From positions 1 to 64,000 of the forward strand of contig NZ_JAUSRH010000001.1 in the NCBI RefSeq assembly GCF_030811715.1: a stretch of DNA of 64,000 nt, read 5' to 3'. The position numbers and the translations under genes are program-made. Below the pieces are notes generated by a model that searched no databases, was not told the origin of the DNA, and saw only the letters and a list, made by a program, of their open reading frames with translations. Source of the DNA: Sinomonas atrocyanea (lineage in GTDB: Bacteria; Actinomycetota; Actinomycetes; Actinomycetales; Micrococcaceae). Below are positions 1-64,000 of this stretch, piece after piece. Numbering within the stretch: the first letter of the stretch is position 1; the number at the start of each line of letters is the position of its first letter.

Positions 1-20
1 AGGATCAAACTCTCCGTCAA
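1..20 (-). rRNA. rrs: 16S rRNA gene, 5' edge only (partial)
   Basis: Read on the minus strand, the first bases are the universal 16S start region (GGAGAGTTTGATCCT). Aligning to the E. coli numbering of AGAGTTTGATC puts the mature 5' end near position 20. The rest of the gene lies outside the window to the left. Confidence 0.9.
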
Positions 21-162
21 AGAACACGCCAACCAGGAACCCCAGGAAAATGAGGCACCCCGGCCGGCAGAAAATGATCCGGCATCAAACACCCGCCACC
101 ATGCACGGGGGTGCACAGCAACAGGCAACTTTGACAACCAAAAAAATGGCATCAACAAACTT

Positions 163-188
163 GGCACACTATTGAGTTCTCAAACAAC
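163..188 (-). promoter_or_regulatory. rrn leader boxA-like antitermination element
   Basis: The minus strand reads TGTTTGAGAACTCAATAGTG, a sequence typical of actinobacterial rRNA leaders, where it acts in NusB/NusE-dependent antitermination. It lies about 145 nt upstream of the 16S 5' end. The flanking region is AT-richer than its surroundings. Confidence 0.7.
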
Positions 189-248
189 ACGCCGCACCCG
201 GTAACAACCAGACCAGAACCAGCCAGGCCCTCCCGGAGCAACTTCTCA

Positions 249-277
249 AACCTACCCGCTCGCCCTCTCCGAGTCAA
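249..277 (-). promoter_or_regulatory. rrn promoter P2 (proximal)
   Basis: On the minus strand there is a -35 TTGACT (272-277) and a -10 TAGGTT (249-254) with a 17-nt spacer, pointing at the 16S gene. It lies downstream of the distal promoter and upstream of the boxA-like element. Confidence 0.55.
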
Positions 278-365
278 ACCGTGCCTTGCGGCTCGATGAC
301 TGTTCGCGAACTGACGGGGTTGGTTGCGCCTTCCGGGTTGTTCCCCGGCGTCCGGCGCGGATAGA

Positions 366-395
366 ACTATACCACCGGCGCGCGGCCAACGCCAA
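366..395 (-). promoter_or_regulatory. rrn promoter P1 (distal)
   Basis: On the minus strand there is a -35 TTGGCG (390-395) and a -10 TATAGT (366-371) with an 18-nt spacer. Together with P2 it gives the tandem-promoter arrangement common to actinobacterial rrn operons. Confidence 0.6.
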
Positions 396-407
396 CCTGC
401 CTTCAAC

Positions 408-443
408 GGCTGTGGGGAGGGGGCGAACCCCCTCCCCACAGCC
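408..443 (-). terminator. Terminator of the glgE-treS-mak/glgB operon
   Basis: A perfect 16-bp GC-rich stem (408-423 with 428-443) closes on a CGAA tetraloop, 37 nt beyond the glgB stop. There is no U-tract, as is usual in actinobacteria. It would separate the glucan operon from the rrn promoters that follow on the same strand. Confidence 0.75.
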
Positions 444-480
444 ACCGGCGATCGTCCCGGTATCCGTCGGCCGGCCCCGG

Positions 481-3400
481 CTACTCGGCGGCCTCAGCTG
501 CCCCGTCTGCCTCGGCGGACAGGTCGGGAACGAGGTACACGACGCCCAGCGGGGGAAGCGTCAGGACTGCCGAGGCCGGCTTGCCGTCCCACTCCCTCGC
601 TTCCGCGACCACGAGCCCCCCGTTCGTCACGCCCGAGCCGCCGAACTCTGTCGCATCCGTGTTGAGCAGCTCACGCCAGCGTCCCGCCTGCGGCAGGCCC
701 ACGGTGTAGTCGATGTGCGGGTTGCCGGCGAAGTTCGCGACGCACACGAGCGGGGCGCCGTCGTCGGACCAGCGGATGAACGAGATGACGTTGCGCTCCG
801 CGTCGTCGCCACGGATCCACTCGTACCCGGACGGGTCGTTGTCCTTCTCGTACAGCGCCGGCGTGGACCGGTAGACCGAGTTGAGCTCGCGGAAGAGCCG
901 CTGAATCCCCTGGTGCGGCTCAAGGTCCGCCATCCACCACTCGAGCCCGTGCTCCTGGTTCCACTCGGCCTCCTGCGCGAACTCGCAGCCCATGAAGATC
1001 AGCTGCTTGCCCGGGTGGGCCCACTGGAAGGCGTAGAACGCACGCAGGTTGGCAAGCTGCTTCCACCGGTCTCCCGGCATCTTCCGCAGCATCGACCCCT
1101 TGCCGTGGACAACCTCGTCGTGGCTGATGGGCAGGAGGAAGTTCTCGCTGAACGCGTACACGATCGAGAAGGTCATCTTGTTGTGGTGCCAGGACCGGTT
1201 CATCGGGTCCTCGTGCATGTACTGGAGCGAGTCGTGCATCCAGCCCATGTTCCACTTGATGCCGAATCCGAGTCCGTTGAGCGAGGTCGGCTTCGTGACA
1301 CCGGGGAAGGCGGTGGACTCCTCCGCGATCGTCACGATGCCGGGATTCCGCTTGTAGGCGGTCGCGTTCGTCTCCTGGAGGAACGAGATGGCCTCGAGGT
1401 TCTCCCGGCCGCCGTACTGGTTGGGCCGCCACTGGCCCTCCTGGCGCGAGTAGTCCAGATAGAGCATCGATGCGACCGCGTCCACCCGCAGCCCGTCGAT
1501 GTGGAACTCCTCGAGCCAGTAGAGCGCGTTGGCCACCAGGAAGTTGCGAACCTCGGTGCGCCCGAAGTTGAAGATGAGGGTGCCCCAGTCGGGGTGCTCG
1601 CCCTGCATCGGGTCGGCGTGCTCGTACAGCGGCTCGCCGTCGAACTTGGCCAGGGCCCACTCGTCCTTCGGGAAGTGCGCGGGGACCCAGTCCACGATCA
1701 CGCCGATCCCCGCCTGGTGGAGGCGGTCGACCAGGTAGCGGAAGTCGTCGGGGTGGCCGAAGCGCGAGCTCGGCGCGTAGTAGGACGTGACCTGGTAGCC
1801 CCATGAGCCGCCGAAGGGGTGCTCGGCGACCGGCATGAACTCGACGTGGGTGAAGCCCATGTGCGTGACGTACTCGACGAGCTCCTCGGCCAGCTCGCGG
1901 TAGCCCAGCCCCGGCTTCCACGAGCCGATGTGCACCTCGTACACGCTCATGGGGGCGTTGTGCGGATCCTTCAGTGCCCGCGCGGCCATCCATTCGTCGT
2001 CCTTGAAGGCGTAGTTCGACTCGTCGACCCGTGAGGCGGTGAGCGGCGGGACCTCGGTGGCGAACGCCATCGGGTCTGCGCGCTCGACCCAGTGGCCGTG
2101 GCGCGTAAGGATCCCGAACTTGTAGCACATCCCTGCTACAACGCCGGGGATGAAGATCTCCCACACGCCCGACGTCCCGAGGCTCCGCATCGCGTGCTCG
2201 CGGCCGTCCCAGCCGTTGAAGTCGCCCTTCACCTGGACGGCCTGGGCGTTCGGCGCCCAGACCTTGAAGGACGTGCCCTCGACGTTTCCGAGCACGGAGT
2301 GGTGCCTCTCGACGTGGGCGCCGAGCGCCTTCCACAGCTCCTCGTGGCGTCCCTCCCCGATCAGGTGGAGGTCGAGCTCGCCGATGGTGGGCATGTAGCG
2401 ATACGGGTCGTCGACGGTCACAAGGTGGCCGTCCCCGTACTCGACCTCGAGCCGGTAGTCCGGCACGTGGCCTTCGTCGGCCTCCGGAACGGTCCCGACC
2501 CACACGCCGTGCGACTCGTGGTCCAGCGGGACGCGGCCCTGGGGCGTGACGGCCGTGACCGAGCTCGCGAGGTGCTTGAGCGCGCGGATGGTCACCGTGC
2601 CCTCACCGTCGAGATGCGCACCGAGGACGGCGTGCGGCTGGTGGAAGGCGCCGGCTGCGACCTTGGCCAGGACGTCGCGGTCGACGGGGATGGGCGCCTT
2701 CTCGCCGGCGCCGGGCACGATGGCCGAGGGCGCCTCCACGGCGTCCCCTGCCAGGCTCCGGGCGCGGACCGCGCCATCGTGCTGTGCGGCAGTCTGGCCT
2801 GCAGCGCCCTGCGCCGCTCCCCCTGCGTGCTCTCCGTGTGCCACGTGCGCCTCCTCTCCGGGCGGCGGTGCCGCCGCCCCGACTGCTGTCTCGTCCGGCG
2901 TGCCTGCGGGCCCGCCGGGGATGCCTTCCCGTGATCGGTCCTGCTCCCGGCCCGGAAGCCAGGCCCCCAGCGCTGTGCGTGCCGCGTGCAGGGGGATCTC
3001 GGCCCACGCTGGCCGGTTCCGCTCCTCATAGGAGACTTCGTAGAGCGCCTTGTCGAGCCAGAGCGCGTCGAAGAGCGCGGTGCCGAAGGGGCTGTCGCCC
3101 CCGGCCACGGAGGCGTAGCCCTCCCAGTAGGCCCGCCCCGCAGCATCGGCCCATCCCTCGGGCACGCGCGCGGCGGGATCGGTGCGGCGCGCGGCCCCGG
3201 CGGCGTAGTCGAACGAGCGCAGCATCCCGACGACGTCCCGGAGCACCACGTCGGGAAGGCTGCGCTCGGCGACGGGCCGGAGCGGCTCACCCTCGAAGTC
3301 GAGGATGGCGAAGGGCCGCTCGCTGCCGGCGAAGTGGAGGATCTGGCCCAGGTGCAGGTCGCCGTGGATGCGCTGGAGGACGAGTCCCTCCCTGGCTGCG

Positions 3401-4353
3401 GGCAGCGCCGCCAGGAGGGCGTCGAGGGCCGCATCCGGCACGCCCACACTCCCTCGGACCTCGGCCCAGGCGGCCCGCAGGCGCTCGGAGAGGCGCTGGA
3501 CGAACGCGTCGGCGGCGGGGCCATCGAGCGTCTCTGTCCCGAGCGTGGTCGCGAGCGCCGTGTGGATCCGGGCGGTGGCTGCCCCGAGCCCCCGCGCCGT
3601 GTCCGAGAGGTCCCGGCCGTCCGCGGCAGCGTCGAGCGCAACCCCCCACATGTCCGCGCCGCCGGCGAGGAATTCGTGCGCGACGGCGAACTGGCCCTGC
3701 GCGCGGCCCCCCTGGGGGCGCTCCCAGCCGACGTCGATCCAGCCGAGCGCCGTCGGGGCGTCGGTGGCGCGGGCACGGGCCAGGGCGGCCCCGAGCTCCA
3801 CCTCGGGGTTGAGCCCCTCCGAGAGCTGGCGGAAGACCTTGACCATCGCATCGCCGGCAGCCGAGCGGACCACGATCGACGTGTTCGACTGCTCCCCCCG
3901 CAGGACCGAGGAGGTGAGGGCGCCGGAAGGGAGGCCGCCCTGCCCGCTCGAGGAGCCGACGGCGTCGGCGTGGTCGCCCGCGACCGCGGCACCGTCCTCC
4001 ATGAGGGCGAGGAGCGCTGCCGAGAACGCGGGCTCGTGCACCGCGTCGTACACCCAGACGACCGTCCCGCCCGGTCCGCGCACCTTGCCGATGAGGGCGG
4101 CCTCGTCGCCCTCAGCGGGCTCGCGGCGCAGGCTCAGCGGCACATTGAGCACGGTGTCGAGCCGGCCGGCGCTGGCCCGGATGAGGTGCACCTCCAGGCG
4201 CGGGGCGTCGGGGCCCCCGCCCGAGAGCACGAGGCCGCCCGCCGGCTCGAACTCGACGTCGCGGCCCTTGGCCGGGAACCACCGCTGCTCGGGGATCCAC
4301 TCGGCGAGAAGCGCCTCGAGTGACGGGAAGAGGGCGCGGGTCTCGGTGTCCAT
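481..4353 (-). CDS. glgB: Fused maltokinase / 1,4-alpha-glucan branching enzyme (Mak-GlgB)
   Basis: A 1290-residue fusion. Residues 1 to about 465 are a maltokinase (maltose + ATP to maltose-1-phosphate) with an aminoglycoside-kinase-like active site, HGDLHLGQ at 330-337 and DFEG at 352-355. An Ala/Gly/Pro-rich linker spans about 470-555. The rest is a GH13 branching enzyme with an N-terminal CBM48-type module, nucleophile Asp958 in LRVDAVASM, the acid in IAEES and the third carboxylate in [12 protein letters not shown]. GlgB creates alpha-1,6 branches on the polymer made by GlgE. The start is the ATG at 4353, overlapping the treS stop (TGATG), so the two are probably translationally coupled. 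A longer open frame continues upstream only as a shadow of treS. In mycobacteria the two activities are separate proteins. Confidence 0.93.
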
Positions 4354-6149
4354 CACTGGACCAGCTCCCCCGCCGGGGACTCCGGGACAATGACCGGCAG
4401 CGCCGTGGTCAGCGGGCTGGTCGGCACGGAGGCGGCGTTGCGGACGCGCAGCCAGAAGTACCCGTGCGCGCCGAGCGTCACGTGGAAGCGCCCGTCCGGC
4501 CCCACCTGCGAGAACGGTTCCCCGCCGAAGATGTCCCGCAGGCCGCGCCCGGCGAACTCGGGCAGGTCGAGCGCGGTGGCCACGGGGTGCCCGGCGAGGT
4601 TGAACACGCACAGGATGGCCTCGCCGCGCCTGCCGTGCGCCTCGTCGTCGGGCATCTCCCTCAAGTAGGCCAGCACCCGCTCGCTGTCCGCGGGGACGTT
4701 GCGGTAGCCGCCCAGTCCGAACACGGGGTGCGCGCGGCGCACCCCGAGGATGTTGCGCATCCACCGCAGGAGGCTGCCGGAGTGTGCCATCTCGGCCTCC
4801 ACGTTCGCCATCCCATAGTGGTAGACCAACGACTGGATCGTCGGGAGGTAGAGCTTGCCCGGGTCCGCCGTCGAGAAGCCCGCGTTGCGGTCCGGGTTCC
4901 ACTGCATCGGCGTGCGCACCGCGTCGCGGTCCTCGAGCCAGATGTTGTCCCCCATCCCGATCTCATCGCCGTAGTAGAGGAAGGGGCTGCCCGGCAGCGA
5001 GAGCAGGAGCGCGTTGATGAGCTCGATTTCCGCGCGGGAGTTGTCCAGCAGGGGGGCCAGGCGGCGGCGGATGCCGACGTTGGCCCGCATCCGCGGATCC
5101 GAGGCGTACCACCCCAGCATCGCCTCGCGCTCCTCGACCGTGACCATCTCGAGGGTCAGCTCGTCGTGGTTCCGCAGGAAGGTGCCCCACTGGGCACCGC
5201 CGGGGATGGCCGGGGTGTCCACCATGGTGTCGACGATCGGCTGGGCCTTCTGGTCACGCAGCGCGTAGTAGAGGCGCGGCATGATCGGGAAGTGGAAGGC
5301 CATGTGGCACTCGGGCTCAGTCTCAGTGCCGAAGTACTCCACCACCTCGTGCGGGGGCTGGTTGGCCTCGGCGATGATGATGCGGCCGGGGTACTTGTGG
5401 TCCATGAACTCCCGCAGCCGGGCGAGGAAGACGTGCGTGGCCGGGAGGTTCTCGCAGTTCGTCCCCTCCTCCGCGTACAGGTACGGGATCGCGTCGGCCC
5501 GGATGCCGTCCACGCCCTGGTCGAGCCAGAACTGCACGACGTCGAAGATCGCCTGCTGGACCTTGGGGTTCTCGAAGTTCAGGTCTGGCTGGTGGCTGAA
5601 GAAGCGGTGCCAGAAGAACTGCCGCCGGATCGGGTCGAAGGTCCAGTTGGACTCCTCGGTGTCGATGAAGATGATGCGGGCGTCCTGGTACTTCTCGTCC
5701 GTGTCGCTCCACATGTAGAAGTCGCCGTACGGCCCGTCCGGGTCCCGCCTCGACTCCTGGAACCAGCGGTGCTGGTCCGAGGTGTGGTTGAGCGGGAGGT
5801 CGATGATGATCCGCACGCCGCGGGCGTGGGCCTCGGCCACGAGCCGCTGGAAGTCGCTGATCGAGCCGAACTCCGGCAGCACCGACTCGTAGTCGGAGAC
5901 GTCGTAGCCGCCATCGCGGAGCGGGGACTCGAAGAACGGCGGCAGCCACAGGCAGTCGACGCCCAGCCACTGCAGGTAGTCCAGACGGTCGATCAGGCCC
6001 TGGATGTCCCCGGAGCCGTCTCCGTTCGCGTCGTTGAACGCCCGGACGAGGACCTCATAGAAGACCGCCTTCTTGTACCAGAAGGGATCGTGCTTGAGGC
6101 CTGGTGCGTTGACGTTGAAGTTCGGCTGTGCCTGTTGGCCGATGTTCAT
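4353..6149 (-). CDS. treS: Trehalose synthase / maltose alpha-D-glucosyltransferase
   Basis: A 598-residue GH13 enzyme that interconverts trehalose and maltose and supplies maltose to the downstream maltokinase. The N terminus ([15 protein letters not shown]) and (beta/alpha)8 motifs are typical of TreS: nucleophile Asp219 in [11 protein letters not shown], acid/base Glu in IIAEANQPP and transition-state Asp in RNHDELT. AAGGAG sits 10 nt before the ATG. It is the middle gene of glgE-treS-mak/glgB, 78 nt after glgE. Length matches the TreS family. TreS proteins often carry a fused C-terminal maltokinase; here the maltokinase is instead fused to GlgB. Confidence 0.95.
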
Positions 6150-6227
6150 GGACTCTTCAGGTCTCCTTAACGGCGGGTCACGCTGGTTCGGGTCTACGCC
6201 ACGTTAGCGCGGCGTCTGAAGGACCGG

Positions 6228-8255
6228 CTACCGACGCACGTGGAGGATGTGCGCCGGCTCGGCGTGTGCGTCGAGCCGCACGTAGTTGTGCTCCCCCCAC
6301 ATCCACGACTGCCCGGACAGGAGGTCGTCGACGCGGAACCTGCCCTCGAGGTCGAGGGCCTCGCGGTCGAGGTGGAGCGCGGGGAGGTCGAGGGTGACGG
6401 TGCTTTCCCGGGACGAGTGGGGATCGACGTTGACCACGACGATGAGGGTGTCCTTCGTCCCGTCCGCGTTCTCCTTGTGCTTGGAGAACACCACGGTCGC
6501 GTCGTCGGTGCTCGAGTGCAGGGTGAGGTTCTGCAGGTCCATGAGCGCCGGGTGCGCGCGCCGGATCTCGTTCAGCCGGGTCAGGTACGGCGCGAGCGAA
6601 CGGCCCGCGGCCTCCGCGGCGGCCCAGTCCCGCTGCTTGTACTCGTACTTCTCGTTGTCGATGTACTCCTCGGCGCCCGGGCGGGCCACATGCTCGACCA
6701 GCTCGTAGCCGGCGTAGACGCCCCACAGCGGGCTGGCCATCGAGGCGAGGACCGCCCGGATCTTGAACGCCGGCCAGCCGCCGAACTGGAGGTACTCGGT
6801 GAGGATGTCCGGGGTGTTCACGAAGAGGTTGGGCCGGTAGAACGGGGCCCAGTCCTTCGAGATCATCGTGAAGAACTCCTCGAGTTCCACCCGCGTGTTC
6901 CGCCACGTGAAGTACGTGTAGGACTGCTGGAATCCCGCCCGGCCGAGCGCCTTCATCATTGCCGGCCGCGTGAAGGCCTCGGCGAGGAACACGACGTCGG
7001 GATTCTTCTTGGCCACCTTGCCGATGAGCCACTCCCAGAACCACACCGGCTTGGTGTGCGGGTTGTCGACGCGGAAGATCTTCACCCCGTGGTCGATCCA
7101 GAGGTTCACGATCCGCAGGATCTCCTTGGAGAGCCCCTCAGGGTCGTTGTCGAAGTTCAGCGGGTAGATGTCCTGGTACTTCTTCGGGGGGTTCTCGGCA
7201 TAGGCGATCGAACCGTCGACCCGGGTGGTGAACCACTCGGGGTGGGACGTGACCCAGGGGTGGTCCGGCGAGGCCTGCAGCGCGAGGTCGAGCGCCACCT
7301 CGAGACCGAGTTCCTCGGCGCGGGCGACGAACGCGTCGAAGTCCTCGAACGTGCCCAGATCCGGATGGATCATGTCGTGGCCGCCCTCCGCGGCGCCGAT
7401 GGCCCACGGCGAGCCGGGATCGCCCGGGTCGGCGGTGAGCGAGTTGTTCGGGCCCTTGCGGAACGCGCGCCCGATCGGGTGGATCGGGGGCAGGTAGATC
7501 ACGTCGAAGCCCATCGCGGCCACTCCGGGGAGGCGCTCCGCCGCGGTGCGCAGCGTGCCCGAGGTCCACGCGCCGGTGGCATGGTCGCGCACGGCGCCCT
7601 CGGAGCGGGGGAAGAACTCGTACCACGCGCCGCGGCCCGCCCGCTCGCGCTCGACGAGGAGGGGGAAGTGCTCGCTCTCGGTGACGAGCTCGCGGATCGG
7701 GAGACGCTCGACGGCGGCCCGCACCTCGGGCGCCTCGCCCGCCGCGAGGCGGTCCTCGACGGAGCGGGAGGCGTCGGCGAGCGCGTACGACGCCGAGCGG
7801 AACGTTCCGCGGTCGGCCTCGCTGCGGTCCTCGTCCTCGGCCGCGGCGGCGAAGAGCGCCGCGCCCTCCGCGAGCATGAGCTCGACGTCCATGCCGGCGG
7901 CGATCTTCACGGCGGCGTTGTGGTGCCACGTGCCGTAGCGGTCATGCCAGGCCTCGATGGTGAAGGTCCACTCGCCCTCCTTGGTGGGGGTGAGGATGCC
8001 GTGCCAGCGGTCGAGGCCCTTGCCCAGCTCGCGGAGCCGGACGCGCTGCTTCTCCTTCCCGCGCGGAGAGTAGAGGACTGCGCTCACGCCGAGCGCGTCG
8101 TGGCCCTCGCGGAAGGCGGTGGCGCCGACTTCAATGCTCTCTCCGGCGACGGCCTTCGCGGGGAACGCCCCGCCCTCGACCACGGGGAAGACGTCCGTGA
8201 TGGGGAAGCGGCCGAAGCGGAGCTTGCCGGGAATGTGCGGTTCGAGAGCGGGCAC
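6228..8255 (-). CDS. glgE: Alpha-1,4-glucan:maltose-1-phosphate maltosyltransferase
   Basis: A 675-residue GH13_3 enzyme that transfers maltose from maltose-1-phosphate to the non-reducing end of an alpha-1,4-glucan. The N-terminal beta-sandwich (about 1-190) is followed by the catalytic barrel, with IYLPPIHPIGR near 250, nucleophile Asp397 in FRVDNPHTKP and acid Glu426 in FLAEAF, close to the numbering of the Streptomyces enzyme. The GTG start at 8255 is preceded by AAAGGA at good spacing; the open frame upstream has no typical GlgE sequence. It is the first gene of the operon, divergent from glgP across about 190 nt. Confidence 0.95.
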   Translation of the reverse strand: MPALEPHIPGKLRFGRFPITDVFPVVEGGAFPAKAVAGESIEVGATAFREGHDALGVSAVLYSPRGKEKQRVRLRELGKGLDRWHGILTPTKEGEWTFTIEAWHDRYGTWHHNAAVKIAAGMDVELMLAEGAALFAAAAEDEDRSEADRGTFRSASYALADASRSVEDRLAAGEAPEVRAAVERLPIRELVTESEHFPLLVERERAGRGAWYEFFPRSEGAVRDHATGAWTSGTLRTAAERLPGVAAMGFDVIYLPPIHPIGRAFRKGPNNSLTADPGDPGSPWAIGAAEGGHDMIHPDLGTFEDFDAFVARAEELGLEVALDLALQASPDHPWVTSHPEWFTTRVDGSIAYAENPPKKYQDIYPLNFDNDPEGLSKEILRIVNLWIDHGVKIFRVDNPHTKPVWFWEWLIGKVAKKNPDVVFLAEAFTRPAMMKALGRAGFQQSYTYFTWRNTRVELEEFFTMISKDWAPFYRPNLFVNTPDILTEYLQFGGWPAFKIRAVLASMASPLWGVYAGYELVEHVARPGAEEYIDNEKYEYKQRDWAAAEAAGRSLAPYLTRLNEIRRAHPALMDLQNLTLHSSTDDATVVFSKHKENADGTKDTLIVVVNVDPHSSRESTVTLDLPALHLDREALDLEGRFRVDDLLSGQSWMWGEHNYVRLDAHAEPAHILHVRR

Positions 8256-8411
8256 AGGTTGTCCTTTCGCATGGCGGGCGTGGTCCCTGAAGGCCTGTCC
8301 ATCCGTCACGATAGCCCGGCTCGCGGACGATTGCGAAGGACGTGACCTGGCCGCCGGTGACCCCGCTCCCCCACCCATACCCGCAGTTCACCGCCATGTA
8401 ACGTGGCGCTC

Positions 8412-8440
8412 TTCATCGGTGCTCGCGGCTCGGCTAGTGT
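8412..8440 (+). promoter_or_regulatory. Putative glgP promoter, leaderless type
   Basis: -10 TAGTGT (8435-8440) lies 7 nt before the GTG start at 8448. A weak -35 TTCATC (8412-8417) sits at a 17-nt spacing. There is no Shine-Dalgarno sequence, so the transcript is expected to start at or next to the GTG. Confidence 0.5.
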
Positions 8441-8447
8441 GGCGCAG

Positions 8448-11063
8448 GTGAAGGCCATCCGTAGATTCACCGTCCGCACCGTGCTCCCCGAGCCGATCGC
8501 TGCGCTCGACACGCTTGCCACGAACCTGCGCTGGTCCTGGCACCAGCCGACCCGCGACCTGTTCGCCGGCCTCGACCCCGAGCTGTGGGAAGAGAGCCGG
8601 CACGATCCGGCGGGCCTGCTGGGCCTCATCACCCGCGAGCAGCTGCAGCGCCTGGCCCTGGACCCGGACGTGGTGGCCCGTGTGCGCGCGGCCGAGGAAG
8701 ACCTGCGTGCTTACCTCGAGGAGCCGCGCTGGTACCAGGGGCTCGGGGCCGGGGCGCCGAAGTGCATCGCCTACTTCTCCCCGGAGTACGGCATCACCGA
8801 GGTCCTCCCCCAGTACTCCGGCGGCCTCGGGATCCTCGCAGGCGACCACCTCAAGAGCGCCTCGGACCTCGGTGTGCCGCTGATCGGCGTCGGCCTCCTC
8901 TACCAGGCCGGCTACTTCAAGCAGTCGCTCTCGCGCGACGCCTGGCAGCAGGAGACGTACCCGGTCCTCGACCCGGACGCGCTGCCCCTGACGCTGCTCA
9001 AGGAAGCGGACGGCACGGCCTGCGTCGTGACCCTTCCCCTGCCCAACGGCCGGAAGCTCCACGCCCACATCTGGCGCGCCGACGTGGGCCGCGTCCCACT
9101 GCTGCTGCTCGATTCGAACATGCCGGCGAACGACGACGGCGCACGCTCCATCACCGACCGCCTCTACGGCGGCGGCGGGGACCACCGGCTCCAGCAGGAG
9201 CTCCTGCTCGGCATGGGCGGCGTGAAGGCCCTGCGGATCTTCCAGCGGCTCACCGGCGGACCGGCTCCCGAGGTCTTCCACACGAACGAGGGCCACGCGG
9301 GCTTCCTGGGCATCGAGCGGATCCAGGAGCTCATGTCCGCGTCCCAGCCGCTCACCTGGGACGAGGCGCTCGTGGCCGGCCGCGCCTCCACCGTGTTCAC
9401 GACCCACACCCCGGTGGCCGCCGGCATCGACCGGTTCGACGCTGCGCAGATCAAGTACTTCTTCGACGCCGGCCTGGCCCCGGCTGTGCCCACCTCCAAG
9501 GTGCTCGAGCTCGGGCGGGAGAGCTACGAGGGCGGTGACCCGTCCGTGTTCAACATGGCGGTCATGGGGCTGCGCCTCGCGCAGCGGGCCAACGGCGTCG
9601 CGAAGCTCCACGGCCGCGTCTCCCGTGAGATGTTCTCCGGGCTGTGGCCGGGCTTCGACCACTCCGAGGTGCCGATCACGTCCGTCACGAACGGTGTGCA
9701 CGTGCCCACGTGGATCGACCCCAGGATCAACGCCATGGCCGAGGACCTCGCCCCCGGCGGCGGGGTCGGAGGCCGTTGGGACGTGGTCTTCAACGTCTCG
9801 GACGAGAAGATCTGGCAGATCCGCCGCGAGCTGCGGGCCCGGCTCATCGAGGACGTGCGCCGGCGTGTGCGCGCCGCGTGGCACAAGCGCGGCGCCGGCG
9901 AAGCGGAGCTGACCTGGACCGACTCGATCCTGAGCCCTGACGTCCTCACCATCGGCTTCGCCCGCCGCGTCCCGACGTACAAGCGCCTGACGCTCATGCT
10001 CCGTGACCCGGCGCGCCTCAAGCGGCTGCTGCTGGATCCCGAGCACCCGATCCAGATCGTGATCGCCGGCAAGTCGCACCCGGCGGACGACGCCGGCAAG
10101 AAGATGATCCAGGATCTCGTGCGCTTCACGGACGACCCCGAGGTCCGCCACCGCATCGTGTTCCTCCCGAACTATGACATCGCCATGGCGCGGACCCTGT
10201 TCCCGGGCTGTGACGTCTGGCTCAACAACCCGCTGCGGCCCCTCGAGGCGTGCGGGACCTCCGGGATGAAGGCCGCGATCAACGGCTCCCTCAACCTCTC
10301 GGTCCTCGACGGCTGGTGGGACGAGCTCTACGACGGCTCCAACGGCTGGGCGATCCCGACCGCGAGCGGTGGGGCGAGCGCCCATGAGCGGGACGACATC
10401 GAGGCCGCGGCCCTGTACGAGCTCATCGAGACCCAAGTCGCCCCGCGCTTCTACGGGCACGCCGGCACGCAGACGGGGGCGGAGTCCGCCGGCGCGGCGG
10501 GGCCGTCGTCGGGCCGCGCCGAGGGCGCTCCGACCTCGTGGATCTCGATGATCAAGCACACCCTCTCGTTCCTGGGCCCCGCCGTCTCGGCGGACCGGAT
10601 GGTGGGCGACTACGTCAACGAGCTCTACACCCCCGCGGCCCAGGCCGGCCGGGCAGCCGTGGCGGAGGACTACCGGGCCGCGCGCGAGCTCGCCGCGTGG
10701 ACCAAGCACGTGCGCAGCAACTGGTCCCAGGTCCACGTCGAGCACATCGACTCCGGCGGCCTCTCGGAGGTCCCGCAGATCGGCGACAAGCTCAACGTCA
10801 GCACCTACCTCAACCTCGGCGTCCTCAACCCCTCCGACGTGCTCGTGGAACTCGCCTACGGCAAGGTGGACGAGGCCGACCAGCTCACCGGGGTGGGCCT
10901 GACGGAGCTCGAGCCGAGCGAGCACCTCGGCAACGGCCGCTACGTCTTCGCCGGGGCGGCGATGATCGAGCACTCGGGCGCGTTCGGCTACACCGTCCGG
11001 GTCATCCCCCGGCACGAGGGCCTCGCGTCGAAGGCCGAGCTCGGCCTCGTGGTCAACGCCTGA
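8448..11063 (+). CDS. glgP: Alpha-glucan (glycogen/maltodextrin) phosphorylase
   Basis: An 871-residue GT35 phosphorylase of the actinobacterial type (N-terminal DUF3417 region, then the catalytic core). It releases glucose-1-phosphate from alpha-1,4-glucan. Recognisable elements are NLRWSWHQPTRDLF near the N terminus, HTNEGHAGFLG, and the PLP-binding region EACGTSGMKAAINGSLNLS, whose Lys forms the Schiff base. The GTG at 8448 is preferred over the GTG at 8403 because it fits the conserved N terminus and lies 7 nt after a -10 hexamer. It is transcribed away from glgE, pairing synthesis and breakdown at one divergent locus. Confidence 0.93.
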   Translation: MKAIRRFTVRTVLPEPIAALDTLATNLRWSWHQPTRDLFAGLDPELWEESRHDPAGLLGLITREQLQRLALDPDVVARVRAAEEDLRAYLEEPRWYQGLGAGAPKCIAYFSPEYGITEVLPQYSGGLGILAGDHLKSASDLGVPLIGVGLLYQAGYFKQSLSRDAWQQETYPVLDPDALPLTLLKEADGTACVVTLPLPNGRKLHAHIWRADVGRVPLLLLDSNMPANDDGARSITDRLYGGGGDHRLQQELLLGMGGVKALRIFQRLTGGPAPEVFHTNEGHAGFLGIERIQELMSASQPLTWDEALVAGRASTVFTTHTPVAAGIDRFDAAQIKYFFDAGLAPAVPTSKVLELGRESYEGGDPSVFNMAVMGLRLAQRANGVAKLHGRVSREMFSGLWPGFDHSEVPITSVTNGVHVPTWIDPRINAMAEDLAPGGGVGGRWDVVFNVSDEKIWQIRRELRARLIEDVRRRVRAAWHKRGAGEAELTWTDSILSPDVLTIGFARRVPTYKRLTLMLRDPARLKRLLLDPEHPIQIVIAGKSHPADDAGKKMIQDLVRFTDDPEVRHRIVFLPNYDIAMARTLFPGCDVWLNNPLRPLEACGTSGMKAAINGSLNLSVLDGWWDELYDGSNGWAIPTASGGASAHERDDIEAAALYELIETQVAPRFYGHAGTQTGAESAGAAGPSSGRAEGAPTSWISMIKHTLSFLGPAVSADRMVGDYVNELYTPAAQAGRAAVAEDYRAARELAAWTKHVRSNWSQVHVEHIDSGGLSEVPQIGDKLNVSTYLNLGVLNPSDVLVELAYGKVDEADQLTGVGLTELEPSEHLGNGRYVFAGAAMIEHSGAFGYTVRVIPRHEGLASKAELGLVVNA

Positions 11064-11084
11064 TCAGGGCCACCTGATCAGGCG
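11057..11084. terminator. Bidirectional hairpin at the glgP/barstar convergence
   Basis: A perfect 12-bp stem (11057-11068 with 11073-11084) with a GCCA loop overlaps the stop codons of glgP (+) and the barstar-like gene (-). It probably terminates both convergent transcripts. Confidence 0.6.
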
Positions 11085-11410
11085 TCCACGACGCGCACTG
11101 TGAGGGTGTCCTCGCTCGCGCCGACCGCGTCGGCGAGGATGCCCTCCACTGCTGCGAACGCGGCAGTGGCCCGGAAGGCCGGGTGCACGCGCCATTCGAC
11201 CTCGAGCGGCGCCCCCTCGCCGTTGGCGAGCTCAGAGGCGAGGTCCTGCAGGCAGTCGTTGAGGGCGTCGAGGTTCTGGCCGTAGTAGTCGGGGAAGCCC
11301 AGCGCTGCCCCGAACGCGACGAGCACCTCGCGCTTGGACGCCGCGGCCGGCACGACCACCCGGCGGTGCTCCCCCGGGGACCGATGCTTCGGGGATCGAT
11401 GTGCCGTCAT
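11078..11410 (-). CDS. Barstar-like ribonuclease inhibitor
   Basis: A 110-residue protein of the barstar family. The hallmark helix is visible as FPDYYGQNLDALNDCLQDL (about 39-57), which in barstar contacts the barnase active site. The N-terminal 25 residues are basic and lack a signal peptide, so it should be cytoplasmic. The ATG overlaps the stop of the upstream ribonuclease gene (ATGA), consistent with coupled expression of toxin and protective inhibitor. Family membership is clear; specificity for the adjacent RNase is inferred from context. Confidence 0.85.
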   Translation of the reverse strand: MTAHRSPKHRSPGEHRRVVVPAAASKREVLVAFGAALGFPDYYGQNLDALNDCLQDLASELANGEGAPLEVEWRVHPAFRATAAFAAVEGILADAVGASEDTLTVRVVDA

Positions 11411-11880
11411 TGGTCCTCCCGGATGAACCGGAACGACGCGTAGTGGTCGTCCGTGTAGTAGGAATCGCCCTGCTTCCCCGCCACGATCCGGCGTGCCCCG
11501 CGGTCCGACGAGCCTGGGGTGGGGACCGTGTACTCGTGGTAGTAGCCGCTGGGCCTGGCCGGCAGGATCTTCTCGAAGTTGCTGTACACGACGCCGTCCC
11601 GGCTGTACGGGTACGGGCCGCCCCGCGCGATCAGGGCGAGCGTGTCCCGGGCCTCCCGCGGCAGCTGGGACGCCTTCACCTCCGGGAGCCGGCTCGGGTT
11701 CGCCCGGCCGGCGGAAGCGGAAGTGGCCGCGGCGGACACGGCCGCGGCGGACGCGGAGGCGGAAGCGGATGGCGACCGCCCGGCGTCGGCCGTCAGCCCG
11801 CCGCAGGCGGACAGCAGGCCCGCGAGGGCCATCGCGAACAGCACGAGCGGCAGCGCCGCGCGGCCCAGGGTCCGCGTCAC
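11407..11880 (-). CDS. Secreted guanyl-specific ribonuclease (barnase/RNase Sa family), lipoprotein-like
   Basis: 157 residues: an N-terminal signal segment with a possible lipobox (LLSAC), a Ser/Ala-rich linker (about 32-60) and an RNase Sa-like domain. Matches to RNase Sa include LPREARDTLALIARGGPYPYS, YYHEYTVPTPGSSDRG and YYTDDHYASF, with the catalytic Glu (YHEY), Arg (RRIV) and His (DDHYAS) all present. It should cleave RNA after guanine outside the cell or at its surface. The GTG at 11880 overlaps the glgX stop (GTGA); a longer frame upstream is a glgX shadow. Downstream is the barstar-like gene. Confidence 0.87.
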   Translation of the reverse strand: MTRTLGRAALPLVLFAMALAGLLSACGGLTADAGRSPSASASASAAAVSAAATSASAGRANPSRLPEVKASQLPREARDTLALIARGGPYPYSRDGVVYSNFEKILPARPSGYYHEYTVPTPGSSDRGARRIVAGKQGDSYYTDDHYASFRFIREDQ

Positions 11881-13961
11881 GCCGCGGACCGGGCCCGGTA
11901 GATGGTCAGGGAGTACGGCTCCGCGGCGTCCTGCTGCCCGGAGGCGAACACGGTGCCGATGCGCTGCTCGGCGTGGCGGGCGGTCGAGTAGCGCAGCTCG
12001 TAGGCCATCGCGTGCCCCTTCGCCTCGGGGAACGTCACCGCCGTCCGCGCCGGGCTGCCGTTGACCACCACGAGACCGTCGAGGTAGCCGTCCTTCGAAC
12101 CGAGGAGGAACTGCAGGAGCCGCTCCCGCGGGTCCTGCCAGCGGCCCGGGTCCATGGGCTCGCCGTCCGGGCCGAACCAGTGGAAGTAGTTGCTCTCCTC
12201 GCGGGCCGGGTAGCTCGGCGGCTGGCGCTGGAGGAAGTCGCGGCGGATGCGGATGAGCCACGCCGTGTGCTCGAGCAGGTGCTGGCCCGTGGAGTCCAGG
12301 TTCCAGTTGAGCCAGGTCAGCTCGTTGTCCTGGCAGTACGCGTTGTTGTTGCCCTGCTGCGAGCGCCCGAACTCGTCCCCTGCCGTGAGCATGGGCACCC
12401 CGAGGGAGACCATGAGCGTGGCCAGGAGGTTCTTGGCGGACTGGGTGCGCGCCTCGAGGATCGACTCGACCTCGGTGGGGCCCTCGAAGCCGTGGTTGTA
12501 GGAGCGGTTGTGGGTGGCGCCGTCCCTGTTCTGCTCGCCGTTGGCCTCGTTGTGCTTGCGGTGGTAGGCCGTGAGGTCCGCGAGGGTGAAGCCGTCATGG
12601 GCGGCGACGAAGTTGACCGAGGCCAGCGCCGTGCGTCCCGATGCCGCGAAGAGCCCGTGCGAGCCTGAGAGCGCGTCGGCGAGTTTCGCCGTCGGCCCTC
12701 CCTGCCCGCCCGAGTCGAGCTGCGCCCGGTCGGAGAGCCAGAAGTCGCGGACGGTGTCGCGGTAGTGGTCGTTCCAGTCGGACCAGCCCAGCGGGAACCG
12801 CCCGGTCTGCCACCCGCCGAAGCCGAGGTCCCAGGGCTCGGCGATCAGCTTGGTGCGCGAGATCACCGGGTCGGCGGCGGCCGCGACGAGGAAGGGGTGC
12901 GCGGCCGTGAAGGAGTGCTGCCCGTCGCGGCACAGCGACACGGCGAGGTCGAACCGGAAGCCGTCGATCCTGTACTCCTCGGCCCACAGCCGCAGCGAGT
13001 CGAGGGCCAGCTGGACCACGCGCGGGTTCGAGAAGTCGAGCGTGTTGCCGCAGCCGGTCGTGTCGATGTAGCGGCCTTCCGGGTCGCAGCGGTAGTACTC
13101 GTGGTCCCCGAGGCCGCGGAAGCTGATGACCGGCCCGTCCTGGCCCTCCTCCGCCGTGTGGTTGTAGACCACGTCCAGGAGCACCTCGATGCCGGCCTGG
13201 TGCAGGAGCTTGACCATGCCCTTGAACTCGTCCTGGACCGCCTGCGGCCCGGCGGCGCGGGCGGACTCGGTGGCATAGTCCGGGTGGGGGGCGAAGAAGG
13301 CGGCGGTGTTGTAGCCCCAGTAGTTGGTGAGGCCGAGGTCCTGAAGGTGCGACTCGTCGAGATGGAAGTGCACCGGCAGGAGCTGCACGCTCGTGATGCC
13401 CAGCCGCCGGAAGTAGTCGATCATCACCGGGTGTGCGAGGCCCGCGTACGTTCCGCGCAGGTCCTCGGGGATGTCCGGGTGGAGCATGGTCTGGCCCTTG
13501 ACGTGGGCTTCGTAGACGACGGTGTCGCGCAGGGGGACGGAGGGCCGCTCCACGTCGCCCCAGTCGAATCCGTTGTGGACGCGCACGTTCAGCCATTGGC
13601 CCTCGGCCTCCGCGACCGCGCGGCCGTAGGGATCGAGGAGGAGGGTCCCCTCGCCGGCGGCGGGCGCCTCCCCCGCCTCGTCGGTGCGGGCGGCGAACGC
13701 GTAGCGGGTGCCCTCGGGGATGCCTGCGATCAGGCCGTGGTGGACCCCGTCCGTGTACTCCGGCAGGGGTGCCTTGCGCCACGTGCCGTCATGGTCGAGG
13801 AAGTGGACGTCCACAGCGTCGAGCCCCGGAGCGTACACGGCGAGGTTGACCGTATGGGTTGCCTGCTGCTCGGCGGAGCGTGCAGGGGTGAGGCCGAGCG
13901 GAAACGGCTGCGACGGCGTCACCACGAACGCCAGCGGCATCGTCATGTTGCTCATGCTCAT
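11877..13961 (-). CDS. glgX: Glycogen debranching enzyme (GlgX-type, GH13/CBM48)
   Basis: About 694 residues. An N-terminal CBM48 module (NLAVYAPGLDAVDVHF) precedes a GH13 isoamylase-type barrel with the nucleophile Asp in IDGFRFDLAVSL, the acid in KLIAEPWDLG and the third carboxylate in VAAHDGFTLADL. It hydrolyses alpha-1,6 branches of phosphorylase-limited glycogen, complementing GlgP. Three in-frame ATGs lie close together (13967, 13961, 13955); AAGGA is 5 nt from the middle one, so 13961 is chosen. It leads a minus-strand unit whose next two genes, the RNase and barstar, overlap by 4 nt each. Confidence 0.92.
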   Translation of the reverse strand: MSMSNMTMPLAFVVTPSQPFPLGLTPARSAEQQATHTVNLAVYAPGLDAVDVHFLDHDGTWRKAPLPEYTDGVHHGLIAGIPEGTRYAFAARTDEAGEAPAAGEGTLLLDPYGRAVAEAEGQWLNVRVHNGFDWGDVERPSVPLRDTVVYEAHVKGQTMLHPDIPEDLRGTYAGLAHPVMIDYFRRLGITSVQLLPVHFHLDESHLQDLGLTNYWGYNTAAFFAPHPDYATESARAAGPQAVQDEFKGMVKLLHQAGIEVLLDVVYNHTAEEGQDGPVISFRGLGDHEYYRCDPEGRYIDTTGCGNTLDFSNPRVVQLALDSLRLWAEEYRIDGFRFDLAVSLCRDGQHSFTAAHPFLVAAAADPVISRTKLIAEPWDLGFGGWQTGRFPLGWSDWNDHYRDTVRDFWLSDRAQLDSGGQGGPTAKLADALSGSHGLFAASGRTALASVNFVAAHDGFTLADLTAYHRKHNEANGEQNRDGATHNRSYNHGFEGPTEVESILEARTQSAKNLLATLMVSLGVPMLTAGDEFGRSQQGNNNAYCQDNELTWLNWNLDSTGQHLLEHTAWLIRIRRDFLQRQPPSYPAREESNYFHWFGPDGEPMDPGRWQDPRERLLQFLLGSKDGYLDGLVVVNGSPARTAVTFPEAKGHAMAYELRYSTARHAEQRIGTVFASGQQDAAEPYSLTIYRARSAA

Positions 13962-14120
13962 ATGCATCCTTGGCCCGTTGGAGCCGGGCCGTGGTCCTTC
14001 CTCGTCGGTGTCAGGGTCGACAAGAGCGTGGGGCCACCCTCAGCATGCTCATCCTAGTATCCGGACCCGATCCGCCGAGAAGGCCGGGCCTTCTGCGACG
14101 CCTTCGGACATACTGGTGCC

Positions 14121-14915
14121 ATGCGGATCGCACTCGTCCAGCTGACCTCCTCCCGCTCCGTCGAGGAGAACCTCGCCCTCGTCCGCGCCCGTGTGGCCGA
14201 GGCGGCGCGGCGGCACGCCGACGTCGTCGTGTTCCCCGAGGCGACCATGCGCGCCTTCGGGCACTCGCTCACGGAGATCGCCGAACCCCTCGGCGGCCCG
14301 TGGGCCGAGGCCGTGCGTGCCGCCGCCGACGACGCCGGGGTCGTCGTGGTCGTGGGGATGTTCACCCCCGGGGAGGGCGGCACCGTCCGGAATACGCTCC
14401 TGGTCCACGGCCGCGGCGTCGACACCCACTACGACAAGATCCACCTCTATGACGCGTTCGGCTTCCTCGAGTCGGACACCGTCACGGCGGGCAAGGAGCC
14501 GGTCACCTTCACGGCCGACGGCGTCACCTTCGGCCTCGCGACCTGCTACGACGTGCGCTTCCCGGACCTCTTCACCGCGACGGCCGACGACGGCGCCCAG
14601 GTCCAGATCGTGTGCGCCTCGTGGGGCCCCGGGCCCGGGAAGGCCGAGCAGTGGGACCTGCTCGTGCGGGCGCGCGCCGTGGACTCCACGTGCTTCGTTG
14701 TGGCCGTCGGCCAGTCCGACCCGGAGGCCGCGGGCGTGGACGCGAAGCACGGCGCGCCGACCGGGATCGGCCGCTCCGCGGTGGTGAACCCGTTCGGGCA
14801 CCTGCTCGAGCGCGCCGGGTCGGGGCCCGAGACGCTGTATGTGGACCTCGACGTGGCCCAGGTCGCGAAGGCGCGGGAGGCCCTGCCGGTCCTCGCGAAC
14901 CGCGTCCGCCTATAG
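14121..14915 (+). CDS. Carbon-nitrogen hydrolase (nitrilase superfamily, Nit-type amidase)
   Basis: 264 residues, the usual length for a single-domain nitrilase-superfamily amidase. The catalytic triad is visible: Glu in VVFPEATM, Lys in YDKIHLYDAF and Cys in LATCYDVRFPDLF. The YDKIHLYDAFGF region is typical of the Nit1/Nit2 (deaminated glutathione amidase) branch, but the substrate is not proven. No Shine-Dalgarno is seen before the ATG; CATACT 6 nt upstream could be a -10 for a leaderless start. It is convergent with rlmB across a tandem-repeat tract. Confidence 0.85.
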   Translation: MRIALVQLTSSRSVEENLALVRARVAEAARRHADVVVFPEATMRAFGHSLTEIAEPLGGPWAEAVRAAADDAGVVVVVGMFTPGEGGTVRNTLLVHGRGVDTHYDKIHLYDAFGFLESDTVTAGKEPVTFTADGVTFGLATCYDVRFPDLFTATADDGAQVQIVCASWGPGPGKAEQWDLLVRARAVDSTCFVVAVGQSDPEAAGVDAKHGAPTGIGRSAVVNPFGHLLERAGSGPETLYVDLDVAQVAKAREALPVLANRVRL

Positions 14916-14953
14916 CGCGAAGTCACCCCCTGGGGCGCCGAGGTCATCCCTGC

Positions 14954-15051
14954 GGGGTGACGTCGCGCACCCACGGGGTGACCTCGCGCACCCACGGGGT
15001 GACGTCGCGCACCCACGGGGTGACGTCACGTGCCTACGGGGTGACGTCGCG
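14954..15051. repeat. 21-bp-period tandem repeat, core GGGGTGACGTCGCG
   Basis: Five units start at 14954, 14975, 14996, 15017 and 15038 (the last partial). The conserved core GGGGTGACGTCGCG is followed by a variable GC-rich tail (CACCCAC, TGCCTAC). It lies between the convergent nit-type gene and rlmB. A sister array with the same period and core is at 25353-25430. Confidence 0.85.
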
Positions 15052-15056
15052 GGGCG

Positions 15057-16061
15057 CTACTTCGCCTCGGCGGCCGCCCGTCGGGTCGAGACCTCGTAGA
15101 GCGAGATCGCCACGGCCATCCCGGCGTTGAGGGACTCCATGTCGGAGTCGATCGGGATCGAGACGATCTGGTCGCACAGCTCGCGCGTGAGGCGGGAGAG
15201 GCCCTTGCCCTCGGACCCCACCACGAGGCACACCGGCTCGGTCGCGAGGGCGAGGCCCGGCAGCGAGACGTCGCCGTCGCCGTCGAGGCCGAGCACGAAG
15301 ATCCCCAGCTCCTTCATCTGCCGCAGCACGGTGTTGAGGTTCGGGGCCTTGGCCACCGGGACGCGGACGGCAGCGCCGGCGGAGGTCTTCCATGCGGAGG
15401 CCGTCATGCCCACGGAGCGCCGCTCGGGCACGATCACGCCGTTCCCGGAGAACGCCGAGACCGAGCGGATGATCGCGCCGAGGTTGCGCGGGTCCGTGAT
15501 CCCGTCGAGCGCCACGAACAGCGGGGCGTTGGCGATGTGGCCCTTGCGCCACTTCTCGCACGTCTCCTCGGCGAGCTCGAAGGCATCCGGGTAGCTGTAC
15601 GGGGGGACCTGGAGGGCGAGACCCTGATGGATCGCGTCGTCCGTCATGCGGTCGAGCTCGGGCTTCTGCGACTCCATGAGCGGGATGCCCGCCTCGGCGG
15701 CCAGCTTCATGGCCTCGCGCACCCTGTCGTCCATCTCGATCCGCACGGCGACGTAGAGGGCCTTCGCCGGGACGCCCGCACGCAGCGCCTCGACCACCGA
15801 GTTGCGTCCGGTGACCATCTCCTCGGCGCCCTTGGACCGGCCGGTCCCGCCGCCCCGGCCTGCGGCGAGGCGCCCCGGCTGCCCGGTGCGCTTGGCGGCC
15901 GAGCGCTCGGCCAGCTCCTTGGCCCGGTGCGCCTTGTGGTACACGCGGTCCTCGGCCTTGGGCGTGGGGCCCTTGCCCTCGAGGGCCTTGCGGCCGTGGC
16001 CGCCGGTGCCCGTGGTGGGGCCCTTCTTCTTCCGGGTTGCTCCCGGGCGTCCCTTGGCCAT
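15057..16061 (-). CDS. rlmB: 23S rRNA (guanosine-2'-O-)methyltransferase / TrmH-SpoU family
   Basis: 334 residues. A basic, low-complexity N-terminal extension (about 1-80) precedes the substrate-binding domain (VTGRNSVVEALRAG) and the SPOUT methylase with its three motifs: ITDPRNLGAIIRS, LVVGSEGKGLSRL and IPIDSDMESLNAGMAVAI. It is expected to methylate a 23S rRNA guanosine with SAM. It starts directly after the cysS stop with no gap, the same neighbour order as M. tuberculosis Rv3579c-Rv3580c. Confidence 0.93.
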   Translation of the reverse strand: MAKGRPGATRKKKGPTTGTGGHGRKALEGKGPTPKAEDRVYHKAHRAKELAERSAAKRTGQPGRLAAGRGGGTGRSKGAEEMVTGRNSVVEALRAGVPAKALYVAVRIEMDDRVREAMKLAAEAGIPLMESQKPELDRMTDDAIHQGLALQVPPYSYPDAFELAEETCEKWRKGHIANAPLFVALDGITDPRNLGAIIRSVSAFSGNGVIVPERRSVGMTASAWKTSAGAAVRVPVAKAPNLNTVLRQMKELGIFVLGLDGDGDVSLPGLALATEPVCLVVGSEGKGLSRLTRELCDQIVSIPIDSDMESLNAGMAVAISLYEVSTRRAAAEAK

Positions 16062-17582
16062 CTAAGCTCCCATTCGGTTGGTCTGTGCGGTGTGCGGGGC
16101 CGCGAGGCTCCAGGCGGCACCGTCGGCTGAGTCCTCGACGGCAATGCCCGCCGCCGAGAGGGTGTCGCGGATCGCATCCGCGGCGGCCCAGTCCTTGGCG
16201 GCCCGCGCGGCGGCGCGAGCCTCGAGCTGGGCGTCGACGAGGACGGCGAGGGCGTGATGCGCTGCACTATCGGACGACGGCGTGTCGGTGCGGGCGGCGT
16301 CGAGGCCGAGGACGGCGGTCATCGCCAGCACCTCGGCCAGCGCGGCGGAGGACGTCTCCGCATCCCCGTCGGCCAGCGCCGAGTTGCCGCGGCGCACGGT
16401 CTCGTGCAGCACGGCCAGGGCCTGGGGGATGTTGAGGTCCTCGTCCATGGCCTCGGCGAACGCCTCGGGCACGGAACCGCCCGCGGCGCCGGCATGGCCC
16501 CCGCGGGGCGAGCCGCCGCCGTCGTACGCCGCATCCCCGCCGGCCCGAGCGCCCGCCTTGGCAATGAACCCGTCGATGCGCTCGACGGCGGCCGCGGCCT
16601 CGGTGAGGGACGTGGGCCGGTAGTCGAGCACCGAGCGGTAGTGGGCCTGGCCGAGGTAGTAGCGCACCACGCGCGGGCTGGCGAGGGCGAGCATCTCGGC
16701 GGGCGCGATGACGTTGCCGATCGACTTCGACATCTTCTCGCCCTCGAAGGTGACCATGCCGTTGTGCATCCAGAAATTCGCGAAGGGGTCCCCCGCCGCG
16801 GCGGACTGGGCGAGCTCGTTCTCGTGGTGCGGGAAGCGGAGGTCGAGGCCGCCGCCGTGGATGTCGAAGCGGGGGCCGAGGTACTTCGTGGCCATCGCCG
16901 AGCACTCGAGGTGCCAGCCCGGCCGGCCGCGGCCCCACGGCGAGGGCCAGGACGCCGTCACGGGCTCCCCCTCCTTGTGGCCCTTCCACAGCGCGAAGTC
17001 GCGGGGGTCGCGCTTGCCCCGCGGGTCAGCGTCCGTGGCCGCCTGCATGTCGTCGATCCGCTGGTGGGTGAGCGAGCCGTACTCGGGCCACGAGCGCACG
17101 TCGAAGTAGACGTCGCCCGAGCCGTCCTGGGCCGGGTAGGCGTGGCCGCGCTCGATGAGCCGGGCGATGAGCTCGTGCATCTCGGTGACGTGGCCCGTGG
17201 CGCGGGGCTCGTAGGTGGGGCGCTGGACGCCGAGGACCTCGTAGGCCGCCTCGAATTCCTGCTCGTAGCGGTAGGCGAGCGCGAACCACTCCTCGCGGGG
17301 GATGTAGGTGCCCTCGGGGACGAAGTCCGGCGCGAAGCTCGCCTCAGACTTGGCCAGGATCTTGTCGTCGATGTCCGTGACGTTGCGGACCACCGTGGTC
17401 TCGTAACCGCGGTACGCGAGCCAGCGGGTGAGCTGGTCGAAGACGATCGCGGAGCGGACGTGCCCCACGTGGGGGGATCCCTGCACGGTGGCGCCACAGT
17501 AGTACACCGAGGCCTTGCCGGGCTCGAGTGGGACGAAGTCACGGACTTCGGCTGTGGCGGAATCGTAGAAGCGCAGGGTCAC
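16062..17582 (-). CDS. cysS: Cysteinyl-tRNA synthetase
   Basis: 506 residues, class I aminoacyl-tRNA synthetase. It has a zinc ligand Cys29 (YYCGATVQG), the HIGH-type motif HVGH at 38-41, VTDIDDKI and the KMSKS loop ([10 protein letters not shown]) near 280. The GTG at 17582 begins [16 protein letters not shown], the normal CysS N terminus. The longer open frame upstream runs through the neighbouring lipoprotein gene out of frame. A short Gly/Ala-rich insert lies around 400. Confidence 0.95.
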
Positions 17583-17664
17583 TGGATAAGGGTATACGGG
17601 TGGGTGGGTGGGACGACGAGGAGGGGTGGGACGACGAGGAAGGTGACGACGCCTGCTGGCGGGC

Positions 17665-17997
17665 TCAGCTGGGGCAGACCTTGCCGATGCTGTTGAGCGC
17701 GTCCGTGAACTGCTTCTGCTGCTCGGGCGTGGCCACGGCGGTCGAGGAATCGGCGACCTTCTTCTGGACGTCTGACATGCCCTGGATGATCGTGCCGATC
17801 GACGGATCCACCTTCTTCGCCAGATCGGCATAGTGGTCGGCAATCTGCTTGGCCTGCTGGACCTGGTTGCCTGTGGGCTTGAACTGGTCGTTGCTGAGCA
17901 GCTTGCAGCTCTCCTGGACGCTGAGGCGGCCATCGCCTCCGCAGGCGGTCAGCAGCATCGTGGCCGCGAGGGCGGTGGCGAGCAGGCCTCTCTTCAT
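17665..17997 (-). CDS. Small lipoprotein of unknown function
   Basis: 110 residues. A basic start, hydrophobic core and lipobox LLTAC (Cys19) mark a type II signal peptide, so the mature 92-residue protein is membrane-anchored outside. The mature part is polar and helical-looking with two Cys residues (CKLL and the C-terminal VCPS) that might pair. GGGAG lies 7 nt before the ATG. It sits between ispF and cysS on the same strand. I do not recognise a named family. Confidence 0.75.
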
Positions 17998-18066
17998 GCG
18001 GTGGCTCCCTGGGGATCGGCGACGCGCGGCGCCGCGGTCGGTAGGTGGTCGGAACGGCCCACCAGT

Positions 18067-18552
18067 CTACCGGACGTGAGCGACGAGGGCGGTGGCGAGG
18101 GCCGCGACGCCCTCCCGTCGCCCCGTGAACCCGAGGTGGTCCGTGGTCGCGGCGCTCACGCTCACGGGCGCGCCGACGATCTCGGACAGCAGGGCCTCGG
18201 ACTCTGCGCGGCGGGGCCCGAACTTGGGACGCTGCGCGACGAGCTGCACCGCGACGTTGCCGATCTCGAACCCTGCGTCCCGCACGATCCTCGCCGCCTC
18301 CCCGAGCAGCGTCGCCCCCGAGGCGCCAGCGTACTCGGGCCGGTCCGTGCCGAAGTGGGTGCCCAGGTCCCCGAGTCCCGCGGCGGAGAACAGGGCGTTT
18401 GCGGCCGCGTGGGCCACGGCGTCCGCATCCGAGTGGCCGGCAAGGCCGCGCTCGCCCTCCCACAGGAGCCCTCCGAGCCACAGCGGCCTGGGCTCCCCCT
18501 CCGGGGCGAAGGCGTGGACGTCGATGCCGATCCCGGTGCGGGGCATGGTCAT
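18067..18552 (-). CDS. ispF: 2-C-methyl-D-erythritol 2,4-cyclodiphosphate synthase
   Basis: 161 residues, normal IspF length. GIGIDVHAF carries the metal-binding Asp and His, [14 protein letters not shown] the second histidine region, [10 protein letters not shown] and the C-terminal [13 protein letters not shown] are signature stretches. It forms MEcPP in the non-mevalonate isoprenoid pathway. AGGAGA precedes the first ATG by 7 nt. It lies 29 nt after ispD on the same strand, as in many actinobacteria. Confidence 0.96.
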
Positions 18553-18581
18553 GGGGTTCTCCTGGGTCGGTGTTCCGGGGC

Positions 18582-19349
18582 TCAGCCCTGGGCGGCGACG
18601 AGGGTCTCGGCCACGTGGAGGTCCATGGGCGTCGTGACCTTGAACGCCTGCAGGTCGCCCGGCACCACGTAGACGGGGGTGCCGATCGACTCGAGCAGCA
18701 TCGCGTCGTCGGTGATCGCGGCGGCCTGCTCAGGCTCCCACGTCGCGGCCAGCTCGTGGGCGCTGCGGAGGGCAGCGACGTCGAACCCCTGCGGCGTCTG
18801 CACGGCGCGGAGCTGCTCCCGCACCGCGGTCCCGGTCACTACCTCGGCCGCGACCGCGGCCGCCTCGCCCTCCGTCGGCGCGGTGGACTTGATGGTGTCC
18901 ACCACCGGGATCGCGGGCACGACGGCGCCCGCTCCCCTCTCGAGCGCCTCGGCCACCCGGTGGAACACCTCGGACGGCGTGAGCGGGCGTGCCGCGTCGT
19001 GCACGAGGACGTGGACGGTGCCGGGCGCGAGGGCTGCAAGGGCCGCCCGGACCGAGTCCGCGCGCGTCTGCCCGCCGGGGACGACGGTGATCTCCGGGGC
19101 CAGCTCGCCCAGCTCCTCCGCGAAGGTGCGGCACAGCTCGCCGAGCTCGGTGTCCCCTTCCGGGACGGCGACGCAGATCTGGCGGGCTATCCCGGCGCCG
19201 GCCGCCCCGCGGAGCGCGTGCAGGAGCAGGGGGGCGCCCGCGAGCGGAACGAGCGCCTTGGGAATGCCGTATCCGAGCCTCGTCCCCGAGCCCGCCGCCA
19301 CGATCACGACGGCGGTCGGGGACGCGGGCTGGGGGGAGGCATCAGTCAT
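18582..19349 (-). CDS. ispD: 2-C-methyl-D-erythritol 4-phosphate cytidylyltransferase
   Basis: 255 residues, normal IspD length. The nucleotide-binding loop [16 protein letters not shown] and the substrate motifs [12 protein letters not shown] and AVQTPQGFD are present. It makes CDP-ME from MEP and CTP, two steps before IspF. Together with ispF and carD it forms the conserved carD-ispD-ispF block. Confidence 0.96.
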
Positions 19350-19392
19350 GGGTTCCAGCCTAGACGAACGCGCCGGGACGCCCGGAAACGAA

Positions 19393-19422
19393 CGAAGGCC
19401 CCGGCATCCGCCGGGGCCTTCG
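19393..19422. terminator. Hairpin between carD and ispD
   Basis: A perfect 12-bp stem (19393-19404 with 19411-19422) with a 6-nt loop lies in the 102-nt carD-ispD gap. It could attenuate read-through from carD into ispD or be a processing site; there is no U-tract. Confidence 0.5.
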
Positions 19423-19451
19423 TGGACATCCTTGCCTCTGGGGAGGCAGCC

Positions 19452-19934
19452 TCAGGAGGCGAGGACCTCGTCCAGCACTGTCGCAGCCTGCTCCTCGTCC
19501 GTCTTCTCGGCGAGCGCGAGCTCGGAGATGAGGATCTGGCGGGCCTTGGCCAGCATGCGCTTCTCGCCCGCGGAGAGGCCGCGGTCCTGATCCCGGCGCC
19601 AGAGGTCGCGGACGACCTCAGCGACCTTGATGACGTCGCCGGAGGCCAGCTTCTCGAGGTTCGCCTTGTAGCGGCGGGACCAGTTGGTCGGCTCCTCGGT
19701 GAATTCGGCACGGAGGACATCGAACACGTGCTCGAGGCCTTCCTTGCCCACGACATCGCGGACCCCGACAAGGTCCACATTCTCGGCCGGTACTTCAATC
19801 GTCAGGTCACCCTGAGCCACTTTGAGCTTGAGATACATCTTCTCTTCGCCCTTGATCGTGCGCATCTTGATCTCTTCGATCTTGGCTGCACCGTGGTGGG
19901 GGTAAACAACCGTCTCGCCAACCTCAAAAACCAT
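19452..19934 (-). CDS. carD: CarD-family RNA polymerase-binding transcription regulator
   Basis: 160 residues, the usual size. The N-terminal RNAP-interacting Tudor-like domain (about 1-65) begins [20 protein letters not shown]; the C-terminal helical DNA-binding domain includes [16 protein letters not shown] with the Trp that wedges into the -10 upstream edge in mycobacterial CarD. It stabilises open complexes, notably at rRNA promoters. AAAGGGGA precedes the ATG, and a -10-like TAGACT lies at 19961-19966 on the minus strand. Confidence 0.95.
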
Positions 19935-20215
19935 GTGGACATTCCCCTTTCCCGCAGACTAGTCTACCACGTCCCGCCTCCGGACCGGGCCCCCGGCCGC
20001 CCCGCGAAGCCCGGAATCACGCGGAAGTCGGGCCCTTCCGGTACCCCCAGGGGGGTTGACCCGGCGCGAAAAGCATGCTTCACGTCCGCGTCGCGCGCGC
20101 GCCGCGCGCGGTCAAGTGGGAGGATCGGGGGCGGCCGCGCCGAATCTACAGAACGTCGAAATTGGCGATACGCTAGGGGCGACCAGACACCTCACACCCT
20201 CTTCAGGAGCCAGCT

Positions 20216-20833
20216 GTGCGTTTTTCTGCAACGAAGCCGGCCAAGCGCGTCGCTGTCCTCGCCGCGCTGGGCGTCGGCCTGCTGACCGCCACGGGCTGCG
20301 GCTACATCAACGCCCAGCAGACCACCCACGTGTATTCCGCCTCGGACGGCGTCCGGGCGGACGTCGGCTCGCTGCAGCTGCGCAACATGCTCATCGTCTC
20401 CGCTGACGCCGCGGCCACGTCCTCCGCCTCCGCAGGCTCGGCCGGTGGCCCCGGCCGCCTCGTCGGCACGGTCTTCAACCCCACCGACCAGGACATGACC
20501 CTCACGTTCAAGGACGGCTCCTCGACGGTGCGCATCGACGTGCCGAAGAAGAACGAGGTCCAGCTGGCCAAGCCCGGCAGCAACGTGACCCTCTCGCACG
20601 CCGGCGGCATCCCCGGCGCCCTCGCGAAGGTTTCCTTCACGGCCGGCAGCACGAGCCAGGACGTCCAGGTCCCGATCGTGGACGGCACGCTCTCCGAGTA
20701 CCGCCAGTACATCCCGAGCCCGTCCGGCTCCGCCTCGGCGACCCCGTCGGGCTCGGCGTCGGGCTCGGCGTCCGGCCCCGCCACGGGGCCCGCAACGCCT
20801 TCGGAGTCCGCCTCGGCCACCCCGAGCCGCTGA
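20216..20833 (+). CDS. LpqE-like lipoprotein
   Basis: 205 residues. Signal peptide with lipobox TATGC (Cys28), then a beta-rich domain (about 45-160: LQLRNMLIVSADA, LVGTVFNPTDQDMTLTF) and a Ser/Ala/Pro-rich low-complexity tail (about 165-205). Position divergent from carD, with ispD-ispF-cysS-rlmB beyond, matches M. tuberculosis lpqE (Rv3584) next to carD (Rv3583c). AGGAG precedes the GTG start. Its role is unknown; homology is assigned from domain look and synteny. Confidence 0.75.
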   Translation: MRFSATKPAKRVAVLAALGVGLLTATGCGYINAQQTTHVYSASDGVRADVGSLQLRNMLIVSADAAATSSASAGSAGGPGRLVGTVFNPTDQDMTLTFKDGSSTVRIDVPKKNEVQLAKPGSNVTLSHAGGIPGALAKVSFTAGSTSQDVQVPIVDGTLSEYRQYIPSPSGSASATPSGSASGSASGPATGPATPSESASATPSR

Positions 20834-20878
20834 CCCCACGGCCTCATCGGGCGCCGCGACGCGTCGCCTCAAGAAGCC

Positions 20879-20936
20879 GCTGACGACGCCGGCCGCTCAC
20901 CCCGCGCGGGGTGGGCGGCCGGCGTCGTCCGTCAGC
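20879..20936. terminator. Bidirectional terminator, lpqE-like / regX3
   Basis: A long near-perfect hairpin in the convergent gap. Arms read GACGACGCCGGCCGC and its complement around a GC-rich loop. The stem sequence is nearly the same as that of the phoU/gpmA terminator at 23678-23729. Confidence 0.75.
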
Positions 20937-20971
20937 GGGCGGATGTCCCGCGGCCGGGCCGGGCCGGAGGC

Positions 20972-21652
20972 TCAGGGCTCGAACTTGTAGCCCAGCCCGC
21001 GCACGGTGACGAGGTGGCGCGGGTTCGAGGGGTCGGGCTCGATCTTGCTCCGCAGGCGCTTCACGTGCACATCGAGCGTCTTGGTGTCCCCCACGTAGTC
21101 CGATCCCCACACCCGGTCGATCAGCTGGCCCCGGGTGAGGACGCGGCCCGAGTTCCGCAGGAGCATCTCGAGCAGCTCGAACTCCTTCAGCGGCAGGGAC
21201 ACCTGCTCGCCGTCGACGCTCACCACATGCCGGTCCACGTCCATGCGCACGGGGCCGGCCTGCACGGTCGAGGAGATGAGTTCCTCCGGCTCGCCGTGGC
21301 GGCGAAGGACCGCCCGCACCCGCGCCACGAGCTCGCGCGAGGAGTAGGGCTTGGTGACGTAGTCGTCGGCGCCGAGCTCGAGGCCCACCACCTTGTCGAT
21401 CTCGGAGTCCTTCGCGGTGAGCATGATCACCGGGACGCCCGAGCGCGCGCGGAGCTGCCTGCACACCTCCGTCCCGGGGATTCCGGGAAGCTGGAGGTCG
21501 AGGAGCACGAGGTCGGCCCCGTTGCGGTCGAACTCGACGAGCGCATCGTTCCCGTTGTCGACGACCTCGACCTCGTAGCCCTCCTTCGCCAGGAGGAACG
21601 AGAGGGGGTCGCTGAACGACTCCTCGTCCTCGACGATCATGATCCTGCTCAA
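20972..21652 (-). CDS. regX3: Phosphate-responsive response regulator RegX3 (PhoP-type, OmpR family)
   Basis: 226 residues. The receiver domain (about 1-120) has the acidic pair in IVEDEE, the phospho-acceptor Asp in DLVLLDLQLPG and the Lys in DYVTKPYS. The winged helix follows (LPLKEFELLEMLLRNSGRVLT to RGLGYKFEP). The start is taken as the TTG at 21652, which gives the normal LSRIMIVEDEE N terminus, has GGAG 7 nt upstream and overlaps the senX3 stop (TTGA). The open frame extends further upstream only as a senX3 shadow. Confidence 0.93.
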   Translation of the reverse strand: MSRIMIVEDEESFSDPLSFLLAKEGYEVEVVDNGNDALVEFDRNGADLVLLDLQLPGIPGTEVCRQLRARSGVPVIMLTAKDSEIDKVVGLELGADDYVTKPYSSRELVARVRAVLRRHGEPEELISSTVQAGPVRMDVDRHVVSVDGEQVSLPLKEFELLEMLLRNSGRVLTRGQLIDRVWGSDYVGDTKTLDVHVKRLRSKIEPDPSNPRHLVTVRGLGYKFEP

Positions 21653-22830
21653 GCCATCGCTCCTTGCTCCGGCGGCCGCCCGGCCGCGCTCTGGTCTTCC
21701 GTGCCGCCTTCCATGTCCGGCAGGCGCACCGTGAAGGTCGAGCCCTTCCCGGGCTGCGACCACACGGTCACCTCGCCGCCATGGTTCTCCACGACGTGCT
21801 TGACGATGCTCAGGCCGAGCCCCGTCCCGCCCGTCTGCCGCGAGCGTGCCGCGTCCGCGCGGTAGAACCGCTCGAAGACGCGCTCCTGGTCCTCGGGCGC
21901 CATGCCGATCCCCTGGTCCGTGACCGAGACGGACACGAGGCCGTCCCGGTGCCGGAGGCCGATTCCCACGGTGGTGTTCCCCGGCGAGTACCGCACGGCG
22001 TTGTCGATGAGGTTCCGGAAGGCGTTCGTCAGCAGGTCCGGGTCGCCGAAGACCTGGGTGTCGACGTGGCCGCCCACGCGGACCTCGATGCCCTTGGCCT
22101 CGGCGGCGAGCCGGGAGCGGTCGACGGCGTCGGCGACCACCTCGTTGATGTCCACTGCCTTGCCCTGGTGCACCACGTCGGCGCCCTGGAGGCGGGAGAG
22201 CTCGATGATGTCCTGCACGAGCGCGGCCAGCCGGCTGGCCTCCTTGTGCATGCGCGCTGCGAAGCGGCGGACGGCGTCCTCGTCGTCGGGGCTCGCCTCC
22301 AGCGCCTCCGCCAGCAGCGAGATGGCGCCCACCGGCGTCTTGAGCTCGTGGGAGACGTTGGCCACGAAGTCGTTGCGGATGCGCTCCGTGCGGGTGATCT
22401 CGGTCCTGTCGTCGGCGAGCAGGAGGATGTACTCGTCGCCGAGGACGGCGGCGCGCACGTTGACGATGATGGTGCCCTGCCCGAGCGGCCCGCGCGGCAG
22501 CTCGAGCTGCTTCTCGAGGATGACCCCGTTCCCGCGCACCTTCGCCGTCATCTGCAGCAGCTCGCGGTGCACGACCGTGTGGCCCCGGACGAGCCCGTAG
22601 GCGTACGCGGCAGGGCTCGCACGGACCACGCCGTCGACCGCGTCGACCACGACGAAGGCCTGGCCGAGCACTGAGAGGACATCGGCGGCGCCCTCCGGGA
22701 AGCTCGGCTCCCCCGCCGGCCCCTCGAGGAGCTGGCGCTGGCGCTGGCTCGCGCTGAAGGCGAGCACCCCGAAGGCGCCGAAGGACAGGCCGATCAGGGC
22801 CGCCACGATGCCGACGACGAGAGGGTCCAC
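21649..22830 (-). CDS. senX3: Sensor histidine kinase SenX3 (PhoR-type)
   Basis: 393 residues. One or two N-terminal membrane segments (about 5-27), a PAS-like region (about 50-140), the phospho-acceptor His in NVSHELKTPVGA and ATP-binding N, G1 and G2 boxes (NLIDNAVRYSPG, VTDQGIGM, GGTGLGLSIVKHV). It phosphorylates RegX3 under phosphate limitation, with PhoU and the Pst transporter as inhibitors. The GTG start has a -10 hexamer 7 nt upstream and no Shine-Dalgarno. The order senX3-regX3 beside gpmA matches M. tuberculosis Rv0489-Rv0491. Confidence 0.94.
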   Translation of the reverse strand: MDPLVVGIVAALIGLSFGAFGVLAFSASQRQRQLLEGPAGEPSFPEGAADVLSVLGQAFVVVDAVDGVVRASPAAYAYGLVRGHTVVHRELLQMTAKVRGNGVILEKQLELPRGPLGQGTIIVNVRAAVLGDEYILLLADDRTEITRTERIRNDFVANVSHELKTPVGAISLLAEALEASPDDEDAVRRFAARMHKEASRLAALVQDIIELSRLQGADVVHQGKAVDINEVVADAVDRSRLAAEAKGIEVRVGGHVDTQVFGDPDLLTNAFRNLIDNAVRYSPGNTTVGIGLRHRDGLVSVSVTDQGIGMAPEDQERVFERFYRADAARSRQTGGTGLGLSIVKHVVENHGGEVTVWSQPGKGSTFTVRLPDMEGGTEDQSAAGRPPEQGAMA

Positions 22831-22837
22831 GATTCTT

Positions 22838-22843
22838 AGCTTA
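22838..22843 (-). promoter_or_regulatory. senX3 -10 hexamer, leaderless type
   Basis: The minus strand reads TAAGCT, then 7 nt (AAGAATC), then the GTG start. No ribosome-binding site is visible, so the mRNA probably begins at the start codon. Confidence 0.5.
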
Positions 22844-22891
22844 GGCCGCGGACCACCCTGCGCGGACCGCCCTGCTGGCTGGCGCGGTCCG

Positions 22892-22935
22892 GTTCAACTA
22901 ACGTTCACCTCAAGGCGGTGAACTGTTCATTGACC
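22892..22935. promoter_or_regulatory. PHO box between senX3 and phoU
   Basis: Direct repeats in 11-nt register: GTTCAACTAAC (22892), GTTCACCTCAA (22903), a weaker unit (22914) and GTTCATTGACC (22925). This matches the GTTCACC-N4 repeat bound by Streptomyces PhoP / mycobacterial RegX3. It lies between the divergent senX3 and phoU genes, consistent with autoregulation. Confidence 0.7.
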
Positions 22936-23003
22936 GCTGGAAGTGTGACGAGTCGGAGCACCCGCCGGGGCTCTGCCTCGTCGAGCCGTGAAAGGACGCC
23001 ACC

Positions 23004-23663
23004 GTGCGAAAGGTATTCCAGGAGGAGCTGCAGAAGGTCCACGAGGACCTCGTCGAGATCTCGCGCCTCGTGGCCACCGCGCTCGATCGCGCCGTCGAGT
23101 CGCTCACGAACGCCGACGTCGAGCTCGCCCAGGAGGTCATCGCCGCCGACGCGCGGATCGACTTCCTGCAGACCGCCCTCGACGAGAAGGCGATCGAGAT
23201 CCTCGCGCTGCAGGGCCCCGTCGCGTCCGACCTGCGCATCATCGTGGGCTCGCTGCGGATGAGCGCGTCCCTCGAGCGCATGGGCGACCTCGCCCGCCAC
23301 GTGGCCCAGCTGACCCGGCTCCGCTACCCCGAGAAGGCAGCCCCGGAGTCCCTCGCGGGCACGTTCGCCCGGATGGCCGAGCTGGACAAGGAGATCATCA
23401 ACGAGGTCACCGCCCTGCTGGAGGACCACGACCTCACCCGCACGAGCCGCATCCAGGCCGCGAACGCCGAGCTCGACGAGCTGCACGCCGGGATCTTCCG
23501 CGCCATCGCCGACCAGACGTGGACGGGCTCGCCGTCCGTTGCCGTCGACGCCGCCCTCCTGAGCCGCTACTTCGAGCGCTTCGCCGACCACGGCGTGTCC
23601 GTGAGCCGGAAGGTCTCCTACCTCGTCACCGGCGAGTGGGACGGGGACAACACGTCGAACTGA
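23004..23663 (+). CDS. phoU: Phosphate signalling regulator PhoU
   Basis: 219 residues, two PhoU repeats of three helices each. Signature stretches are EELQKVHEDLVEISRLV and LRMSASLERMGDLARHV in repeat 1 and YFERFADHGVSVSRKV in repeat 2. PhoU relays Pst transporter status to SenX3. GAAAGGA lies 7 nt before the GTG. It is divergent from senX3, with a PHO box between, and convergent with gpmA. Two DUF47-like look-alikes were considered, but the E(R)xxD motifs fit PhoU. Confidence 0.93.
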   Translation: MRKVFQEELQKVHEDLVEISRLVATALDRAVESLTNADVELAQEVIAADARIDFLQTALDEKAIEILALQGPVASDLRIIVGSLRMSASLERMGDLARHVAQLTRLRYPEKAAPESLAGTFARMAELDKEIINEVTALLEDHDLTRTSRIQAANAELDELHAGIFRAIADQTWTGSPSVAVDAALLSRYFERFADHGVSVSRKVSYLVTGEWDGDNTSN

Positions 23664-23677
23664 CCCGCACTGGCGCA

Positions 23678-23729
23678 AGTACGACGCCGGCCGCCCACCT
23701 CGCGAGAGGTGGGCGGCCGGCGTCGTACT
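23678..23729. terminator. Bidirectional terminator, phoU / gpmA
   Basis: A perfect 24-bp stem (23678-23701 with 23706-23729) closes on a GCGA tetraloop in the convergent gap. It shares the ACGACGCCGGCCG stem with the terminator at 20879-20936. Confidence 0.85.
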
Positions 23730-23748
23730 CGGGTTTGCCTGCGGGACC

Positions 23749-24495
23749 CTACTTGCGGCCCTGGTTCTTGACGGCCTCGATCGAGGCTGCGGCCGCCTCG
23801 GGGTCGAGGTAGGTGCCGCCCGGAGTGACCGGCCTGAAGTCCTCGTCGAGCTCGTAGACGAGCGGGATGCCGGTGGGGATGTTGAGGCCGGCGATGTCCT
23901 CGTCGCTGATGCCGTCGAGGTGCTTCACGAGCGCGCGCAGCGAGTTGCCGTGGGCGGTCACGAGGACCACCTTGCCGGCCTTGAGGTCTCCCTTGATCTC
24001 CGACTCCCAGTAGGGCAGGAGCCGCTCGAGGACGTCCTTGAGGCACTCGGTGCGGGGGATCTCGTCGCCGAGGTCCGTGTAGCGGGGGTCGCCCACCTGC
24101 GAGAACTCCGAGTCGTCCGCGAGGGCGGGCGGCGGGGTGTCGTAGGAGCGGCGCCAGACCATGAACTGCTCCTCGCCGAACTCTGCGAGCGTCTGGGCCT
24201 TGTCCTTGCCCTGCAGTGCGCCGTAGTGGCGCTCGTTGAGGCGCCAGGAGCGCTTGACGTCGATCCAGCCGCGGTCCGCGACGTCCAGGGCGATGTTGGC
24301 GGTGTTGATCGCGCGCTTGAGCCGGGACGTGTAGAGGATGTCCGGCAGCAGGCCCTTCTCGGCGAGCATCTGCCCGCCGCGGCGAGCCTCCTCGCGGCCC
24401 TGGTCGTTGAGGTCCACATCCACCCAGCCGGTGAACAGGTTCTTGGCGTTCCACTCGCTGTGCCCGTGGCGCAGCAGGATGAGCGTGTAGGTCAT
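23749..24495 (-). CDS. gpmA: 2,3-bisphosphoglycerate-dependent phosphoglycerate mutase
   Basis: 248 residues. The phosphohistidine motif [10 protein letters not shown] is at the N terminus, followed by [37 protein letters not shown] (acid) and [15 protein letters not shown] (second His). It interconverts 3- and 2-phosphoglycerate. The ATG overlaps the stop of the upstream methyltransferase gene (ATGA). Proximity to senX3-regX3 is conserved in actinobacteria. Confidence 0.97.
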
Positions 24496-25319
24496 GGGGC
24501 CATGCTATCCGGCGCGACCGCGGCCCACGCGACCGTTACTTCGCCCAGCCGCCATCGGCTGGGGCCGTGGAGCACCGGCCATCCGGCCGCCTTGACGGCC
24601 CGGCACATCGCGAGCCACCGCTGGCGGACCCCGAACGGGGCGAGCGGCGCGGCGGCCAGCCACGCGGCGTCGAGCGCGGTGAGGAACGCGTGCACGGGCT
24701 CCCCCGGCACATTGCGGTGGATGAGGGCCTTGGGCAGGCGCTCGGCAACGTCCGAGGGGCGCTCGAAGGAGCCGAAGCGGACGGCGAGGGAGAGCGCGCG
24801 GGGGCCGGCGGCGTCGAGCGTCACCCAGGCGGCGCGGCGGCCGATCTCGTCGCACGTGCCCTCGACGAAGATGCCCCCGGGGGCCAGACGCGAGCGGACG
24901 AGGTCCCAGATGCCCGGGACGTCGCGCTCCTCGTACTGGCGGAGCACGTTGAAGGCGCGCACGAGCGCGACCTGGCCGTCCACGGGGAGCTCGAAGCCGC
25001 CGACCCGGAAGTCGAGGCCCTCGCGCTCGAGCGGCTTCGCGGCCTCGACCCGGCCCGGCTCGATCTCGATGCCGGTCAGGCGCAGGTCCGGGCGCACCGC
25101 CCGCAGCCGGAGGAAGAGCTCGACGGCGGTGATGGGCGAGGCCCCGTAGCCGAGGTCCACCGCGTGCGGGGCCGGAGGATGCAGCAGGAGCCGTCGCGCC
25201 TGGGTTCCGGTGATCCACCGGTCGACGCGGCGCATCCGGTTGGGGTTGGTGGTGCCCCGGGTCACGTTGCCGACGACGCCGCCGCGCACCACCCGGACGG
25301 GCCTCGCCTTCTGCACCAC
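24492..25319 (-). CDS. Class I SAM-dependent methyltransferase-like protein
   Basis: 275 residues. A Rossmann-type SAM motif I is seen in [17 protein letters not shown], an acidic residue after beta-2 in [13 protein letters not shown], and a post-motif stretch [20 protein letters not shown]. No substrate can be named. The N terminus is basic ([14 protein letters not shown]). It is coupled to gpmA by a 4-nt overlap. A 21-bp tandem-repeat array begins 34 nt upstream of its start, in the gap to the DUF2516 gene. Confidence 0.75.
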
Positions 25320-25352
25320 GCAGGCCAGCCTAGCGGGCGGGGGCGGCCTTCC

Positions 25353-25430
25353 GGGGTGACGTCACGGTCCCCCGGGGTGACGTCGCGGTCCTCCGGGGTG
25401 ACGTAGCGGTCCCCCGGGGTGACGTCGCGG
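25353..25430. repeat. 21-bp-period tandem repeat, second array
   Basis: Units start at 25353, 25374, 25395 and 25416 with core GGGGTGACGTCGCG (one unit GTCACG, one GTAGCG) and tails GTCCCCC or GTCCTCC. Period and core are the same as the array at 14954-15051; the tails differ. It occupies most of the gap between the DUF2516 gene and the methyltransferase gene, just before the latter's start. Confidence 0.85.
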
Positions 25431-25441
25431 GTGGGGGGGGG

Positions 25442-25765
25442 TCAGCGGTGGGCGACCGCGGGGCGCACGTCGGCGAGGTAGACGCCGGCCGCGGTCACGG
25501 CAGCGATGTTGAACAGGCCGTAGCCGCCGAATCCGAAGATGAAGCCGCTGCCCTGCGGCAGGAGGACCCCGAGCACCGTCACGAACGCCGCTGCTCCGGT
25601 GACGCCGAGCCAGAAGCCCTTGGTGCGCTTCATGCGCGCCTCGAACATGGGCCCCTTGCGGATCAGGCAGTCCACGAACGCCCAGACGGCGACGGCAGCA
25701 CAGATCAGCCCGGTGACGTAGAACGAGGCGAACTGGATCCAGAAGATGAGGAATTTGCCGTCCAC
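25442..25765 (-). CDS. DUF2516-family membrane protein
   Basis: 107 residues with three likely transmembrane segments (about 5-30, 50-68, 73-95). The WIQFASFYVTGLICAAVAVWAFVDC region fits DUF2516, a small actinobacterial membrane family without known function. The start is GTG at 25765. It lies 9 nt after the cystathionine gamma-synthase-like gene on the same strand. Confidence 0.75.
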   Translation of the reverse strand: MDGKFLIFWIQFASFYVTGLICAAVAVWAFVDCLIRKGPMFEARMKRTKGFWLGVTGAAAFVTVLGVLLPQGSGFIFGFGGYGLFNIAAVTAAGVYLADVRPAVAHR

Positions 25766-25774
25766 GCGCTCAGC

Positions 25775-26944
25775 CTACCGCCCGGAGTCGAGCGCCTGGC
25801 GGAGGTCGTCCCACAGGTCCTCGACATTCTCGATCCCGACGCTGAGCCGCACGAGCCCGTCCGGGACGGTGTGCGGCTCCGCGAGGTGGCGGCGGCGGCG
25901 CTCGATCGTCGATTCGACCCCGCCCAGGCTCGTCGCGGGCAGCCACAGCGCGACCCGGCCCACGAAGGCGTCGGCGGCCTCGGCGCCGTCGAGTTCGATG
26001 CTGATGACCGAGCCGAAGCCGGCGAGCTGGGCGGCGGCGCGCTCGTGCCCGGGATCGGAGGGCAGCCCGGGATAGCGCACGCGGGAGACCGCAGGGTGGG
26101 CGTCGAGGCGGCGCGCGAGCTCGCCCGCGGTGGCCTGGGACCGCTCGACGCGAAGGGCTAGGGTGCGCAGCCCCCGCAGCCCGAGCCACGCCTCGACCGG
26201 GCCGGCAATGGCCCCGTGCAGGGTGCGGTGCTGGTGCAGGCGCGCCCGCAGCTGCTCGTCCGCGGTCACGGTGACGCCGAGGAGCACGTCGGAGTGGCCG
26301 GCCAGGTACTTGGTCGCGGAGTGGACCACAACGTCCGCGCCGACGCCGAGGGGCTTCTGCCCCAGGGGGGTGGAGAACGTGTTGTCGACGACCACGAGCA
26401 CGCCCGAGGCGTGCGCGGCGGCGACGAGGGCGGGGAGGTCGGCGACCTCCATCATGGGGTTCGTGGGGCTCTCGACCCACAGCACGTCGGCGCCGTCCAG
26501 CGCTGCGACGGTGGCGCCGATGTCCTCGATGTCCACCTCGAGGAGCGTCAGCTCGCCCCGCTCCGCCTTGAGCTGGGCGAGCCCGAGGGTGCCGGAGTAC
26601 GAGTGCCGCGGTGCCACGAGGACGCCGCCCACGGGAACGAGGCCCAGCGCCGCGGCCACGGCACCCATCCCCGAGCTGAACAGCAGCGCCGGCAGCGGGG
26701 CACCCTCGAGCTTCCCCACCGCGTCCTCGAACGGCTCCCAGGTGGGGTTGGAGAAGCGCGCGTACCCGCGCGCGCCCTCGCCGACCCCGCCCAGGCCCAC
26801 GAAGGTCGACGAGAGCACGATCTCCGGGTTCACCGGGGAGTCCGTGCCGCGTTCGGGGCGCCCGGCGGCGACGGCGAGGGTCTCCGGGGCGAGGGCTGCG
26901 AGCGCAGCGTCGTCGAGGTGCGGGTACTCGGGGTCGGCTCTCAT
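25775..26944 (-). CDS. Cystathionine gamma-synthase-like PLP enzyme (Cys/Met metabolism family)
   Basis: 389 residues, the normal length. The fold-type I signature is clear: YARFSNPTWEPFEDAV, LFSSGMGAVAAAL, WVESPTNPMMEVAD, VVDNTFSTPLGQKPL and the PLP Lys in VVHSATKYLAGHSD. It acts in transsulfuration or a related gamma/beta-elimination; the exact reaction cannot be set from sequence. The ATG at 26944 is preferred over the in-frame TTG at 26953 because a -10 hexamer TAGATT lies 7 nt before it (leaderless) and overlaps that TTG. Confidence 0.88.
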   Translation of the reverse strand: MRADPEYPHLDDAALAALAPETLAVAAGRPERGTDSPVNPEIVLSSTFVGLGGVGEGARGYARFSNPTWEPFEDAVGKLEGAPLPALLFSSGMGAVAAALGLVPVGGVLVAPRHSYSGTLGLAQLKAERGELTLLEVDIEDIGATVAALDGADVLWVESPTNPMMEVADLPALVAAAHASGVLVVVDNTFSTPLGQKPLGVGADVVVHSATKYLAGHSDVLLGVTVTADEQLRARLHQHRTLHGAIAGPVEAWLGLRGLRTLALRVERSQATAGELARRLDAHPAVSRVRYPGLPSDPGHERAAAQLAGFGSVISIELDGAEAADAFVGRVALWLPATSLGGVESTIERRRRHLAEPHTVPDGLVRLSVGIENVEDLWDDLRQALDSGR

Positions 26945-26951
26945 GGGTCCC

Positions 26952-26957
26952 AATCTA
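26952..26957 (-). promoter_or_regulatory. -10 hexamer of a leaderless transcript
   Basis: The minus strand reads TAGATT, 7 nt (GGGACCC), then ATG of the cystathionine gamma-synthase-like gene. There is no Shine-Dalgarno sequence. Confidence 0.5.
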
Positions 26958-27053
26958 GGACACGCTCGGCGTCAGGACGCGGCGTGCGCCGGGACGTGGC
27001 GGGCGCCATCCACATGGCGCCCGAGCCTTTGCGGCGACCGGCGCATCCACCGG

Positions 27054-27059
27054 TAACCT
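27054..27059 (+). promoter_or_regulatory. tmk -10 hexamer, leaderless type
   Basis: TAACCT, 7 nt (AGAAGCG), then GTG of tmk. There is no ribosome-binding site, as at glgP and senX3. Confidence 0.5.
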
Positions 27060-27066
27060 AGAAGCG

Positions 27067-27789
27067 GTGATCTCCCCTGTTGTCCCCCAGTCCAGCCCCC
27101 AGCCCAGAGTTCCGCATGGCTCAGGCCTGCGCTCCGCCCCGGGGCTCTTCGTGGCGTTCGAGGGCGGCGACGGTGCGGGCAAGTCGACCCAGGCCCGGCT
27201 CCTCGCGGACGCCCTCCGCGCCGAGGGGCACGAGGTGCTCCTGACCCGCGAGCCCGGCGGGACGGAGATCGGCGAGAAGCTGCGCGGCCTCGTGCTCGAG
27301 CACGGCCACGGTGAGATCGATCCGCGCACCGAGGCGCTCATCTTCGCCGCCGCCCGCGCCGCCCACGTGGCCCAGTCGATCCGCCCCGCGCTCGAGCGGG
27401 GCGCCGTGGTGATCACGGACCGGTACATCGGCTCCTCGGTGGTGTACCAGGGCGTGGCGCGGGGGCTCGGCGCCGGGGACGTGCGCGGCCTCAACGAATG
27501 GGCCACGGAGGGCCTCTGGCCGGATGTGACCGTGGTGCTCGACGTGGACGAGGGCGAGGGCCGCGCCCGCCGCACCGCGGGGCGGGGCGAGGAGGACCGG
27601 CTCGAGTCCGAGCCCGACGACTTCCACCGCAGCGTCCGCCGCGCCTTCCTCGACCTCGCGGCCGCCGATCCCTCCGCCTACCTCGTGCTGGACGCGGCCC
27701 GCGCTCCCGGGGACCTCGCGGCCGCCGTCCTCGGGCGCGTCCGGGCGGCGCTCGCGGCGCCCGCGGCAGCCGGCGGGGCGCCGGCATGA
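27067..27789 (+). CDS. tmk: Thymidylate kinase
   Basis: 240 residues. The P-loop FEGGDGAGKSTQ is at about 30-42, the DR motif in VVITDRYIGSSVVYQG, the LID region near TAGRGEEDRLE. It phosphorylates dTMP to dTDP. The 25-residue N-terminal extension before the core is unusual but the upstream GTG has a well-placed -10. It overlaps holB by 4 nt (ATGA), the standard tmk-holB pair. Confidence 0.95.
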   Translation: MISPVVPQSSPQPRVPHGSGLRSAPGLFVAFEGGDGAGKSTQARLLADALRAEGHEVLLTREPGGTEIGEKLRGLVLEHGHGEIDPRTEALIFAAARAAHVAQSIRPALERGAVVITDRYIGSSVVYQGVARGLGAGDVRGLNEWATEGLWPDVTVVLDVDEGEGRARRTAGRGEEDRLESEPDDFHRSVRRAFLDLAAADPSAYLVLDAARAPGDLAAAVLGRVRAALAAPAAAGGAPA

Positions 27790-28928
27790 GCGTCTGGGAC
27801 GAGCTGCGCGGCCAGGCCCCCGTCGTGGAGCAGCTGCGCCGGGCCGCCGCGGGCGACGGGCTCACGCACGCCTGGCTGTTCACCGGCCCCCCGGGCTCGG
27901 GACGCTCGACGGCGGCGAAGGCGTTCGCGGCCGCGCTCAACTGCGAGGTGGACGACGTCATGGCGCGCGGCTGCGGGCAGTGCCCCGGGTGCCAGGCCGT
28001 CCTCGCCGAGACCCACCCCGACGTCGAGTTCGTGCGGACCGAGAAGGTGACGATCACGATCGACGAGGCCCGCGAGATGGTCGCCAAGGCGGGCGACCGC
28101 CCCCAGACCGGACGCTACCGCGTGATCGTGGTCGAGGACGCCGACCGCATGGCCGAGCGGACCACGAATGTGCTCCTCAAGGCCATCGAGGAGCCCACCC
28201 CGCGCACCGTGTGGATGCTGTGCGCCCCCTCCCCCGCCGATGTGCTCGTGACCATCCGCTCGCGCTGCCGCCCGGTGGGCCTGCGCCTGCCGCCCGTCCG
28301 GGACGTCGCCGCGCTGCTCGTGGAGCGCGACGGCGCCGATGCGCCCCTCGCGCTCGAGGCCGCGCGGGCCGCCCAGAGCCACATCGGGATCGCCCGCAGA
28401 CTCGCCAACGATCCCACGGCGCGGCAGCGGCGCACCGACACCGTGCGGGCGCCGCTGGCCCTCACCACCGTCTCCCAGGCCGTGGCCCTCGCCGAGCAGC
28501 TCGTGAAGATCGCCACCGAGGAGGCGAACGCGTCCAATGACGAGCGCGACGCCGCGGAGCGGGTGCGGCTCCTCGAGACCCTCGGGGTGGCAGAGGGCGA
28601 CAAGCTGCCGCCGTCCCTGCGCGCCCAGGTCCGCCAACTCGAAGAGGACCAGAAGCGCCGCGCGAAGCGGTCGGTCACGGACTCGCTGGACCGCACCCTC
28701 ACCGATCTGCTCTCGTTCTACCGGGACGTGCTGATGGTCCAGCTCGACGGCGGCCTCGAGCCGGTCAACGCCGAGCTGGCCGAGGACATCCGGGCCTTCG
28801 CCGAGAAGTCCACGCCGGAGGCCACCCTGGCCCGCATGGACGCCATCAACACCACCCGCCAGCGCATCACCACCACGAACGTCGCCCCGCTCCTCGCGGT
28901 CGAGGCGATGGCCGTTGCCCTGATCTGA
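27786..28928 (+). CDS. holB: DNA polymerase III subunit delta'
   Basis: 380 residues. AAA+ clamp-loader subunit: degenerate Walker A GPPGSGRST (about 36-44), zinc-binding cysteines in CGQCPGC, the VVEDADRM region and sensor SRCRP. Delta' is a structural subunit of the clamp loader. The C-terminal domain contains the collar helices (about 250-380). The ATG overlaps the tmk stop; the open frame upstream is a tmk shadow. Confidence 0.94.
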   Translation: MSVWDELRGQAPVVEQLRRAAAGDGLTHAWLFTGPPGSGRSTAAKAFAAALNCEVDDVMARGCGQCPGCQAVLAETHPDVEFVRTEKVTITIDEAREMVAKAGDRPQTGRYRVIVVEDADRMAERTTNVLLKAIEEPTPRTVWMLCAPSPADVLVTIRSRCRPVGLRLPPVRDVAALLVERDGADAPLALEAARAAQSHIGIARRLANDPTARQRRTDTVRAPLALTTVSQAVALAEQLVKIATEEANASNDERDAAERVRLLETLGVAEGDKLPPSLRAQVRQLEEDQKRRAKRSVTDSLDRTLTDLLSFYRDVLMVQLDGGLEPVNAELAEDIRAFAEKSTPEATLARMDAINTTRQRITTTNVAPLLAVEAMAVALI

Positions 28929-28936
28929 GGAGACCC

Positions 28937-30475
28937 GTGACGTTCCCAGCTCCCCTCCGCCGGCGGCCGGCTGCCCTGCTGGCCGCGATCGTGACGGCCC
29001 TCCTGGTCCTCACCGGCTGCACCCCGTCCACAGGCGGCCCGCAGCCCAGCGGCGACCCCGCGGCCACCCAGGGCGCCCCGGCAGGGCTCGAGAAGTTCTA
29101 CACGCAGGACGTCCAGTGGAGCCCGTGCGAGGGCGGCAAGTTCGACTGCACCACCGTCAAGGTGCCCGTCGACTACGCGAACCCGGCCGGCGACACCGCG
29201 GACCTCGCCCTCATCCGCCTCAACGGCCGCAACGCCAAGGGGAGCCTCCTGGTCAACCCGGGCGGCCCCGGCGGCTCCGGGTATGACATGGTCAAGGACT
29301 CCGCCCAGACCATGTTCTCCGCGAAGCTGCTCGACTCCTACAACGTGATCGGCTTCGATCCGCGCGGGGTCAAGCGCTCCGCACCCGTGACCTGCGTCAG
29401 CGACTCGGAGCGGGACGCCCTGCGGGAGTTCACCGCGGACCCCGACACCGACGCGGGCCTCACGGCGACGTTCGCGGAGCAGAAGAAGCTCATCGACGCG
29501 TGCCAGGCGCACAGCGGGCCCATGCTCGCCCACACCGACACCGTCAGCGCGGCCAAGGACATGGACATCATCCGCGCCGCGGCGTCCCGGCAGGTCCAGC
29601 TCGACTACCTCGGCTACTCCTACGGCACGTTCCTCGGCTCGACCTACGCGACCCTGTTCCCGGACCGCGTGGGCCGCATGGTGCTCGACGGCGCACTCGA
29701 CCCCTCGCTCGACAACCACGAGATCACGCGCGGCCAGGCGAGGGGCTTCGAGGCCGCCGTGCACGCGTACGTGCGCTCGTGCCTCACGCAGTCCGACTGC
29801 CCGGTCTCCGGATCGGAGGACGCCGGGGTGGCGAAGATCCAGGCCCTGCTCGCCAGGGTGCGGCAGAGCCCCCTGCACACCAACAGCGGCCGCACCATCA
29901 ACGTCACCGACTTCGTCAACGGCTTCATCCTGCCGCTGTACAACGACAAGAACTGGCCGGCCCTGACCCAGGCTCTCGTGGGCGCCTTCAAGGGCGACGG
30001 CAGCGGCATGCTCCGGCTCGCGGACATCGCGGCGGACCGCGAGCAGGACGGCAGCTACAGCTCGAACAGCAACTTCGCCTTCATGGCGTACAACTGCCTC
30101 GACTACTCCACGGACGCCTCCCCTGCCGCGATGCGGGCCGAGGCGGCCCAGCTCAAGCAGGACTCGCCCACCCTCGGGGAGTTCTTCGCGTACGGCGGGG
30201 TCAACTGCCGGGACTGGCCGTACAAGCCCGTCCGCACCCCCGCCCCCGCGCACTACACGGGCCAGAGCCCGATCCTCGTCGTGGGGACCACCGGCGACCC
30301 GGCCACCCCCTATCAGTGGGCCGAGAACCTCCGCAGCCAGCTCGGCAACGCGGCCCTGCTGACGTGGAAGGGCGAGGGCCACACCGCGTACGGGCGCGGC
30401 TCGTCCTGCGTGGACAACGCCGTGGACTCCTACCTCGCGGACCGGAAGGCGCCCACCGACGGAACGCGCTGCTGA
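28937..30475 (+). CDS. Secreted alpha/beta-hydrolase, tripeptidyl aminopeptidase type (lipoprotein)
   Basis: 512 residues. A signal peptide with lipobox VLTGC (Cys27) precedes an alpha/beta-hydrolase domain. Oxyanion region NPGGPGGSGYDM, nucleophile elbow GYSYGTFLG (Ser), acid Asp in VVGTTGDPATP and His in WKGEGHTAYG; the C-terminal TAP-like domain is present. The family includes Streptomyces tripeptidyl aminopeptidases and mycobacterial CaeA/Hip1. GAGGAG precedes the GTG start, 8 nt after holB. Confidence 0.88.
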   Translation: MTFPAPLRRRPAALLAAIVTALLVLTGCTPSTGGPQPSGDPAATQGAPAGLEKFYTQDVQWSPCEGGKFDCTTVKVPVDYANPAGDTADLALIRLNGRNAKGSLLVNPGGPGGSGYDMVKDSAQTMFSAKLLDSYNVIGFDPRGVKRSAPVTCVSDSERDALREFTADPDTDAGLTATFAEQKKLIDACQAHSGPMLAHTDTVSAAKDMDIIRAAASRQVQLDYLGYSYGTFLGSTYATLFPDRVGRMVLDGALDPSLDNHEITRGQARGFEAAVHAYVRSCLTQSDCPVSGSEDAGVAKIQALLARVRQSPLHTNSGRTINVTDFVNGFILPLYNDKNWPALTQALVGAFKGDGSGMLRLADIAADREQDGSYSSNSNFAFMAYNCLDYSTDASPAAMRAEAAQLKQDSPTLGEFFAYGGVNCRDWPYKPVRTPAPAHYTGQSPILVVGTTGDPATPYQWAENLRSQLGNAALLTWKGEGHTAYGRGSSCVDNAVDSYLADRKAPTDGTRC

Positions 30476-30488
30476 CCGGCCGGCCCGC

Positions 30489-31202
30489 TCAGCGGGGGAC
30501 CCGCTCGGGCCACAGGAGCCCGGGCAGGTCCGCGATGGAGGGCACGACGGCGTCGGCTCCGGCGGCGTGCAGCTCGCCGGCGGTCTGGGCTCCCGTGAGG
30601 ACGCCGACGGCGGCGCCCGCTCCCGCCCTCCGGCCCGAGACGATGTCCGCCTCGGTGTCTCCGACCACGACGACGTCGCGGACGTCCTCGACGTCCAGCG
30701 CGAGGACCGCCGTGAGGACCATGTCCGGGTAGGGGCGGCCGCGGCCGGCGTCCTCGGAGCAGAGCGAGAGGTCGGCCAGGCCCATCCACCCGAGCGCCTC
30801 GAGGACGCTGTTCTGGGTGTGCCGGCCGAACCCCGTCGCGAAGCAGACCTTGACGCCACGCTCCCGCAGCAGGTGCACGGTCTCCTCGGCCCCCGGGACG
30901 GCCGCCACGGCGCCCGCGGCGATCATCCTGTCGTACGCCCCCGCGAAGGCGCGCGAGGCCGCCCGGGCGGTGTCGGCGTCGTCCGTGAAGACGCGGGAGA
31001 AGAGCTCGGCGCGGTCGAGGCCCGCGCTGCGGCGGGACTGGGCGAGCGCGTCTGCGAGCCGCGTCCCCTCCACACCGCACGCGTGCAGCACCTGTTCGAC
31101 CGCGCGTTCGGCGGCGCCGCCGTCCGTCACGGTGGTGCCGTTCATGTCCAGCACGGCAAGGCGTGGCGTGCGCTCGGGAGCCGGCCGCAGGTGCAGCGTC
31201 AC
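30489..31202 (-). CDS. HAD hydrolase, phosphonatase-like
   Basis: 237 residues. HAD motif I is DMNGTT instead of the usual DxDGT, like the DMAGT of phosphonoacetaldehyde hydrolases. Motif II lies in CFATGFGRHTQ and motif IV in VVVGDTEADIVSGRRAG. The cap helices lie between. Phosphonatase-like proteins of this type are related to PhnX, but without the cap Lys being assignable here the substrate stays open. It is convergent with the aminopeptidase gene. Confidence 0.82.
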   Translation of the reverse strand: MTLHLRPAPERTPRLAVLDMNGTTVTDGGAAERAVEQVLHACGVEGTRLADALAQSRRSAGLDRAELFSRVFTDDADTARAASRAFAGAYDRMIAAGAVAAVPGAEETVHLLRERGVKVCFATGFGRHTQNSVLEALGWMGLADLSLCSEDAGRGRPYPDMVLTAVLALDVEDVRDVVVVGDTEADIVSGRRAGAGAAVGVLTGAQTAGELHAAGADAVVPSIADLPGLLWPERVPR

Positions 31203-31355
31203 GGATGGACCTCGTTCCTCTCGTTGGCCCGGGGGCGGGCCGGGGTCTGCCGAGCATCCCAGCCGCCGCGGTCAGGCGCCTGAACGCGCCGGGTACGCGG
31301 GGTGAACACCTCCCGGGGCGCCGGGCCGGGCACGCCCGCGGGGGCGGCGACCGTT

Positions 31356-31385
31356 TTGACCCCGGGCGAGGCGCTCGACTACAGT
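31356..31385 (+). promoter_or_regulatory. tRNA-Thr promoter
   Basis: -35 TTGACC (31356-31361) and -10 TACAGT (31380-31385) with an 18-nt spacer, 39 nt before the tRNA 5' end. Confidence 0.65.
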
Positions 31386-31424
31386 AGTCTCTCGGTGGTT
31401 CGACGAACGGCGGACCGCTGGAAC

Positions 31425-31500
31425 GCCTCCTTAGCTCAGACGGTAGAGCGTCTCACTCGTAATGAGAAGGTCAGCAGTTCGATCCTGCTAGGAGGCTCCA
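31425..31500 (+). tRNA. tRNA-Thr (anticodon CGT)
   Basis: Cloverleaf by eye: acceptor GCCTCCT pairs with AGGAGGC, anticodon stem TCTCA/TGAGA with loop CTCGTAA (anticodon CGT at 31458-31460, reads ACG), T-loop GTTCGATCC, and encoded CCA. It is followed at once by a terminator. Its 3' half is duplicated at 49354-49394, marking it as an integration site. Confidence 0.93.
31459..31499 (+). repeat. att direct repeat, left copy (inside tRNA-Thr)
   Basis: 41 nt from the anticodon to the discriminator base plus CC of tRNA-Thr, identical to 49354-49394. It includes the T-loop segment commonly used by tyrosine integrases as crossover site. Confidence 0.85.
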
Positions 31501-31503
31501 AGA

Positions 31504-31546
31504 GCCCCTTCTGCCCTGCGGAAACGCAGACAGAAGGGGCTTCTTC
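31504..31546 (+). terminator. tRNA-Thr terminator
   Basis: Stem GCCCCTTCTG (31504-31513) pairs with 31531-31540; an inner CTGCG-GAAA-CGCAG hairpin sits on top. TTCTTC follows. Confidence 0.8.
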
Positions 31547-31555
31547 ATGCCCAAA

Positions 31556-31573
31556 GGTCCGATTCATGGTCCG
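31556..31573 (+). repeat. Island-end motif, left copy
   Basis: GGTCCGATTCATGGTCCG, itself a GGTCCG repeat at 12-nt period. It recurs with one difference at 49221-49238, near the other island edge. It could be an integrase/excisionase arm site. Confidence 0.5.
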
Positions 31574-31628
31574 ACTTTGCCGCCATCGGCGGTGAGGGCG
31601 CCGCACCTCTCCGGACACATGCTGTGCA

Positions 31629-31736
31629 TGACAGGAAGACCAACGCCGCGCACACGCGACGACTTCCCCGAGATCCTCCTCACCCGCCAGGAGGCGGCCA
31701 CCTACCTGGGCCTGTCCAAGGCGTGGGCTCGGTCGG
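31629..31736 (+). pseudogene. Excisionase-like HTH gene, truncated
   Basis: From the ATG at 31629 the frame reads a basic N terminus and then LLTRQEAATYLGLSKAW, the classic MerR/Xis-type helix-turn-helix found in excisionases. Protein-like sequence stops near 31736 and the next bases look like part of a different gene on the opposite strand, so the rest of the gene and any integrase after it appear deleted. Confidence 0.5.
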
Positions 31737-31737
31737 A

Positions 31738-32003
31738 TGAGAGAGCAGCAGGCTGGCAAGAGTGGCCCCCGATCCCCCACCTCTTGCCTCGGCTTGGCCT
31801 CTTCATTGAGGTCCAGTCCGAGCATGGCCTCCTGGCGCCTTTCGGCGGCGAGGCGCACCTTTTGGCGGGCACGCTCCGACTGTTCGGCGTAGCGCTCCTG
31901 TTCTGCGAGGAGCGACTCGATGAGGCCATTGGGCACATGGGCGGGGCAGTGCCCTACACCCACCGGCGCCCGAGCCACGTCCACCTGATTGATCAACAGG
32001 CCA
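31738..32003 (-). pseudogene. Fragment of an unrecognised protein gene
   Basis: The minus strand encodes a coherent charged helical stretch (INQVDVARAPVGVGHCPAH, then GLIESLLAEQERYAEQSERA and RQKVRLAAERRQEAML). There is no good start codon or ribosome site upstream, and it abuts the truncated excisionase stub. I do not recognise the family. It is probably a deletion remnant from the former element. Confidence 0.3.
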
Positions 32004-32060
32004 CGCACGGGCCGGGTTGGCTGGAGCGGCCCGCCTCCTGCTGGGTGGCCGGGAAGTAGA

Positions 32061-32095
32061 AGCCAGGATCCCCGTTGGAATAACGGGACCTGGCT
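32061..32095. terminator. Hairpin terminator
   Basis: Outer stem AGCCAGG/CCTGGCT and inner stem CCCGTT/AACGGG with a GGAAT loop, followed by TTT on the plus strand. Confidence 0.5.
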
Positions 32096-32258
32096 TTCGC
32101 GTTCCACGGACAACCGCTCAGGAGCCCGCCTCCTCAAGGCAGGGCCTCACCACTTGTCACCCCTGACCTGCGCCGCCGGCCTCCTGAGCCTCCCGCGCGC
32201 GCCGTGGTGTACAGTGACGGCTCGCATCCCACCCCATGAATGAAGGAGACCAGGCCCT

Positions 32259-32555
32259 GTGGCCACCGATTACGACGAACTTCGCACTGATGTGAAGGAA
32301 TCCCAGCATGAGTCGCTGGAGGCCGCGAAGTCGGCCAACAAGCCCGATCCGCGGTCCGTGGTGCTCGAGCTCGACGGGGACGACTCCGCCGAGGAAGGCC
32401 TGTCCGGCGGCGAGATCGTCAACGACGAGCTCACCGTCATGGTGATCCCCCAGGGCGCGGACGAGTTCGTGTGCCAGTCCTGCTTCCTGGTCCACCACCG
32501 CTCCCAGACGGTGGTCCTGGGCGGGGTCGAGTACTGCCGCGACTGCGAGGGCTGA
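32259..32555 (+). CDS. DUF4193 family protein
   Basis: 98 residues, very acidic, with two CxxC pairs near the C terminus (CQSCF and CRDC) that suggest a small zinc-ribbon. The start MATDYDELRTDVKESQ and the body fit DUF4193, an actinobacterial family usually found as a chromosomal core gene. AAGGAG is well placed before the GTG. It sits inside the att-bounded region, so it is either an extra copy or part of the acquired DNA. Confidence 0.8.
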   Translation: MATDYDELRTDVKESQHESLEAAKSANKPDPRSVVLELDGDDSAEEGLSGGEIVNDELTVMVIPQGADEFVCQSCFLVHHRSQTVVLGGVEYCRDCEG

Positions 32556-32615
32556 CCCACGGGCCCTGCCGTGCCCCCGGTTTCTCCTCCCGGCCGTTCG
32601 GGCAATGACCTCTCC

Positions 32616-32876
32616 ATGTTTTCACCGGAACCGGCCCTGCCGCTGCACGAGACGATGCTCGAGATGCTGCACGCCGCGCGCCTGCGCGGCCTGGGGCATA
32701 CGGAGCACTCCCTCGCGGTCTGCGACCTCCTGCTGCAGATCCACGCCCCGGCCGGAGGCATGCTTGGGGAGCCCTGTGCCGGCTGCCGGGAGCCGTGGCC
32801 GTGCCAGACGGTGCTCGGCATCCTCGGTGGCCTCGCACCCTCTCCCCTGCCGGCGCCCGCGCACCCGGGCCCGTGA
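32616..32876 (+). CDS. Small cysteine-containing hypothetical protein
   Basis: 86 residues from the ATG at 32616 (an in-frame upstream start at 32571 is possible). An amphipathic helix region (LHETMLEMLHAARLRGLGH) is followed by a CxxC-type cluster CAGCREPWPCQTV, seen in small actinobacterial proteins of unknown role. The Pro-rich tail is probably unstructured. It follows the DUF4193 gene by 60 nt. Confidence 0.45.
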   Translation: MFSPEPALPLHETMLEMLHAARLRGLGHTEHSLAVCDLLLQIHAPAGGMLGEPCAGCREPWPCQTVLGILGGLAPSPLPAPAHPGP

Positions 32877-32892
32877 CACCGGGCAGCTGAAG

Positions 32893-32976
32893 CGGCCACC
32901 CCGCCCGGGGTGGGGGGAGGTCCGGGACGGGGCGCCGCGTGCCGGCTTCCCATCCCGTCAGGCGGCAGGCCGGCCA
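32893..32976 (+). repeat. Structured interspersed repeat, copy A
   Basis: 84 nt matching, by eye at roughly 80-85%, the reverse complement of 47206-47288. Shared blocks include GTGCCGGCTTCCCATCCC and GGCGGCAGGCCGG. Both copies are intergenic inside the island. Confidence 0.6.
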
Positions 32977-33131
32977 CCTCCAACGTAGGGCTGTGGGGTC
33001 GTTCACCCCAGAGGACTTCGGCCCGCCACACAAAGCGCCCACTTCAGCGGCCGGTGCTGCTTCCATCGGTCAAGGTGTGGGAGGCTCGGTGCGGGGACCC
33101 GCTGGGTCTTCTCATCAAGGTGGAGGTTCCT

Positions 33132-33596
33132 TTGGACATTGATGACGAGATCGGCGGCGTCAGCGCGCGTGCGTTCCCCGACGACGCATTGGCCACGGTC
33201 ATGGACCTGTTCTTCGGGGTGGACGACGAGAACGGCCCAGAGGCATCGTTCCTGATCACGGTCAACGTGGGCAGCAGCGTGGTGCGCGGGGTCGCCATCC
33301 CTTTCAAGGCATGGCTTCTGGGCGTGTGCGAGGGCATTCGCGGAGCGGAGGGCGCGCAGCCGGCTATAGCGAGAGCCTTCGGAGACGCGTACGAGACGGT
33401 ACTCGGTGCAGCGGTGGAAAACGGCCGGAGGACCGGCGCCGAGCACCCGGCCGACAGACATTGGCTGCACCTGCGTAACGCCACCACCGATGACCCCATC
33501 CGCGCCCAGTACAGCCCAGATGGAGGCGCCGCCGCGCCCGACTTCCGGTACATGCGGGTGAGGATCGACCGCGTGAACGCCTGGTCCTTGGCCTGA
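33132..33596 (+). CDS. Hypothetical protein
   Basis: 154 residues from the TTG at 33132, which has AAGGTGGAGG 5 nt upstream; an in-frame GTG at 33120 is the alternative. Acidic N terminus (DIDDEIGGVSARAFPDDA), then a hydrophobic strand-rich part (ASFLITVNVGSSVVRGVAIP) and a C-terminal region ending YMRVRIDRVNAWSLA. No signal peptide or membrane segment. I recognise no family. The longer open frame upstream runs over repeat copy A and is not credited. Confidence 0.55.
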   Translation: MDIDDEIGGVSARAFPDDALATVMDLFFGVDDENGPEASFLITVNVGSSVVRGVAIPFKAWLLGVCEGIRGAEGAQPAIARAFGDAYETVLGAAVENGRRTGAEHPADRHWLHLRNATTDDPIRAQYSPDGGAAAPDFRYMRVRIDRVNAWSLA

Positions 33597-33624
33597 GGCC
33601 TGGGCCGGCCCGAGGGGTGGCCCC

Positions 33625-33963
33625 TCACCCGGGTCCTGAGGACCGGCCGGGGGACTGGAGTCGCGACATGTCCCGCTGCCTGTAGTGGCCTCCCTCCATT
33701 CTCGCGTCGTGGACAGCACTCCGACGGGTGGCGGCGTGGCGAAGGAGGCCCGCCGCGGGCCGGCGCGGGCGCGCGCTGGTCTTGCCGCCCCGGCCGAAGG
33801 GGTAGTGCGATGCGAGCCTGGAGAGCGCGCCAGTCACTCCCCGGAGGCAGCTGGCGACCGCCAGCGCCGCAATGAACGCCAGCGCGAGGAACAGTGCCGA
33901 GGCTGCGGCCAGGGCGACCGTTCCCGAATACACGAGGTCCATCACCGCAAGCGTGTCGTCCAT
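33625..33963 (-). CDS. Small single-span membrane protein
   Basis: 112 residues. One strong transmembrane segment (about 12-40: TVALAAASALFLALAFIAAL) is followed by a basic, Arg-rich tail, so the C terminus is likely cytoplasmic. AAGGG precedes the ATG. It lies 97 nt downstream of the first DosR-like regulator on the same strand, so it may be co-transcribed with it. Function unknown. Confidence 0.5.
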   Translation of the reverse strand: MDDTLAVMDLVYSGTVALAAASALFLALAFIAALAVASCLRGVTGALSRLASHYPFGRGGKTSARPRRPAAGLLRHAATRRSAVHDARMEGGHYRQRDMSRLQSPGRSSGPG

Positions 33964-34060
33964 GCCATTCCCTTGTTCCAGAACTCAGAAGACAAGTGGT
34001 GGCTCCATCGGCGGCCTGGTCCACCTTCGAACTGCTCTCCAGACCGGAGTTTGGCCGCCT

Positions 34061-34732
34061 TCACGGGTGCTGCCTCTGCCTCTGGGCCTGGGCGACGTAG
34101 AGGGCGGCCTGGGTCCTGTTCTCGAGGCCAAGCTTGGTCAGGACCGTGGAGACATAGTTCTTCGCGGTCTTCTCGGCGACGGCCAGTTCGCGGGCTATCT
34201 GGCGGTTCGTCATCCCTTGGCCGAGCAGCTCCAGCAGACGGGACTCCTTGGGGGTCAGGCCGTCGTAGACCGGCTGCCTGGGCGGCCTGGCGTCGGGAGC
34301 GCCGGAGAGGATCCTGTCCTCCTCCTCGGGGTCGATGAGGACCTCGCCCGCGGCGGCCCGGCGGACCGCGGCGGCGATGTCCTGGCCCGTGAGCTCCTTG
34401 AGGAGGTAGCCGGAGGCCCCGGCGAGCACGGCGTCGCGGAAACCCTGCTCGTCGTGGTCCTCGGCGAGTATCAGGCACCTGATGCGCCGGTCGACCAAGA
34501 GGACGCGGCGGCAGACGTCCGGTCCCGTGCCGTCCCTCAGTCGGGCGTCGAGGACAGCGACCTGGGGGCGCAGGGCCGGGATCCTCGCCACAGCTTCCGC
34601 GGCCGAGCTGCTCTCGCCCACGACGACCATGCCCTCATCCTCGAGCACGTCTCTTAGGCCCCTCCTGATCACCTCGTGGTCGTCCAGGAGGTACGCCCGT
34701 ATAGGCTCGGTGGCCTTGTCACTGCTGTCCAT
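34061..34732 (-). CDS. NarL/FixJ-family response regulator, DosR/DevR-like (RR1)
   Basis: 223 residues. The receiver has the acid pair Asp17-Asp18 (LLDDHEVIRRGL), phospho-acceptor Asp62 (VAVLDARLRDG) and the Lys in SGYLLKELTG. The C-terminal LuxR-type HTH is LTPKESRLLELLGQGMTN then RQIARELAVAEKTAKNYVS, which resembles mycobacterial DosR closely in layout and helix sequence. The start is the ATG at 34732. No histidine kinase gene is adjacent. A diverged paralogue with the same upstream region lies at 38791-39471. Confidence 0.88.
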   Translation of the reverse strand: MDSSDKATEPIRAYLLDDHEVIRRGLRDVLEDEGMVVVGESSSAAEAVARIPALRPQVAVLDARLRDGTGPDVCRRVLLVDRRIRCLILAEDHDEQGFRDAVLAGASGYLLKELTGQDIAAAVRRAAAGEVLIDPEEEDRILSGAPDARPPRQPVYDGLTPKESRLLELLGQGMTNRQIARELAVAEKTAKNYVSTVLTKLGLENRTQAALYVAQAQRQRQHP

Positions 34733-34927
34733 GGAGCATGCCTCGCGCTCTGCCCTCTGAACGGGGGGCACTGGCCGTCGCCAGAGCGTGCGGGGTGCGG
34801 CGCACGCCAGGCGCCCGTTCAAGGGGTCTCACGATAGGGAGCGAGTCTGGTTCAGAGCTCCCCGCAGGCGCAGTTCTCGACCCGCAACCATGCTAGGACG
34901 CGGGTCCGATTACGAGCCAGTACGCGG
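34733..34927 (-). repeat. Upstream region shared with the second regulator (copy 1)
   Basis: The 5' region of RR1 aligns with 39472-39667. Shared blocks include GCGTGCGGGGTGCGGC followed by CACGCC, a GGTTCA-GCTCCCCGCAG block, and GATTACG-GCCAGTACGCG. The segment was duplicated together with the gene. Confidence 0.65.
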
Positions 34928-34954
34928 CGTGGCGTGGCTCACATGGCCGGAACC

Positions 34955-35341
34955 CTACGCCGCGTGGTCCGACATGCCAGTCCAGGGTGAACGGCTCACG
35001 GCATCGCCGCGCAGCCCGAGCGAGTGGATGCGACCGGAACGGGCCGCGAGACGGAGGCCTTCTGCGGCGATGGGCTCTCCGGTCCACTGGCCCGAATGGG
35101 AGGGCAGGAACACGTCATCGACGGGGAAGCTCCTGCGGCGCTGCCGCCCCGAGGCCACGGCCCACACTACCTCTACGCGGGAGCCGCTGAGGCCGACGGC
35201 GTAGCCGTGGATCTCCCGACCGCCGTGCTGGACGACGACTTCCTGCGCCCTCGGAACCGGACCGGGCTCTCGTCCTCCTCGGCCAGTCTCCATTGCGGCC
35301 GTGCTGCCGTCGCCATTGTGCACTTCTGTCTCCCGTTCCAC
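34955..35341 (-). CDS. Hypothetical protein
   Basis: Up to 128 residues from a GTG at 35341, with a possible internal ATG start at 35293. The central part (VVVQHGGREIHGYAVGLSGS then RVEVVWAVASGRQRRRSFPV) reads like a small beta-barrel. Codon bias is weaker than in neighbours and no ribosome site is clear. No family recognised. It lies upstream of RR1. Confidence 0.35.
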   Translation of the reverse strand: MERETEVHNGDGSTAAMETGRGGREPGPVPRAQEVVVQHGGREIHGYAVGLSGSRVEVVWAVASGRQRRRSFPVDDVFLPSHSGQWTGEPIAAEGLRLAARSGRIHSLGLRGDAVSRSPWTGMSDHAA

Positions 35342-35556
35342 AGCCCCTGGTCGGGCTGCCGCCGCGGCGAGCGGCGATCTTTCTATGTCTCTATGTCGAT
35401 CGGATCAGCGGCCCGCGGTCCCAGCGTTGGGCGACGGGGTCGTTCCGATACCGAGCTGGTGCCGATCAGGACCGGGCCCTCAGGTGTGCTGCCCCGCTGC
35501 GTGGGGTCCAGCACCTCCTGCTGAGGCGGTCCGGCCAGTCGGCCCGCGGCGGCGGT

Positions 35557-36378
35557 TCAGGCGGCGAGGTTGCGGCGCATGCGGTCCAGGAGCCGGCCCA
35601 GCAGGCGCGAGACCTGCATCTGGGACACCCCCAGCTCTACGCCGATCTCGCGCTGGCTCATCTCGTCCACGAAACGCAGCTTCAGCAGCCGCCGCTCGAA
35701 GTCAGTGGCGCCCTCGAGCGCGGCGGAGACCATCTGGCGCTCCTCGACCTGCTCGAACCCCGGATCGACCACGGGCAGGACGCGCGCCGGACGCGCGCCG
35801 TCGTCCTCCCCGGAGGAGTCGAGGGACTCGATCTGAACGGACCCCATTGCAGCACCGAGGCTGCGTGCCTCCGCGGCCTGCTCTGGGCTGCACCCGGCCG
35901 CCTCGCCCAGCTCGGCCAGGGACGGCTCCCGGCCCAGCTCCTGCACCAGCCGGCCCCGAGCCTCCTTGACCCCCAGCCGCAGCTCCTGCAGCGACCGCGG
36001 CGGGCGCACCACCCACGACTGGTCCCGCAGGTAGCGCTTGATCGTGCCCGAGATCGTGGGCACCGCAAACTGCACGAACCCGTGCCCGGCACCCTCCCGG
36101 TACCGCTGCGCCGCCATCACCAGGCCCATCCGCGCCACCTGCCGGATGTCCTCGAAATCATGCCCGGGCACCCGGTGCCGCCGCGCGAGCGCATCCGCCA
36201 GCCCCAGATGCTCGAGCACTAGGGCGGCAGTCCGCGCCCGGTCCGCCGGGCCTGCCGAGCCAGCCTCGGTAGCGGCCAGCGCGCCAGCGACGTCACCGGC
36301 GACGTCCTCCCCGCCGGAGGTGTCCGGCACAGCTTCCAGACGGACTTCGGGACGCATCTCCAGGTTCACAGCATTCAC
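35557..36378 (-). CDS. SigB/SigF-like alternative sigma factor
   Basis: 273 residues of the sigma-70 group 3 (SigB/SigF/SigG) type. Region 2 includes HDFEDIRQVARMGLVMAAQR and FVQFAVPTISGTIKRYLRD; region 3 REPSLAELGEAAGCSPEQAA; region 4 HTH FVDEMSQREIGVELGVSQMQ. The GTG start has GAGAGG upstream. The partner-switch genes (RsbW/RsbV-like) that normally flank such factors are absent here. It is divergent from the TetR gene across 153 nt that hold two palindromic operators. Confidence 0.9.
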   Translation of the reverse strand: MNAVNLEMRPEVRLEAVPDTSGGEDVAGDVAGALAATEAGSAGPADRARTAALVLEHLGLADALARRHRVPGHDFEDIRQVARMGLVMAAQRYREGAGHGFVQFAVPTISGTIKRYLRDQSWVVRPPRSLQELRLGVKEARGRLVQELGREPSLAELGEAAGCSPEQAAEARSLGAAMGSVQIESLDSSGEDDGARPARVLPVVDPGFEQVEERQMVSAALEGATDFERRLLKLRFVDEMSQREIGVELGVSQMQVSRLLGRLLDRMRRNLAA

Positions 36379-36448
36379 AGCGACCTACCTCTCCACGTTC
36401 CCACACCTCACGGCCTCCAACAGCCGATTTCAAGCCTTCGCCAACGAG

Positions 36449-36504
36449 ACAGACCTGTCTGTGCCGCTGAGAAGGTTATATGCGTAGACAGACTTGTCTG
36501 TCTA
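36449..36504. promoter_or_regulatory. Two TetR-type palindromic operators
   Basis: Site 1 (36449-36462) is ACAGAC-CT-GTCTGT. Site 2 (36485-36504) is a perfect palindrome TAGACAGAC-TT-GTCTGTCTA. They share the half-site ACAGAC, lie 36 nt centre to centre apart, and sit between the sigma gene and the TetR gene, flanking an AT-richer stretch (GGTTATATG). Confidence 0.8.
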
Positions 36505-36531
36505 GCCCGTCCGAAATATTCTCGGAGGACC

Positions 36532-37086
36532 ATGGAGAACGTGAACGAGAGCGGCGCCGGGGCTGCCGCGCCGCGCAGGCCGGCACGGGAGCGCATCCTC
36601 GAGACCGCCTACGGGCTCTTCGCCCGGCGCGGGATCAGGGCCGTCGGCGTCGACGAGATCATCGCCGAATCGGGGGTCGCGAAGGCAACCTTCTACAGGC
36701 ACTTCCCCTCCAAGGAAGCCCTCGTCCTGGCGTACATGGACCGCTGGTACGAAGTGCGCGAGAACGCCATCGAGGAAGCCGTCGCCCACGCGCACAACCC
36801 CGACGATGCGATCCTGGCCGCCTTCACCGTGCTGGACGACTGGTTCAGCCGCGGCGGGGACGAGGTCAACACCTTCCTGCACGTGGTGATCGAGTTCGGC
36901 CCCGGCCACCTCCTCGGCCGAGCGGCGATGCGCCACCTGACCGACATCCGCGAACGCCTCGCCGCCCGCGCCCGCAAGCTCGCCCGCGCCCTCATCGACC
37001 TCCACCGCCCCCAGGAGGGGACCGGTCGAGGCCTCGGCAGCAGCCACGGACGCGGGACCCGGCAGGCGAGCAGGGCCAGCGCCTGA
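36532..37086 (+). CDS. TetR/AcrR-family transcriptional regulator
   Basis: 184 residues. The N-terminal TetR HTH is RERILETAYGLFARRGIRAV then IIAESGVAKATFYRHFPSKE, ending at the canonical YRHF-SKE. The ligand-binding C-terminal domain is helical. The ATG follows GGAGG. Two AGACAGAC/GTCTGTCT operators lie just upstream and probably bind this protein, giving autorepression and possible control of the divergent sigma gene. Ligand unknown. Confidence 0.9.
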   Translation: MENVNESGAGAAAPRRPARERILETAYGLFARRGIRAVGVDEIIAESGVAKATFYRHFPSKEALVLAYMDRWYEVRENAIEEAVAHAHNPDDAILAAFTVLDDWFSRGGDEVNTFLHVVIEFGPGHLLGRAAMRHLTDIRERLAARARKLARALIDLHRPQEGTGRGLGSSHGRGTRQASRASA

Positions 37087-37208
37087 CGGCCAGCGACGGC
37101 CAGCGCCCAGTCACCGTGCCGCCGGGCGGCCGTCTTTGCAGGCCAGAGGCCCTCGGGCGCTCGACGATGAGCTAGGACCAGTCCCGTCCCAGGATGCCCT
37201 GCAGGGCT

Positions 37209-37457
37209 AGGGCGCCGCGGCGCGCTGAGCCTGCCGCGCCGGTCGGCCGCCCGCTGCGCGTCCAGCCACGCACCGAGCCTCGACTCCGCGAGGTCGCGGG
37301 CGGAGTCCCCTGGTGTACGACCGCGATCACGGGCGAATGCGGTCAGCTTTTTGACCGCCGCGGAGAAGTCGTTGTGGTCCTGCTGCCGAACTCCGGGCAG
37401 CCCTGCCTCCGGCACAGGCTGTGTGACTATGGCAGCTCGACTCAGGACCGGTGTGAC
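37209..37457 (-). pseudogene. Remnant related to the 49457-49738 gene
   Basis: The minus strand encodes a stretch (PVPEAGLPGVRQQDHNDFSA then SRLGAWLDAQRAADRRGRLS) that aligns with the intact 93-residue protein at 49457-49738 (GLPVPAQQDEADF and ARLGSWLDAERAADEHGALS). The frame has no start codon in the matching place. The RLGxWLxxQRAAxRRGxLS pattern resembles helicase-associated (HA) domains. The rest of 37087-37680 shows nothing else I can support. Confidence 0.45.
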
Positions 37458-37680
37458 GGCTTGATTCAGGACCGCCCGCCGAGGCCGGGACAGACGACGG
37501 CGCACCATTCAGACCGCTGAGGGAAGAAGATCACCGAAGATGCAGGGCGAGGTGCCCGTGGTGAGAGCCGAGGAAGCCGAGGAGTATGTTCTCGCCCGCG
37601 CTCCCTATTCGGGGCTGGGCTTGAATGTGGATTGGGGTATGCCGCGTTGGCGGACGGGCTGAGGATGCTGCCCCGGGCCG

Positions 37681-38424
37681 TCAGTGGAGTGCGATGAGCA
37701 GCATCTGCGACGTCCCGGGGATGCAAGTCTGGAGGAAGATGGGCGGGTAGCCGCCGGCGAAGCCCCCGAGTACCCCCTCCCCTGCGCCCTTGGGGACCAC
37801 CATCCGCGCGAAGGCCGTGAAGGTGCCGTACCCCTGCACTGTGACCTTGGTGCCTGGCTGGATCCAGCTCATCCTGTTCCACCCACCGCACAGGTCGTGT
37901 TCGGCGATGCTGATCGACACCGTGACGGGAGTGAAGCGGACAGGTCCCTGGCAGGCATCCACGGAGGCCTGCCCTCCGGCGCCCACCACCGGGATGAAGG
38001 CGCTCGGCGGCTGGGCGGGTGCGGGCGCTAGCCGGACCGGGGCGGGCGGAGCGGCCGCAACCTGCGCCGGCTGCGTGCGGGCGGCCTGCGCCTGGGCCTG
38101 TGCCCGGGCCGCGGCCTGCTGCTGGGCCTGCCGTGCCGCCGTCTGCTGGGCGACAGCTCCCTGCGCAGCGCGCTGGCGGGACTCTTTTACTCGGGCGTTC
38201 TCGACAATCTGTGCCGCCTGCAGGTCAGCTGCTTCATGGGCCAGCTGGGCCAGCGTGCGTTGCTCCCCCGCGGGATCGGGAACCGGAGTGGCCTCCCGGA
38301 CCGCGGTGGTCGGAACAGACGGAGTCGGAATGACGACGGACAGTCCCCCGATGGCCAGTAGGCAGGCGACGACCGCTGACGGCACGACGACGTGCGAGCT
38401 CTTGAAGGCTGGGAGTGCGGCCAT
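37681..38424 (-). CDS. Exported or membrane-anchored protein with Ala/Gln-rich stalk
   Basis: 247 residues from ATG 38424 (an in-frame start at 38475 is possible). A single N-terminal membrane segment (VVVPSAVVACLLAIGGLSVV) is followed by an Ala/Gln/Arg-rich, probably coiled stalk (about 60-135) and a C-terminal domain with two or three Cys residues (VDACQGPVRF, HDLCGGWNRMSWIQPGTKV, FLQTCIPGTSQ) that could form disulfides outside the cell. No named family recognised. It lies downstream of RR2 on the same strand. Confidence 0.65.
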   Translation of the reverse strand: MAALPAFKSSHVVVPSAVVACLLAIGGLSVVIPTPSVPTTAVREATPVPDPAGEQRTLAQLAHEAADLQAAQIVENARVKESRQRAAQGAVAQQTAARQAQQQAAARAQAQAQAARTQPAQVAAAPPAPVRLAPAPAQPPSAFIPVVGAGGQASVDACQGPVRFTPVTVSISIAEHDLCGGWNRMSWIQPGTKVTVQGYGTFTAFARMVVPKGAGEGVLGGFAGGYPPIFLQTCIPGTSQMLLIALH

Positions 38425-38790
38425 GGCGACGACCTCTGATCGGGCCGGTACTGGGCTCCGGCGTCTGATCTCCAAGGTCCTCAGTTGCAGGAATGACGGT
38501 AAAGGCGGTCGAGCCGAATAGCGTCCTGGTCAGGCCCAAGTCGAGTAGAAGAAACCTCGCTCCCGGTGGCTACCAAGTACTGAGAGCGCACAGAGCAGGT
38601 AGGAGCGCCCCTCGCCCAACATCGCCGGCGATTGGCCAGCGGCGCCAGCCCCGCTGGCCATGCTCCGGCCCGTGCGTCAGAGGACCGGATCTGAAAGGCG
38701 GGCCCGTCGAAAAGCCACGCTGCAGCGGGTTGTCGCCGCTTTCGGCACGACGCCTGCAGGGGCCGAACCCGAGCCGGACCCGGGCCGTGG

Positions 38791-39471
38791 TCACACTGCC
38801 CGGCCGCCGTTGCCGTCCTGTGCGTCGCGTTCTGCTTGGGCGAGGTACAGGGCCGCTTTCGTCCTGTTCTCGAGGCCGAGCTTCTCCAGGCCGTCGGAGA
38901 CGTAGTTCTTGGCGATCTTCTCTGCCAGAACCAATTCGTGGGCGATCTGCCGGTTCGTCATCCCCTGGCCGAGCAGCTCCAGGACACGGGACTCCTTGCG
39001 TGTCAGGCCGTCGTAGATCCGCGGCCTGGGCTCTGTCCCCTCGGTGGCGCCGGAGAGGATCAGGGCTTCCTCCTCGGGGTCGAAGAGGCTCTCCCCAGCC
39101 GCGGCGCGGCGGACCGACGTTGCGATGTCCTGCCCGGTGAGCTGCTTGAGGAGGTAGCCGGATGCCCCGGCGATGACGGCGTCCCGGGGCCCGTCCCTGT
39201 CGTGGTCTTCGGCCAGGATCAGGCAGCTGATGCTCCGGTCGATGGAGCGGATGCGCCGGCATACCTCCGACCCGGTCCCCTCCCGCAGTCGGGCGCCGAG
39301 CACGGCGACGTGCGGCCGCAGTGCGGGGATCCTCGCCGAAGCCTCGACGGCGGCGCGGCTCTCGCCCACTACGACCAGGCCCTGGTCCTCGAGCAGTTCC
39401 CTCAGGCCCCGCAGGACGACGTCGTGGCCGTCCAGGATGTAGACCCGGATGGGCTCGTCGCTGCTGTCCAC
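38791..39471 (-). CDS. DosR-like response regulator lacking the phospho-acceptor Asp (RR2)
   Basis: 226 residues, clearly paralogous to RR1 along its whole length including the shared start DSSD. The receiver acid pair is changed to Asp14-Gly15 (ILDGHDVV) and the phospho-acceptor position is Gly59 (VAVLGARLREG) where RR1 has Asp62; the codon is GGC against GAC. The Lys of SGYLLKQLTG is kept. The LuxR HTH (LTRKESRVLELLGQGMTN then RQIAHELVLAEK) looks intact. The GTG at 39471 aligns with the RR1 start. Such a protein should not be activated by phosphorylation but could still dimerise and bind DNA. Confidence 0.87.
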   Translation of the reverse strand: MDSSDEPIRVYILDGHDVVLRGLRELLEDQGLVVVGESRAAVEASARIPALRPHVAVLGARLREGTGSEVCRRIRSIDRSISCLILAEDHDRDGPRDAVIAGASGYLLKQLTGQDIATSVRRAAAGESLFDPEEEALILSGATEGTEPRPRIYDGLTRKESRVLELLGQGMTNRQIAHELVLAEKIAKNYVSDGLEKLGLENRTKAALYLAQAERDAQDGNGGRAV

Positions 39472-39667
39472 GGTGCACGCCTCTTGGCTGGGCCCTGGGC
39501 GGTCGGCAGTAGCCGTCAGCGGGGCGTGCGGGGTGCGGCACACGCCTGGCCTGTCCGTCCGAGGAGTCCTACGGTTGGGAAGCCGGTTTGGTTCAAGGCT
39601 CCCCGCAGTCGCTTTCTTCACCTGCACTGAGGCTCGGAACCGTACGGGATTACGGGCCAGTACGCGA
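39472..39667 (-). repeat. Upstream region shared with the first regulator (copy 2)
   Basis: Counterpart of 34733-34927, with the same ordered blocks. It shows that the RR1/RR2 duplication included the promoter region. Confidence 0.65.
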
Positions 39668-40237
39668 CACTGTGCGGCGCGGCGGGAGGGGATGGCCGGC
39701 GCCGTGGACGCGCTGGACGACCGGGGCGGACCCGAACCCCGGCGCTGTCGTCGTCCCGCTCGAGTCGCTGACGGAGGGGCCCCGGCTGCCCGACCCTCTG
39801 GTGTCCCCCAGGGCGGGCAGGGCCTTCGACGACGGCCGGTCCGAGCGCGCCGAGGCCGCCTCCGCCCTGCACCTGGACAGCTCGGCACGTCGCAACCAGG
39901 TCATCTGGCAGGCTCGGTGCTGCAACGGGCGCCCGCGAGCTCCCAGTGGGGGCGGCCGGCCGCAATAGCTGTTCACCGGCCGTTGCGGCCGACAGCCGCC
40001 AGCGCTGCCCTCCCGCATACCCGGGCGCTTGGTCCGCGACGCGCCGTCCGTTTTGTGGGCGACGTGGGGGGCAGAGTGCAGCTTCGCGCCCCTGATGCGG
40101 CCGATCCATTCGCCCTTCGAGTTCGCGAGGGGCCCGGACTGCTGCCGGTTCCGGTCGGCCTTCTTCAGCTCCTCGCTGTGCGCCTGGAGCTCGGCTGCGA
40201 GCTTCTTCCGGCCGCCCCTGTAAACGTAGTCGGCCAT
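39650..40237 (-). CDS. Hypothetical protein, basic and charged N terminus
   Basis: The ATG at 40237 has AGGAGG upstream. The first ~50 residues (MADYVYRGGRKKLAAELQAH, SEELKKADRNRQQ, GEWIGRIRGAKLHS) look like a real small protein. The frame stays open for 195 residues, but the later part is Arg/Pro/Ser-rich and may be non-coding after a mutation. No family recognised. The region 40238-40542 upstream holds only this ribosome site and the IS110 ribosome site. Confidence 0.4.
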   Translation of the reverse strand: MADYVYRGGRKKLAAELQAHSEELKKADRNRQQSGPLANSKGEWIGRIRGAKLHSAPHVAHKTDGASRTKRPGMREGSAGGCRPQRPVNSYCGRPPPLGARGRPLQHRACQMTWLRRAELSRCRAEAASARSDRPSSKALPALGDTRGSGSRGPSVSDSSGTTTAPGFGSAPVVQRVHGAGHPLPPRRTVSRTGP

Positions 40238-40542
40238 GCTTCTGCCTCCTGGTGGTCGGTGGGCCGGGAGGTTCGTGGTGGCCAGCCGGGCCTCCCTCCT
40301 CCGTTCGTTGTTCTTACGGTGTTTGGGGTGTCGGTCCGGGGGTTCCGTAGGCTTCTGATCGTCCAAGGGTGCGGGTATGGCCTCCTCGTTTTCGCCCTCG
40401 CCGTGGCTTAGCCGGAATGGCCGCCCGCGTCCCACGACGACTCGCCCGCTGATTGAGAGATGCGCATCGATCGCTGTGTAAGGAAACGACGGCGTGGTTG
40501 TCCGTAGGCGCCCCAGAAGACTGAAAAGGAGAAAGGCGTACT

Positions 40543-41613
40543 GTGGCCGAACTGTGGGCCGGATCCGGCGCAGGCAAGACCCACCTCCACTGCATGGTCA
40601 TCGACCAGGACGGGAGCCGGCTGTTCTCCCGGAGGCTGGCCAACACCGAGGACGCGATCCTCGCCCTGATCGCAGACGTCCTCGCTCTGGCCGCGGGCAG
40701 GGAGGTTCATTGGGCCACCGACCTGAACCAGGGCGCGTCGGCGCTGCTGATCAGTGCCCTCTTGGCGCACGCACCATGCCGCACGCATCTACAGCGGCGA
40801 GGGCACGACCGAAGCGAGGGACGTCGGGATCATCGCAGACCAGGCCAAGATGCGCCGCGACCCGCAGCCGGTGAGGGCCGAGGACGAGACAATCGTCGAA
40901 TTGCGCCTGCTCACAGCCCGCCGGGCAGACCTCGTCCACGACCGGACCAGGTCGTACAACAGGTTCCGGGCCACCCTGCTCGAGTACTTCCCGGCGCTGG
41001 GGGCCTCATAAGACTTCTACCAGCGCAAGGCCGCCGCCATCCTCCTGACCAGGTACCAGACGCCCGAGGGGATCCGGCGGGCCGGGCAGGGGCGGATCGA
41101 GGACTGGCTGCGCAAGCAGGGCTGCTACCGCACCGACAAGACCGGCGGGACCGCCGTGGAGACGGCCGGGCAGCAGTCCACGACCGTGGTCGGGCAGACC
41201 GCCGCAGCGGCCCTCGTCGCGCGGATCGCCCAGAACATCCTGTCCCTCATCGAGCAGATTGCAGAGGTCGGTGGCGAGATCGAGACCCGCTGCAGGCGCA
41301 CGCCCACTTCGAGATCCTCCGGAGCGTGCCAGGTTTCGCGCCGCAGCTCGCGGCCGAGTTCATCGCCACCGGCGGAAATTGGACCGCTTCGGCAGCGCAG
41401 ACCGCCTCGCCGGAATCGCCGGAGTCGCGCCGGTTCCAAAGGGCTCAGGCAAGATCAGCGGCAACTGCCGCAGCGCCACGCGCTACGACCGAAGACTCCT
41501 CCGCACACGCTTCCTCGCCGCACAGAACGCCGCCGGGTACTGCCCCGAATCGCGCAGCTACTACGACCCGAAGCGCGCCGAGTGGAAGAACCACAAACAG
41601 GCCCATGGATGGG
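40543..41613 (+). pseudogene. IS110-family transposase, frameshifted and inactive
   Basis: The N-terminal DEDD domain is read from GTG 40543 (GAGKTHLHCMVIDQDGSRL, REVHWATDLNQGASALLIS). The frame then shifts to another (EGTTEARDVGIIADQAKM to FRATLLEYFPALGAS, stop at 41009), and the C-terminal Transposase_20 part appears in yet another frame (RLAGIAGVAPVPKGSGKISG, SRSYYDPKRAEWKNHKQA). The first catalytic Asp before AGKTH is replaced (GSGAGKTH). At least two frameshifts and a stop make it non-functional. No terminal repeats are expected for IS110. Nothing further is seen from 41614 to 41880. Confidence 0.85.
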
Positions 41614-41880
41614 GACGGAGCGAAGCGGAGGCGCCGGCCAGGACCCGGGCCACAGCCCGAGCGCAGCGAGGACCGAATGTCAGGCGCGGCGCTGGCCACC
41701 TGCCCGGCGGGGCCGGGGTGTGGCCGTTCCTGCTGCCGCCGGCGGGCCGGGGTGCCGGGTTCCAGAGGCCGCGCTCGGAATCGCGGCCCACGGGGCCTTG
41801 ACGCCTGTGCGTGCCGGGAGGACAGTGCCGACCGTAGGGGTTCGGTGTGCGGGGAGGTCCTTCGTGGAAAGGAGCCCGCA

Positions 41881-42486
41881 ATGGCATGGCGGATCGAAGG
41901 AACGTACTTCGAAAACTGCAACTGCGACATGGTCTGCCCGTGTACGACCTCCGGCCTCACGGCGCCGGCCGACAACGACCGCTGCAAGGTGGCGCTGGCG
42001 TTCCACATCGACACGGGCGACGTCGACGGGGTCGATGTCGGCGGCCTGACCGTCGCCGTCGTGGCGGAAACCCCTGCCCTGATGGGTGAGGGCGGCTGGC
42101 GCATGGGGGTGCTGATGGACGCCGCGGCAACGCCGCAGCAGGCCGAGGCGCTCGGGGCCGTCTTCGGCGGCCAGCGCGGCGGACCGATGGAAGGCCTCGG
42201 CCCCCTGGTCGGGGAGATGCTCGGCATGGAGTCGCGCGAGATCGACTACGCCGACGACGGCCGCGCCCACCGGGTCAGGATCGGGAGCGCCGTCGACATC
42301 TCGGTGGAGGACTTCGTCTCCCCGCTCGACCCCACAGGCGCCGGAGTGAAGGTCAGCGGAGTCGGCTTCCCCGCCGACACCCTGGCGGCCGGGCACGCCA
42401 CGGCCTCCAGCGTGGACGCGTTCGGGCTCTCGTGGGACAACACCGGGAAGAACTCCTTCTCGGCGCCCTTCGCCTGGTCAGCCTGA
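41881..42486 (+). CDS. DUF1326 family protein
   Basis: 201 residues. The N-terminal cysteine cluster FENCNCDMVCPC (CxCxxxCxC) is the DUF1326 hallmark and suggests metal binding. No signal peptide. The body is beta-rich with conserved Gly residues near the C terminus (GFPADTLAAGHATASSVDAF). AAAGGAG lies before the ATG. The DUF2182 membrane gene starts 1 nt after its stop; the two families are known to co-occur. Biochemical role unknown. Confidence 0.87.
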   Translation: MAWRIEGTYFENCNCDMVCPCTTSGLTAPADNDRCKVALAFHIDTGDVDGVDVGGLTVAVVAETPALMGEGGWRMGVLMDAAATPQQAEALGAVFGGQRGGPMEGLGPLVGEMLGMESREIDYADDGRAHRVRIGSAVDISVEDFVSPLDPTGAGVKVSGVGFPADTLAAGHATASSVDAFGLSWDNTGKNSFSAPFAWSA

Positions 42487-42487
42487 A

Positions 42488-43282
42488 GTGGAAGGGCAGG
42501 CATCTCCGGCCGTCCGCAGCCGGGCCGCACTGCTCGTGCTGCTCGGCTGCGCGGCCATCGCCTGGTACTTCACCGTCCTCGGGACCGGGGGCATGCCCCC
42601 GGGGCCGGGAACGATGGGGCTGGACCTCGCAGGCTTCCTGCTCGTGTGGTCCCTCATGATGTCCGCCATGATGCTCCCGGCCCTGGCACCGTTGGCCACC
42701 GCGTACCTGCGCTCCCTCCGCGCGGTGCCCGACGCGAGTGTGCGTGCGGTGCGGACGACCGGCCTCGTCCTGGGCTACCTGGTGTCCTGGGCCGTCTTCG
42801 GGGCCGGCGCCTTCGTGCTGGCCCTGCTCGCCGCCCAGCTCGCGATGGCCGCCCCCGAGGCCGCCGCGTGGACGGGCGCCGGAATCGTGGCCGCCGCCGG
42901 CGCCTACCAGCTGACTCCGCTGAAGGACTTCTGCCTGCGCCACTGCCGCTCCCCCATCGCTTTCCTCCTCCATGTCTCCAGCTTCAGAGGTCCCCTCCGG
43001 GACGTCCGTGTCGGGGCCTACCACGGCGTGTACTGCATCGGATGCTGCTGGGGCCTGATGGCCGTGCTGACCGCCGTCGGACTGACGAACCTGGCGTGGA
43101 TGGCCGCCATTGCCGCGACCGTGCTGCTGGAGAAGACCTGGAGCCACGGCCGTGGACTGAGCAGGGCCGTCGGGGTCGCGCTCATCGTCTTCGCATGCTT
43201 CGTCCCGGCCAACCCCGCACTGCTTCCCGGGCTGCACGCGTCACAGATGCAGACCGCGGCGGCCCTGGTCCACCATCCCTGA
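42488..43282 (+). CDS. DUF2182 integral membrane protein (COG5486-type, predicted metal-binding)
   Basis: 264 residues with about six or seven membrane segments. Conserved-looking polar/cysteine sites are WSLMMSAMMLPALAPL, YQLTPLKDFCLRHCRSP and YCIGCCWGLM, which could form an intramembrane metal site. The GTG start is 1 nt after the DUF1326 stop, implying translational coupling and shared function. The family is described only as a predicted metal-binding membrane protein. No gene is seen in 43283-43532. Confidence 0.85.
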   Translation: MEGQASPAVRSRAALLVLLGCAAIAWYFTVLGTGGMPPGPGTMGLDLAGFLLVWSLMMSAMMLPALAPLATAYLRSLRAVPDASVRAVRTTGLVLGYLVSWAVFGAGAFVLALLAAQLAMAAPEAAAWTGAGIVAAAGAYQLTPLKDFCLRHCRSPIAFLLHVSSFRGPLRDVRVGAYHGVYCIGCCWGLMAVLTAVGLTNLAWMAAIAATVLLEKTWSHGRGLSRAVGVALIVFACFVPANPALLPGLHASQMQTAAALVHHP

Positions 43283-43532
43283 CGCCCGTCCGCCGGGGCG
43301 CTCCGGCTCCCGGCCAGACGTCGTCCGGGGCGCCCCGTCGACCGCGACTGTGTTCACCCGAGGATCATCGGCCGGTGCATGGCCATGGGGAGCTGGTTCC
43401 GCCCATCGCGGGCGCGCCAGGTACCGGATCGGCGTCCGGAGCCGGGACGACCCGGCGGGTGGGAGGGGCAGCAGCCGTCTGCTTCGCCCGCACGGCCTTC
43501 CGGGGCGCGGTCCCGGGTGCGAGGCTGGGGGC

Positions 43533-46175
43533 ATGGAGAACGACCCTGGCCCTCTGGTCATCGGCCTGCGGGATCCTGCGTCCGCGGATGCGGCCGCAGC
43601 GGGAGGGAAGGCGGCCAATCTCGGCATGCTCATCCGTGGCGGGCTCCCGGTGCCCGAGGGATTCGTGCTCACCACAGCCGCCTACCGGCTCGCGGCCCGG
43701 CCGGGGATCGGAGAGCACGGTTCCTCGGCGGCCGCCGCTGCCGCGCTCCGGGAGGCTCCCGTTCCTCCCGCCGTCGCAGAGGAACTGCTGGACGCGTACC
43801 ACACGCTGGGACCGGGACCGGTGGCCGTCCGCTCGTCCGCCACCGCCGAGGACCTCCCGGAGGCGAGCTTCGCCGGGCAGCACGACACCTACCTCGGAAT
43901 CGTCGGCGACGACGCGGTCCTCGATGCCGTCCGCCGGTGCTGGGCCTCCCTATGGACCGACCGGGCGGTGGCCTACCGGCAGGCCAACAGGATCGACGGG
44001 CAGAGCATCGCCATGGCCGTTGTCGTGCAGAAGATGGTCGACGCCGCCGCGGCCGGGGTCCTGTTCACCGCAGATCCCGTCACCGGGACACGGCGGCGCG
44101 CCGCGGTCGACGCGGTCCCGGGCCTGGGCGAGGCCCTGGTGTCGGGAGAGGCCACCCCGGACCACTACGTCCTCGACACGGCGACGGGCTCGGTCCTCCA
44201 GTCCCGGCCCGCCGGGACCGACGCCGTCCTCACCGAGCCCGAACTGGTCGAGCTCGCCCGCCTCGGCGACCGCGTCGAGGGCCTGTTCGGCGCACCGCAG
44301 GACATCGAGTTCGCACTCGACGCCGGGCACCGGATCTGGCTCGTCCAGTCGAGGGACATCACCACCCTGTACCCAGTGCCAGCCGGCGCTTTCGATCCGG
44401 CGGACGGGCTGCACGTCTACCTCTCGGCGAATGTCATCCAGGGCTACTTCGACCCGATCACCCCTATGGGTGTGCAGTTCTTCCGCCTCCTCGGCTCGGG
44501 CGTGGCCCGGGCCATCACCGGGCACGACCCAGCAGCCGCAGGCGCGGGGCCCGATCCCGCGGCTGGGCCGCGGATGCTGGCCGAAGCGGCGATGCGCCTG
44601 CACCTCGACGTCACAGCAGCCCTGCAGGACCCGATCGGGCACCGGCTGCTCCAACTCGTGGCCGGCGTCGCCGAATCCCGCAGCGCGGCCGTCCTCTCCA
44701 CCCTGGCCCACGACCATCGGTTCCGCATCCGGGGCGGCTCCCACCTCGCCTCCCTCCGCCGGATCGCAGAGCCCCTGCTGCGGCTGGGAGTGCCGCTCAT
44801 CGCCCTGCGCACCTTCCTCGCCCCGACCTCGGCGCCCGCCCGGCTCGCACGGGAACTCGAGGCGGCCGTGCGGCCCCTCCTGGAGGCCGACGGCGCCCCC
44901 GACCGTCATCTCGATGCCGTGGAACGGCTGCTGCTCGAAGCACCGGCCCGCATGTTCCCACGGCTCGTGGGCCTCCTCGCCCCGGCGATGCTCTCCCTCG
45001 GGCTGGCCGGGCGCCTCCTGCGCGGACGGGCGACCCCCGACGAACTCAGGACGGTCACCCGGGGCGCCCCGCGGAACCCGACGACCGAGATGGACCTGGC
45101 CCTCTGGCAGGTCAGCGCGGCCGCCCGCCGCGACCCGGCAGCCAAGCAGGCGCTGACCGGGCGCACGCCCGCCGAACTCGCCGACGCCTACCGCACAGCA
45201 TCCCTCCCGGCCACGCTGCAGTCACAGCTCGCCCGATTCCTGACCCACTACGGCTTCCGCTGCATCAGCGAGATCGACATCGGCACGCCCCGCTGGTCCG
45301 AGGACCCCACCCACCTCCTGGGCGCCCTGGCCAACTACGTCCGCCTCGGCGACGAACTGCCCGACCCCGACGCCCAGTTCGCCAGGAGCACCCGCGAAGC
45401 CGAGGCCATGGTCCAGGAACTGCTCGGCCGGGTCCACGGACCACAGCGCGCCGCCCTCCGCTTCGCGCTGCGCCGCGTCCGGCTGCTCATCGGCTCGAGG
45501 GAAGCCCCCAAGTTCCACCTCGTCCGCCTCCTCGCCACCCCGGCCCGCAACCTCCTCAAGCCCGTCGGGACGCAGCTCGCCGAAGACCACCGGATCGCCG
45601 ACCCGGCCGACGTGTACTTCCTCACGCTCCCCGAAGCCAGACGCGCCCTCGGCGGGGAGGACCTGCGCGCCCTGGTCGCCCAGAGGCGCGCGGCCTTCGA
45701 GCGCGAACGGAAGCGGAAGCACATCCCGAGGGTTCTCCTCTCCGACGGGACCGATGCCGAAGCCACGACCGCCTCGACTCCCACGGGACAGGACCTGACC
45801 GGCACACCGGCCTCACCCGGCGCGGCCACCGGCCCGGCCCGCGTGATCCTCTCTCCCGAGGGGGCCCGCCTCGAACCCGGGGAGATCCTCGTCGCCCCCT
45901 CCACCAACCCGGGCTGGACCCCACTCTTCCTCACCGCGGCAGGGCTGGTCATGGAGATGGGCGGAGCCATGTCCCACGGCGCGGTCGTCGCCCGCGAATA
46001 CGGGATCCCCGCAGCCGTCGGCGTCCCCGGGGCCACCGAGAAGGTCACCACCGGGACCATCATCACCGTGGACGGATCCCTCGGCACCGTCACCCTCCAC
46101 CCGGCGACGGCACCTGCCCCACAGCTGCGCGGGCCCGAACCCGCTGCCCTCGAGGGCGGGCCGAAGGCGCCGTAG
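43533..46175 (+). CDS. Rifampin phosphotransferase-like / PEP-synthase-like protein
   Basis: 880 residues. The N-terminal PPDK/PEP-synthase ATP-binding module (about 1-310) has GGKAANLGMLIRGGLPVPEG, VAVRSSATAEDLPEASFAGQ and DIEFALDAG. A long central region (about 320-760) follows, and the C-terminal swivelling phospho-His domain has catalytic His815 in GGAMSHGAVVAREYGIP. Order ATP module, large middle module, His domain and the length agree with rifamycin phosphotransferases, which phosphorylate rifampin with ATP; related PEP-utilising proteins share the fold. Two overlapping long open frames on the same strand are shadows. Confidence 0.83.
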   Translation: MENDPGPLVIGLRDPASADAAAAGGKAANLGMLIRGGLPVPEGFVLTTAAYRLAARPGIGEHGSSAAAAAALREAPVPPAVAEELLDAYHTLGPGPVAVRSSATAEDLPEASFAGQHDTYLGIVGDDAVLDAVRRCWASLWTDRAVAYRQANRIDGQSIAMAVVVQKMVDAAAAGVLFTADPVTGTRRRAAVDAVPGLGEALVSGEATPDHYVLDTATGSVLQSRPAGTDAVLTEPELVELARLGDRVEGLFGAPQDIEFALDAGHRIWLVQSRDITTLYPVPAGAFDPADGLHVYLSANVIQGYFDPITPMGVQFFRLLGSGVARAITGHDPAAAGAGPDPAAGPRMLAEAAMRLHLDVTAALQDPIGHRLLQLVAGVAESRSAAVLSTLAHDHRFRIRGGSHLASLRRIAEPLLRLGVPLIALRTFLAPTSAPARLARELEAAVRPLLEADGAPDRHLDAVERLLLEAPARMFPRLVGLLAPAMLSLGLAGRLLRGRATPDELRTVTRGAPRNPTTEMDLALWQVSAAARRDPAAKQALTGRTPAELADAYRTASLPATLQSQLARFLTHYGFRCISEIDIGTPRWSEDPTHLLGALANYVRLGDELPDPDAQFARSTREAEAMVQELLGRVHGPQRAALRFALRRVRLLIGSREAPKFHLVRLLATPARNLLKPVGTQLAEDHRIADPADVYFLTLPEARRALGGEDLRALVAQRRAAFERERKRKHIPRVLLSDGTDAEATTASTPTGQDLTGTPASPGAATGPARVILSPEGARLEPGEILVAPSTNPGWTPLFLTAAGLVMEMGGAMSHGAVVAREYGIPAAVGVPGATEKVTTGTIITVDGSLGTVTLHPATAPAPQLRGPEPAALEGGPKAP

Positions 46176-46274
46176 ACGCTCCGCGCCGGCAGGGGGCACA
46201 CGGGCCGGCGGCGACATCCGCGTCCTGCCACGGCCGTCCCGTCCAGTCGGCTCCGGCCGAGAGGGAGGACCGGC

Positions 46275-46688
46275 TCAGATCCGGACACCGCCGCCGCGTC
46301 GGATGCGGACCCTCCCCTGCCGGGGAAGCCTCCAGCCCAGGACGGCGATGGCGATCCCGATGCCGCCCACCAGAGGATGCAGGACAGGATGGAAGACCTG
46401 CATCCACAGCAACTGGACGAGAATCCATCCGACCAGGCCCGCCCCGGAGAGAACGGCAAGGAGCCGGGCAAGGCCCCAGCGGAGCACCACCGCCGCCCCG
46501 GCAACCAGCTCGCCGAGGCCCGGCAGGAGCATCAACGCGATGCCCGGGAACGTCCAGTCCTGGAAGGACGTCGTCTGCAGCCAGCCCTGCTGGAGCTCCA
46601 TCCTTCCGATCAGCATCAGCCAGCCCCCGACGACCGCGAAGCACCCGACAAGAAACTGGAGGAACGCAAGCGGTGCCCGGATCTTCAC
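46275..46688 (-). CDS. Four-helix membrane protein of unknown function
   Basis: 137 residues from the GTG at 46688 (GGAGGA just upstream). Four hydrophobic segments: LAFLQFLVGCFAVVGGWLML, FPGIALMLLPGLGELVAGAA, LLAVLSGAGLVGWILVQLLW and LVGGIGIAIAVLGW. The C terminus is Arg-rich. Convergent with the rifampin phosphotransferase-like gene. No family named with confidence. Confidence 0.65.
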   Translation of the reverse strand: MKIRAPLAFLQFLVGCFAVVGGWLMLIGRMELQQGWLQTTSFQDWTFPGIALMLLPGLGELVAGAAVVLRWGLARLLAVLSGAGLVGWILVQLLWMQVFHPVLHPLVGGIGIAIAVLGWRLPRQGRVRIRRGGGVRI

Positions 46689-47205
46689 TGCTCCTCCAAG
46701 AACGAGGCGGACGGATGCCGTTTCATGGTCGCCAACCGCGCCGGCCGCCCGGCAGTGCCCATAGTCCCCACCGCTACCTGCCCCGGCCGTCGCCCGCCGC
46801 GGCGGAGGAGCACGGGCATTCTGGCTGCCGGCCATGAGCAGGCGCAAGGGCTGCCCGAAGGCTGTCCCGCCGCATTCGGCGCGCGGAGCCGGACCACCCC
46901 GGATGACATGGCCAGCCGATGGGAGCCCGGCGCCGCGCGGTCCAGCTCCCCCCATGGATGTGAGCACAAGCTGGACGATCCTGAACATATGGGGGCTGGA
47001 CGCACCAGTCAATGCAAGTGTTCCCACGTCACGTCACAGCGCCAGGGACGACAGCCGATCGCCCCTCAGAGCCGGCACCCGGGCGTGGCCGTAGACTGGT
47101 GCAGCAGTGCTCCGGCCATCCCCCCATGGACCGGAGCGCTGCCGTCTCCAGCGCGAGAGCCGAAGGCCTCTGGGCGGCCCGCGCTCCCAGACCTATCGTC
47201 GAACT

Positions 47206-47288
47206 GTGCCGGCCTGCCGCCCCCAGGGATGGGAAGCCGGCACACGGCGCCCCGCCCTGGCGTCCCCCCACGCCGGGCGGGGCGACCG
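47206..47288 (-). repeat. Structured interspersed repeat, copy B (inverted relative to copy A)
   Basis: 83 nt whose reverse complement matches 32893-32976. It folds as two hairpins: GTGCCGGC with GCCGGCAC, then CGCCCCGCCC with GGGCGGGGCG. It lies in a 924-nt stretch (46689-47612) in which I find no supportable gene. Confidence 0.6.
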
Positions 47289-47612
47289 TCCCCCGGTCGC
47301 GGGCCCATCGGCACCCCAGCCTTCCAGAGCCTCTTCGACGGCCCCGAGATACAGGCCTTCGTGGGGAACCCGGGTGGAGACCCAACATGCCGCCGGAATC
47401 ACCTTCCGAAAGGCAATCGGCTCCCCCGACCAGTTCTGACGGCTCTGCAGCACTAAACGTCCGAACGGCCCTACCGGGCTGCTCCTCGGGCGCGTAATCA
47501 TCAGGAGGAGGTGCTAGGGCCACCCGCCGGCGCAGGCAGGACCCTGCATGCAGCGAAGTCCTGCATGCGCCGAAGCGCCTCCGACAGAGAAGGATGACGG
47601 AAAGGTACCGAC

Positions 47613-48005
47613 ATGGGCGCAAGTGAGAACGCCGAAGTGGTCCGGCGCGGGTATGAGGCCTTCAACGCAGGCGATCTGGCGGCACTGAGCGAGCTGTTTG
47701 CCGAAGACGCGGTCTGGCACGCCGCCGGAAGCGGCGCACTGTCCGGGACCAAGCAAGGACGCGACGCCATCCTGGCCTACTTCGGCGAGCTGGGCGCGCG
47801 TTCCCAAGGTTCCTTCCAAGCGGCAGTCAAGGACATCGTCGGCGGAGAGAGCCACACGGTAGGGATCCAGCGAAGCCGCGCCGAGAACAACGGCAAGACC
47901 ATGGACCTGGCCACGGCAATCGTGTTCGTACTCCGCGACGGAAGGGTCGTCGAAGGCCGGGAGTACTTCGAGGACACGGCCACGGCGGACGACTTCTGGA
48001 GCTGA
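47613..48005 (+). CDS. SnoaL-like / nuclear transport factor 2-fold protein
   Basis: 130 residues. The start NAEVVRRGYEAFNAGDLAAL then SELFAEDAVWHAAG is the usual SnoaL/ketosteroid-isomerase-like opening, ending with VFVLRDGRVVEGREYFEDT. These cone-shaped domains are enzymes or binding proteins for small molecules; no substrate can be given. GGAAAGG precedes the ATG. The gene for a 98-residue protein follows 53 nt later. Confidence 0.85.
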   Translation: MGASENAEVVRRGYEAFNAGDLAALSELFAEDAVWHAAGSGALSGTKQGRDAILAYFGELGARSQGSFQAAVKDIVGGESHTVGIQRSRAENNGKTMDLATAIVFVLRDGRVVEGREYFEDTATADDFWS

Positions 48006-48058
48006 CCGTCCAGCAGCACAGCAACACACACTACACACGCACCGTCCAAGGAGCAGAC

Positions 48059-48355
48059 ATGGGAACCACCCCATACGGAGTCGTGCACTTCTTCCCAGGA
48101 GGCACAAAGGACCAGTACGAGGCCTCGATCGCCGCCGTCCACCCCGGCGAAGGCCTCCTCCCCGAGGGCCAGACCTTCCACGCCGCAGGACCTTCAGCCG
48201 GGGGGTGGACGATCATGGCCGTCCACGAGTCGAAGGAGAGCTGGGAGAAATTCCGCGACGGCATCCTCATGCCCCGCATGCAAGAGGGCATCGAGGGCGG
48301 ATTCGCCTCGCCCCCGGAGGAGACCGTCATCGACCTGTACAAGATCATGCCCTGA
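48059..48355 (+). CDS. Small conserved hypothetical, possible dimeric alpha-beta barrel
   Basis: 98 residues. The pattern GVVHFFPGGTKDQYEASIAA, GGWTIMAVHESKESWEKFRD and the acidic C terminus fit a ferredoxin-like dimeric alpha-beta barrel such as the antibiotic biosynthesis monooxygenase-like families. No catalytic residues can be pointed to. It follows the SnoaL-like gene, so the two are probably one transcript. Confidence 0.65.
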   Translation: MGTTPYGVVHFFPGGTKDQYEASIAAVHPGEGLLPEGQTFHAAGPSAGGWTIMAVHESKESWEKFRDGILMPRMQEGIEGGFASPPEETVIDLYKIMP

Positions 48356-48491
48356 CCAACGCGCCATTCCACCCGGGTTCCGTCAGACGGAGCCCCCCAG
48401 AGCTCCACGAAGCGGACCTCGCTTCGAGCGCCCGGCGATCCTCGCGCGACCATGAGGAGGCCCCATAGCTTCTCTAAGGCTCCGTTGCTGA

Positions 48492-48796
48492 ATGAGACGA
48501 GGCCCCCGCGACGGGCACTTGACTTGGCGCGCCGCCACCAGCCAGCAAAGGCTTGCCGGCAGCCTCTCCGAACTCGCCGAGGCCGACACCTCCGAGGTGT
48601 TCGCCGACCCGGACGCGGAGGTCTTCGAGCTCGTCTACGGCACCACCACGTTCGGGTGGTTCGCCGCCCGCGTCCGCGACACCGAGAGGACGCAGGTGAC
48701 CCCGAGCTCGCCGGCCGGCCCGGACCCATCCACGAGATGGCCCTGTCCGTGGAGATCGGCCGCACCCGCATGAACGTCCGCGACGCCCTCGAGTGA
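48492..48796 (+). pseudogene. Frameshifted hypothetical gene
   Basis: One frame reads QQRLAGSLSELAEADTSEVF then DAEVFELVYGTTTFGWFAAR up to RDTERTQ; another frame continues near 48700 with ELAGRPGPIHEMALSVEIGR and TRMNVRDALE, ending at 48796. The two halves look like one protein split by a frameshift. I do not recognise the family. Confidence 0.4.
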
Positions 48797-48916
48797 CGAA
48801 CAGGGCCGCGGTGGCGGCGGCGGACGCGGTGCCGTGACCGGCGACGGTGAGGCCGGGGACGGGCAGGACGGCGGCGAGGCTGTCGGCGGCGCCCCGGGCG
48901 GTGGTCTGGTTGGTGG

Positions 48917-49123
48917 TCACGGGCGGTTCTCCTCGGTGGTGACGATCTGGGCGGCGACGCGCGAGCCCTTCAGGACGGAGACGGCGCAGGCGAGGTCCTT
49001 GCCGCCGACGGCGACGCGGAAGGGCTCATGCTCCGGACGGTCCCGAGCGCGTCGGCGGACCTGGGATGGCTCGGCCCGGGCGGCCATTAAGAACGTCTGC
49101 GAGGCGGTGAGCTTCACTGACAC
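48917..49123 (-). CDS. Possible small hypothetical protein near the island end
   Basis: 68 residues from a GTG (SVKLTASQTFLMAARAEPSQ, FRVAVGGKDLACAVSVLKGS, IVTTEENRP). Its stop overlaps a second start at 48920 (VTTNQTTARGAADSLAAVLP...), whose frame looks protein-like for about 45 residues before running into the shadow of the opposite-strand pseudogene. No ribosome site is visible. Possibly remnants of element genes. Confidence 0.3.
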   Translation of the reverse strand: MSVKLTASQTFLMAARAEPSQVRRRARDRPEHEPFRVAVGGKDLACAVSVLKGSRVAAQIVTTEENRP

Positions 49124-49220
49124 GCCGCGCTGGTCGATGAGAAGGACATCCCAAGCTGCTGAACTCCGCCGGCTACGACGTTGTCGTGATTACTGGGGCC
49201 GAGCAGCTTGGGTCATTCAG

Positions 49221-49238
49221 GGTCCGATTTATGGTCCG
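49221..49238 (+). repeat. Island-end motif, right copy
   Basis: GGTCCGATTTATGGTCCG, one base different from 31556-31573 and in the same orientation, 115 nt inside the right att repeat. Confidence 0.5.
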
Positions 49239-49353
49239 CCATTGAGGCAAACTAAGGCTATCGGGGTGCACCGCCCCGAAGAGTCGAATGACGAGTCTGC
49301 GCACTTCAGAAGCGGTTTGTATATCAGAGCCGACCCTAGTCAATCGTCGAGCT

Positions 49354-49394
49354 GTAATGAGAAGGTCAGCAGTTCGATCCTGCTAGGAGGCTCC
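49354..49394 (+). repeat. att direct repeat, right copy (tRNA-Thr 3' fragment)
   Basis: 41 nt identical to 31459-31499. Upstream sequence does not complete a tRNA (no D-arm or acceptor 5' strand), so this is a fragment left by integration, not a second tRNA. Confidence 0.85.
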
Positions 49395-49397
49395 GAG

Positions 49398-49440
49398 AGC
49401 CCCTTCTGACCTGCGGAAACGCAGTCCAGGAGGGGCTTCT
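49398..49440 (+). terminator. Second copy of the tRNA-Thr terminator
   Basis: AGCCCCT (49398-49404) pairs with AGGGGCT (49431-49437) around the same CTGCG-GAAA-CGCAG hairpin; TTCTTC follows. It is diverged from the copy at 31504-31546 in the linking bases. Confidence 0.65.
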
Positions 49441-49456
49441 TCGTGCTCGGCGCCCC

Positions 49457-49738
49457 CTACCCGGCTTTGCGCCATTCGTCGCCGACCACCTGCTGGATCC
49501 TCTCCCTCCGCTTCAGGGAGAGGGCGCCGTGTTCGTCGGCGGCCCGTTCTGCATCCAGCCAGGACCCCAACCGGGCCTCGTACGCATTCCGGGCCCGGGG
49601 ATCGGGAAGGTGCCGGTAGTCCGCCAGGAATACCTCGACGCGATGCAGCGCCGCCGCGAAATCCGCCTCGTCCTGCTGTGCGGGAACCGGCAGCCCGGTG
49701 ATCTGCCACGCCAGCTCATGCATGAGGTCTCTGTCCAC
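49457..49738 (-). CDS. Small HA-domain-like hypothetical protein
   Basis: 93 residues from the GTG at 49738, which has GAGAGG about 7 nt upstream. The pattern FLADYRHLPDPRARNAYEAR then LGSWLDAERAADEHGALS resembles one helicase-associated (HA) repeat without any helicase. It lies just outside the right att repeat and has a degraded relative inside the island at 37209-37457. 49739-49927 holds nothing I can support. Confidence 0.6.
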   Translation of the reverse strand: MDRDLMHELAWQITGLPVPAQQDEADFAAALHRVEVFLADYRHLPDPRARNAYEARLGSWLDAERAADEHGALSLKRRERIQQVVGDEWRKAG

Positions 49739-49927
49739 GTCCGGCCCTCTCAGCCGGCCCCTCCCCGCATTGGAGTGTAGGAAACGGTGAGGGCGGTGGT
49801 GGAGAGGCGAAAGTCCTGTCCCAGATGAGCGGGGTCGGCGCACGCCCGGCGAACGGGGATGGAGTTCCCTGGGCGTTCCTGCTCAGGAGCGGGACGTGCA
49901 CCCGCGTGACATCCGCCCGCGATCCGG

Positions 49928-50965
49928 TCAGACCAGCCAGCGGCGCCACCAGGGCTGATTCTCCGGTTCGGGCGTCGGTTCTGGCTCCGGGCCCTCGCCC
50001 AGGGCGAGCGCGGCCTCGGCGACATCGTCCGCGGTGAGCGTCATGACGGCCTCACGGCCGAGCGCGTCGAGGCTCTGTTCCTCGTCGCGCGAGAGCCGCA
50101 GCGCCTGACGGTTGAGCGCCTGCTCGAACAGCGTGCGGGCGAATCGAGCGTTGCCCGAGTCCTCGTCCGCGTGGAGCCCGGTGAGGATGCGATGAAGCAT
50201 CTGGTCCGCCTCCGGCGCCAGTGTGTACTCGTGCTGGGCCAGCATCTGGTGGAAGATCGTCTGGAGTTCGTCGACCGAGTAGTCGGGGAACGTGATCTCG
50301 CGGGCGAACCGGGAGCGCAGTCCGGGGTTCGAGAGCAGGAAGGACTCCATCAGCCGCGGATAGCCGGCCACGATCACGACGAGGCGGTGGCGGTGGTCCT
50401 CCATCCGCTTGAGCAGGACCTCGATCGCCTCGGGGCCGAAGTCCATCCGGCCGTCCTCCGGTGCCAGCGCGTAGGCCTCGTCGATGAACAGGACGCCGTC
50501 CAGCGCGCGCCGGATCACCCTGTCCGTCTTGATTGCGGTGGCGCCGACGTACTGCCCCACCAGGCCCGAACGGTCGACCTCGACCAGGTGACCTTTCTGC
50601 AGCAGGCCGACCGCGCGGTACATCTCGGCCAGGAGCCGCGCCACGGTGGTCTTTCCCGTGCCCGGGTTCCCGAGGAACACCAGATGCTGGGATGTGGCCA
50701 CCTCCGGCAGGCCGTGCGCCTTACGGCGGGCCTGGACCTGGAGCAGTGCGACGAGGGCACGCACCTGTTCCTTCACGGTCTCCAGTCCCACCAGCGCGTC
50801 GAGCTCGGCCTGCACCTCGGACAACGGCCTGGCCGGCCCGGGCCGCGCGCCGATGAGATCCCCGACCAGCTCGTCCATGCGCTCCGAACCGGGCAGTTTG
50901 AGCTGATCAGCCAGATGGCTGATGGTTCCGCGCAGGTCGTCGAGTGGATTGCGGCTGGCAGCCAT
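49928..50965 (-). CDS. AAA+ ATPase, CbbX/SpoVK-like
   Basis: 345 residues. An N-terminal helical region (about 1-75) precedes one AAA+ module: Walker [13 protein letters not shown], Walker [12 protein letters not shown], sensor 1 in [11 protein letters not shown], arginine finger region NPGLRSRF. The layout matches the CbbX/EccA C-terminal ATPase family, which remodels protein complexes. The C-terminal tail is Pro/Glu-rich and ends WWRRWLV. No rubisco or type VII genes are nearby, so the client is unknown. Confidence 0.85.
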
Positions 50966-51058
50966 GCACCCATGGTAGTGCTCAACTCCCGACGGGGGCG
51001 GGGGTTGATCACTTGGGCCTCAGGGTGGCGGCCGCCGCTGACCCCGCCGGGCAGCAGA

Positions 51059-51095
51059 AGAGGGGGAAGCCGCCGACAGCGCGGCCTCCCCCTCT
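51059..51095 (-). terminator. Terminator of the cold-shock gene
   Basis: Stem AGAGGGGGA-GCCGC with GCGGC-TCCCCCTCT (one mismatch), just beyond the cspA stop on the minus strand. Confidence 0.6.
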
Positions 51096-51107
51096 CGGGC
51101 GGGTGGC

Positions 51108-51311
51108 TCAGATCGGGCGGATCTGCTGCGCCTGCGGGCCCTTCTGGCCCTGCCCGACCTGGTACTCGACCTTCTGGCCCTCTTCGAGGTTCTTGAAGCC
51201 GCGCCCCTCGATTTCGGAGTAGTGGGCGAAGAGGTCCGCCGAGCCGTCGTCGGGCTGGATGAACCCGTAGCCCTTCTCGGAGTTGAACCACTTCACGGTG
51301 CCTGTTGCCAT
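51108..51311 (-). CDS. cspA: Cold-shock domain protein
   Basis: 67 residues, the standard size. RNP1 is [10 protein letters not shown] and RNP2 DLFAHYSEI (Tyr where VFVHFSEI is common). It binds single-stranded RNA/DNA and melts secondary structure. The ATG at 51311 has GGAAGG 8 nt upstream; the longer open frame upstream is not conserved. Confidence 0.95.
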
Positions 51312-51489
51312 TGGTGATGCCTTCCTGCGAACGGTGCCGTGGCCGCACTCCGGCCGGGTCCCGCACCGTCCACCATCAACAATCCTATGTGTGCAGGACC
51401 ACATGCATATGCCGAGTGCTTGGCGTTCGCAACGAGGACGATGGGGCCGTGGCCGCCGACGACGACGAAGCGAGGGCGGCGCGGCTGCG

Positions 51490-51837
51490 TCACGTCTCCT
51501 GCACGGAGTGTCCACGCCGGAAGATGGCCTTGAGCACCTCCTGCTTGGTGACGCCGCGTTGCTGCGCGGCGAGGTCGGCGGCGAACGTGAGAGCGTCAGC
51601 CCTTTCCCCTTTGCGCAGGTCGGCCTTCACGGTCGTTCGCCCCAACTGCTCAGCAGCGGCAACACGGTGGTGGCCGTCCGCGAGCAGCAGCACGCCGCCG
51701 ATGTCGAAAACCACAACGGGCGTGGCTTCGTCGAAATGCTCGACGTAGTACGACACCCGCTCCGGATCCAGATGAGGGCGGCTTCGTTCGATCGAGTCCG
51801 GTGAGAGCCGGGCGATGGGGAGCTCCACAATGGGCAT
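51490..51837 (-). CDS. ParB/sulfiredoxin-like domain protein
   Basis: 115 residues from the ATG at 51837. The ParB-N-type core is [20 protein letters not shown] then [17 protein letters not shown] (the ADGHHR motif matches the DGxHR of ParB-like nuclease/NTPase domains). There is no DNA-binding HTH, so this is a stand-alone catalytic or binding domain rather than a partition protein. Upstream of cspA on the same strand. Confidence 0.7.
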
Positions 51838-51963
51838 GTGCCCAGTCTGGGGCGCTCGAGTTCCGCCGTCCACGCGCCTGTCTCCGTGATCCTCTGGCCG
51901 GCTGCGGGCCCATTCGGTGCTCAGGCATGGACAGAACCTCCGGGCGGGGGCAGGGTTTGGGCC

Positions 51964-52464
51964 ATGACGCTCAAGCGAGGCCGCGGACCCCGGCCACCGG
52001 TCTGCGCATCGCTCGGCGCCCTGGCTATGACGGCCGCGCTGCTCACCGGCTGCACCACCGCGGCCGGCCTCCAAGCCGTGCCCGGGGCCCGGAACGGAAC
52101 GGCGGTCACGGCCAGCCCGGTCGCGCCCGCGTTCTACAACCTGGTCACCGATCTCTTCTTCGTGACCCTGCCTCCAGGGTCGACGAGGACCGGGCAGAAG
52201 TGCCCCCGGCCGACGAGCGCCTCGCATGGCGGCGACTGCACCATCGAGTTCACCAGCGCCCTGCCGCCCCAGGACGTGTACGCCGACTTCGCCAGAAGGG
52301 CCGCCCAAACCGGCTGGGCGCCCGAGCGGAAGAACTCGGACGGCAGGGTCGTGGCGTGGGCGAAAACCTTCGCCGACGGCAGCAGTGCCCACCTCCTGCT
52401 GAGGCCGCTCGACCCCGGGCAGACGTCCCCTCCCTACAGCTACTCCGTCACCGGCTCCATCTGA
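51964..52464 (+). CDS. Lipoprotein of unknown function
   Basis: 166 residues from the ATG at 51964. Signal peptide with lipobox LLTGC (Cys30), then a mature domain with two further Cys residues (GQKCPRPTSASHGGDCTIEF) likely to be disulfide-bonded. No named family. It is divergent from the ParB-like gene and convergent with the ABC transporter ATPase. Confidence 0.7.
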   Translation: MTLKRGRGPRPPVCASLGALAMTAALLTGCTTAAGLQAVPGARNGTAVTASPVAPAFYNLVTDLFFVTLPPGSTRTGQKCPRPTSASHGGDCTIEFTSALPPQDVYADFARRAAQTGWAPERKNSDGRVVAWAKTFADGSSAHLLLRPLDPGQTSPPYSYSVTGSI

Positions 52465-52487
52465 CCGCAGGGCTGTTCGCCGTCCGC

Positions 52488-53318
52488 TCAGTTCGCGGTT
52501 GCTGCGTTGTCCTCGGCCGTGACCTCCTCAGGAGCAATCACCATCGGATTGAGGACACGGTGCAGGAAGGATTTGGTCCGCGGCTCCTGAGGGTCGCCGA
52601 TGACGTTGGCCGCGGGCCCCTGCTCAACGATGTAACCCCCGTCCATGAACACCACCCTGTCGGCGACCTCGCGTGCGAAGGCCATCTCGTGGGTCACGAT
52701 GATCATCGTCATTCCCTCGGCAGCGAGGGCCTTCATGACCGCGAGGACTTCCCCGACCAGTTCGGGGTCGAGTGCAGAGGTGGGCTCGTCGAACAACATG
52801 AGCTGTGGGTCCATCGAGAGGGATCTGGCGATGGCCACCCGCTGCTGCTGGCCGCCGGAGAGCTGCGCCGGGTATGCGCCCTCCTTGTGGGACATGCCGA
52901 CCCGATGGAGATTGCGCCGGGCAATGTCACGCGCTTCCGACTTCGGGCGCTTGAGGACTTTCGTCTGCGCGACCGTCAGGTTTTCCAACACCGTCAGATG
53001 TGGAAACAGGTTGAACGACTGGAACACCATGCCGATGCGTTGGCGGATCCGGTCAAGATCGGCATCAGGGTGGGTGATTTCCTCGGGCCCCACGAAGACC
53101 GTCCCGGAGGTGGGGGTTTCCAGGAGGTTGACGCAGCGGAGCAGGGTGGATTTTCCCGATCCCGAGGGGCCGATGATGCAGACGACCTCGCCGGGCTTGA
53201 CGTCGAGGGAGATGTCCTTCAGCACTTCGTTGTCCCCGAAGGACTTCTTCAGGTTGCTGATCGAGATCGCTGTGACCGCATGAACATCCTCGGCTCCGGT
53301 CTCCGGCATTGTCGGCAT
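52488..53318 (-). CDS. Polar amino-acid ABC transporter ATP-binding protein
   Basis: 276 residues. Walker [20 protein letters not shown]-loop [17 protein letters not shown], signature [15 protein letters not shown], Walker [15 protein letters not shown] and H-loop [15 protein letters not shown], the GlnQ/HisP type. The ATG at 53318 lies 5 nt after the permease stop. Third gene of a binding protein-permease-ATPase operon. Confidence 0.93.
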
Positions 53319-53322
53319 GATT

Positions 53323-54153
53323 TCAGCGGGCTTTCGCGTAGCGGCGCTCGAGCCTGCGCACGAGCATGGACAGAGGGAGGGTGATGGCCAAGTAGCAGAT
53401 GGCCGCCACAATGAGGGGGGTCGCGTTGACCGAGCGGTTGAGGAAGTCCTGGGAGAACTTGGTCAGTTCATACTGCGCGGCAGTCACACCGACGACGTAG
53501 ACGAGGGATGAGTCCTTGACCAGCAGGATCATCTCGTTCGTCAGGGGCGGGACAACAATCCGGAACGCCTGGGGTATGACGATGCTCGCCATGGTCCTGC
53601 TGTAGCTCATGCCCAGCGTCCGGGCCGCCTCGGTCTGCCCCTTGGGCACCGCCTGGATTCCCGCCCGGAATGTCTCGGCCATGTAGGCGGCGGCTGTGAT
53701 TCCCAGGCCGACCATGACCATGCCGTACTTGTCGCCGGGGAATTCGAATCCCGGGAACGCATTCGGGATGCCGTACGCGACCATGAACAACACGACGAGG
53801 GCCGGGACCCCGCGGAAGAATTCGACGTAGGCGCTGGCAAACCAGCGGTAGGGCCCGATTGAGCTGAGGCGCATGAGGGCCAGCAGGAGCCCGAGGCAGA
53901 AGGCGAACACGAAGGCGAGCAGGGTGTAGATGATCGTGTTCACGAGGCCGACCGTGATGACCCTGGGCAGCTCGCGAAGGAGGATGTCGGCCCGTAGGAA
54001 GGAGTTGCTGAAGGTGGGCCAGTCGGTCTTCGCCACAACGAGTGCGACGATGATGAGGCCGATGGCGTACTGGACGCCTCGCCCCACGCGGGCTCTCTGT
54101 CGTCGGGTGAGCCTGGGCTTGCCCGCAGCAGGCGCCGTCGTCTGTGTACTCAT
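53323..54153 (-). CDS. Polar amino-acid ABC transporter permease (HisM/GlnP type)
   Basis: 276 residues with about five membrane segments. The transport EAA-type loop [20 protein letters not shown] and the family signature [16 protein letters not shown] are present. The start ATG 54153 has GAGGGC upstream; an in-frame open stretch upstream is not membrane-like. A single permease gene implies a homodimer. Confidence 0.92.
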
Positions 54154-54234
54154 TGCCGCCCTCACTGGTCCCGTCTGCTCTGATCGCTGCGATGGGCGGC
54201 TGACACCGTGCGGCCTGCCGCCCATCGTGGTGGA

Positions 54235-55062
54235 TTAGCTCTTCGGGACGTCTCCGATCCACTTCTTGTACATCTGGTCGTAGGTGCCATCGCCCTTGGC
54301 CTTGGAGATGGCATCGTCGACGACCTTCTTCAGCGCGGTGTTGCCGAGCTTCATGCCGAAGCCGTATTGCTCGCCCGTGTTGAACTGAGTCCCGATGGTG
54401 GCCTTGCCAGGATTGCTCTTCATGGCCTCGCTCCACACCGGCAGGTCATTGATCGCGGCGTCGACCTGCCCGGTGAGCAGGGCCTGGGTCTGGGAGGCCA
54501 GGTCCTGGAACTCGACGATCTGGCACCCGCATTCGGCCTTGTGCGCGTTCGCATAGTCGAGGCCGGTGGTCGCGGTCTGGGCACCCAGCTTCTTGCCCTT
54601 CAGGTCGCCGAGGGACTTGACGGTCGCGCTGCTGGGGGTGAGGAGGGCCTGTGTGGCGTCGAAGTACGGGGCGGAGAAGAGGATGACCTTCTGGCGGGCT
54701 TCGGTGATCGTCATGCCCGCGGCCGCAATGTCGCACTTCCCTGTCGACATGTCCTCACCGGACTTGATGCCCTCGAAGGGAGTATCCACGACCGCGACCT
54801 GCGCCCCCATCTCCTTGGCAGCCAGATTCATCAGGTCGATGTCGAATCCGACGGTGTTCCCGGAGTCGTCATTGGATTCGAAGGGCGCGTAGGGCAGGTG
54901 GGTGCAGACGGTGAGCTTGCCCGGGGATACCAGGCTCACGCCCTGCGCGCTGCCGGCCGAGGCGTTGTTCGCTGGGGCGGCCGATCCGCTGCCGCAGGCA
55001 GCGAGTGCGAGGGTTCCCGCCCCAAGCAGGGCGGCGATCTTCAGCCGTCTGAGTGACTTCAC
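54235..55062 (-). CDS. ABC transporter substrate-binding lipoprotein (family 3)
   Basis: 275 residues. Lipobox LAAC, then a periplasmic-binding-protein 3 fold: PYAPFESNDDSGNTVGFDID, MTITEARQKVILFSAPYF, GAQTATTGLDYA. The GTG at 55062 has AAAGGAG 6 nt upstream and is preferred over the in-frame start at 55089. The ligand is a polar amino acid; which one cannot be read. Confidence 0.92.
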   Translation of the reverse strand: MKSLRRLKIAALLGAGTLALAACGSGSAAPANNASAGSAQGVSLVSPGKLTVCTHLPYAPFESNDDSGNTVGFDIDLMNLAAKEMGAQVAVVDTPFEGIKSGEDMSTGKCDIAAAGMTITEARQKVILFSAPYFDATQALLTPSSATVKSLGDLKGKKLGAQTATTGLDYANAHKAECGCQIVEFQDLASQTQALLTGQVDAAINDLPVWSEAMKSNPGKATIGTQFNTGEQYGFGMKLGNTALKKVVDDAISKAKGDGTYDQMYKKWIGDVPKS

Positions 55063-55192
55063 TGTTGTCTCCTTTGTTGGACGCTCCAAGGCCGGTCAGG
55101 CTGACTGCCCTACGGGTGATTCACTATGGCCACATCCTCCCCTCCCCCGGATCCTTACCGATCGCTGGACACGCCGTCGAGCTCCTGACGCG

Positions 55193-55236
55193 GTTCACCC
55201 TGCGGCCACGTGCGGTTCATCACCGGCGCCTAGCCT
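55193..55236 (+). promoter_or_regulatory. PHO-like box and -10 upstream of the DUF6454 gene
   Basis: GTTCACCCTGC (55193) and GTTCATCACCG (55215) are spaced 22 nt, two 11-nt steps, with a weak unit between (55204). A -10-like TAGCCT at 55231-55236 follows. Same register as the senX3/phoU box. The gene starts at 55279. Confidence 0.45.
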
Positions 55237-55278
55237 CTGAAGCTCATCGTGGCCGAACCACCGGAAGGTCCCACCATC

Positions 55279-56283
55279 GTGAGCACAACCCGAACTCGCA
55301 CCCTCCTCGCAGCCGGCATCGCCATCCTGATCGCCGGATCCGCAGGCACCGTCGTCGCCGCCCAGGCAGCACCCCCGGCCCCGGCGCCCGACCACCACCA
55401 GGTCAGCACCGCCCTCGCCGACGACTTCAACGCCGTCGACCGGAACACCACATGGCAGCTCACGAGCAAGCTCAAGCTGAACTTCCCGACCTACCACACC
55501 GAGGGCATCGCCTTCAGCGGCGACCACATCTTCCTCTCCGCGGTCCAGATCATCGAGCCCACGCAGAAGTACGCGACCCCGCAGGGCGGCTACGACCGCA
55601 CCCCCGGCAAGGGCATCGGGCACCTCTTCATCATGGACAAGGCCGGCAACCTGCAGAAGGACGTCACCCTCGGCGAGGGCGACATGTACCACCCGGGAGG
55701 GATCGACTTCGACGGCGCCAACGTCTGGGTCCCCGTCGCCCAGTACCGGCCCAACAGCAGCGCCATCATCTACCGCGTCGACGCGAACACCCTCAGCGTC
55801 CACAAGCAGTTCGAGGTCAAGGACCACTTCGGCGGCATCGTCATGGACCAGCAGACCGGCCACCTCGTCGGCAACACCTGGGGCTCGCGCCGCTTCGCCG
55901 AATGGGACCTGAAGGGCAAGCAGCTGGCCACCTGGGAGAACCCCAACTACTTCATCGACTACCAGGACTGCCAGTACGTGCCAAACTCCGCCATGCTCTG
56001 CGGCGGCATCACCAATCTGCCCCAGACCCCGGCCGCCGGCGGCGCGAACAGCACCTACGAGCTCGGCGGCATGGCGATGCTCGACCTGACCAGCCACCAG
56101 GTCACCCGCGACGTCCCTTTCCAGAAGTGGTCCACCGCCGGGCACGTCGCCACCCGGAACCCCTTCAAGATGACCGCGGACGGGCACCACCTGACCATGA
56201 AGGTGGCCCCTGACAACGGCGACGAGGGCAACGGCACCGAGATCCTCACCTACGAGGCCACCGTCACGCCGGCGGCGCGCTGA
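55279..56283 (+). CDS. Secreted DUF6454-family protein
   Basis: 334 residues from the GTG at 55279 (GGAAGG 8 nt upstream). Sec signal peptide (LLAAGIAILIAGSAGTVVAA then an AQA-type cleavage site). The mature protein has repeated strand patterns (HTEGIAFSGDHIFLSAVQI, HPGGIDFDGANVWVPVAQY, HFGGIVMDQQTGHLVGNTWG) like a beta-propeller. The DUF6454 family has no assigned activity. A PHO-like box upstream hints at phosphate control. Confidence 0.78.
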   Translation: MSTTRTRTLLAAGIAILIAGSAGTVVAAQAAPPAPAPDHHQVSTALADDFNAVDRNTTWQLTSKLKLNFPTYHTEGIAFSGDHIFLSAVQIIEPTQKYATPQGGYDRTPGKGIGHLFIMDKAGNLQKDVTLGEGDMYHPGGIDFDGANVWVPVAQYRPNSSAIIYRVDANTLSVHKQFEVKDHFGGIVMDQQTGHLVGNTWGSRRFAEWDLKGKQLATWENPNYFIDYQDCQYVPNSAMLCGGITNLPQTPAAGGANSTYELGGMAMLDLTSHQVTRDVPFQKWSTAGHVATRNPFKMTADGHHLTMKVAPDNGDEGNGTEILTYEATVTPAAR

Positions 56284-56372
56284 CGATTCCAGTACCAAAG
56301 TCTCATCACACGGCTCGCTTTCACTGGGACATTGGGACAAGGAAGCAACAGCGGCATCAGGAGGGCCGGGCC

Positions 56373-56681
56373 ATGGTGGGCATCGATGACGTGGTCCGGG
56401 CCTGGAGCCTGACCGGCACACCCGCGACCCAGGACCGCCTCAACAGCTACGCCCGGGCACTCGTTGCCGCGCGGCCCCTCGGCGCCTACAGGCCCCTGGA
56501 TGACGATCAGGAGGATCTGGCGATCCTCGCCCTGTACCGCGTCGACCGACCGCACGCGACCATGGCGGACCTCCACCAGGTTCCCCCGCTGGCTCTCTCC
56601 TCGTACCACCAGATGCTCCACGACCTGGCGAGCGAAGGATTCGGCCCGCTCAAGCGCGTTCCCGGCGTTCTGGCTCCCTAA
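56373..56681 (+). CDS. Small hypothetical protein
   Basis: 102 residues, no signal peptide. Helical, with acidic DDDQEDLAILALYRVDRPHA and a C-terminal LSSYHQMLHDLASEGFGPLK. No clear ribosome site close to the ATG. A strong terminator follows at 56699. Not recognised. Confidence 0.5.
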   Translation: MVGIDDVVRAWSLTGTPATQDRLNSYARALVAARPLGAYRPLDDDQEDLAILALYRVDRPHATMADLHQVPPLALSSYHQMLHDLASEGFGPLKRVPGVLAP

Positions 56682-56698
56682 GGCCGCGACGCAGAAGC

Positions 56699-56727
56699 GG
56701 AGGGGCCCCAGCTGCCAGGGCCCCTCC
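56699..56727 (+). terminator. Hairpin terminator
   Basis: A perfect 10-bp stem GGAGGGGCCC (56699-56708) with 56718-56727, 9-nt loop, downstream of the 102-residue ORF. Confidence 0.65.
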
Positions 56728-56860
56728 ATTCCGGTGCGGGTTACCAGTCCGCGATGAGAATCCTGTTCCGGGAGAGGAAGCTCGACCACACTCCTACCCG
56801 ACGGGCCGCCCCGCCAAACGCGGCACCCGGTGCGTGGTCTCCGCTCGGGGTCCGGACCCC

Positions 56861-57520
56861 TTAGACGGTGCCGGTGGGGGCCGCGCGCCCGTCGACCTCG
56901 GCGGTCAGACTGTCGATGCGTTCCATCGCACGCTCGAGCTGTTCGACGGTCGACCACAGATCCGGGTGCAGGTCCCGGACCTCCTCGAGGCTCTTCCCGG
57001 CCGACCGGAGCGAGGCGAGATCGAAGCTGACGTTCGTTCGGGCTCCTGCAACGGCGGCCCGGAGGGCGCCGCAGGCGACCACGACGTCGGCAATGAGGGC
57101 CCGATTGCCGTTGGCCGCGAGCCACGCGAGATCTCCGATCGCTTCCACGGCGTGCTCGCCGAGGACGGCCGAGGCTTTCGCGGCGTCGACGCACGCGCGG
57201 TGGATGGCCTCGTCGCGCTCGGGACCCGGCTCCAGACGGAACGCGGCGCCAAAGGCGCGCGACGCGGAGGCGTCGTCGTCGGCAAGCCGGAGCGCCGTCC
57301 CGCGGAGGGACTGCGCCCGTTCCCGCAGCGACTCGACCTCGGCGCGCCGGGACCCCTCCGCCTCGGTGTAGCCGGCGACCATGGAGGCCAGCGACGCCGC
57401 CACGGCGAGCATCACCCCTGTTCCGGCGCCCCCTCCTGGGGAGCCGGTGGACTGCGCCAGGGCGTCAGTCCAGGCGTCGACGGTCGAGGTGCGGGTGGTG
57501 ACATCTTGGGGTTCGTCCAC
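56861..57520 (-). CDS. Formiminotransferase-cyclodeaminase-like (FTCD_C) protein
   Basis: 219 residues, all-helical, stand-alone cyclodeaminase domain. Signature GSPGGGAGTGVMLAVAASLA near the N terminus and the helices VACGALRAAVAGARTNVSFD fit the family, which includes methenyl-THF cyclohydrolases. The corA stop precedes this GTG by 2 nt; a start at 57532 inside corA is also possible, and AAGGAG lies at the corA end. Confidence 0.78.
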   Translation of the reverse strand: MDEPQDVTTRTSTVDAWTDALAQSTGSPGGGAGTGVMLAVAASLASMVAGYTEAEGSRRAEVESLRERAQSLRGTALRLADDDASASRAFGAAFRLEPGPERDEAIHRACVDAAKASAVLGEHAVEAIGDLAWLAANGNRALIADVVVACGALRAAVAGARTNVSFDLASLRSAGKSLEEVRDLHPDLWSTVEQLERAMERIDSLTAEVDGRAAPTGTV

Positions 57521-57522
57521 GA

Positions 57523-58491
57523 TCAGATCCACTCCTTGCGGCGGAACAGGATGTACAGTGCGACGCCGCCTCCGGCGATCAGGCTCAGGGACAGGACGAG
57601 CCCGAGGGTGCTCTGGAACCCGAGGAAGGGCACGTTCTGCCCGAAGAACCCGGTGACGGCGGTGGGCACCGCGATGATCGCGGCCCAGCTCGTGAGCTTC
57701 TTCATCACCAGATTCATCCGGTTGCCCTGGATGCTGACGTGGGTCTCGAGGATGCTGCTGACCATGTCACGCAGCGATTCGGTCCAGTCGGACGCCCGCA
57801 GGACGTGGTCGTAGACGTCCTGGAAGAACGGCTGCATCGCCGGGTCTGCGATGTCCAGGTCTCGGCGCAGGACCGTGTTGAGGACCTCGCGCATCGGGAG
57901 CACGACCCTGCGGAGCCGCAGGAGGGCCTTGCGGAGCTCGAACGAGCGCCGCTGCAGGTCGTGGTCGGCGGAATGGTCGTCGAAGAGCGCGTCCTCGAGG
58001 TCCTCGATGCGCTCGTCGAGCTCCTGGACGACGTCGAAGTGGCCGTCGACGAGCAGGTCGATCAGGCCCCAGAGCAGGAAGGCGACTCCGTGGCCGGCGA
58101 CGTCGGTCTCCCGGTCCCACCGCTCGGTGAGCTGCTCGGCGGAGAAGCCCGGCCCGTGCACGGTGACGAGGGCGCGCCGGGTGATGAACGCCTTGACCTC
58201 GCTCACGGCCACCTCATTGACCCCGGGCGCGAGCGTCGCCTCGTAGGCGGCCAGGAACAGGTGCGTCCGGTATCGATCGAGCTTGGGGCGCTGGTGGTCG
58301 TGGAGGGCATCCTCGACGGCGAGGCGGTGGAGTCCGAGGATTGTCTCCATGGCGCCGAGGTCGTCCTCGGTCGGCGACTCGTAGTCGATCCAGACCGTCG
58401 CGCCCTCCTCACCGAGGAGCCCCTCGATCTCCTCGAGCGCGAGGTCCTCGCGCTCGACCTTGCCGTCGCGGTACAGCCGGGTACGAACCAT
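57523..58491 (-). CDS. corA: CorA-family divalent metal transporter (GQN variant)
   Basis: 322 residues. A large cytoplasmic N-terminal domain (about 1-255) and two C-terminal membrane helices. The pore-loop GMN triad reads GQN here (TGFFGQNVPFLGF), a variant found in some actinobacterial CorA homologues. The start codon ATG 58491 has TAGGAT 6 nt upstream and no Shine-Dalgarno. Magnesium is the usual substrate; with GQN the selectivity is uncertain. Confidence 0.87.
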   Translation of the reverse strand: MVRTRLYRDGKVEREDLALEEIEGLLGEEGATVWIDYESPTEDDLGAMETILGLHRLAVEDALHDHQRPKLDRYRTHLFLAAYEATLAPGVNEVAVSEVKAFITRRALVTVHGPGFSAEQLTERWDRETDVAGHGVAFLLWGLIDLLVDGHFDVVQELDERIEDLEDALFDDHSADHDLQRRSFELRKALLRLRRVVLPMREVLNTVLRRDLDIADPAMQPFFQDVYDHVLRASDWTESLRDMVSSILETHVSIQGNRMNLVMKKLTSWAAIIAVPTAVTGFFGQNVPFLGFQSTLGLVLSLSLIAGGGVALYILFRRKEWI

Positions 58492-58497
58492 TCGGCA

Positions 58498-58503
58498 ATC
58501 CTA
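58498..58503 (-). promoter_or_regulatory. corA -10 hexamer, leaderless type
   Basis: The minus strand reads TAGGAT, 6 nt (TGCCGA), then ATG of corA. Confidence 0.45.
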
Positions 58504-58562
58504 GTCAGTGCCACCTTGGGGCCAGCTGGGTCCGAGGCCGGCCCGGGCGGCACCGCACTGCG

Positions 58563-59213
58563 TCAGAGGCCCAGGACGTGGAGGGCCGTGGTCCAGTCGT
58601 GCGCGATGGCAGTCTGGGCGGCTGCGAGCCGGACCTTGTGGGCGCAGACCGCCCTGTGGAGGGCGTCCTCGACGGCGTCCTTGGGGTTGGTCGTGCCCGT
58701 GGCCCCGGCCCGGTTGGGCTCGGGCCAGAGGTTGGAGACGGAATTCGAGCCGCCGAGCTCGAGGCTGACCAGGTGGTCGTACTCCGTCGATGCCGACCCG
58801 CTCTCGCCGTACTCGCGCAGGCTCTCGGCCTTCACCTTCGCGGTGGCCGACGACGGCGGGCGGACGGCAGCGGTGTAGCCGGCCCTGCAGATGGTCGAGT
58901 CGATGGTGGCCTGGGTCACGGCCGGGTCCACGGCACCCGGCGTGCAGGCCGGATCGGGCAGGTACTTCCCGGCGGACGCGTCGACCACGCGCGCGCGGCA
59001 GTGGCCGGGGGCGAGCTGCTCGTCGACGGTGACCCGGGAGGGCGAGTGGACCTCCTTGACCTGTCCTTGGCCGGCAGACTGCGAGGGCTGGGAGGACGCG
59101 GTGGGCCGGCCGGCGGCGATGGCGGTCCCGAGGGAGGCCGCGGAACAGGCGGTGGCCCCGGTGACGAGGGCCGCGGCTGCCGCCGCGGAGGCAAGGAGGC
59201 GGAGAGCATTCAT
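58563..59213 (-). CDS. Secreted protein with an HNH-nuclease-like core
   Basis: 216 residues. N-terminal signal peptide (LLASAAAAAALVTGATACSA), a Ser/Gln-rich linker, and a core with STEYDHLVSLELGGSNSVSN followed by LWPEPN and NPKDAVEDALHRAVC. The D-H...GG...N..LWPE pattern is the metal-binding beta-beta-alpha element of HNH-type nucleases. Activity is inferred only. GGAGG is close to the ATG. Confidence 0.7.
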   Translation of the reverse strand: MNALRLLASAAAAAALVTGATACSAASLGTAIAAGRPTASSQPSQSAGQGQVKEVHSPSRVTVDEQLAPGHCRARVVDASAGKYLPDPACTPGAVDPAVTQATIDSTICRAGYTAAVRPPSSATAKVKAESLREYGESGSASTEYDHLVSLELGGSNSVSNLWPEPNRAGATGTTNPKDAVEDALHRAVCAHKVRLAAAQTAIAHDWTTALHVLGL

Positions 59214-59416
59214 ATCCCTCCATGTGTAAGCCGTATGCGGTGCCGGCGCGCGTCGGCGCGCCGTGCGGGCGCGCAGGTCAGCAGGCTGGGGTCAGGCGCG
59301 CCCGCAGGGCCGTCCGCCCCTAACCCTCTCGACCGGCCACAGGGAAGATGGATGTCAGGACCGTTGCGCTGCCAGACGGGAACCTCCTGCGGTCCGCGCT
59401 CCAAGGAGGGATCGCG

Positions 59417-60241
59417 ATGGACGCCGTCTCCCTGACCGTCCTCATCATCGTCATCGTGGTGCTCCTCATCGCGGCGAGGATGTCCATCCGGGTCGTCCGG
59501 CAGTACGAACAGGGAGTCCTGTTCAGGCTCGGCCGGGTCGTCGGGGTGCGGCTCCCCGGGCTCAGGTTCATCATCCCGATCGTCGACCGCCTGCCCCTCG
59601 TGAGCATGCGGATCGTGACCATGCCGATCCAGTCGCAGGGCATCATCACCCAGGACAACGTGAGCGTGGACGTCTCCGCCGTCGCGTACTACCGGGTGGT
59701 GGATGCCGTGAAGTCCGTCGTTGCGATCGAGAACGTCGCGGCGGCCATCGACCAGATCGCCCAGACCACCCTCCGGAAGGTGGTGGGACAGCACACTCTC
59801 GACCAGACGCTTTCCGAGACCGGCCGCATCAACGCCGACATCCGCCAGATCCTCGACGTCCTGACCACCGAATGGGGTGTCGAGGTCACCCTCGTCGAGC
59901 TGAAGGACATCCAGCTGCCCGAGAGCATGAAGCGGGCCATGGCACGGCAGGCCGAGGCCGAGCGGGAGAAGAGGGCCAAGATCATCGCCGCAGAAGGCGA
60001 GGCCATCTCGGCCACTGCTCTGGGTCAGGCCTCCGACACGATGATGGCCCACCCGCTCGCCCTGCAGCTGCGCAACCTCCAGAGCCTCGTGGAGATCGGA
60101 GTCGACAAGAACACCACCGTGGTCTTCCCTGCGCCGCTCATGAGCATGATCGGCGAGCTCTCGGCCTTCATCGCCCGGGAGAACCAGGCCGCAGCCTCCG
60201 CTGCGTCCGCAGACGGGAAGTCCCCAGTCAAGGCCGCGTGA
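59417..60241 (+). CDS. SPFH/band 7 (slipin/stomatin-like) membrane protein
   Basis: 274 residues from the ATG at 59417 (AAGGAGG upstream). One N-terminal membrane segment (VSLTVLIIVIVVLLIAA), then the band-7 domain (VRQYEQGVLFRLGRVVGVRL, PGLRFIIPIVDRL, LDQTLSETGRINADIRQIL) and a coiled region (ARQAEAEREKRAKIIAAEGE). It should form membrane-scaffold oligomers. The next gene follows by 9 nt. Confidence 0.9.
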   Translation: MDAVSLTVLIIVIVVLLIAARMSIRVVRQYEQGVLFRLGRVVGVRLPGLRFIIPIVDRLPLVSMRIVTMPIQSQGIITQDNVSVDVSAVAYYRVVDAVKSVVAIENVAAAIDQIAQTTLRKVVGQHTLDQTLSETGRINADIRQILDVLTTEWGVEVTLVELKDIQLPESMKRAMARQAEAEREKRAKIIAAEGEAISATALGQASDTMMAHPLALQLRNLQSLVEIGVDKNTTVVFPAPLMSMIGELSAFIARENQAAASAASADGKSPVKAA

Positions 60242-60250
60242 GACGAGTCG

Positions 60251-61327
60251 ATGGACCGCGCCGCAGCCCCCACCCTCGCTGGTCCGCCCGTCCCCGCCCG
60301 CCGGTCCACGACGGCGTTCGAGGACGCCCTGTCCCTCGTGGCAGGGCTGTGGCTCCTGACCGGGACGTACATCGACGGCTGGGCCCACAACAATCTCGCG
60401 CACCTCGAGACCTTCTTCACCCCGTGGCATGCGGTCCTGTATTCCGGCTTCGCCGCGAACGCCGTGTGGATCGGATTCCTCGTGTGGCGCCGTCATCGTC
60501 GGGGAACCCCGTGGATGGACGCCGTCCCCGCGGGCTACGGAGGCGCGGTCGTCGGCGTCGTCCTCTTCCTCGTCTCCGGCGTGGCTGATTTCGCGTGGCA
60601 CACCGTCTTCGGCATCGAGCAGGACATCAAGGCACTCTTCAGCCCGTCCCATCTCGGCCTGGCCACCGGCGGATTCCTCATCCTCGGCGCGCCCTTCGCC
60701 GCGGCTTCCGCGGCACCGCCGGGAAGGACCCGCGCCCGGCTCGCCCCCGCCCTCCTCAGCGCCGCCCTGTGCGGCATGGTGGCGATCTTCATCCTCCAGG
60801 AGTTCGCGGTGTTCGCCCGCCACGGGCTCATCCAGACCTATGGCCAGCCCCTCGGAGGGACCCGGCCCGTCATGCCGGGCACGTCGGCCAGCACCATCGT
60901 GGCCCTGGGCTCGTTCCTCGTCTCGACGGCCGCGCTCTTCGTCCCCATCCTCCTGACGGCGTCCCGGTGGCGGCTCCCGGCTGCCGTACCGGCGCTGCTG
61001 ACCTTCGTGCCTTCGGCCGCCCTGCAGGCCATGGTCGGGTTCCGCGACGGATGGCTTGTCCTCGCTGCGGCCGCGGGAGCGGCCCTGGTCGGTCTCGCGT
61101 GGCTCGCCCTGAGGCCCCGTCCCGTCCGCCCCCTCCGCCTGCGGGCCGCCGCGGCCCTCGCGCCCCCGCTCTTCTGGGGCCCCTACTTCGTCGCCGTTGC
61201 CTGGGCCGACGGCAGGCTCAGCTTCTCCCCGGAGATCTGGGGCGGGATCCTCGTCTGGACCGCGCTCGAGACGCTCGCGATCGCCGTCCTCGTCTCTGGC
61301 ACGAGGAGGGCCGCAGGAGCAGGATGA
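60251..61327 (+). CDS. Polytopic membrane protein of unknown function
   Basis: 358 residues with about nine hydrophobic segments. Polar residues within the first segments (TYIDGWAHNNLAHLETFFTP, VADFAWHTVFGIEQDIKALF) suggest a conserved histidine/aspartate-rich face. No family named. Nine nt after the SPFH gene, so probably co-transcribed. No strong ribosome site before the ATG. Confidence 0.65.
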   Translation: MDRAAAPTLAGPPVPARRSTTAFEDALSLVAGLWLLTGTYIDGWAHNNLAHLETFFTPWHAVLYSGFAANAVWIGFLVWRRHRRGTPWMDAVPAGYGGAVVGVVLFLVSGVADFAWHTVFGIEQDIKALFSPSHLGLATGGFLILGAPFAAASAAPPGRTRARLAPALLSAALCGMVAIFILQEFAVFARHGLIQTYGQPLGGTRPVMPGTSASTIVALGSFLVSTAALFVPILLTASRWRLPAAVPALLTFVPSAALQAMVGFRDGWLVLAAAAGAALVGLAWLALRPRPVRPLRLRAAAALAPPLFWGPYFVAVAWADGRLSFSPEIWGGILVWTALETLAIAVLVSGTRRAAGAG

Positions 61328-61374
61328 GCGCCAGAGAGTGAGCCCCGGCCACCCGCAAGCCAGCTGGAGGAACC

Positions 61375-62541
61375 ATGAGTCTCGTGTCCGAGCTGCCAGG
61401 ACGCTTCGATCCCTTCCCGCTGTACCGAGAGCTGCGGGAGGAGTCCCCTCTGCTGCTCGACCCCGCGCAGGAGGTATGGCACGTCTTCCGCTACGACGAC
61501 GTCCAGCGGGTGCTCTCTGAGCACGCCGTCTTCTCGTCCAGGATGCGCGCGGGCCGGGAGCCGGACCAGAACCATCTCTTTGCCTCGAGCCTGATCAGCA
61601 CGGACCCTCCGAGGCACCGCCAGCTCAGGTCCCTGGTCTCCGAGGCGTTCACGTTGCGGGCGGTGGCCGCACTGGAACCGCGGATCGCCGAGATCGTGGC
61701 CGAGCTCCTGGACCGGGTGGCCGGAAGGGGGTCCATGGACCTCATCGACGATTTCGCGTATCCACTGCCCGTGATCGTCATCGCGGAACTCATGGGCATC
61801 CCCGCCGAGGACCGTGACCGCTTCAAGCGGTGGTCGGACATCGTGGTGAGCCAGGTCCGCGAGTACGAGAGCAGCCCCGCCCGGGCGGCCGCCCAGCAGG
61901 AGATGGCCGAGTACTTCTTCGCCATGATCGAAAGACGGCGGCGCGATCCGGGAGAGGACCTCATCAGCAGGCTGCTCGCAGCCCAGGTCGACGGCGAGCA
62001 CCTGAGCGTGATGGAGCTGCTGGGCTTCTGCGCGCTGCTGCTCGTGGCCGGCAATGAGACGACCACCAACCTCCTCGGCAACGCGGTGCTGACCTTCACG
62101 GAGTGGCCGGGCACCATCGAGCGGCTCGGGGCCGAGAGCGGTGCCCTGCCCTCGGCGATCGAGGAGGTGCTCCGCTTCCGGTCTCCGGTCCAGTGCATGT
62201 TCCGGATCACCACCCAGGACACGACCCTGGGCGGCACCCCGATCCGGGCCGGTTCGCGCCTGGCGGCCTGGATCGGGTCGGCGAACCGCGACGGCCGGCA
62301 GTTCCCGGACCCGGAGACCTTCGCCGTGGACCGCCACCCGAAGCGGCACCTCGCGTTCGGGCAGGGTATCCACTTCTGCCTGGGGGCACCGTTGGCGCGG
62401 CTCGAGGCGCGGGTCGCGCTGTCAGCCCTTCTCGCGCGCCTGCCCGGCCTGCGCCTGGCGCCGGGCGCCTCCCTGGAGCGCATCGACAGCACGATCATCT
62501 TCGGCCCCCGGCAACTGCCGGTGGAGTGGCAGGCGGCCTGA
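61375..62541 (+). CDS. Cytochrome P450
   Basis: 388 residues, class I bacterial P450. I-helix oxygen-activating region LLLVAGNETTTN, K-helix ExxR in EEVLRFRSPVQ, and heme ligand Cys in FGQGIHFCLGAPLARLE. Substrate unknown. GGAGG 7 nt before the ATG. No ferredoxin or reductase gene is adjacent within the window. Confidence 0.95.
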   Translation: MSLVSELPGRFDPFPLYRELREESPLLLDPAQEVWHVFRYDDVQRVLSEHAVFSSRMRAGREPDQNHLFASSLISTDPPRHRQLRSLVSEAFTLRAVAALEPRIAEIVAELLDRVAGRGSMDLIDDFAYPLPVIVIAELMGIPAEDRDRFKRWSDIVVSQVREYESSPARAAAQQEMAEYFFAMIERRRRDPGEDLISRLLAAQVDGEHLSVMELLGFCALLLVAGNETTTNLLGNAVLTFTEWPGTIERLGAESGALPSAIEEVLRFRSPVQCMFRITTQDTTLGGTPIRAGSRLAAWIGSANRDGRQFPDPETFAVDRHPKRHLAFGQGIHFCLGAPLARLEARVALSALLARLPGLRLAPGASLERIDSTIIFGPRQLPVEWQAA

Positions 62542-62542
62542 T

Positions 62543-62570
62543 GCGCCGGGCGCTGCTCAGTTCCCGGCGC
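62543..62570. terminator. Hairpin at the P450 / exported-protein convergence
   Basis: GCGCCGGG (62543-62550) pairs with CCCGGCGC (62563-62570) and overlaps the end of the minus-strand gene. Confidence 0.45.
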
Positions 62571-63258
62571 CGGGAGAAGGCGACGGCGACGCAGGTGCCG
62601 ACGGGGAGGCCGACGGCGCGGCGGGCGTCTTCTGCTTCGCCGGAGCCTTCTGGATCGCCTCCGCAAGCTTCTTGACTGCGTCGCCGTAGGTCCCGTCCAG
62701 CGCATGCGCCTTGATGGCCTGCGCGTCCGCGACCTCCTGCCCGGAGGGAGCCCCCGCCAAGGTCCACAGGTCCTCGCGGAGCTTCGCGGGGAGGTGCCGG
62801 AAGGCAGCCGGGTACCGGTTGGCTGCTGCCCGCGCGATGGCGTGCGCGCGCTGGCCGTACTGGGCGCTCCCGTCCTGGCGGATCACGACGGCGAGCACAC
62901 GCCGGAGCGCCGCCCTCGCCGGATGCTTCGCGGAGGAGGCAGAGGCGCTCTGCGACGGCGCCGCGCCTGCCGCGGGACCCGCCGTCTGGATGAGCGAGGC
63001 GTCCTGGGCAGTCACAGCTCCTGAGTCCGCCGCGCCGACGTCGTCGCCGAGGCCGTCGAGCGAGGTCAGGTCCGCCAGCGACTCGTCGGCTTGCGGCTGG
63101 GCCGCCTGCGCGGCCTGGACCGGGGCGCTGTGGGCCTGGAGCGCGACGGCGATGCCGCCGCCCGCAAGGAGTGCTGCGGCGAGCGCGGAGGCGGCGCCGG
63201 CGGCCCAGCGCCGGCGAGGGCGCCGCGGAGAGGTGGCGGGGTTTGGCTGGGGGAACAT
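62557..63258 (-). CDS. Exported helical protein of unknown function
   Basis: 233 residues from ATG 63258. Arg-rich start (SPRRPRRRWAAGAA) and a membrane anchor/signal (ALAAALLAGGGIAVALQA), Ala/Gln-rich linker, a helical middle (RAALRRVLAVVIRQDGSAQ, YGQRAHAIARAAANRYPAA, AFRHLPAKLREDLWTLAG) and a Pro/Ser/Ala-rich tail. It is divergent from a two-component regulator. No family recognised. Confidence 0.65.
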   Translation of the reverse strand: MFPQPNPATSPRRPRRRWAAGAASALAAALLAGGGIAVALQAHSAPVQAAQAAQPQADESLADLTSLDGLGDDVGAADSGAVTAQDASLIQTAGPAAGAAPSQSASASSAKHPARAALRRVLAVVIRQDGSAQYGQRAHAIARAAANRYPAAFRHLPAKLREDLWTLAGAPSGQEVADAQAIKAHALDGTYGDAVKKLAEAIQKAPAKQKTPAAPSASPSAPASPSPSPGAGN

Positions 63259-63428
63259 CGCGATGCCTTTCGGAATGCTGTCGGGAGTTGCTCCGATCGG
63301 CACTGTCGGCCGATCCGCCGCCCAGCATGGCGGAGCGAGGCAAGCGGGGTGTTCGGCGGATGTTCGGGGAATGTAAAGTCTGCGGCGAGCGGCGGCCGCC
63401 ACGCGCCGTCGTGCGCTTGAATGAACCC

Positions 63429-64000
63429 GTGGAAGATCGCAGCGGGAGCACCGGCGGAGAGCGGGGGCTGGTTCTCGTGGTCGAGGACGAGCACGCGATC
63501 GCGGACCTCGAACGCCTCTACCTCGCGCGGGCCGGGTACGGGGTTCACGTCGAATGCGACGGCGGAGCCGCGCTCGCCCGGGTCCGGCAGCTGCGGCCGG
63601 TGGCGATCGTGCTCGACGTCGGGCTGCCGGGGCTCGACGGGATCGACGTATGCCGGCGCCTGCGGGAGGCCGGAGACTGGACGCCCGTGATCTTCGTGAC
63701 GGCGCGGGACGACGAGGTGGACCGGGTCCTCGGCCTCGAGCTGGGTGCCGACGACTACCTCACCAAGCCGTTCTCCCCGCGCGAGCTCGTGGCACGGGTG
63801 AAGGGCCTGCTGCGCCGGGCGGCCGGCCCTCAACCGCCGCGCGTGCTGGCGGTCGGGGCCGTCCTGCTCGACCTCGATCGGCGCACGGCCCAGGCGGACG
63901 GCCAGCCGGTGCCGCTGACGGCGATGGAATTCGATCTCCTCGCCTACCTCATGTCCGAGCCCGGGCGCGTCTTCAGCCGCGGGCAGCTCCTCTCGGCCGT
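63429..64000 (+). CDS. OmpR-family response regulator, cut by the window end
   Basis: At least 190 residues. The receiver has VVEDEHAIADLERLYLARAG, the phospho-acceptor Asp in VLDVGLPGLDG and Lys in DYLTKPFSPRE; the winged-helix domain begins (LTAMEFDLLAYLMSEPGRVF) and runs off the window. The start is uncertain: GTG 63429, TTG 63417 and GTG 63411 are in frame and none has a clear ribosome site. Confidence 0.88.
   Translation, partial: MEDRSGSTGGERGLVLVVEDEHAIADLERLYLARAGYGVHVECDGGAALARVRQLRPVAIVLDVGLPGLDGIDVCRRLREAGDWTPVIFVTARDDEVDRVLGLELGADDYLTKPFSPRELVARVKGLLRRAAGPQPPRVLAVGAVLLDLDRRTAQADGQPVPLTAMEFDLLAYLMSEPGRVFSRGQLLSA

Follow-up and report, generated by a model that had tools for sequence, protein, structure and literature searches.

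RR2 of Sinomonas atrocyanea, an aspartate-less paralogue within a Sinomonas group of DosR-type response regulators

The response regulator RR2 of Sinomonas atrocyanea has the outline of a DosR protein, with glycine at the position of the phospho-acceptor aspartate. The reading we favour, with confidence a little better than even, is that RR2 belongs to a DosR sub-family specific to Sinomonas and is blind to phosphorylation, that its activity would be set by the amount of protein made, and that it evolves under relaxed constraint. The evidence comes from the residues of RR2 and its homologues, from a comparison of 15 Sinomonas genomes (one genome per species, G000 being the 4.23 Mb genome of the window) and from codon models. 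The window is the whole stretch of DNA that was analysed, 64,000 nucleotides in length.

The RR2 gene and its surroundings

The features of the window, with strand in brackets, are the following.

34061..34732 (−): RR1, a paralogue with the Asp-Asp pair and Asp62, and Ala for the switch Thr (residues, Pfam and the five-residue definition given below)
35557..36378 (−): sigma-70 family factor (regions 2, 3 and 4), between RR1 and the TetR gene (Pfam)
36532..37086 (+): TetR-type regulator (Pfam)
38791..39471 (−): RR2, a DosR/NarL-type response regulator with an aspartate-less pseudo-receiver (D14 G15 / G59 / A87 / K109; residues, Pfam, 3c3w alignment)
39472..39663 (−): RR2 upstream region, with homology to the regions ahead of RR1, RR3 and the G003 and G002 relatives (alignment of six, mean column identity 79%)
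39664..41796 (no strand): stretch of about 2.1 kb without a match in G003 between the RR2 orthologue and DUF1326 (DNA comparison)
about 40570-40770: IS110 transposase fragment between RR2 and DUF1326 (Pfam, residues 10-76 of the frame starting at 40543)
41881..42486 (+): DUF1326 gene, divergent neighbour of RR2 (Pfam); the same neighbour in G003 (L120), 90% amino acid identity
42488..43282 (+): PF09948 (PpoB2, copper chaperone) gene after DUF1326 (Pfam); the same in G003, 87% amino acid identity

The RR2 reading frame starts with GTG and encodes 226 amino acids with no internal stops. Pfam recognises it as a receiver (PF00072 Response_reg, 52.1 bits, cut-off 30.2) followed by a GerE domain (46.5 bits, above the cut-off), with the helix-turn-helix (HTH) stretch AEKIAKNYVSDGLEKLG. 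RR2 is an intact, full-length paralogue of RR1 (72% identity), as the initial annotation had described it, and three further readings of that annotation were borne out: codon 59 is GGC (Gly) where the aligned RR1 codon is GAC (Asp62), a difference of one base; the acid pair is Asp14-Gly15 (GAC GGC) in place of the Asp-Asp of RR1; and the conserved receiver lysine, Lys109, is retained.

The top PDB match of RR2 is M. tuberculosis DevR/DosR 3c3w (residues 8-222, E 8.9e-47). In the residue numbering derived by hand from this alignment, position 59 of RR2 corresponds to DosR Asp54, 14/15 to Asp8/Asp9, 87 to Thr82 and 109 to Lys104, while 185, 188 and 189 correspond to Lys179, Lys182 and Asn183, which are the base contacts of DosR according to PMC5861037. 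These contacts are present in RR2 as K185, K188 and N189, and so is the stretch of helix alpha10. Because the column of residue 59 holds Asp in 115 of the 119 other DosR-family rows (Gly in three, of which two are rows of the paralogue RR4 described below, and Glu in one), Gly59 is not a chance occurrence.

Other columns of the same alignment are also unusual in RR2. Position 20, Arg in 119/119 other rows, is Leu (R20L); Ile186 stands at the equivalent of DosR Thr180, which is Thr in all 119; Gly194, in the recognition helix, is matched by Leu, Ile, Met or Val in all 119; and Lys205, in the alpha10 (dimerisation) helix stretch, by Gln in 114. The DNA-binding domain was at first described as kept, which is true of its outline and of its Lys/Lys/Asn base contacts but not of T186I, Gly194 and Q205K.

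Under the definition in PMC12632262, a pseudo-receiver is missing any one of five residues (D, DD, T, K), and an aspartate-less receiver (ALR) is missing the D. RR2 falls into both classes, with D, DD2 and T replaced by Gly59, Gly15 and Ala87 and with D14 and K109 present; judged by these residues, phosphate switching on the usual Asp would be excluded. Of the features of DosR/DevR, RR2 has the full-length similarity with GerE output and the base contacts but not the Asp54 phospho-acceptor, and because Gly59 replaces this residue we would name RR2 a DosR-family paralogue and not a DosR.

The upstream region of RR2 is conserved. DNA similarity between the window and G003 extends across RR2 and about 190 upstream bases and picks up again 84 bases before DUF1326, the counterpart of the 2.1-kb stretch in G003 being about 116 unmatched bases. 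More IS110-type transposase pieces, judged by eye only, reach to about 41440. An Rfam search of 31000-50000 returned nothing except the tRNA, and a search of a plasmid collection returned 36 records at E 1e-30, each below 60% identity.

Relatives of RR2 and the genes without the switch threonine

The nearest relatives of RR2 outside its own genome are found in G003 (L120, the same gene as L039) and G002 (L123), at 73-74% identity, and both have Gly15 together with Asp59. The G003 gene is the positional orthologue of RR2, divergent from the same two genes, DUF1326 and PF09948. The G002 gene is likely to be an orthologue as well: DUF1326 was not found in the 18 kb fetched around it, and it adjoins homologues of two window genes at 47613-48355, part of one of which also adjoins the G003 gene. 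Among the 15 genomes, Gly15 is thus common to RR2 and its two relatives and Gly59 occurs in this genome only, so the check on conservation of the two glycines, suggested in the initial annotation, was positive for Gly15 and negative for Gly59, orthologues with Asp (positional in G003, likely in G002) being the very counter-evidence that the initial annotation had named. A conserved loss of the Asp in the RR2 lineage is ruled out by Asp59 in these two relatives, and the loss is private to the RR2 of this genome. Tree 1 groups RR2 with RR1/RR3 and not with its positional orthologue (support 95/83), and tree 2, in which long rows were left out, groups it with the G003 and G002 relatives at weak support (79/55); in either tree all neighbours of RR2 have Asp59.

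The wider alignment comprised 146 homologue rows, with some genes repeated via different loci and genes counted by hand after collapsing. The full set of D, D, D, Thr and Lys is carried by 121 rows. At the position of the switch Thr (DosR Thr82), Ala or Asn occurs in 23 rows, all from G000, G002, G003, G010 and G011, which reduce to 12 genes: RR1, RR2, RR3, RR1o, the two RR2 relatives, RRx and five RR4 genes. Outside these 12 the position is Thr or Ser throughout the alignment. The 12 genes form one group in tree 1 (93/86), and the 11 that remain without the long row RRx do so in tree 2 (98/97). All 12, RR1 included, are pseudo-receivers under the definition of PMC12632262, and RR1 offers no canonical yardstick or partner for RR2, because the whole group is without the switch Thr.

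Family searches with RR4 and RR1 covered samples of 295 and 395 genomes, with 10 and 7 candidates scored per genome. Matches of at least 64% identity to RR4 came only from Sinomonas, and matches of at least 72% identity to RR1, among the matches listed, likewise came only from Sinomonas. Among loci added later, 14 rows from outside the group were examined, roughly half of which represented genes met before, and 14/14 were canonical. Two other, distant non-canonical receivers were noted, Marmoricola L112 (35% identity) and G001 L034 (37%). RRx (G002:C1:3143784-3144392, L127) has a Ser-Gly acid pair, Glu for the Lys, the Asp present and the recognition helix QKTAQTCVSS; its branch is long (2.18, tree 1) and its tree position unsure. 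Near RR1o lies a partial C-terminal RR1-like copy (L122:6784-6987, G003:C13), which hints at recurrent duplication and loss within the group.

The order TetR, sigma, RR, seen in the window at 34061-37086, recurs in G010 (L170:4305-6846) and G011 (L171:4427-6971), Pfam having been run on G010 only and G011 read from the same gene calls. The RR slot is held by RR1 in the window and by an aspartate-less RR4-type gene in G010 and G011. RR4 itself lies elsewhere in the genome of the window:

G000:C11:22286-22957 (L124:7287-7958): RR4, aspartate-less DosR paralogue

In RR4, Gly stands at the phospho-acceptor position, Arg replaces the second acid and Asn the switch Thr, and the recognition helix has the usual residues. 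It occurs in five of the 15 Sinomonas genomes (G000, G002, G003, G010 and G011). The G002 and G003 copies are 93-94% identical to it; those of G010 and G011 are 64% identical and have Pro in place of the second acid. Its omega of 0.038 (216 codons, five genomes), compared with 0.036 for canonical DosR (224 codons, same genomes), is rough, as the branch to G010/G011 carries 3.1 substitutions per codon with synonymous change near saturation. RR4 is about as constrained as DosR and is well conserved without the phospho-acceptor Asp. Forcing RR2 and RR4 together costs 16.2 log units, and a common origin of their Asp loss is rejected (AU p 0.0057, for a group named after tree 1 had been seen); the two genes lost the Asp independently. 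The idea of a phosphorylation-independent regulator, raised at first for RR2, fits RR4 better. Downstream of RR4 are two genes, both short and lacking a Pfam match, the second of which (142 amino acids) G002 and G003 also have in conserved form; an ANTAR-domain gene comes after them.

Constraint on RR2 and its possible modes of action

Rates were estimated with our own implementation of a GY94-type codon model (F3x4) on six genes and 218 codons, one genome per species. Omega on the RR2 branch was 0.189 versus 0.087 elsewhere (p 0.024), while the other five end branches, freed singly, had an omega of 0.089 to 0.124 and did not differ from the rest (p 0.51 to 0.90). Neutral evolution over the whole RR2 branch was rejected (omega = 1, p 0.00013). 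When RR2 was divided into halves, the excess was not significant in either (receiver p 0.08, linker and HTH p 0.18), and an omega of 1 was rejected in both (p 0.004 and p 0.022, respectively). Private changes fell at conserved columns, defined as at least 95% over 117 other rows (the one threshold tested), in 5/14 cases in RR2 (E17D, R20L, D59G, T186I and Q205K) and in 2/29 cases in its five relatives together (Fisher p 0.028). RR2 is under relaxed, not absent, constraint, with p values that are modest. In the dN/dS check envisaged in the initial annotation, omega on the RR2 branch is below 1 and about twice that of its relatives.

These results accord with our preferred reading of RR2 as a phosphorylation-blind protein acting by amount. 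The sub-family would consist of RR1, RR2, RR3, RRx and RR4, with the loss of the switch Thr (to Ala or Asn) as the common trait. The order of changes that we infer begins with the second, metal-binding acid, which would have become Gly in the RR2 lineage in common with the two congeners, after which the Asp would have become Gly in this species alone, along with changes at near-invariant positions of both domains. RR2 most probably retains its fold and its ability to dimerise, and any activity would be set by the quantity made, not by a kinase, and probably be weakened. M. tuberculosis DevR with D54V or T82A, when over-expressed, still induces hspX, therefore a phospho-blind DosR-type protein can act by amount; DevR without helix alpha10 did not rescue the regulon and was defective even when over-expressed (both from PMC4973870). 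For RR2 we would expect output that is weak at best, because of Lys205 in the alpha10 stretch and the two odd recognition-helix residues, and Gly194 and Ile186 may abolish DNA binding, leaving no output. The original suggestion of a phosphorylation-independent regulator is thus retained in part: the residues predict no usual phosphorylation, the gene is intact, its upstream region is kept and its omega is below 1, but the loss is not conserved.

Several of the same observations would also suit a gene that has begun to decay: superfluous beside RR1 and RR3, it would recently have lost its function and as yet shows no stop or frameshift. The end branch of RR2 is about twice as long as those of the G003 and G002 relatives (0.53-0.57 vs 0.22-0.28), omega is doubled on the RR2 branch only, unusual changes lie at near-invariant sites of both domains, and the 2.1 kb with the IS110 transposase fragment part RR2 from its neighbour gene. 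By arithmetic, an average omega of 0.19 as a mix of 0.087 and 1 would need only about one tenth of the branch to be unconstrained; a recent loss of function is therefore compatible with the data, and a brief period of neutral evolution in the recent past could give the same average. We nevertheless regard decay as the less probable course, though one that deserves weight, given that the reading frame is intact, the upstream region conserved and an omega of 1 rejected, also in the linker-HTH half alone. Decay by frameshift, which the initial annotation had flagged, was looked for along with stops, and RR2 in this one genome has neither.

It seems to us rather improbable that RR2 is a selected modulator, forming heterodimers with RR1, RR3 or DosR or competing for operators in the manner of WhiI/BldM. 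Such a role would draw on the retained base contacts K185, K188 and N189, the alpha10 stretch, the presence of paralogues in the same genome, purifying selection on average, and the WhiI-BldM precedent of an atypical regulator, described in PMC12632262. Against it, Gly59 is not conserved, the recognition-helix residues are odd and Lys205 replaces the usual Gln of the alpha10 stretch; these unusual recognition- and dimerisation-helix residues would weaken both the operator competition and the heterodimer ideas of the initial annotation. Nor is there near RR2 a DosR box as read from the upstream region of dosR.

The canonical DosR of this genome (G000:C1:238.8k) adjoins a GAF-HisKA_3 kinase, one of six HisKA_3 kinases found in the genome. 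Upstream of this dosR stands the string CTAGGGACTTAGGGC, the core of which, CTAGGGACTTA, is exact in 8 of 12 aligned genus upstream regions and varied in four (by eye). It resembles the M. tuberculosis DosR box, and from this likeness and its location it is a putative Sinomonas DosR box. The 13-base core of TAGGGACTTAGGGC has a single exact match in the genome, which lies upstream of dosR, and two places in all with one mismatch; a backward control pattern occurs at four places with one mismatch. At up to three mismatches, the box TAGGGACTTAGGGC had two matches in the window (2.9 expected), none near RR2. At up to one mismatch, the palindromic box GGGACNNNNGTCCC had two matches in the window (8.8 expected, no signal) and one in the dosR stretch L169 (1.3 expected), and the string RGGACTTNGGCC had six in the window (3.8 expected).

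A dispersed element of about 130 bp is present in the window at 32892-33027 (+) and 47159-47288 (−). It has five places in this genome, three in G002, four in G003 and two in G005 (some partial), and was not found in the 11 other genus genomes, with up to 40 candidates scored per genome. Three of five aligned copies end in the DosR-box-like AGAGGACTTCGGCC. The element was rejected as a promoter of response regulator targets, as it has no consistent place before a gene.

Finally, the Gly59 codon might reflect an error of sequencing or assembly, or a point mutation confined to this strain. Such an origin would agree with the occurrence of Gly59 in one genome only and with the one-base difference GGC/GAC, but is very improbable given the further unusual changes in the same gene and an assembly 100% complete with 0.05 contamination, figures that are themselves silent on single bases.

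Comparison with known systems

Pseudo-receivers make up about 6% of a representative bacterial receiver set (PMC12632262). A limited search of the open-licence literature turned up neither an Asp-less DosR paralogue nor a DosR from Sinomonas. Taken alone, RR2 carries a modest message, namely that a single catalytic substitution that is not conserved does not amount to a new type of regulator. In the group as a whole, close paralogues in one genus have gone to different lengths (some without the Thr, some without the Thr and the second acid, some also without the Asp) beside an intact DosR and its kinase, which would make the order and effect of the losses testable. As a speculation, the Sinomonas DosR sub-family may have given up phosphate switching stepwise (Thr, second acid, Asp twice), partly tied to the TetR-sigma pair and acting by amount or through heterodimers with DosR, with RR2 and RR4 as end points.

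RR2 resembles M. tuberculosis DosR/DevR (3c3w) and the canonical DosR of its own genome in domain order, full-length alignment, the Lys/Lys/Asn contacts and the receiver Lys and Tyr. It differs from DosR in missing the equivalents of Asp54, Asp9 and Thr82, in having Ile for Thr180, and in that a search for HisKA_3 kinases found none in the window. With the ALR/pseudo-receiver regulators, as covered in PMC4395418 and PMC12632262, RR2 shares the missing D, DD2 and T, the kept DD1 and K and a DNA-binding output, but it has Gly at the D position, where Glu is the most frequent residue in ALRs according to the review (PMC4395418 / PMC12632262), and its loss is found in one species only. Like Streptomyces WhiI, which acts with BldM (PMC12632262), RR2 is an atypical regulator from an actinobacterium whose genome also encodes a relative, and by analogy a heterodimer would be possible; unlike WhiI it belongs to the DosR family. 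In the same genome as RR2, RR4 is likewise a DosR paralogue with Gly for Asp and with DD2 and the switch Thr lost, but it differs from RR2 in its independent loss, its presence in 5/15 Sinomonas genomes, its usual recognition helix and its DosR-like omega.
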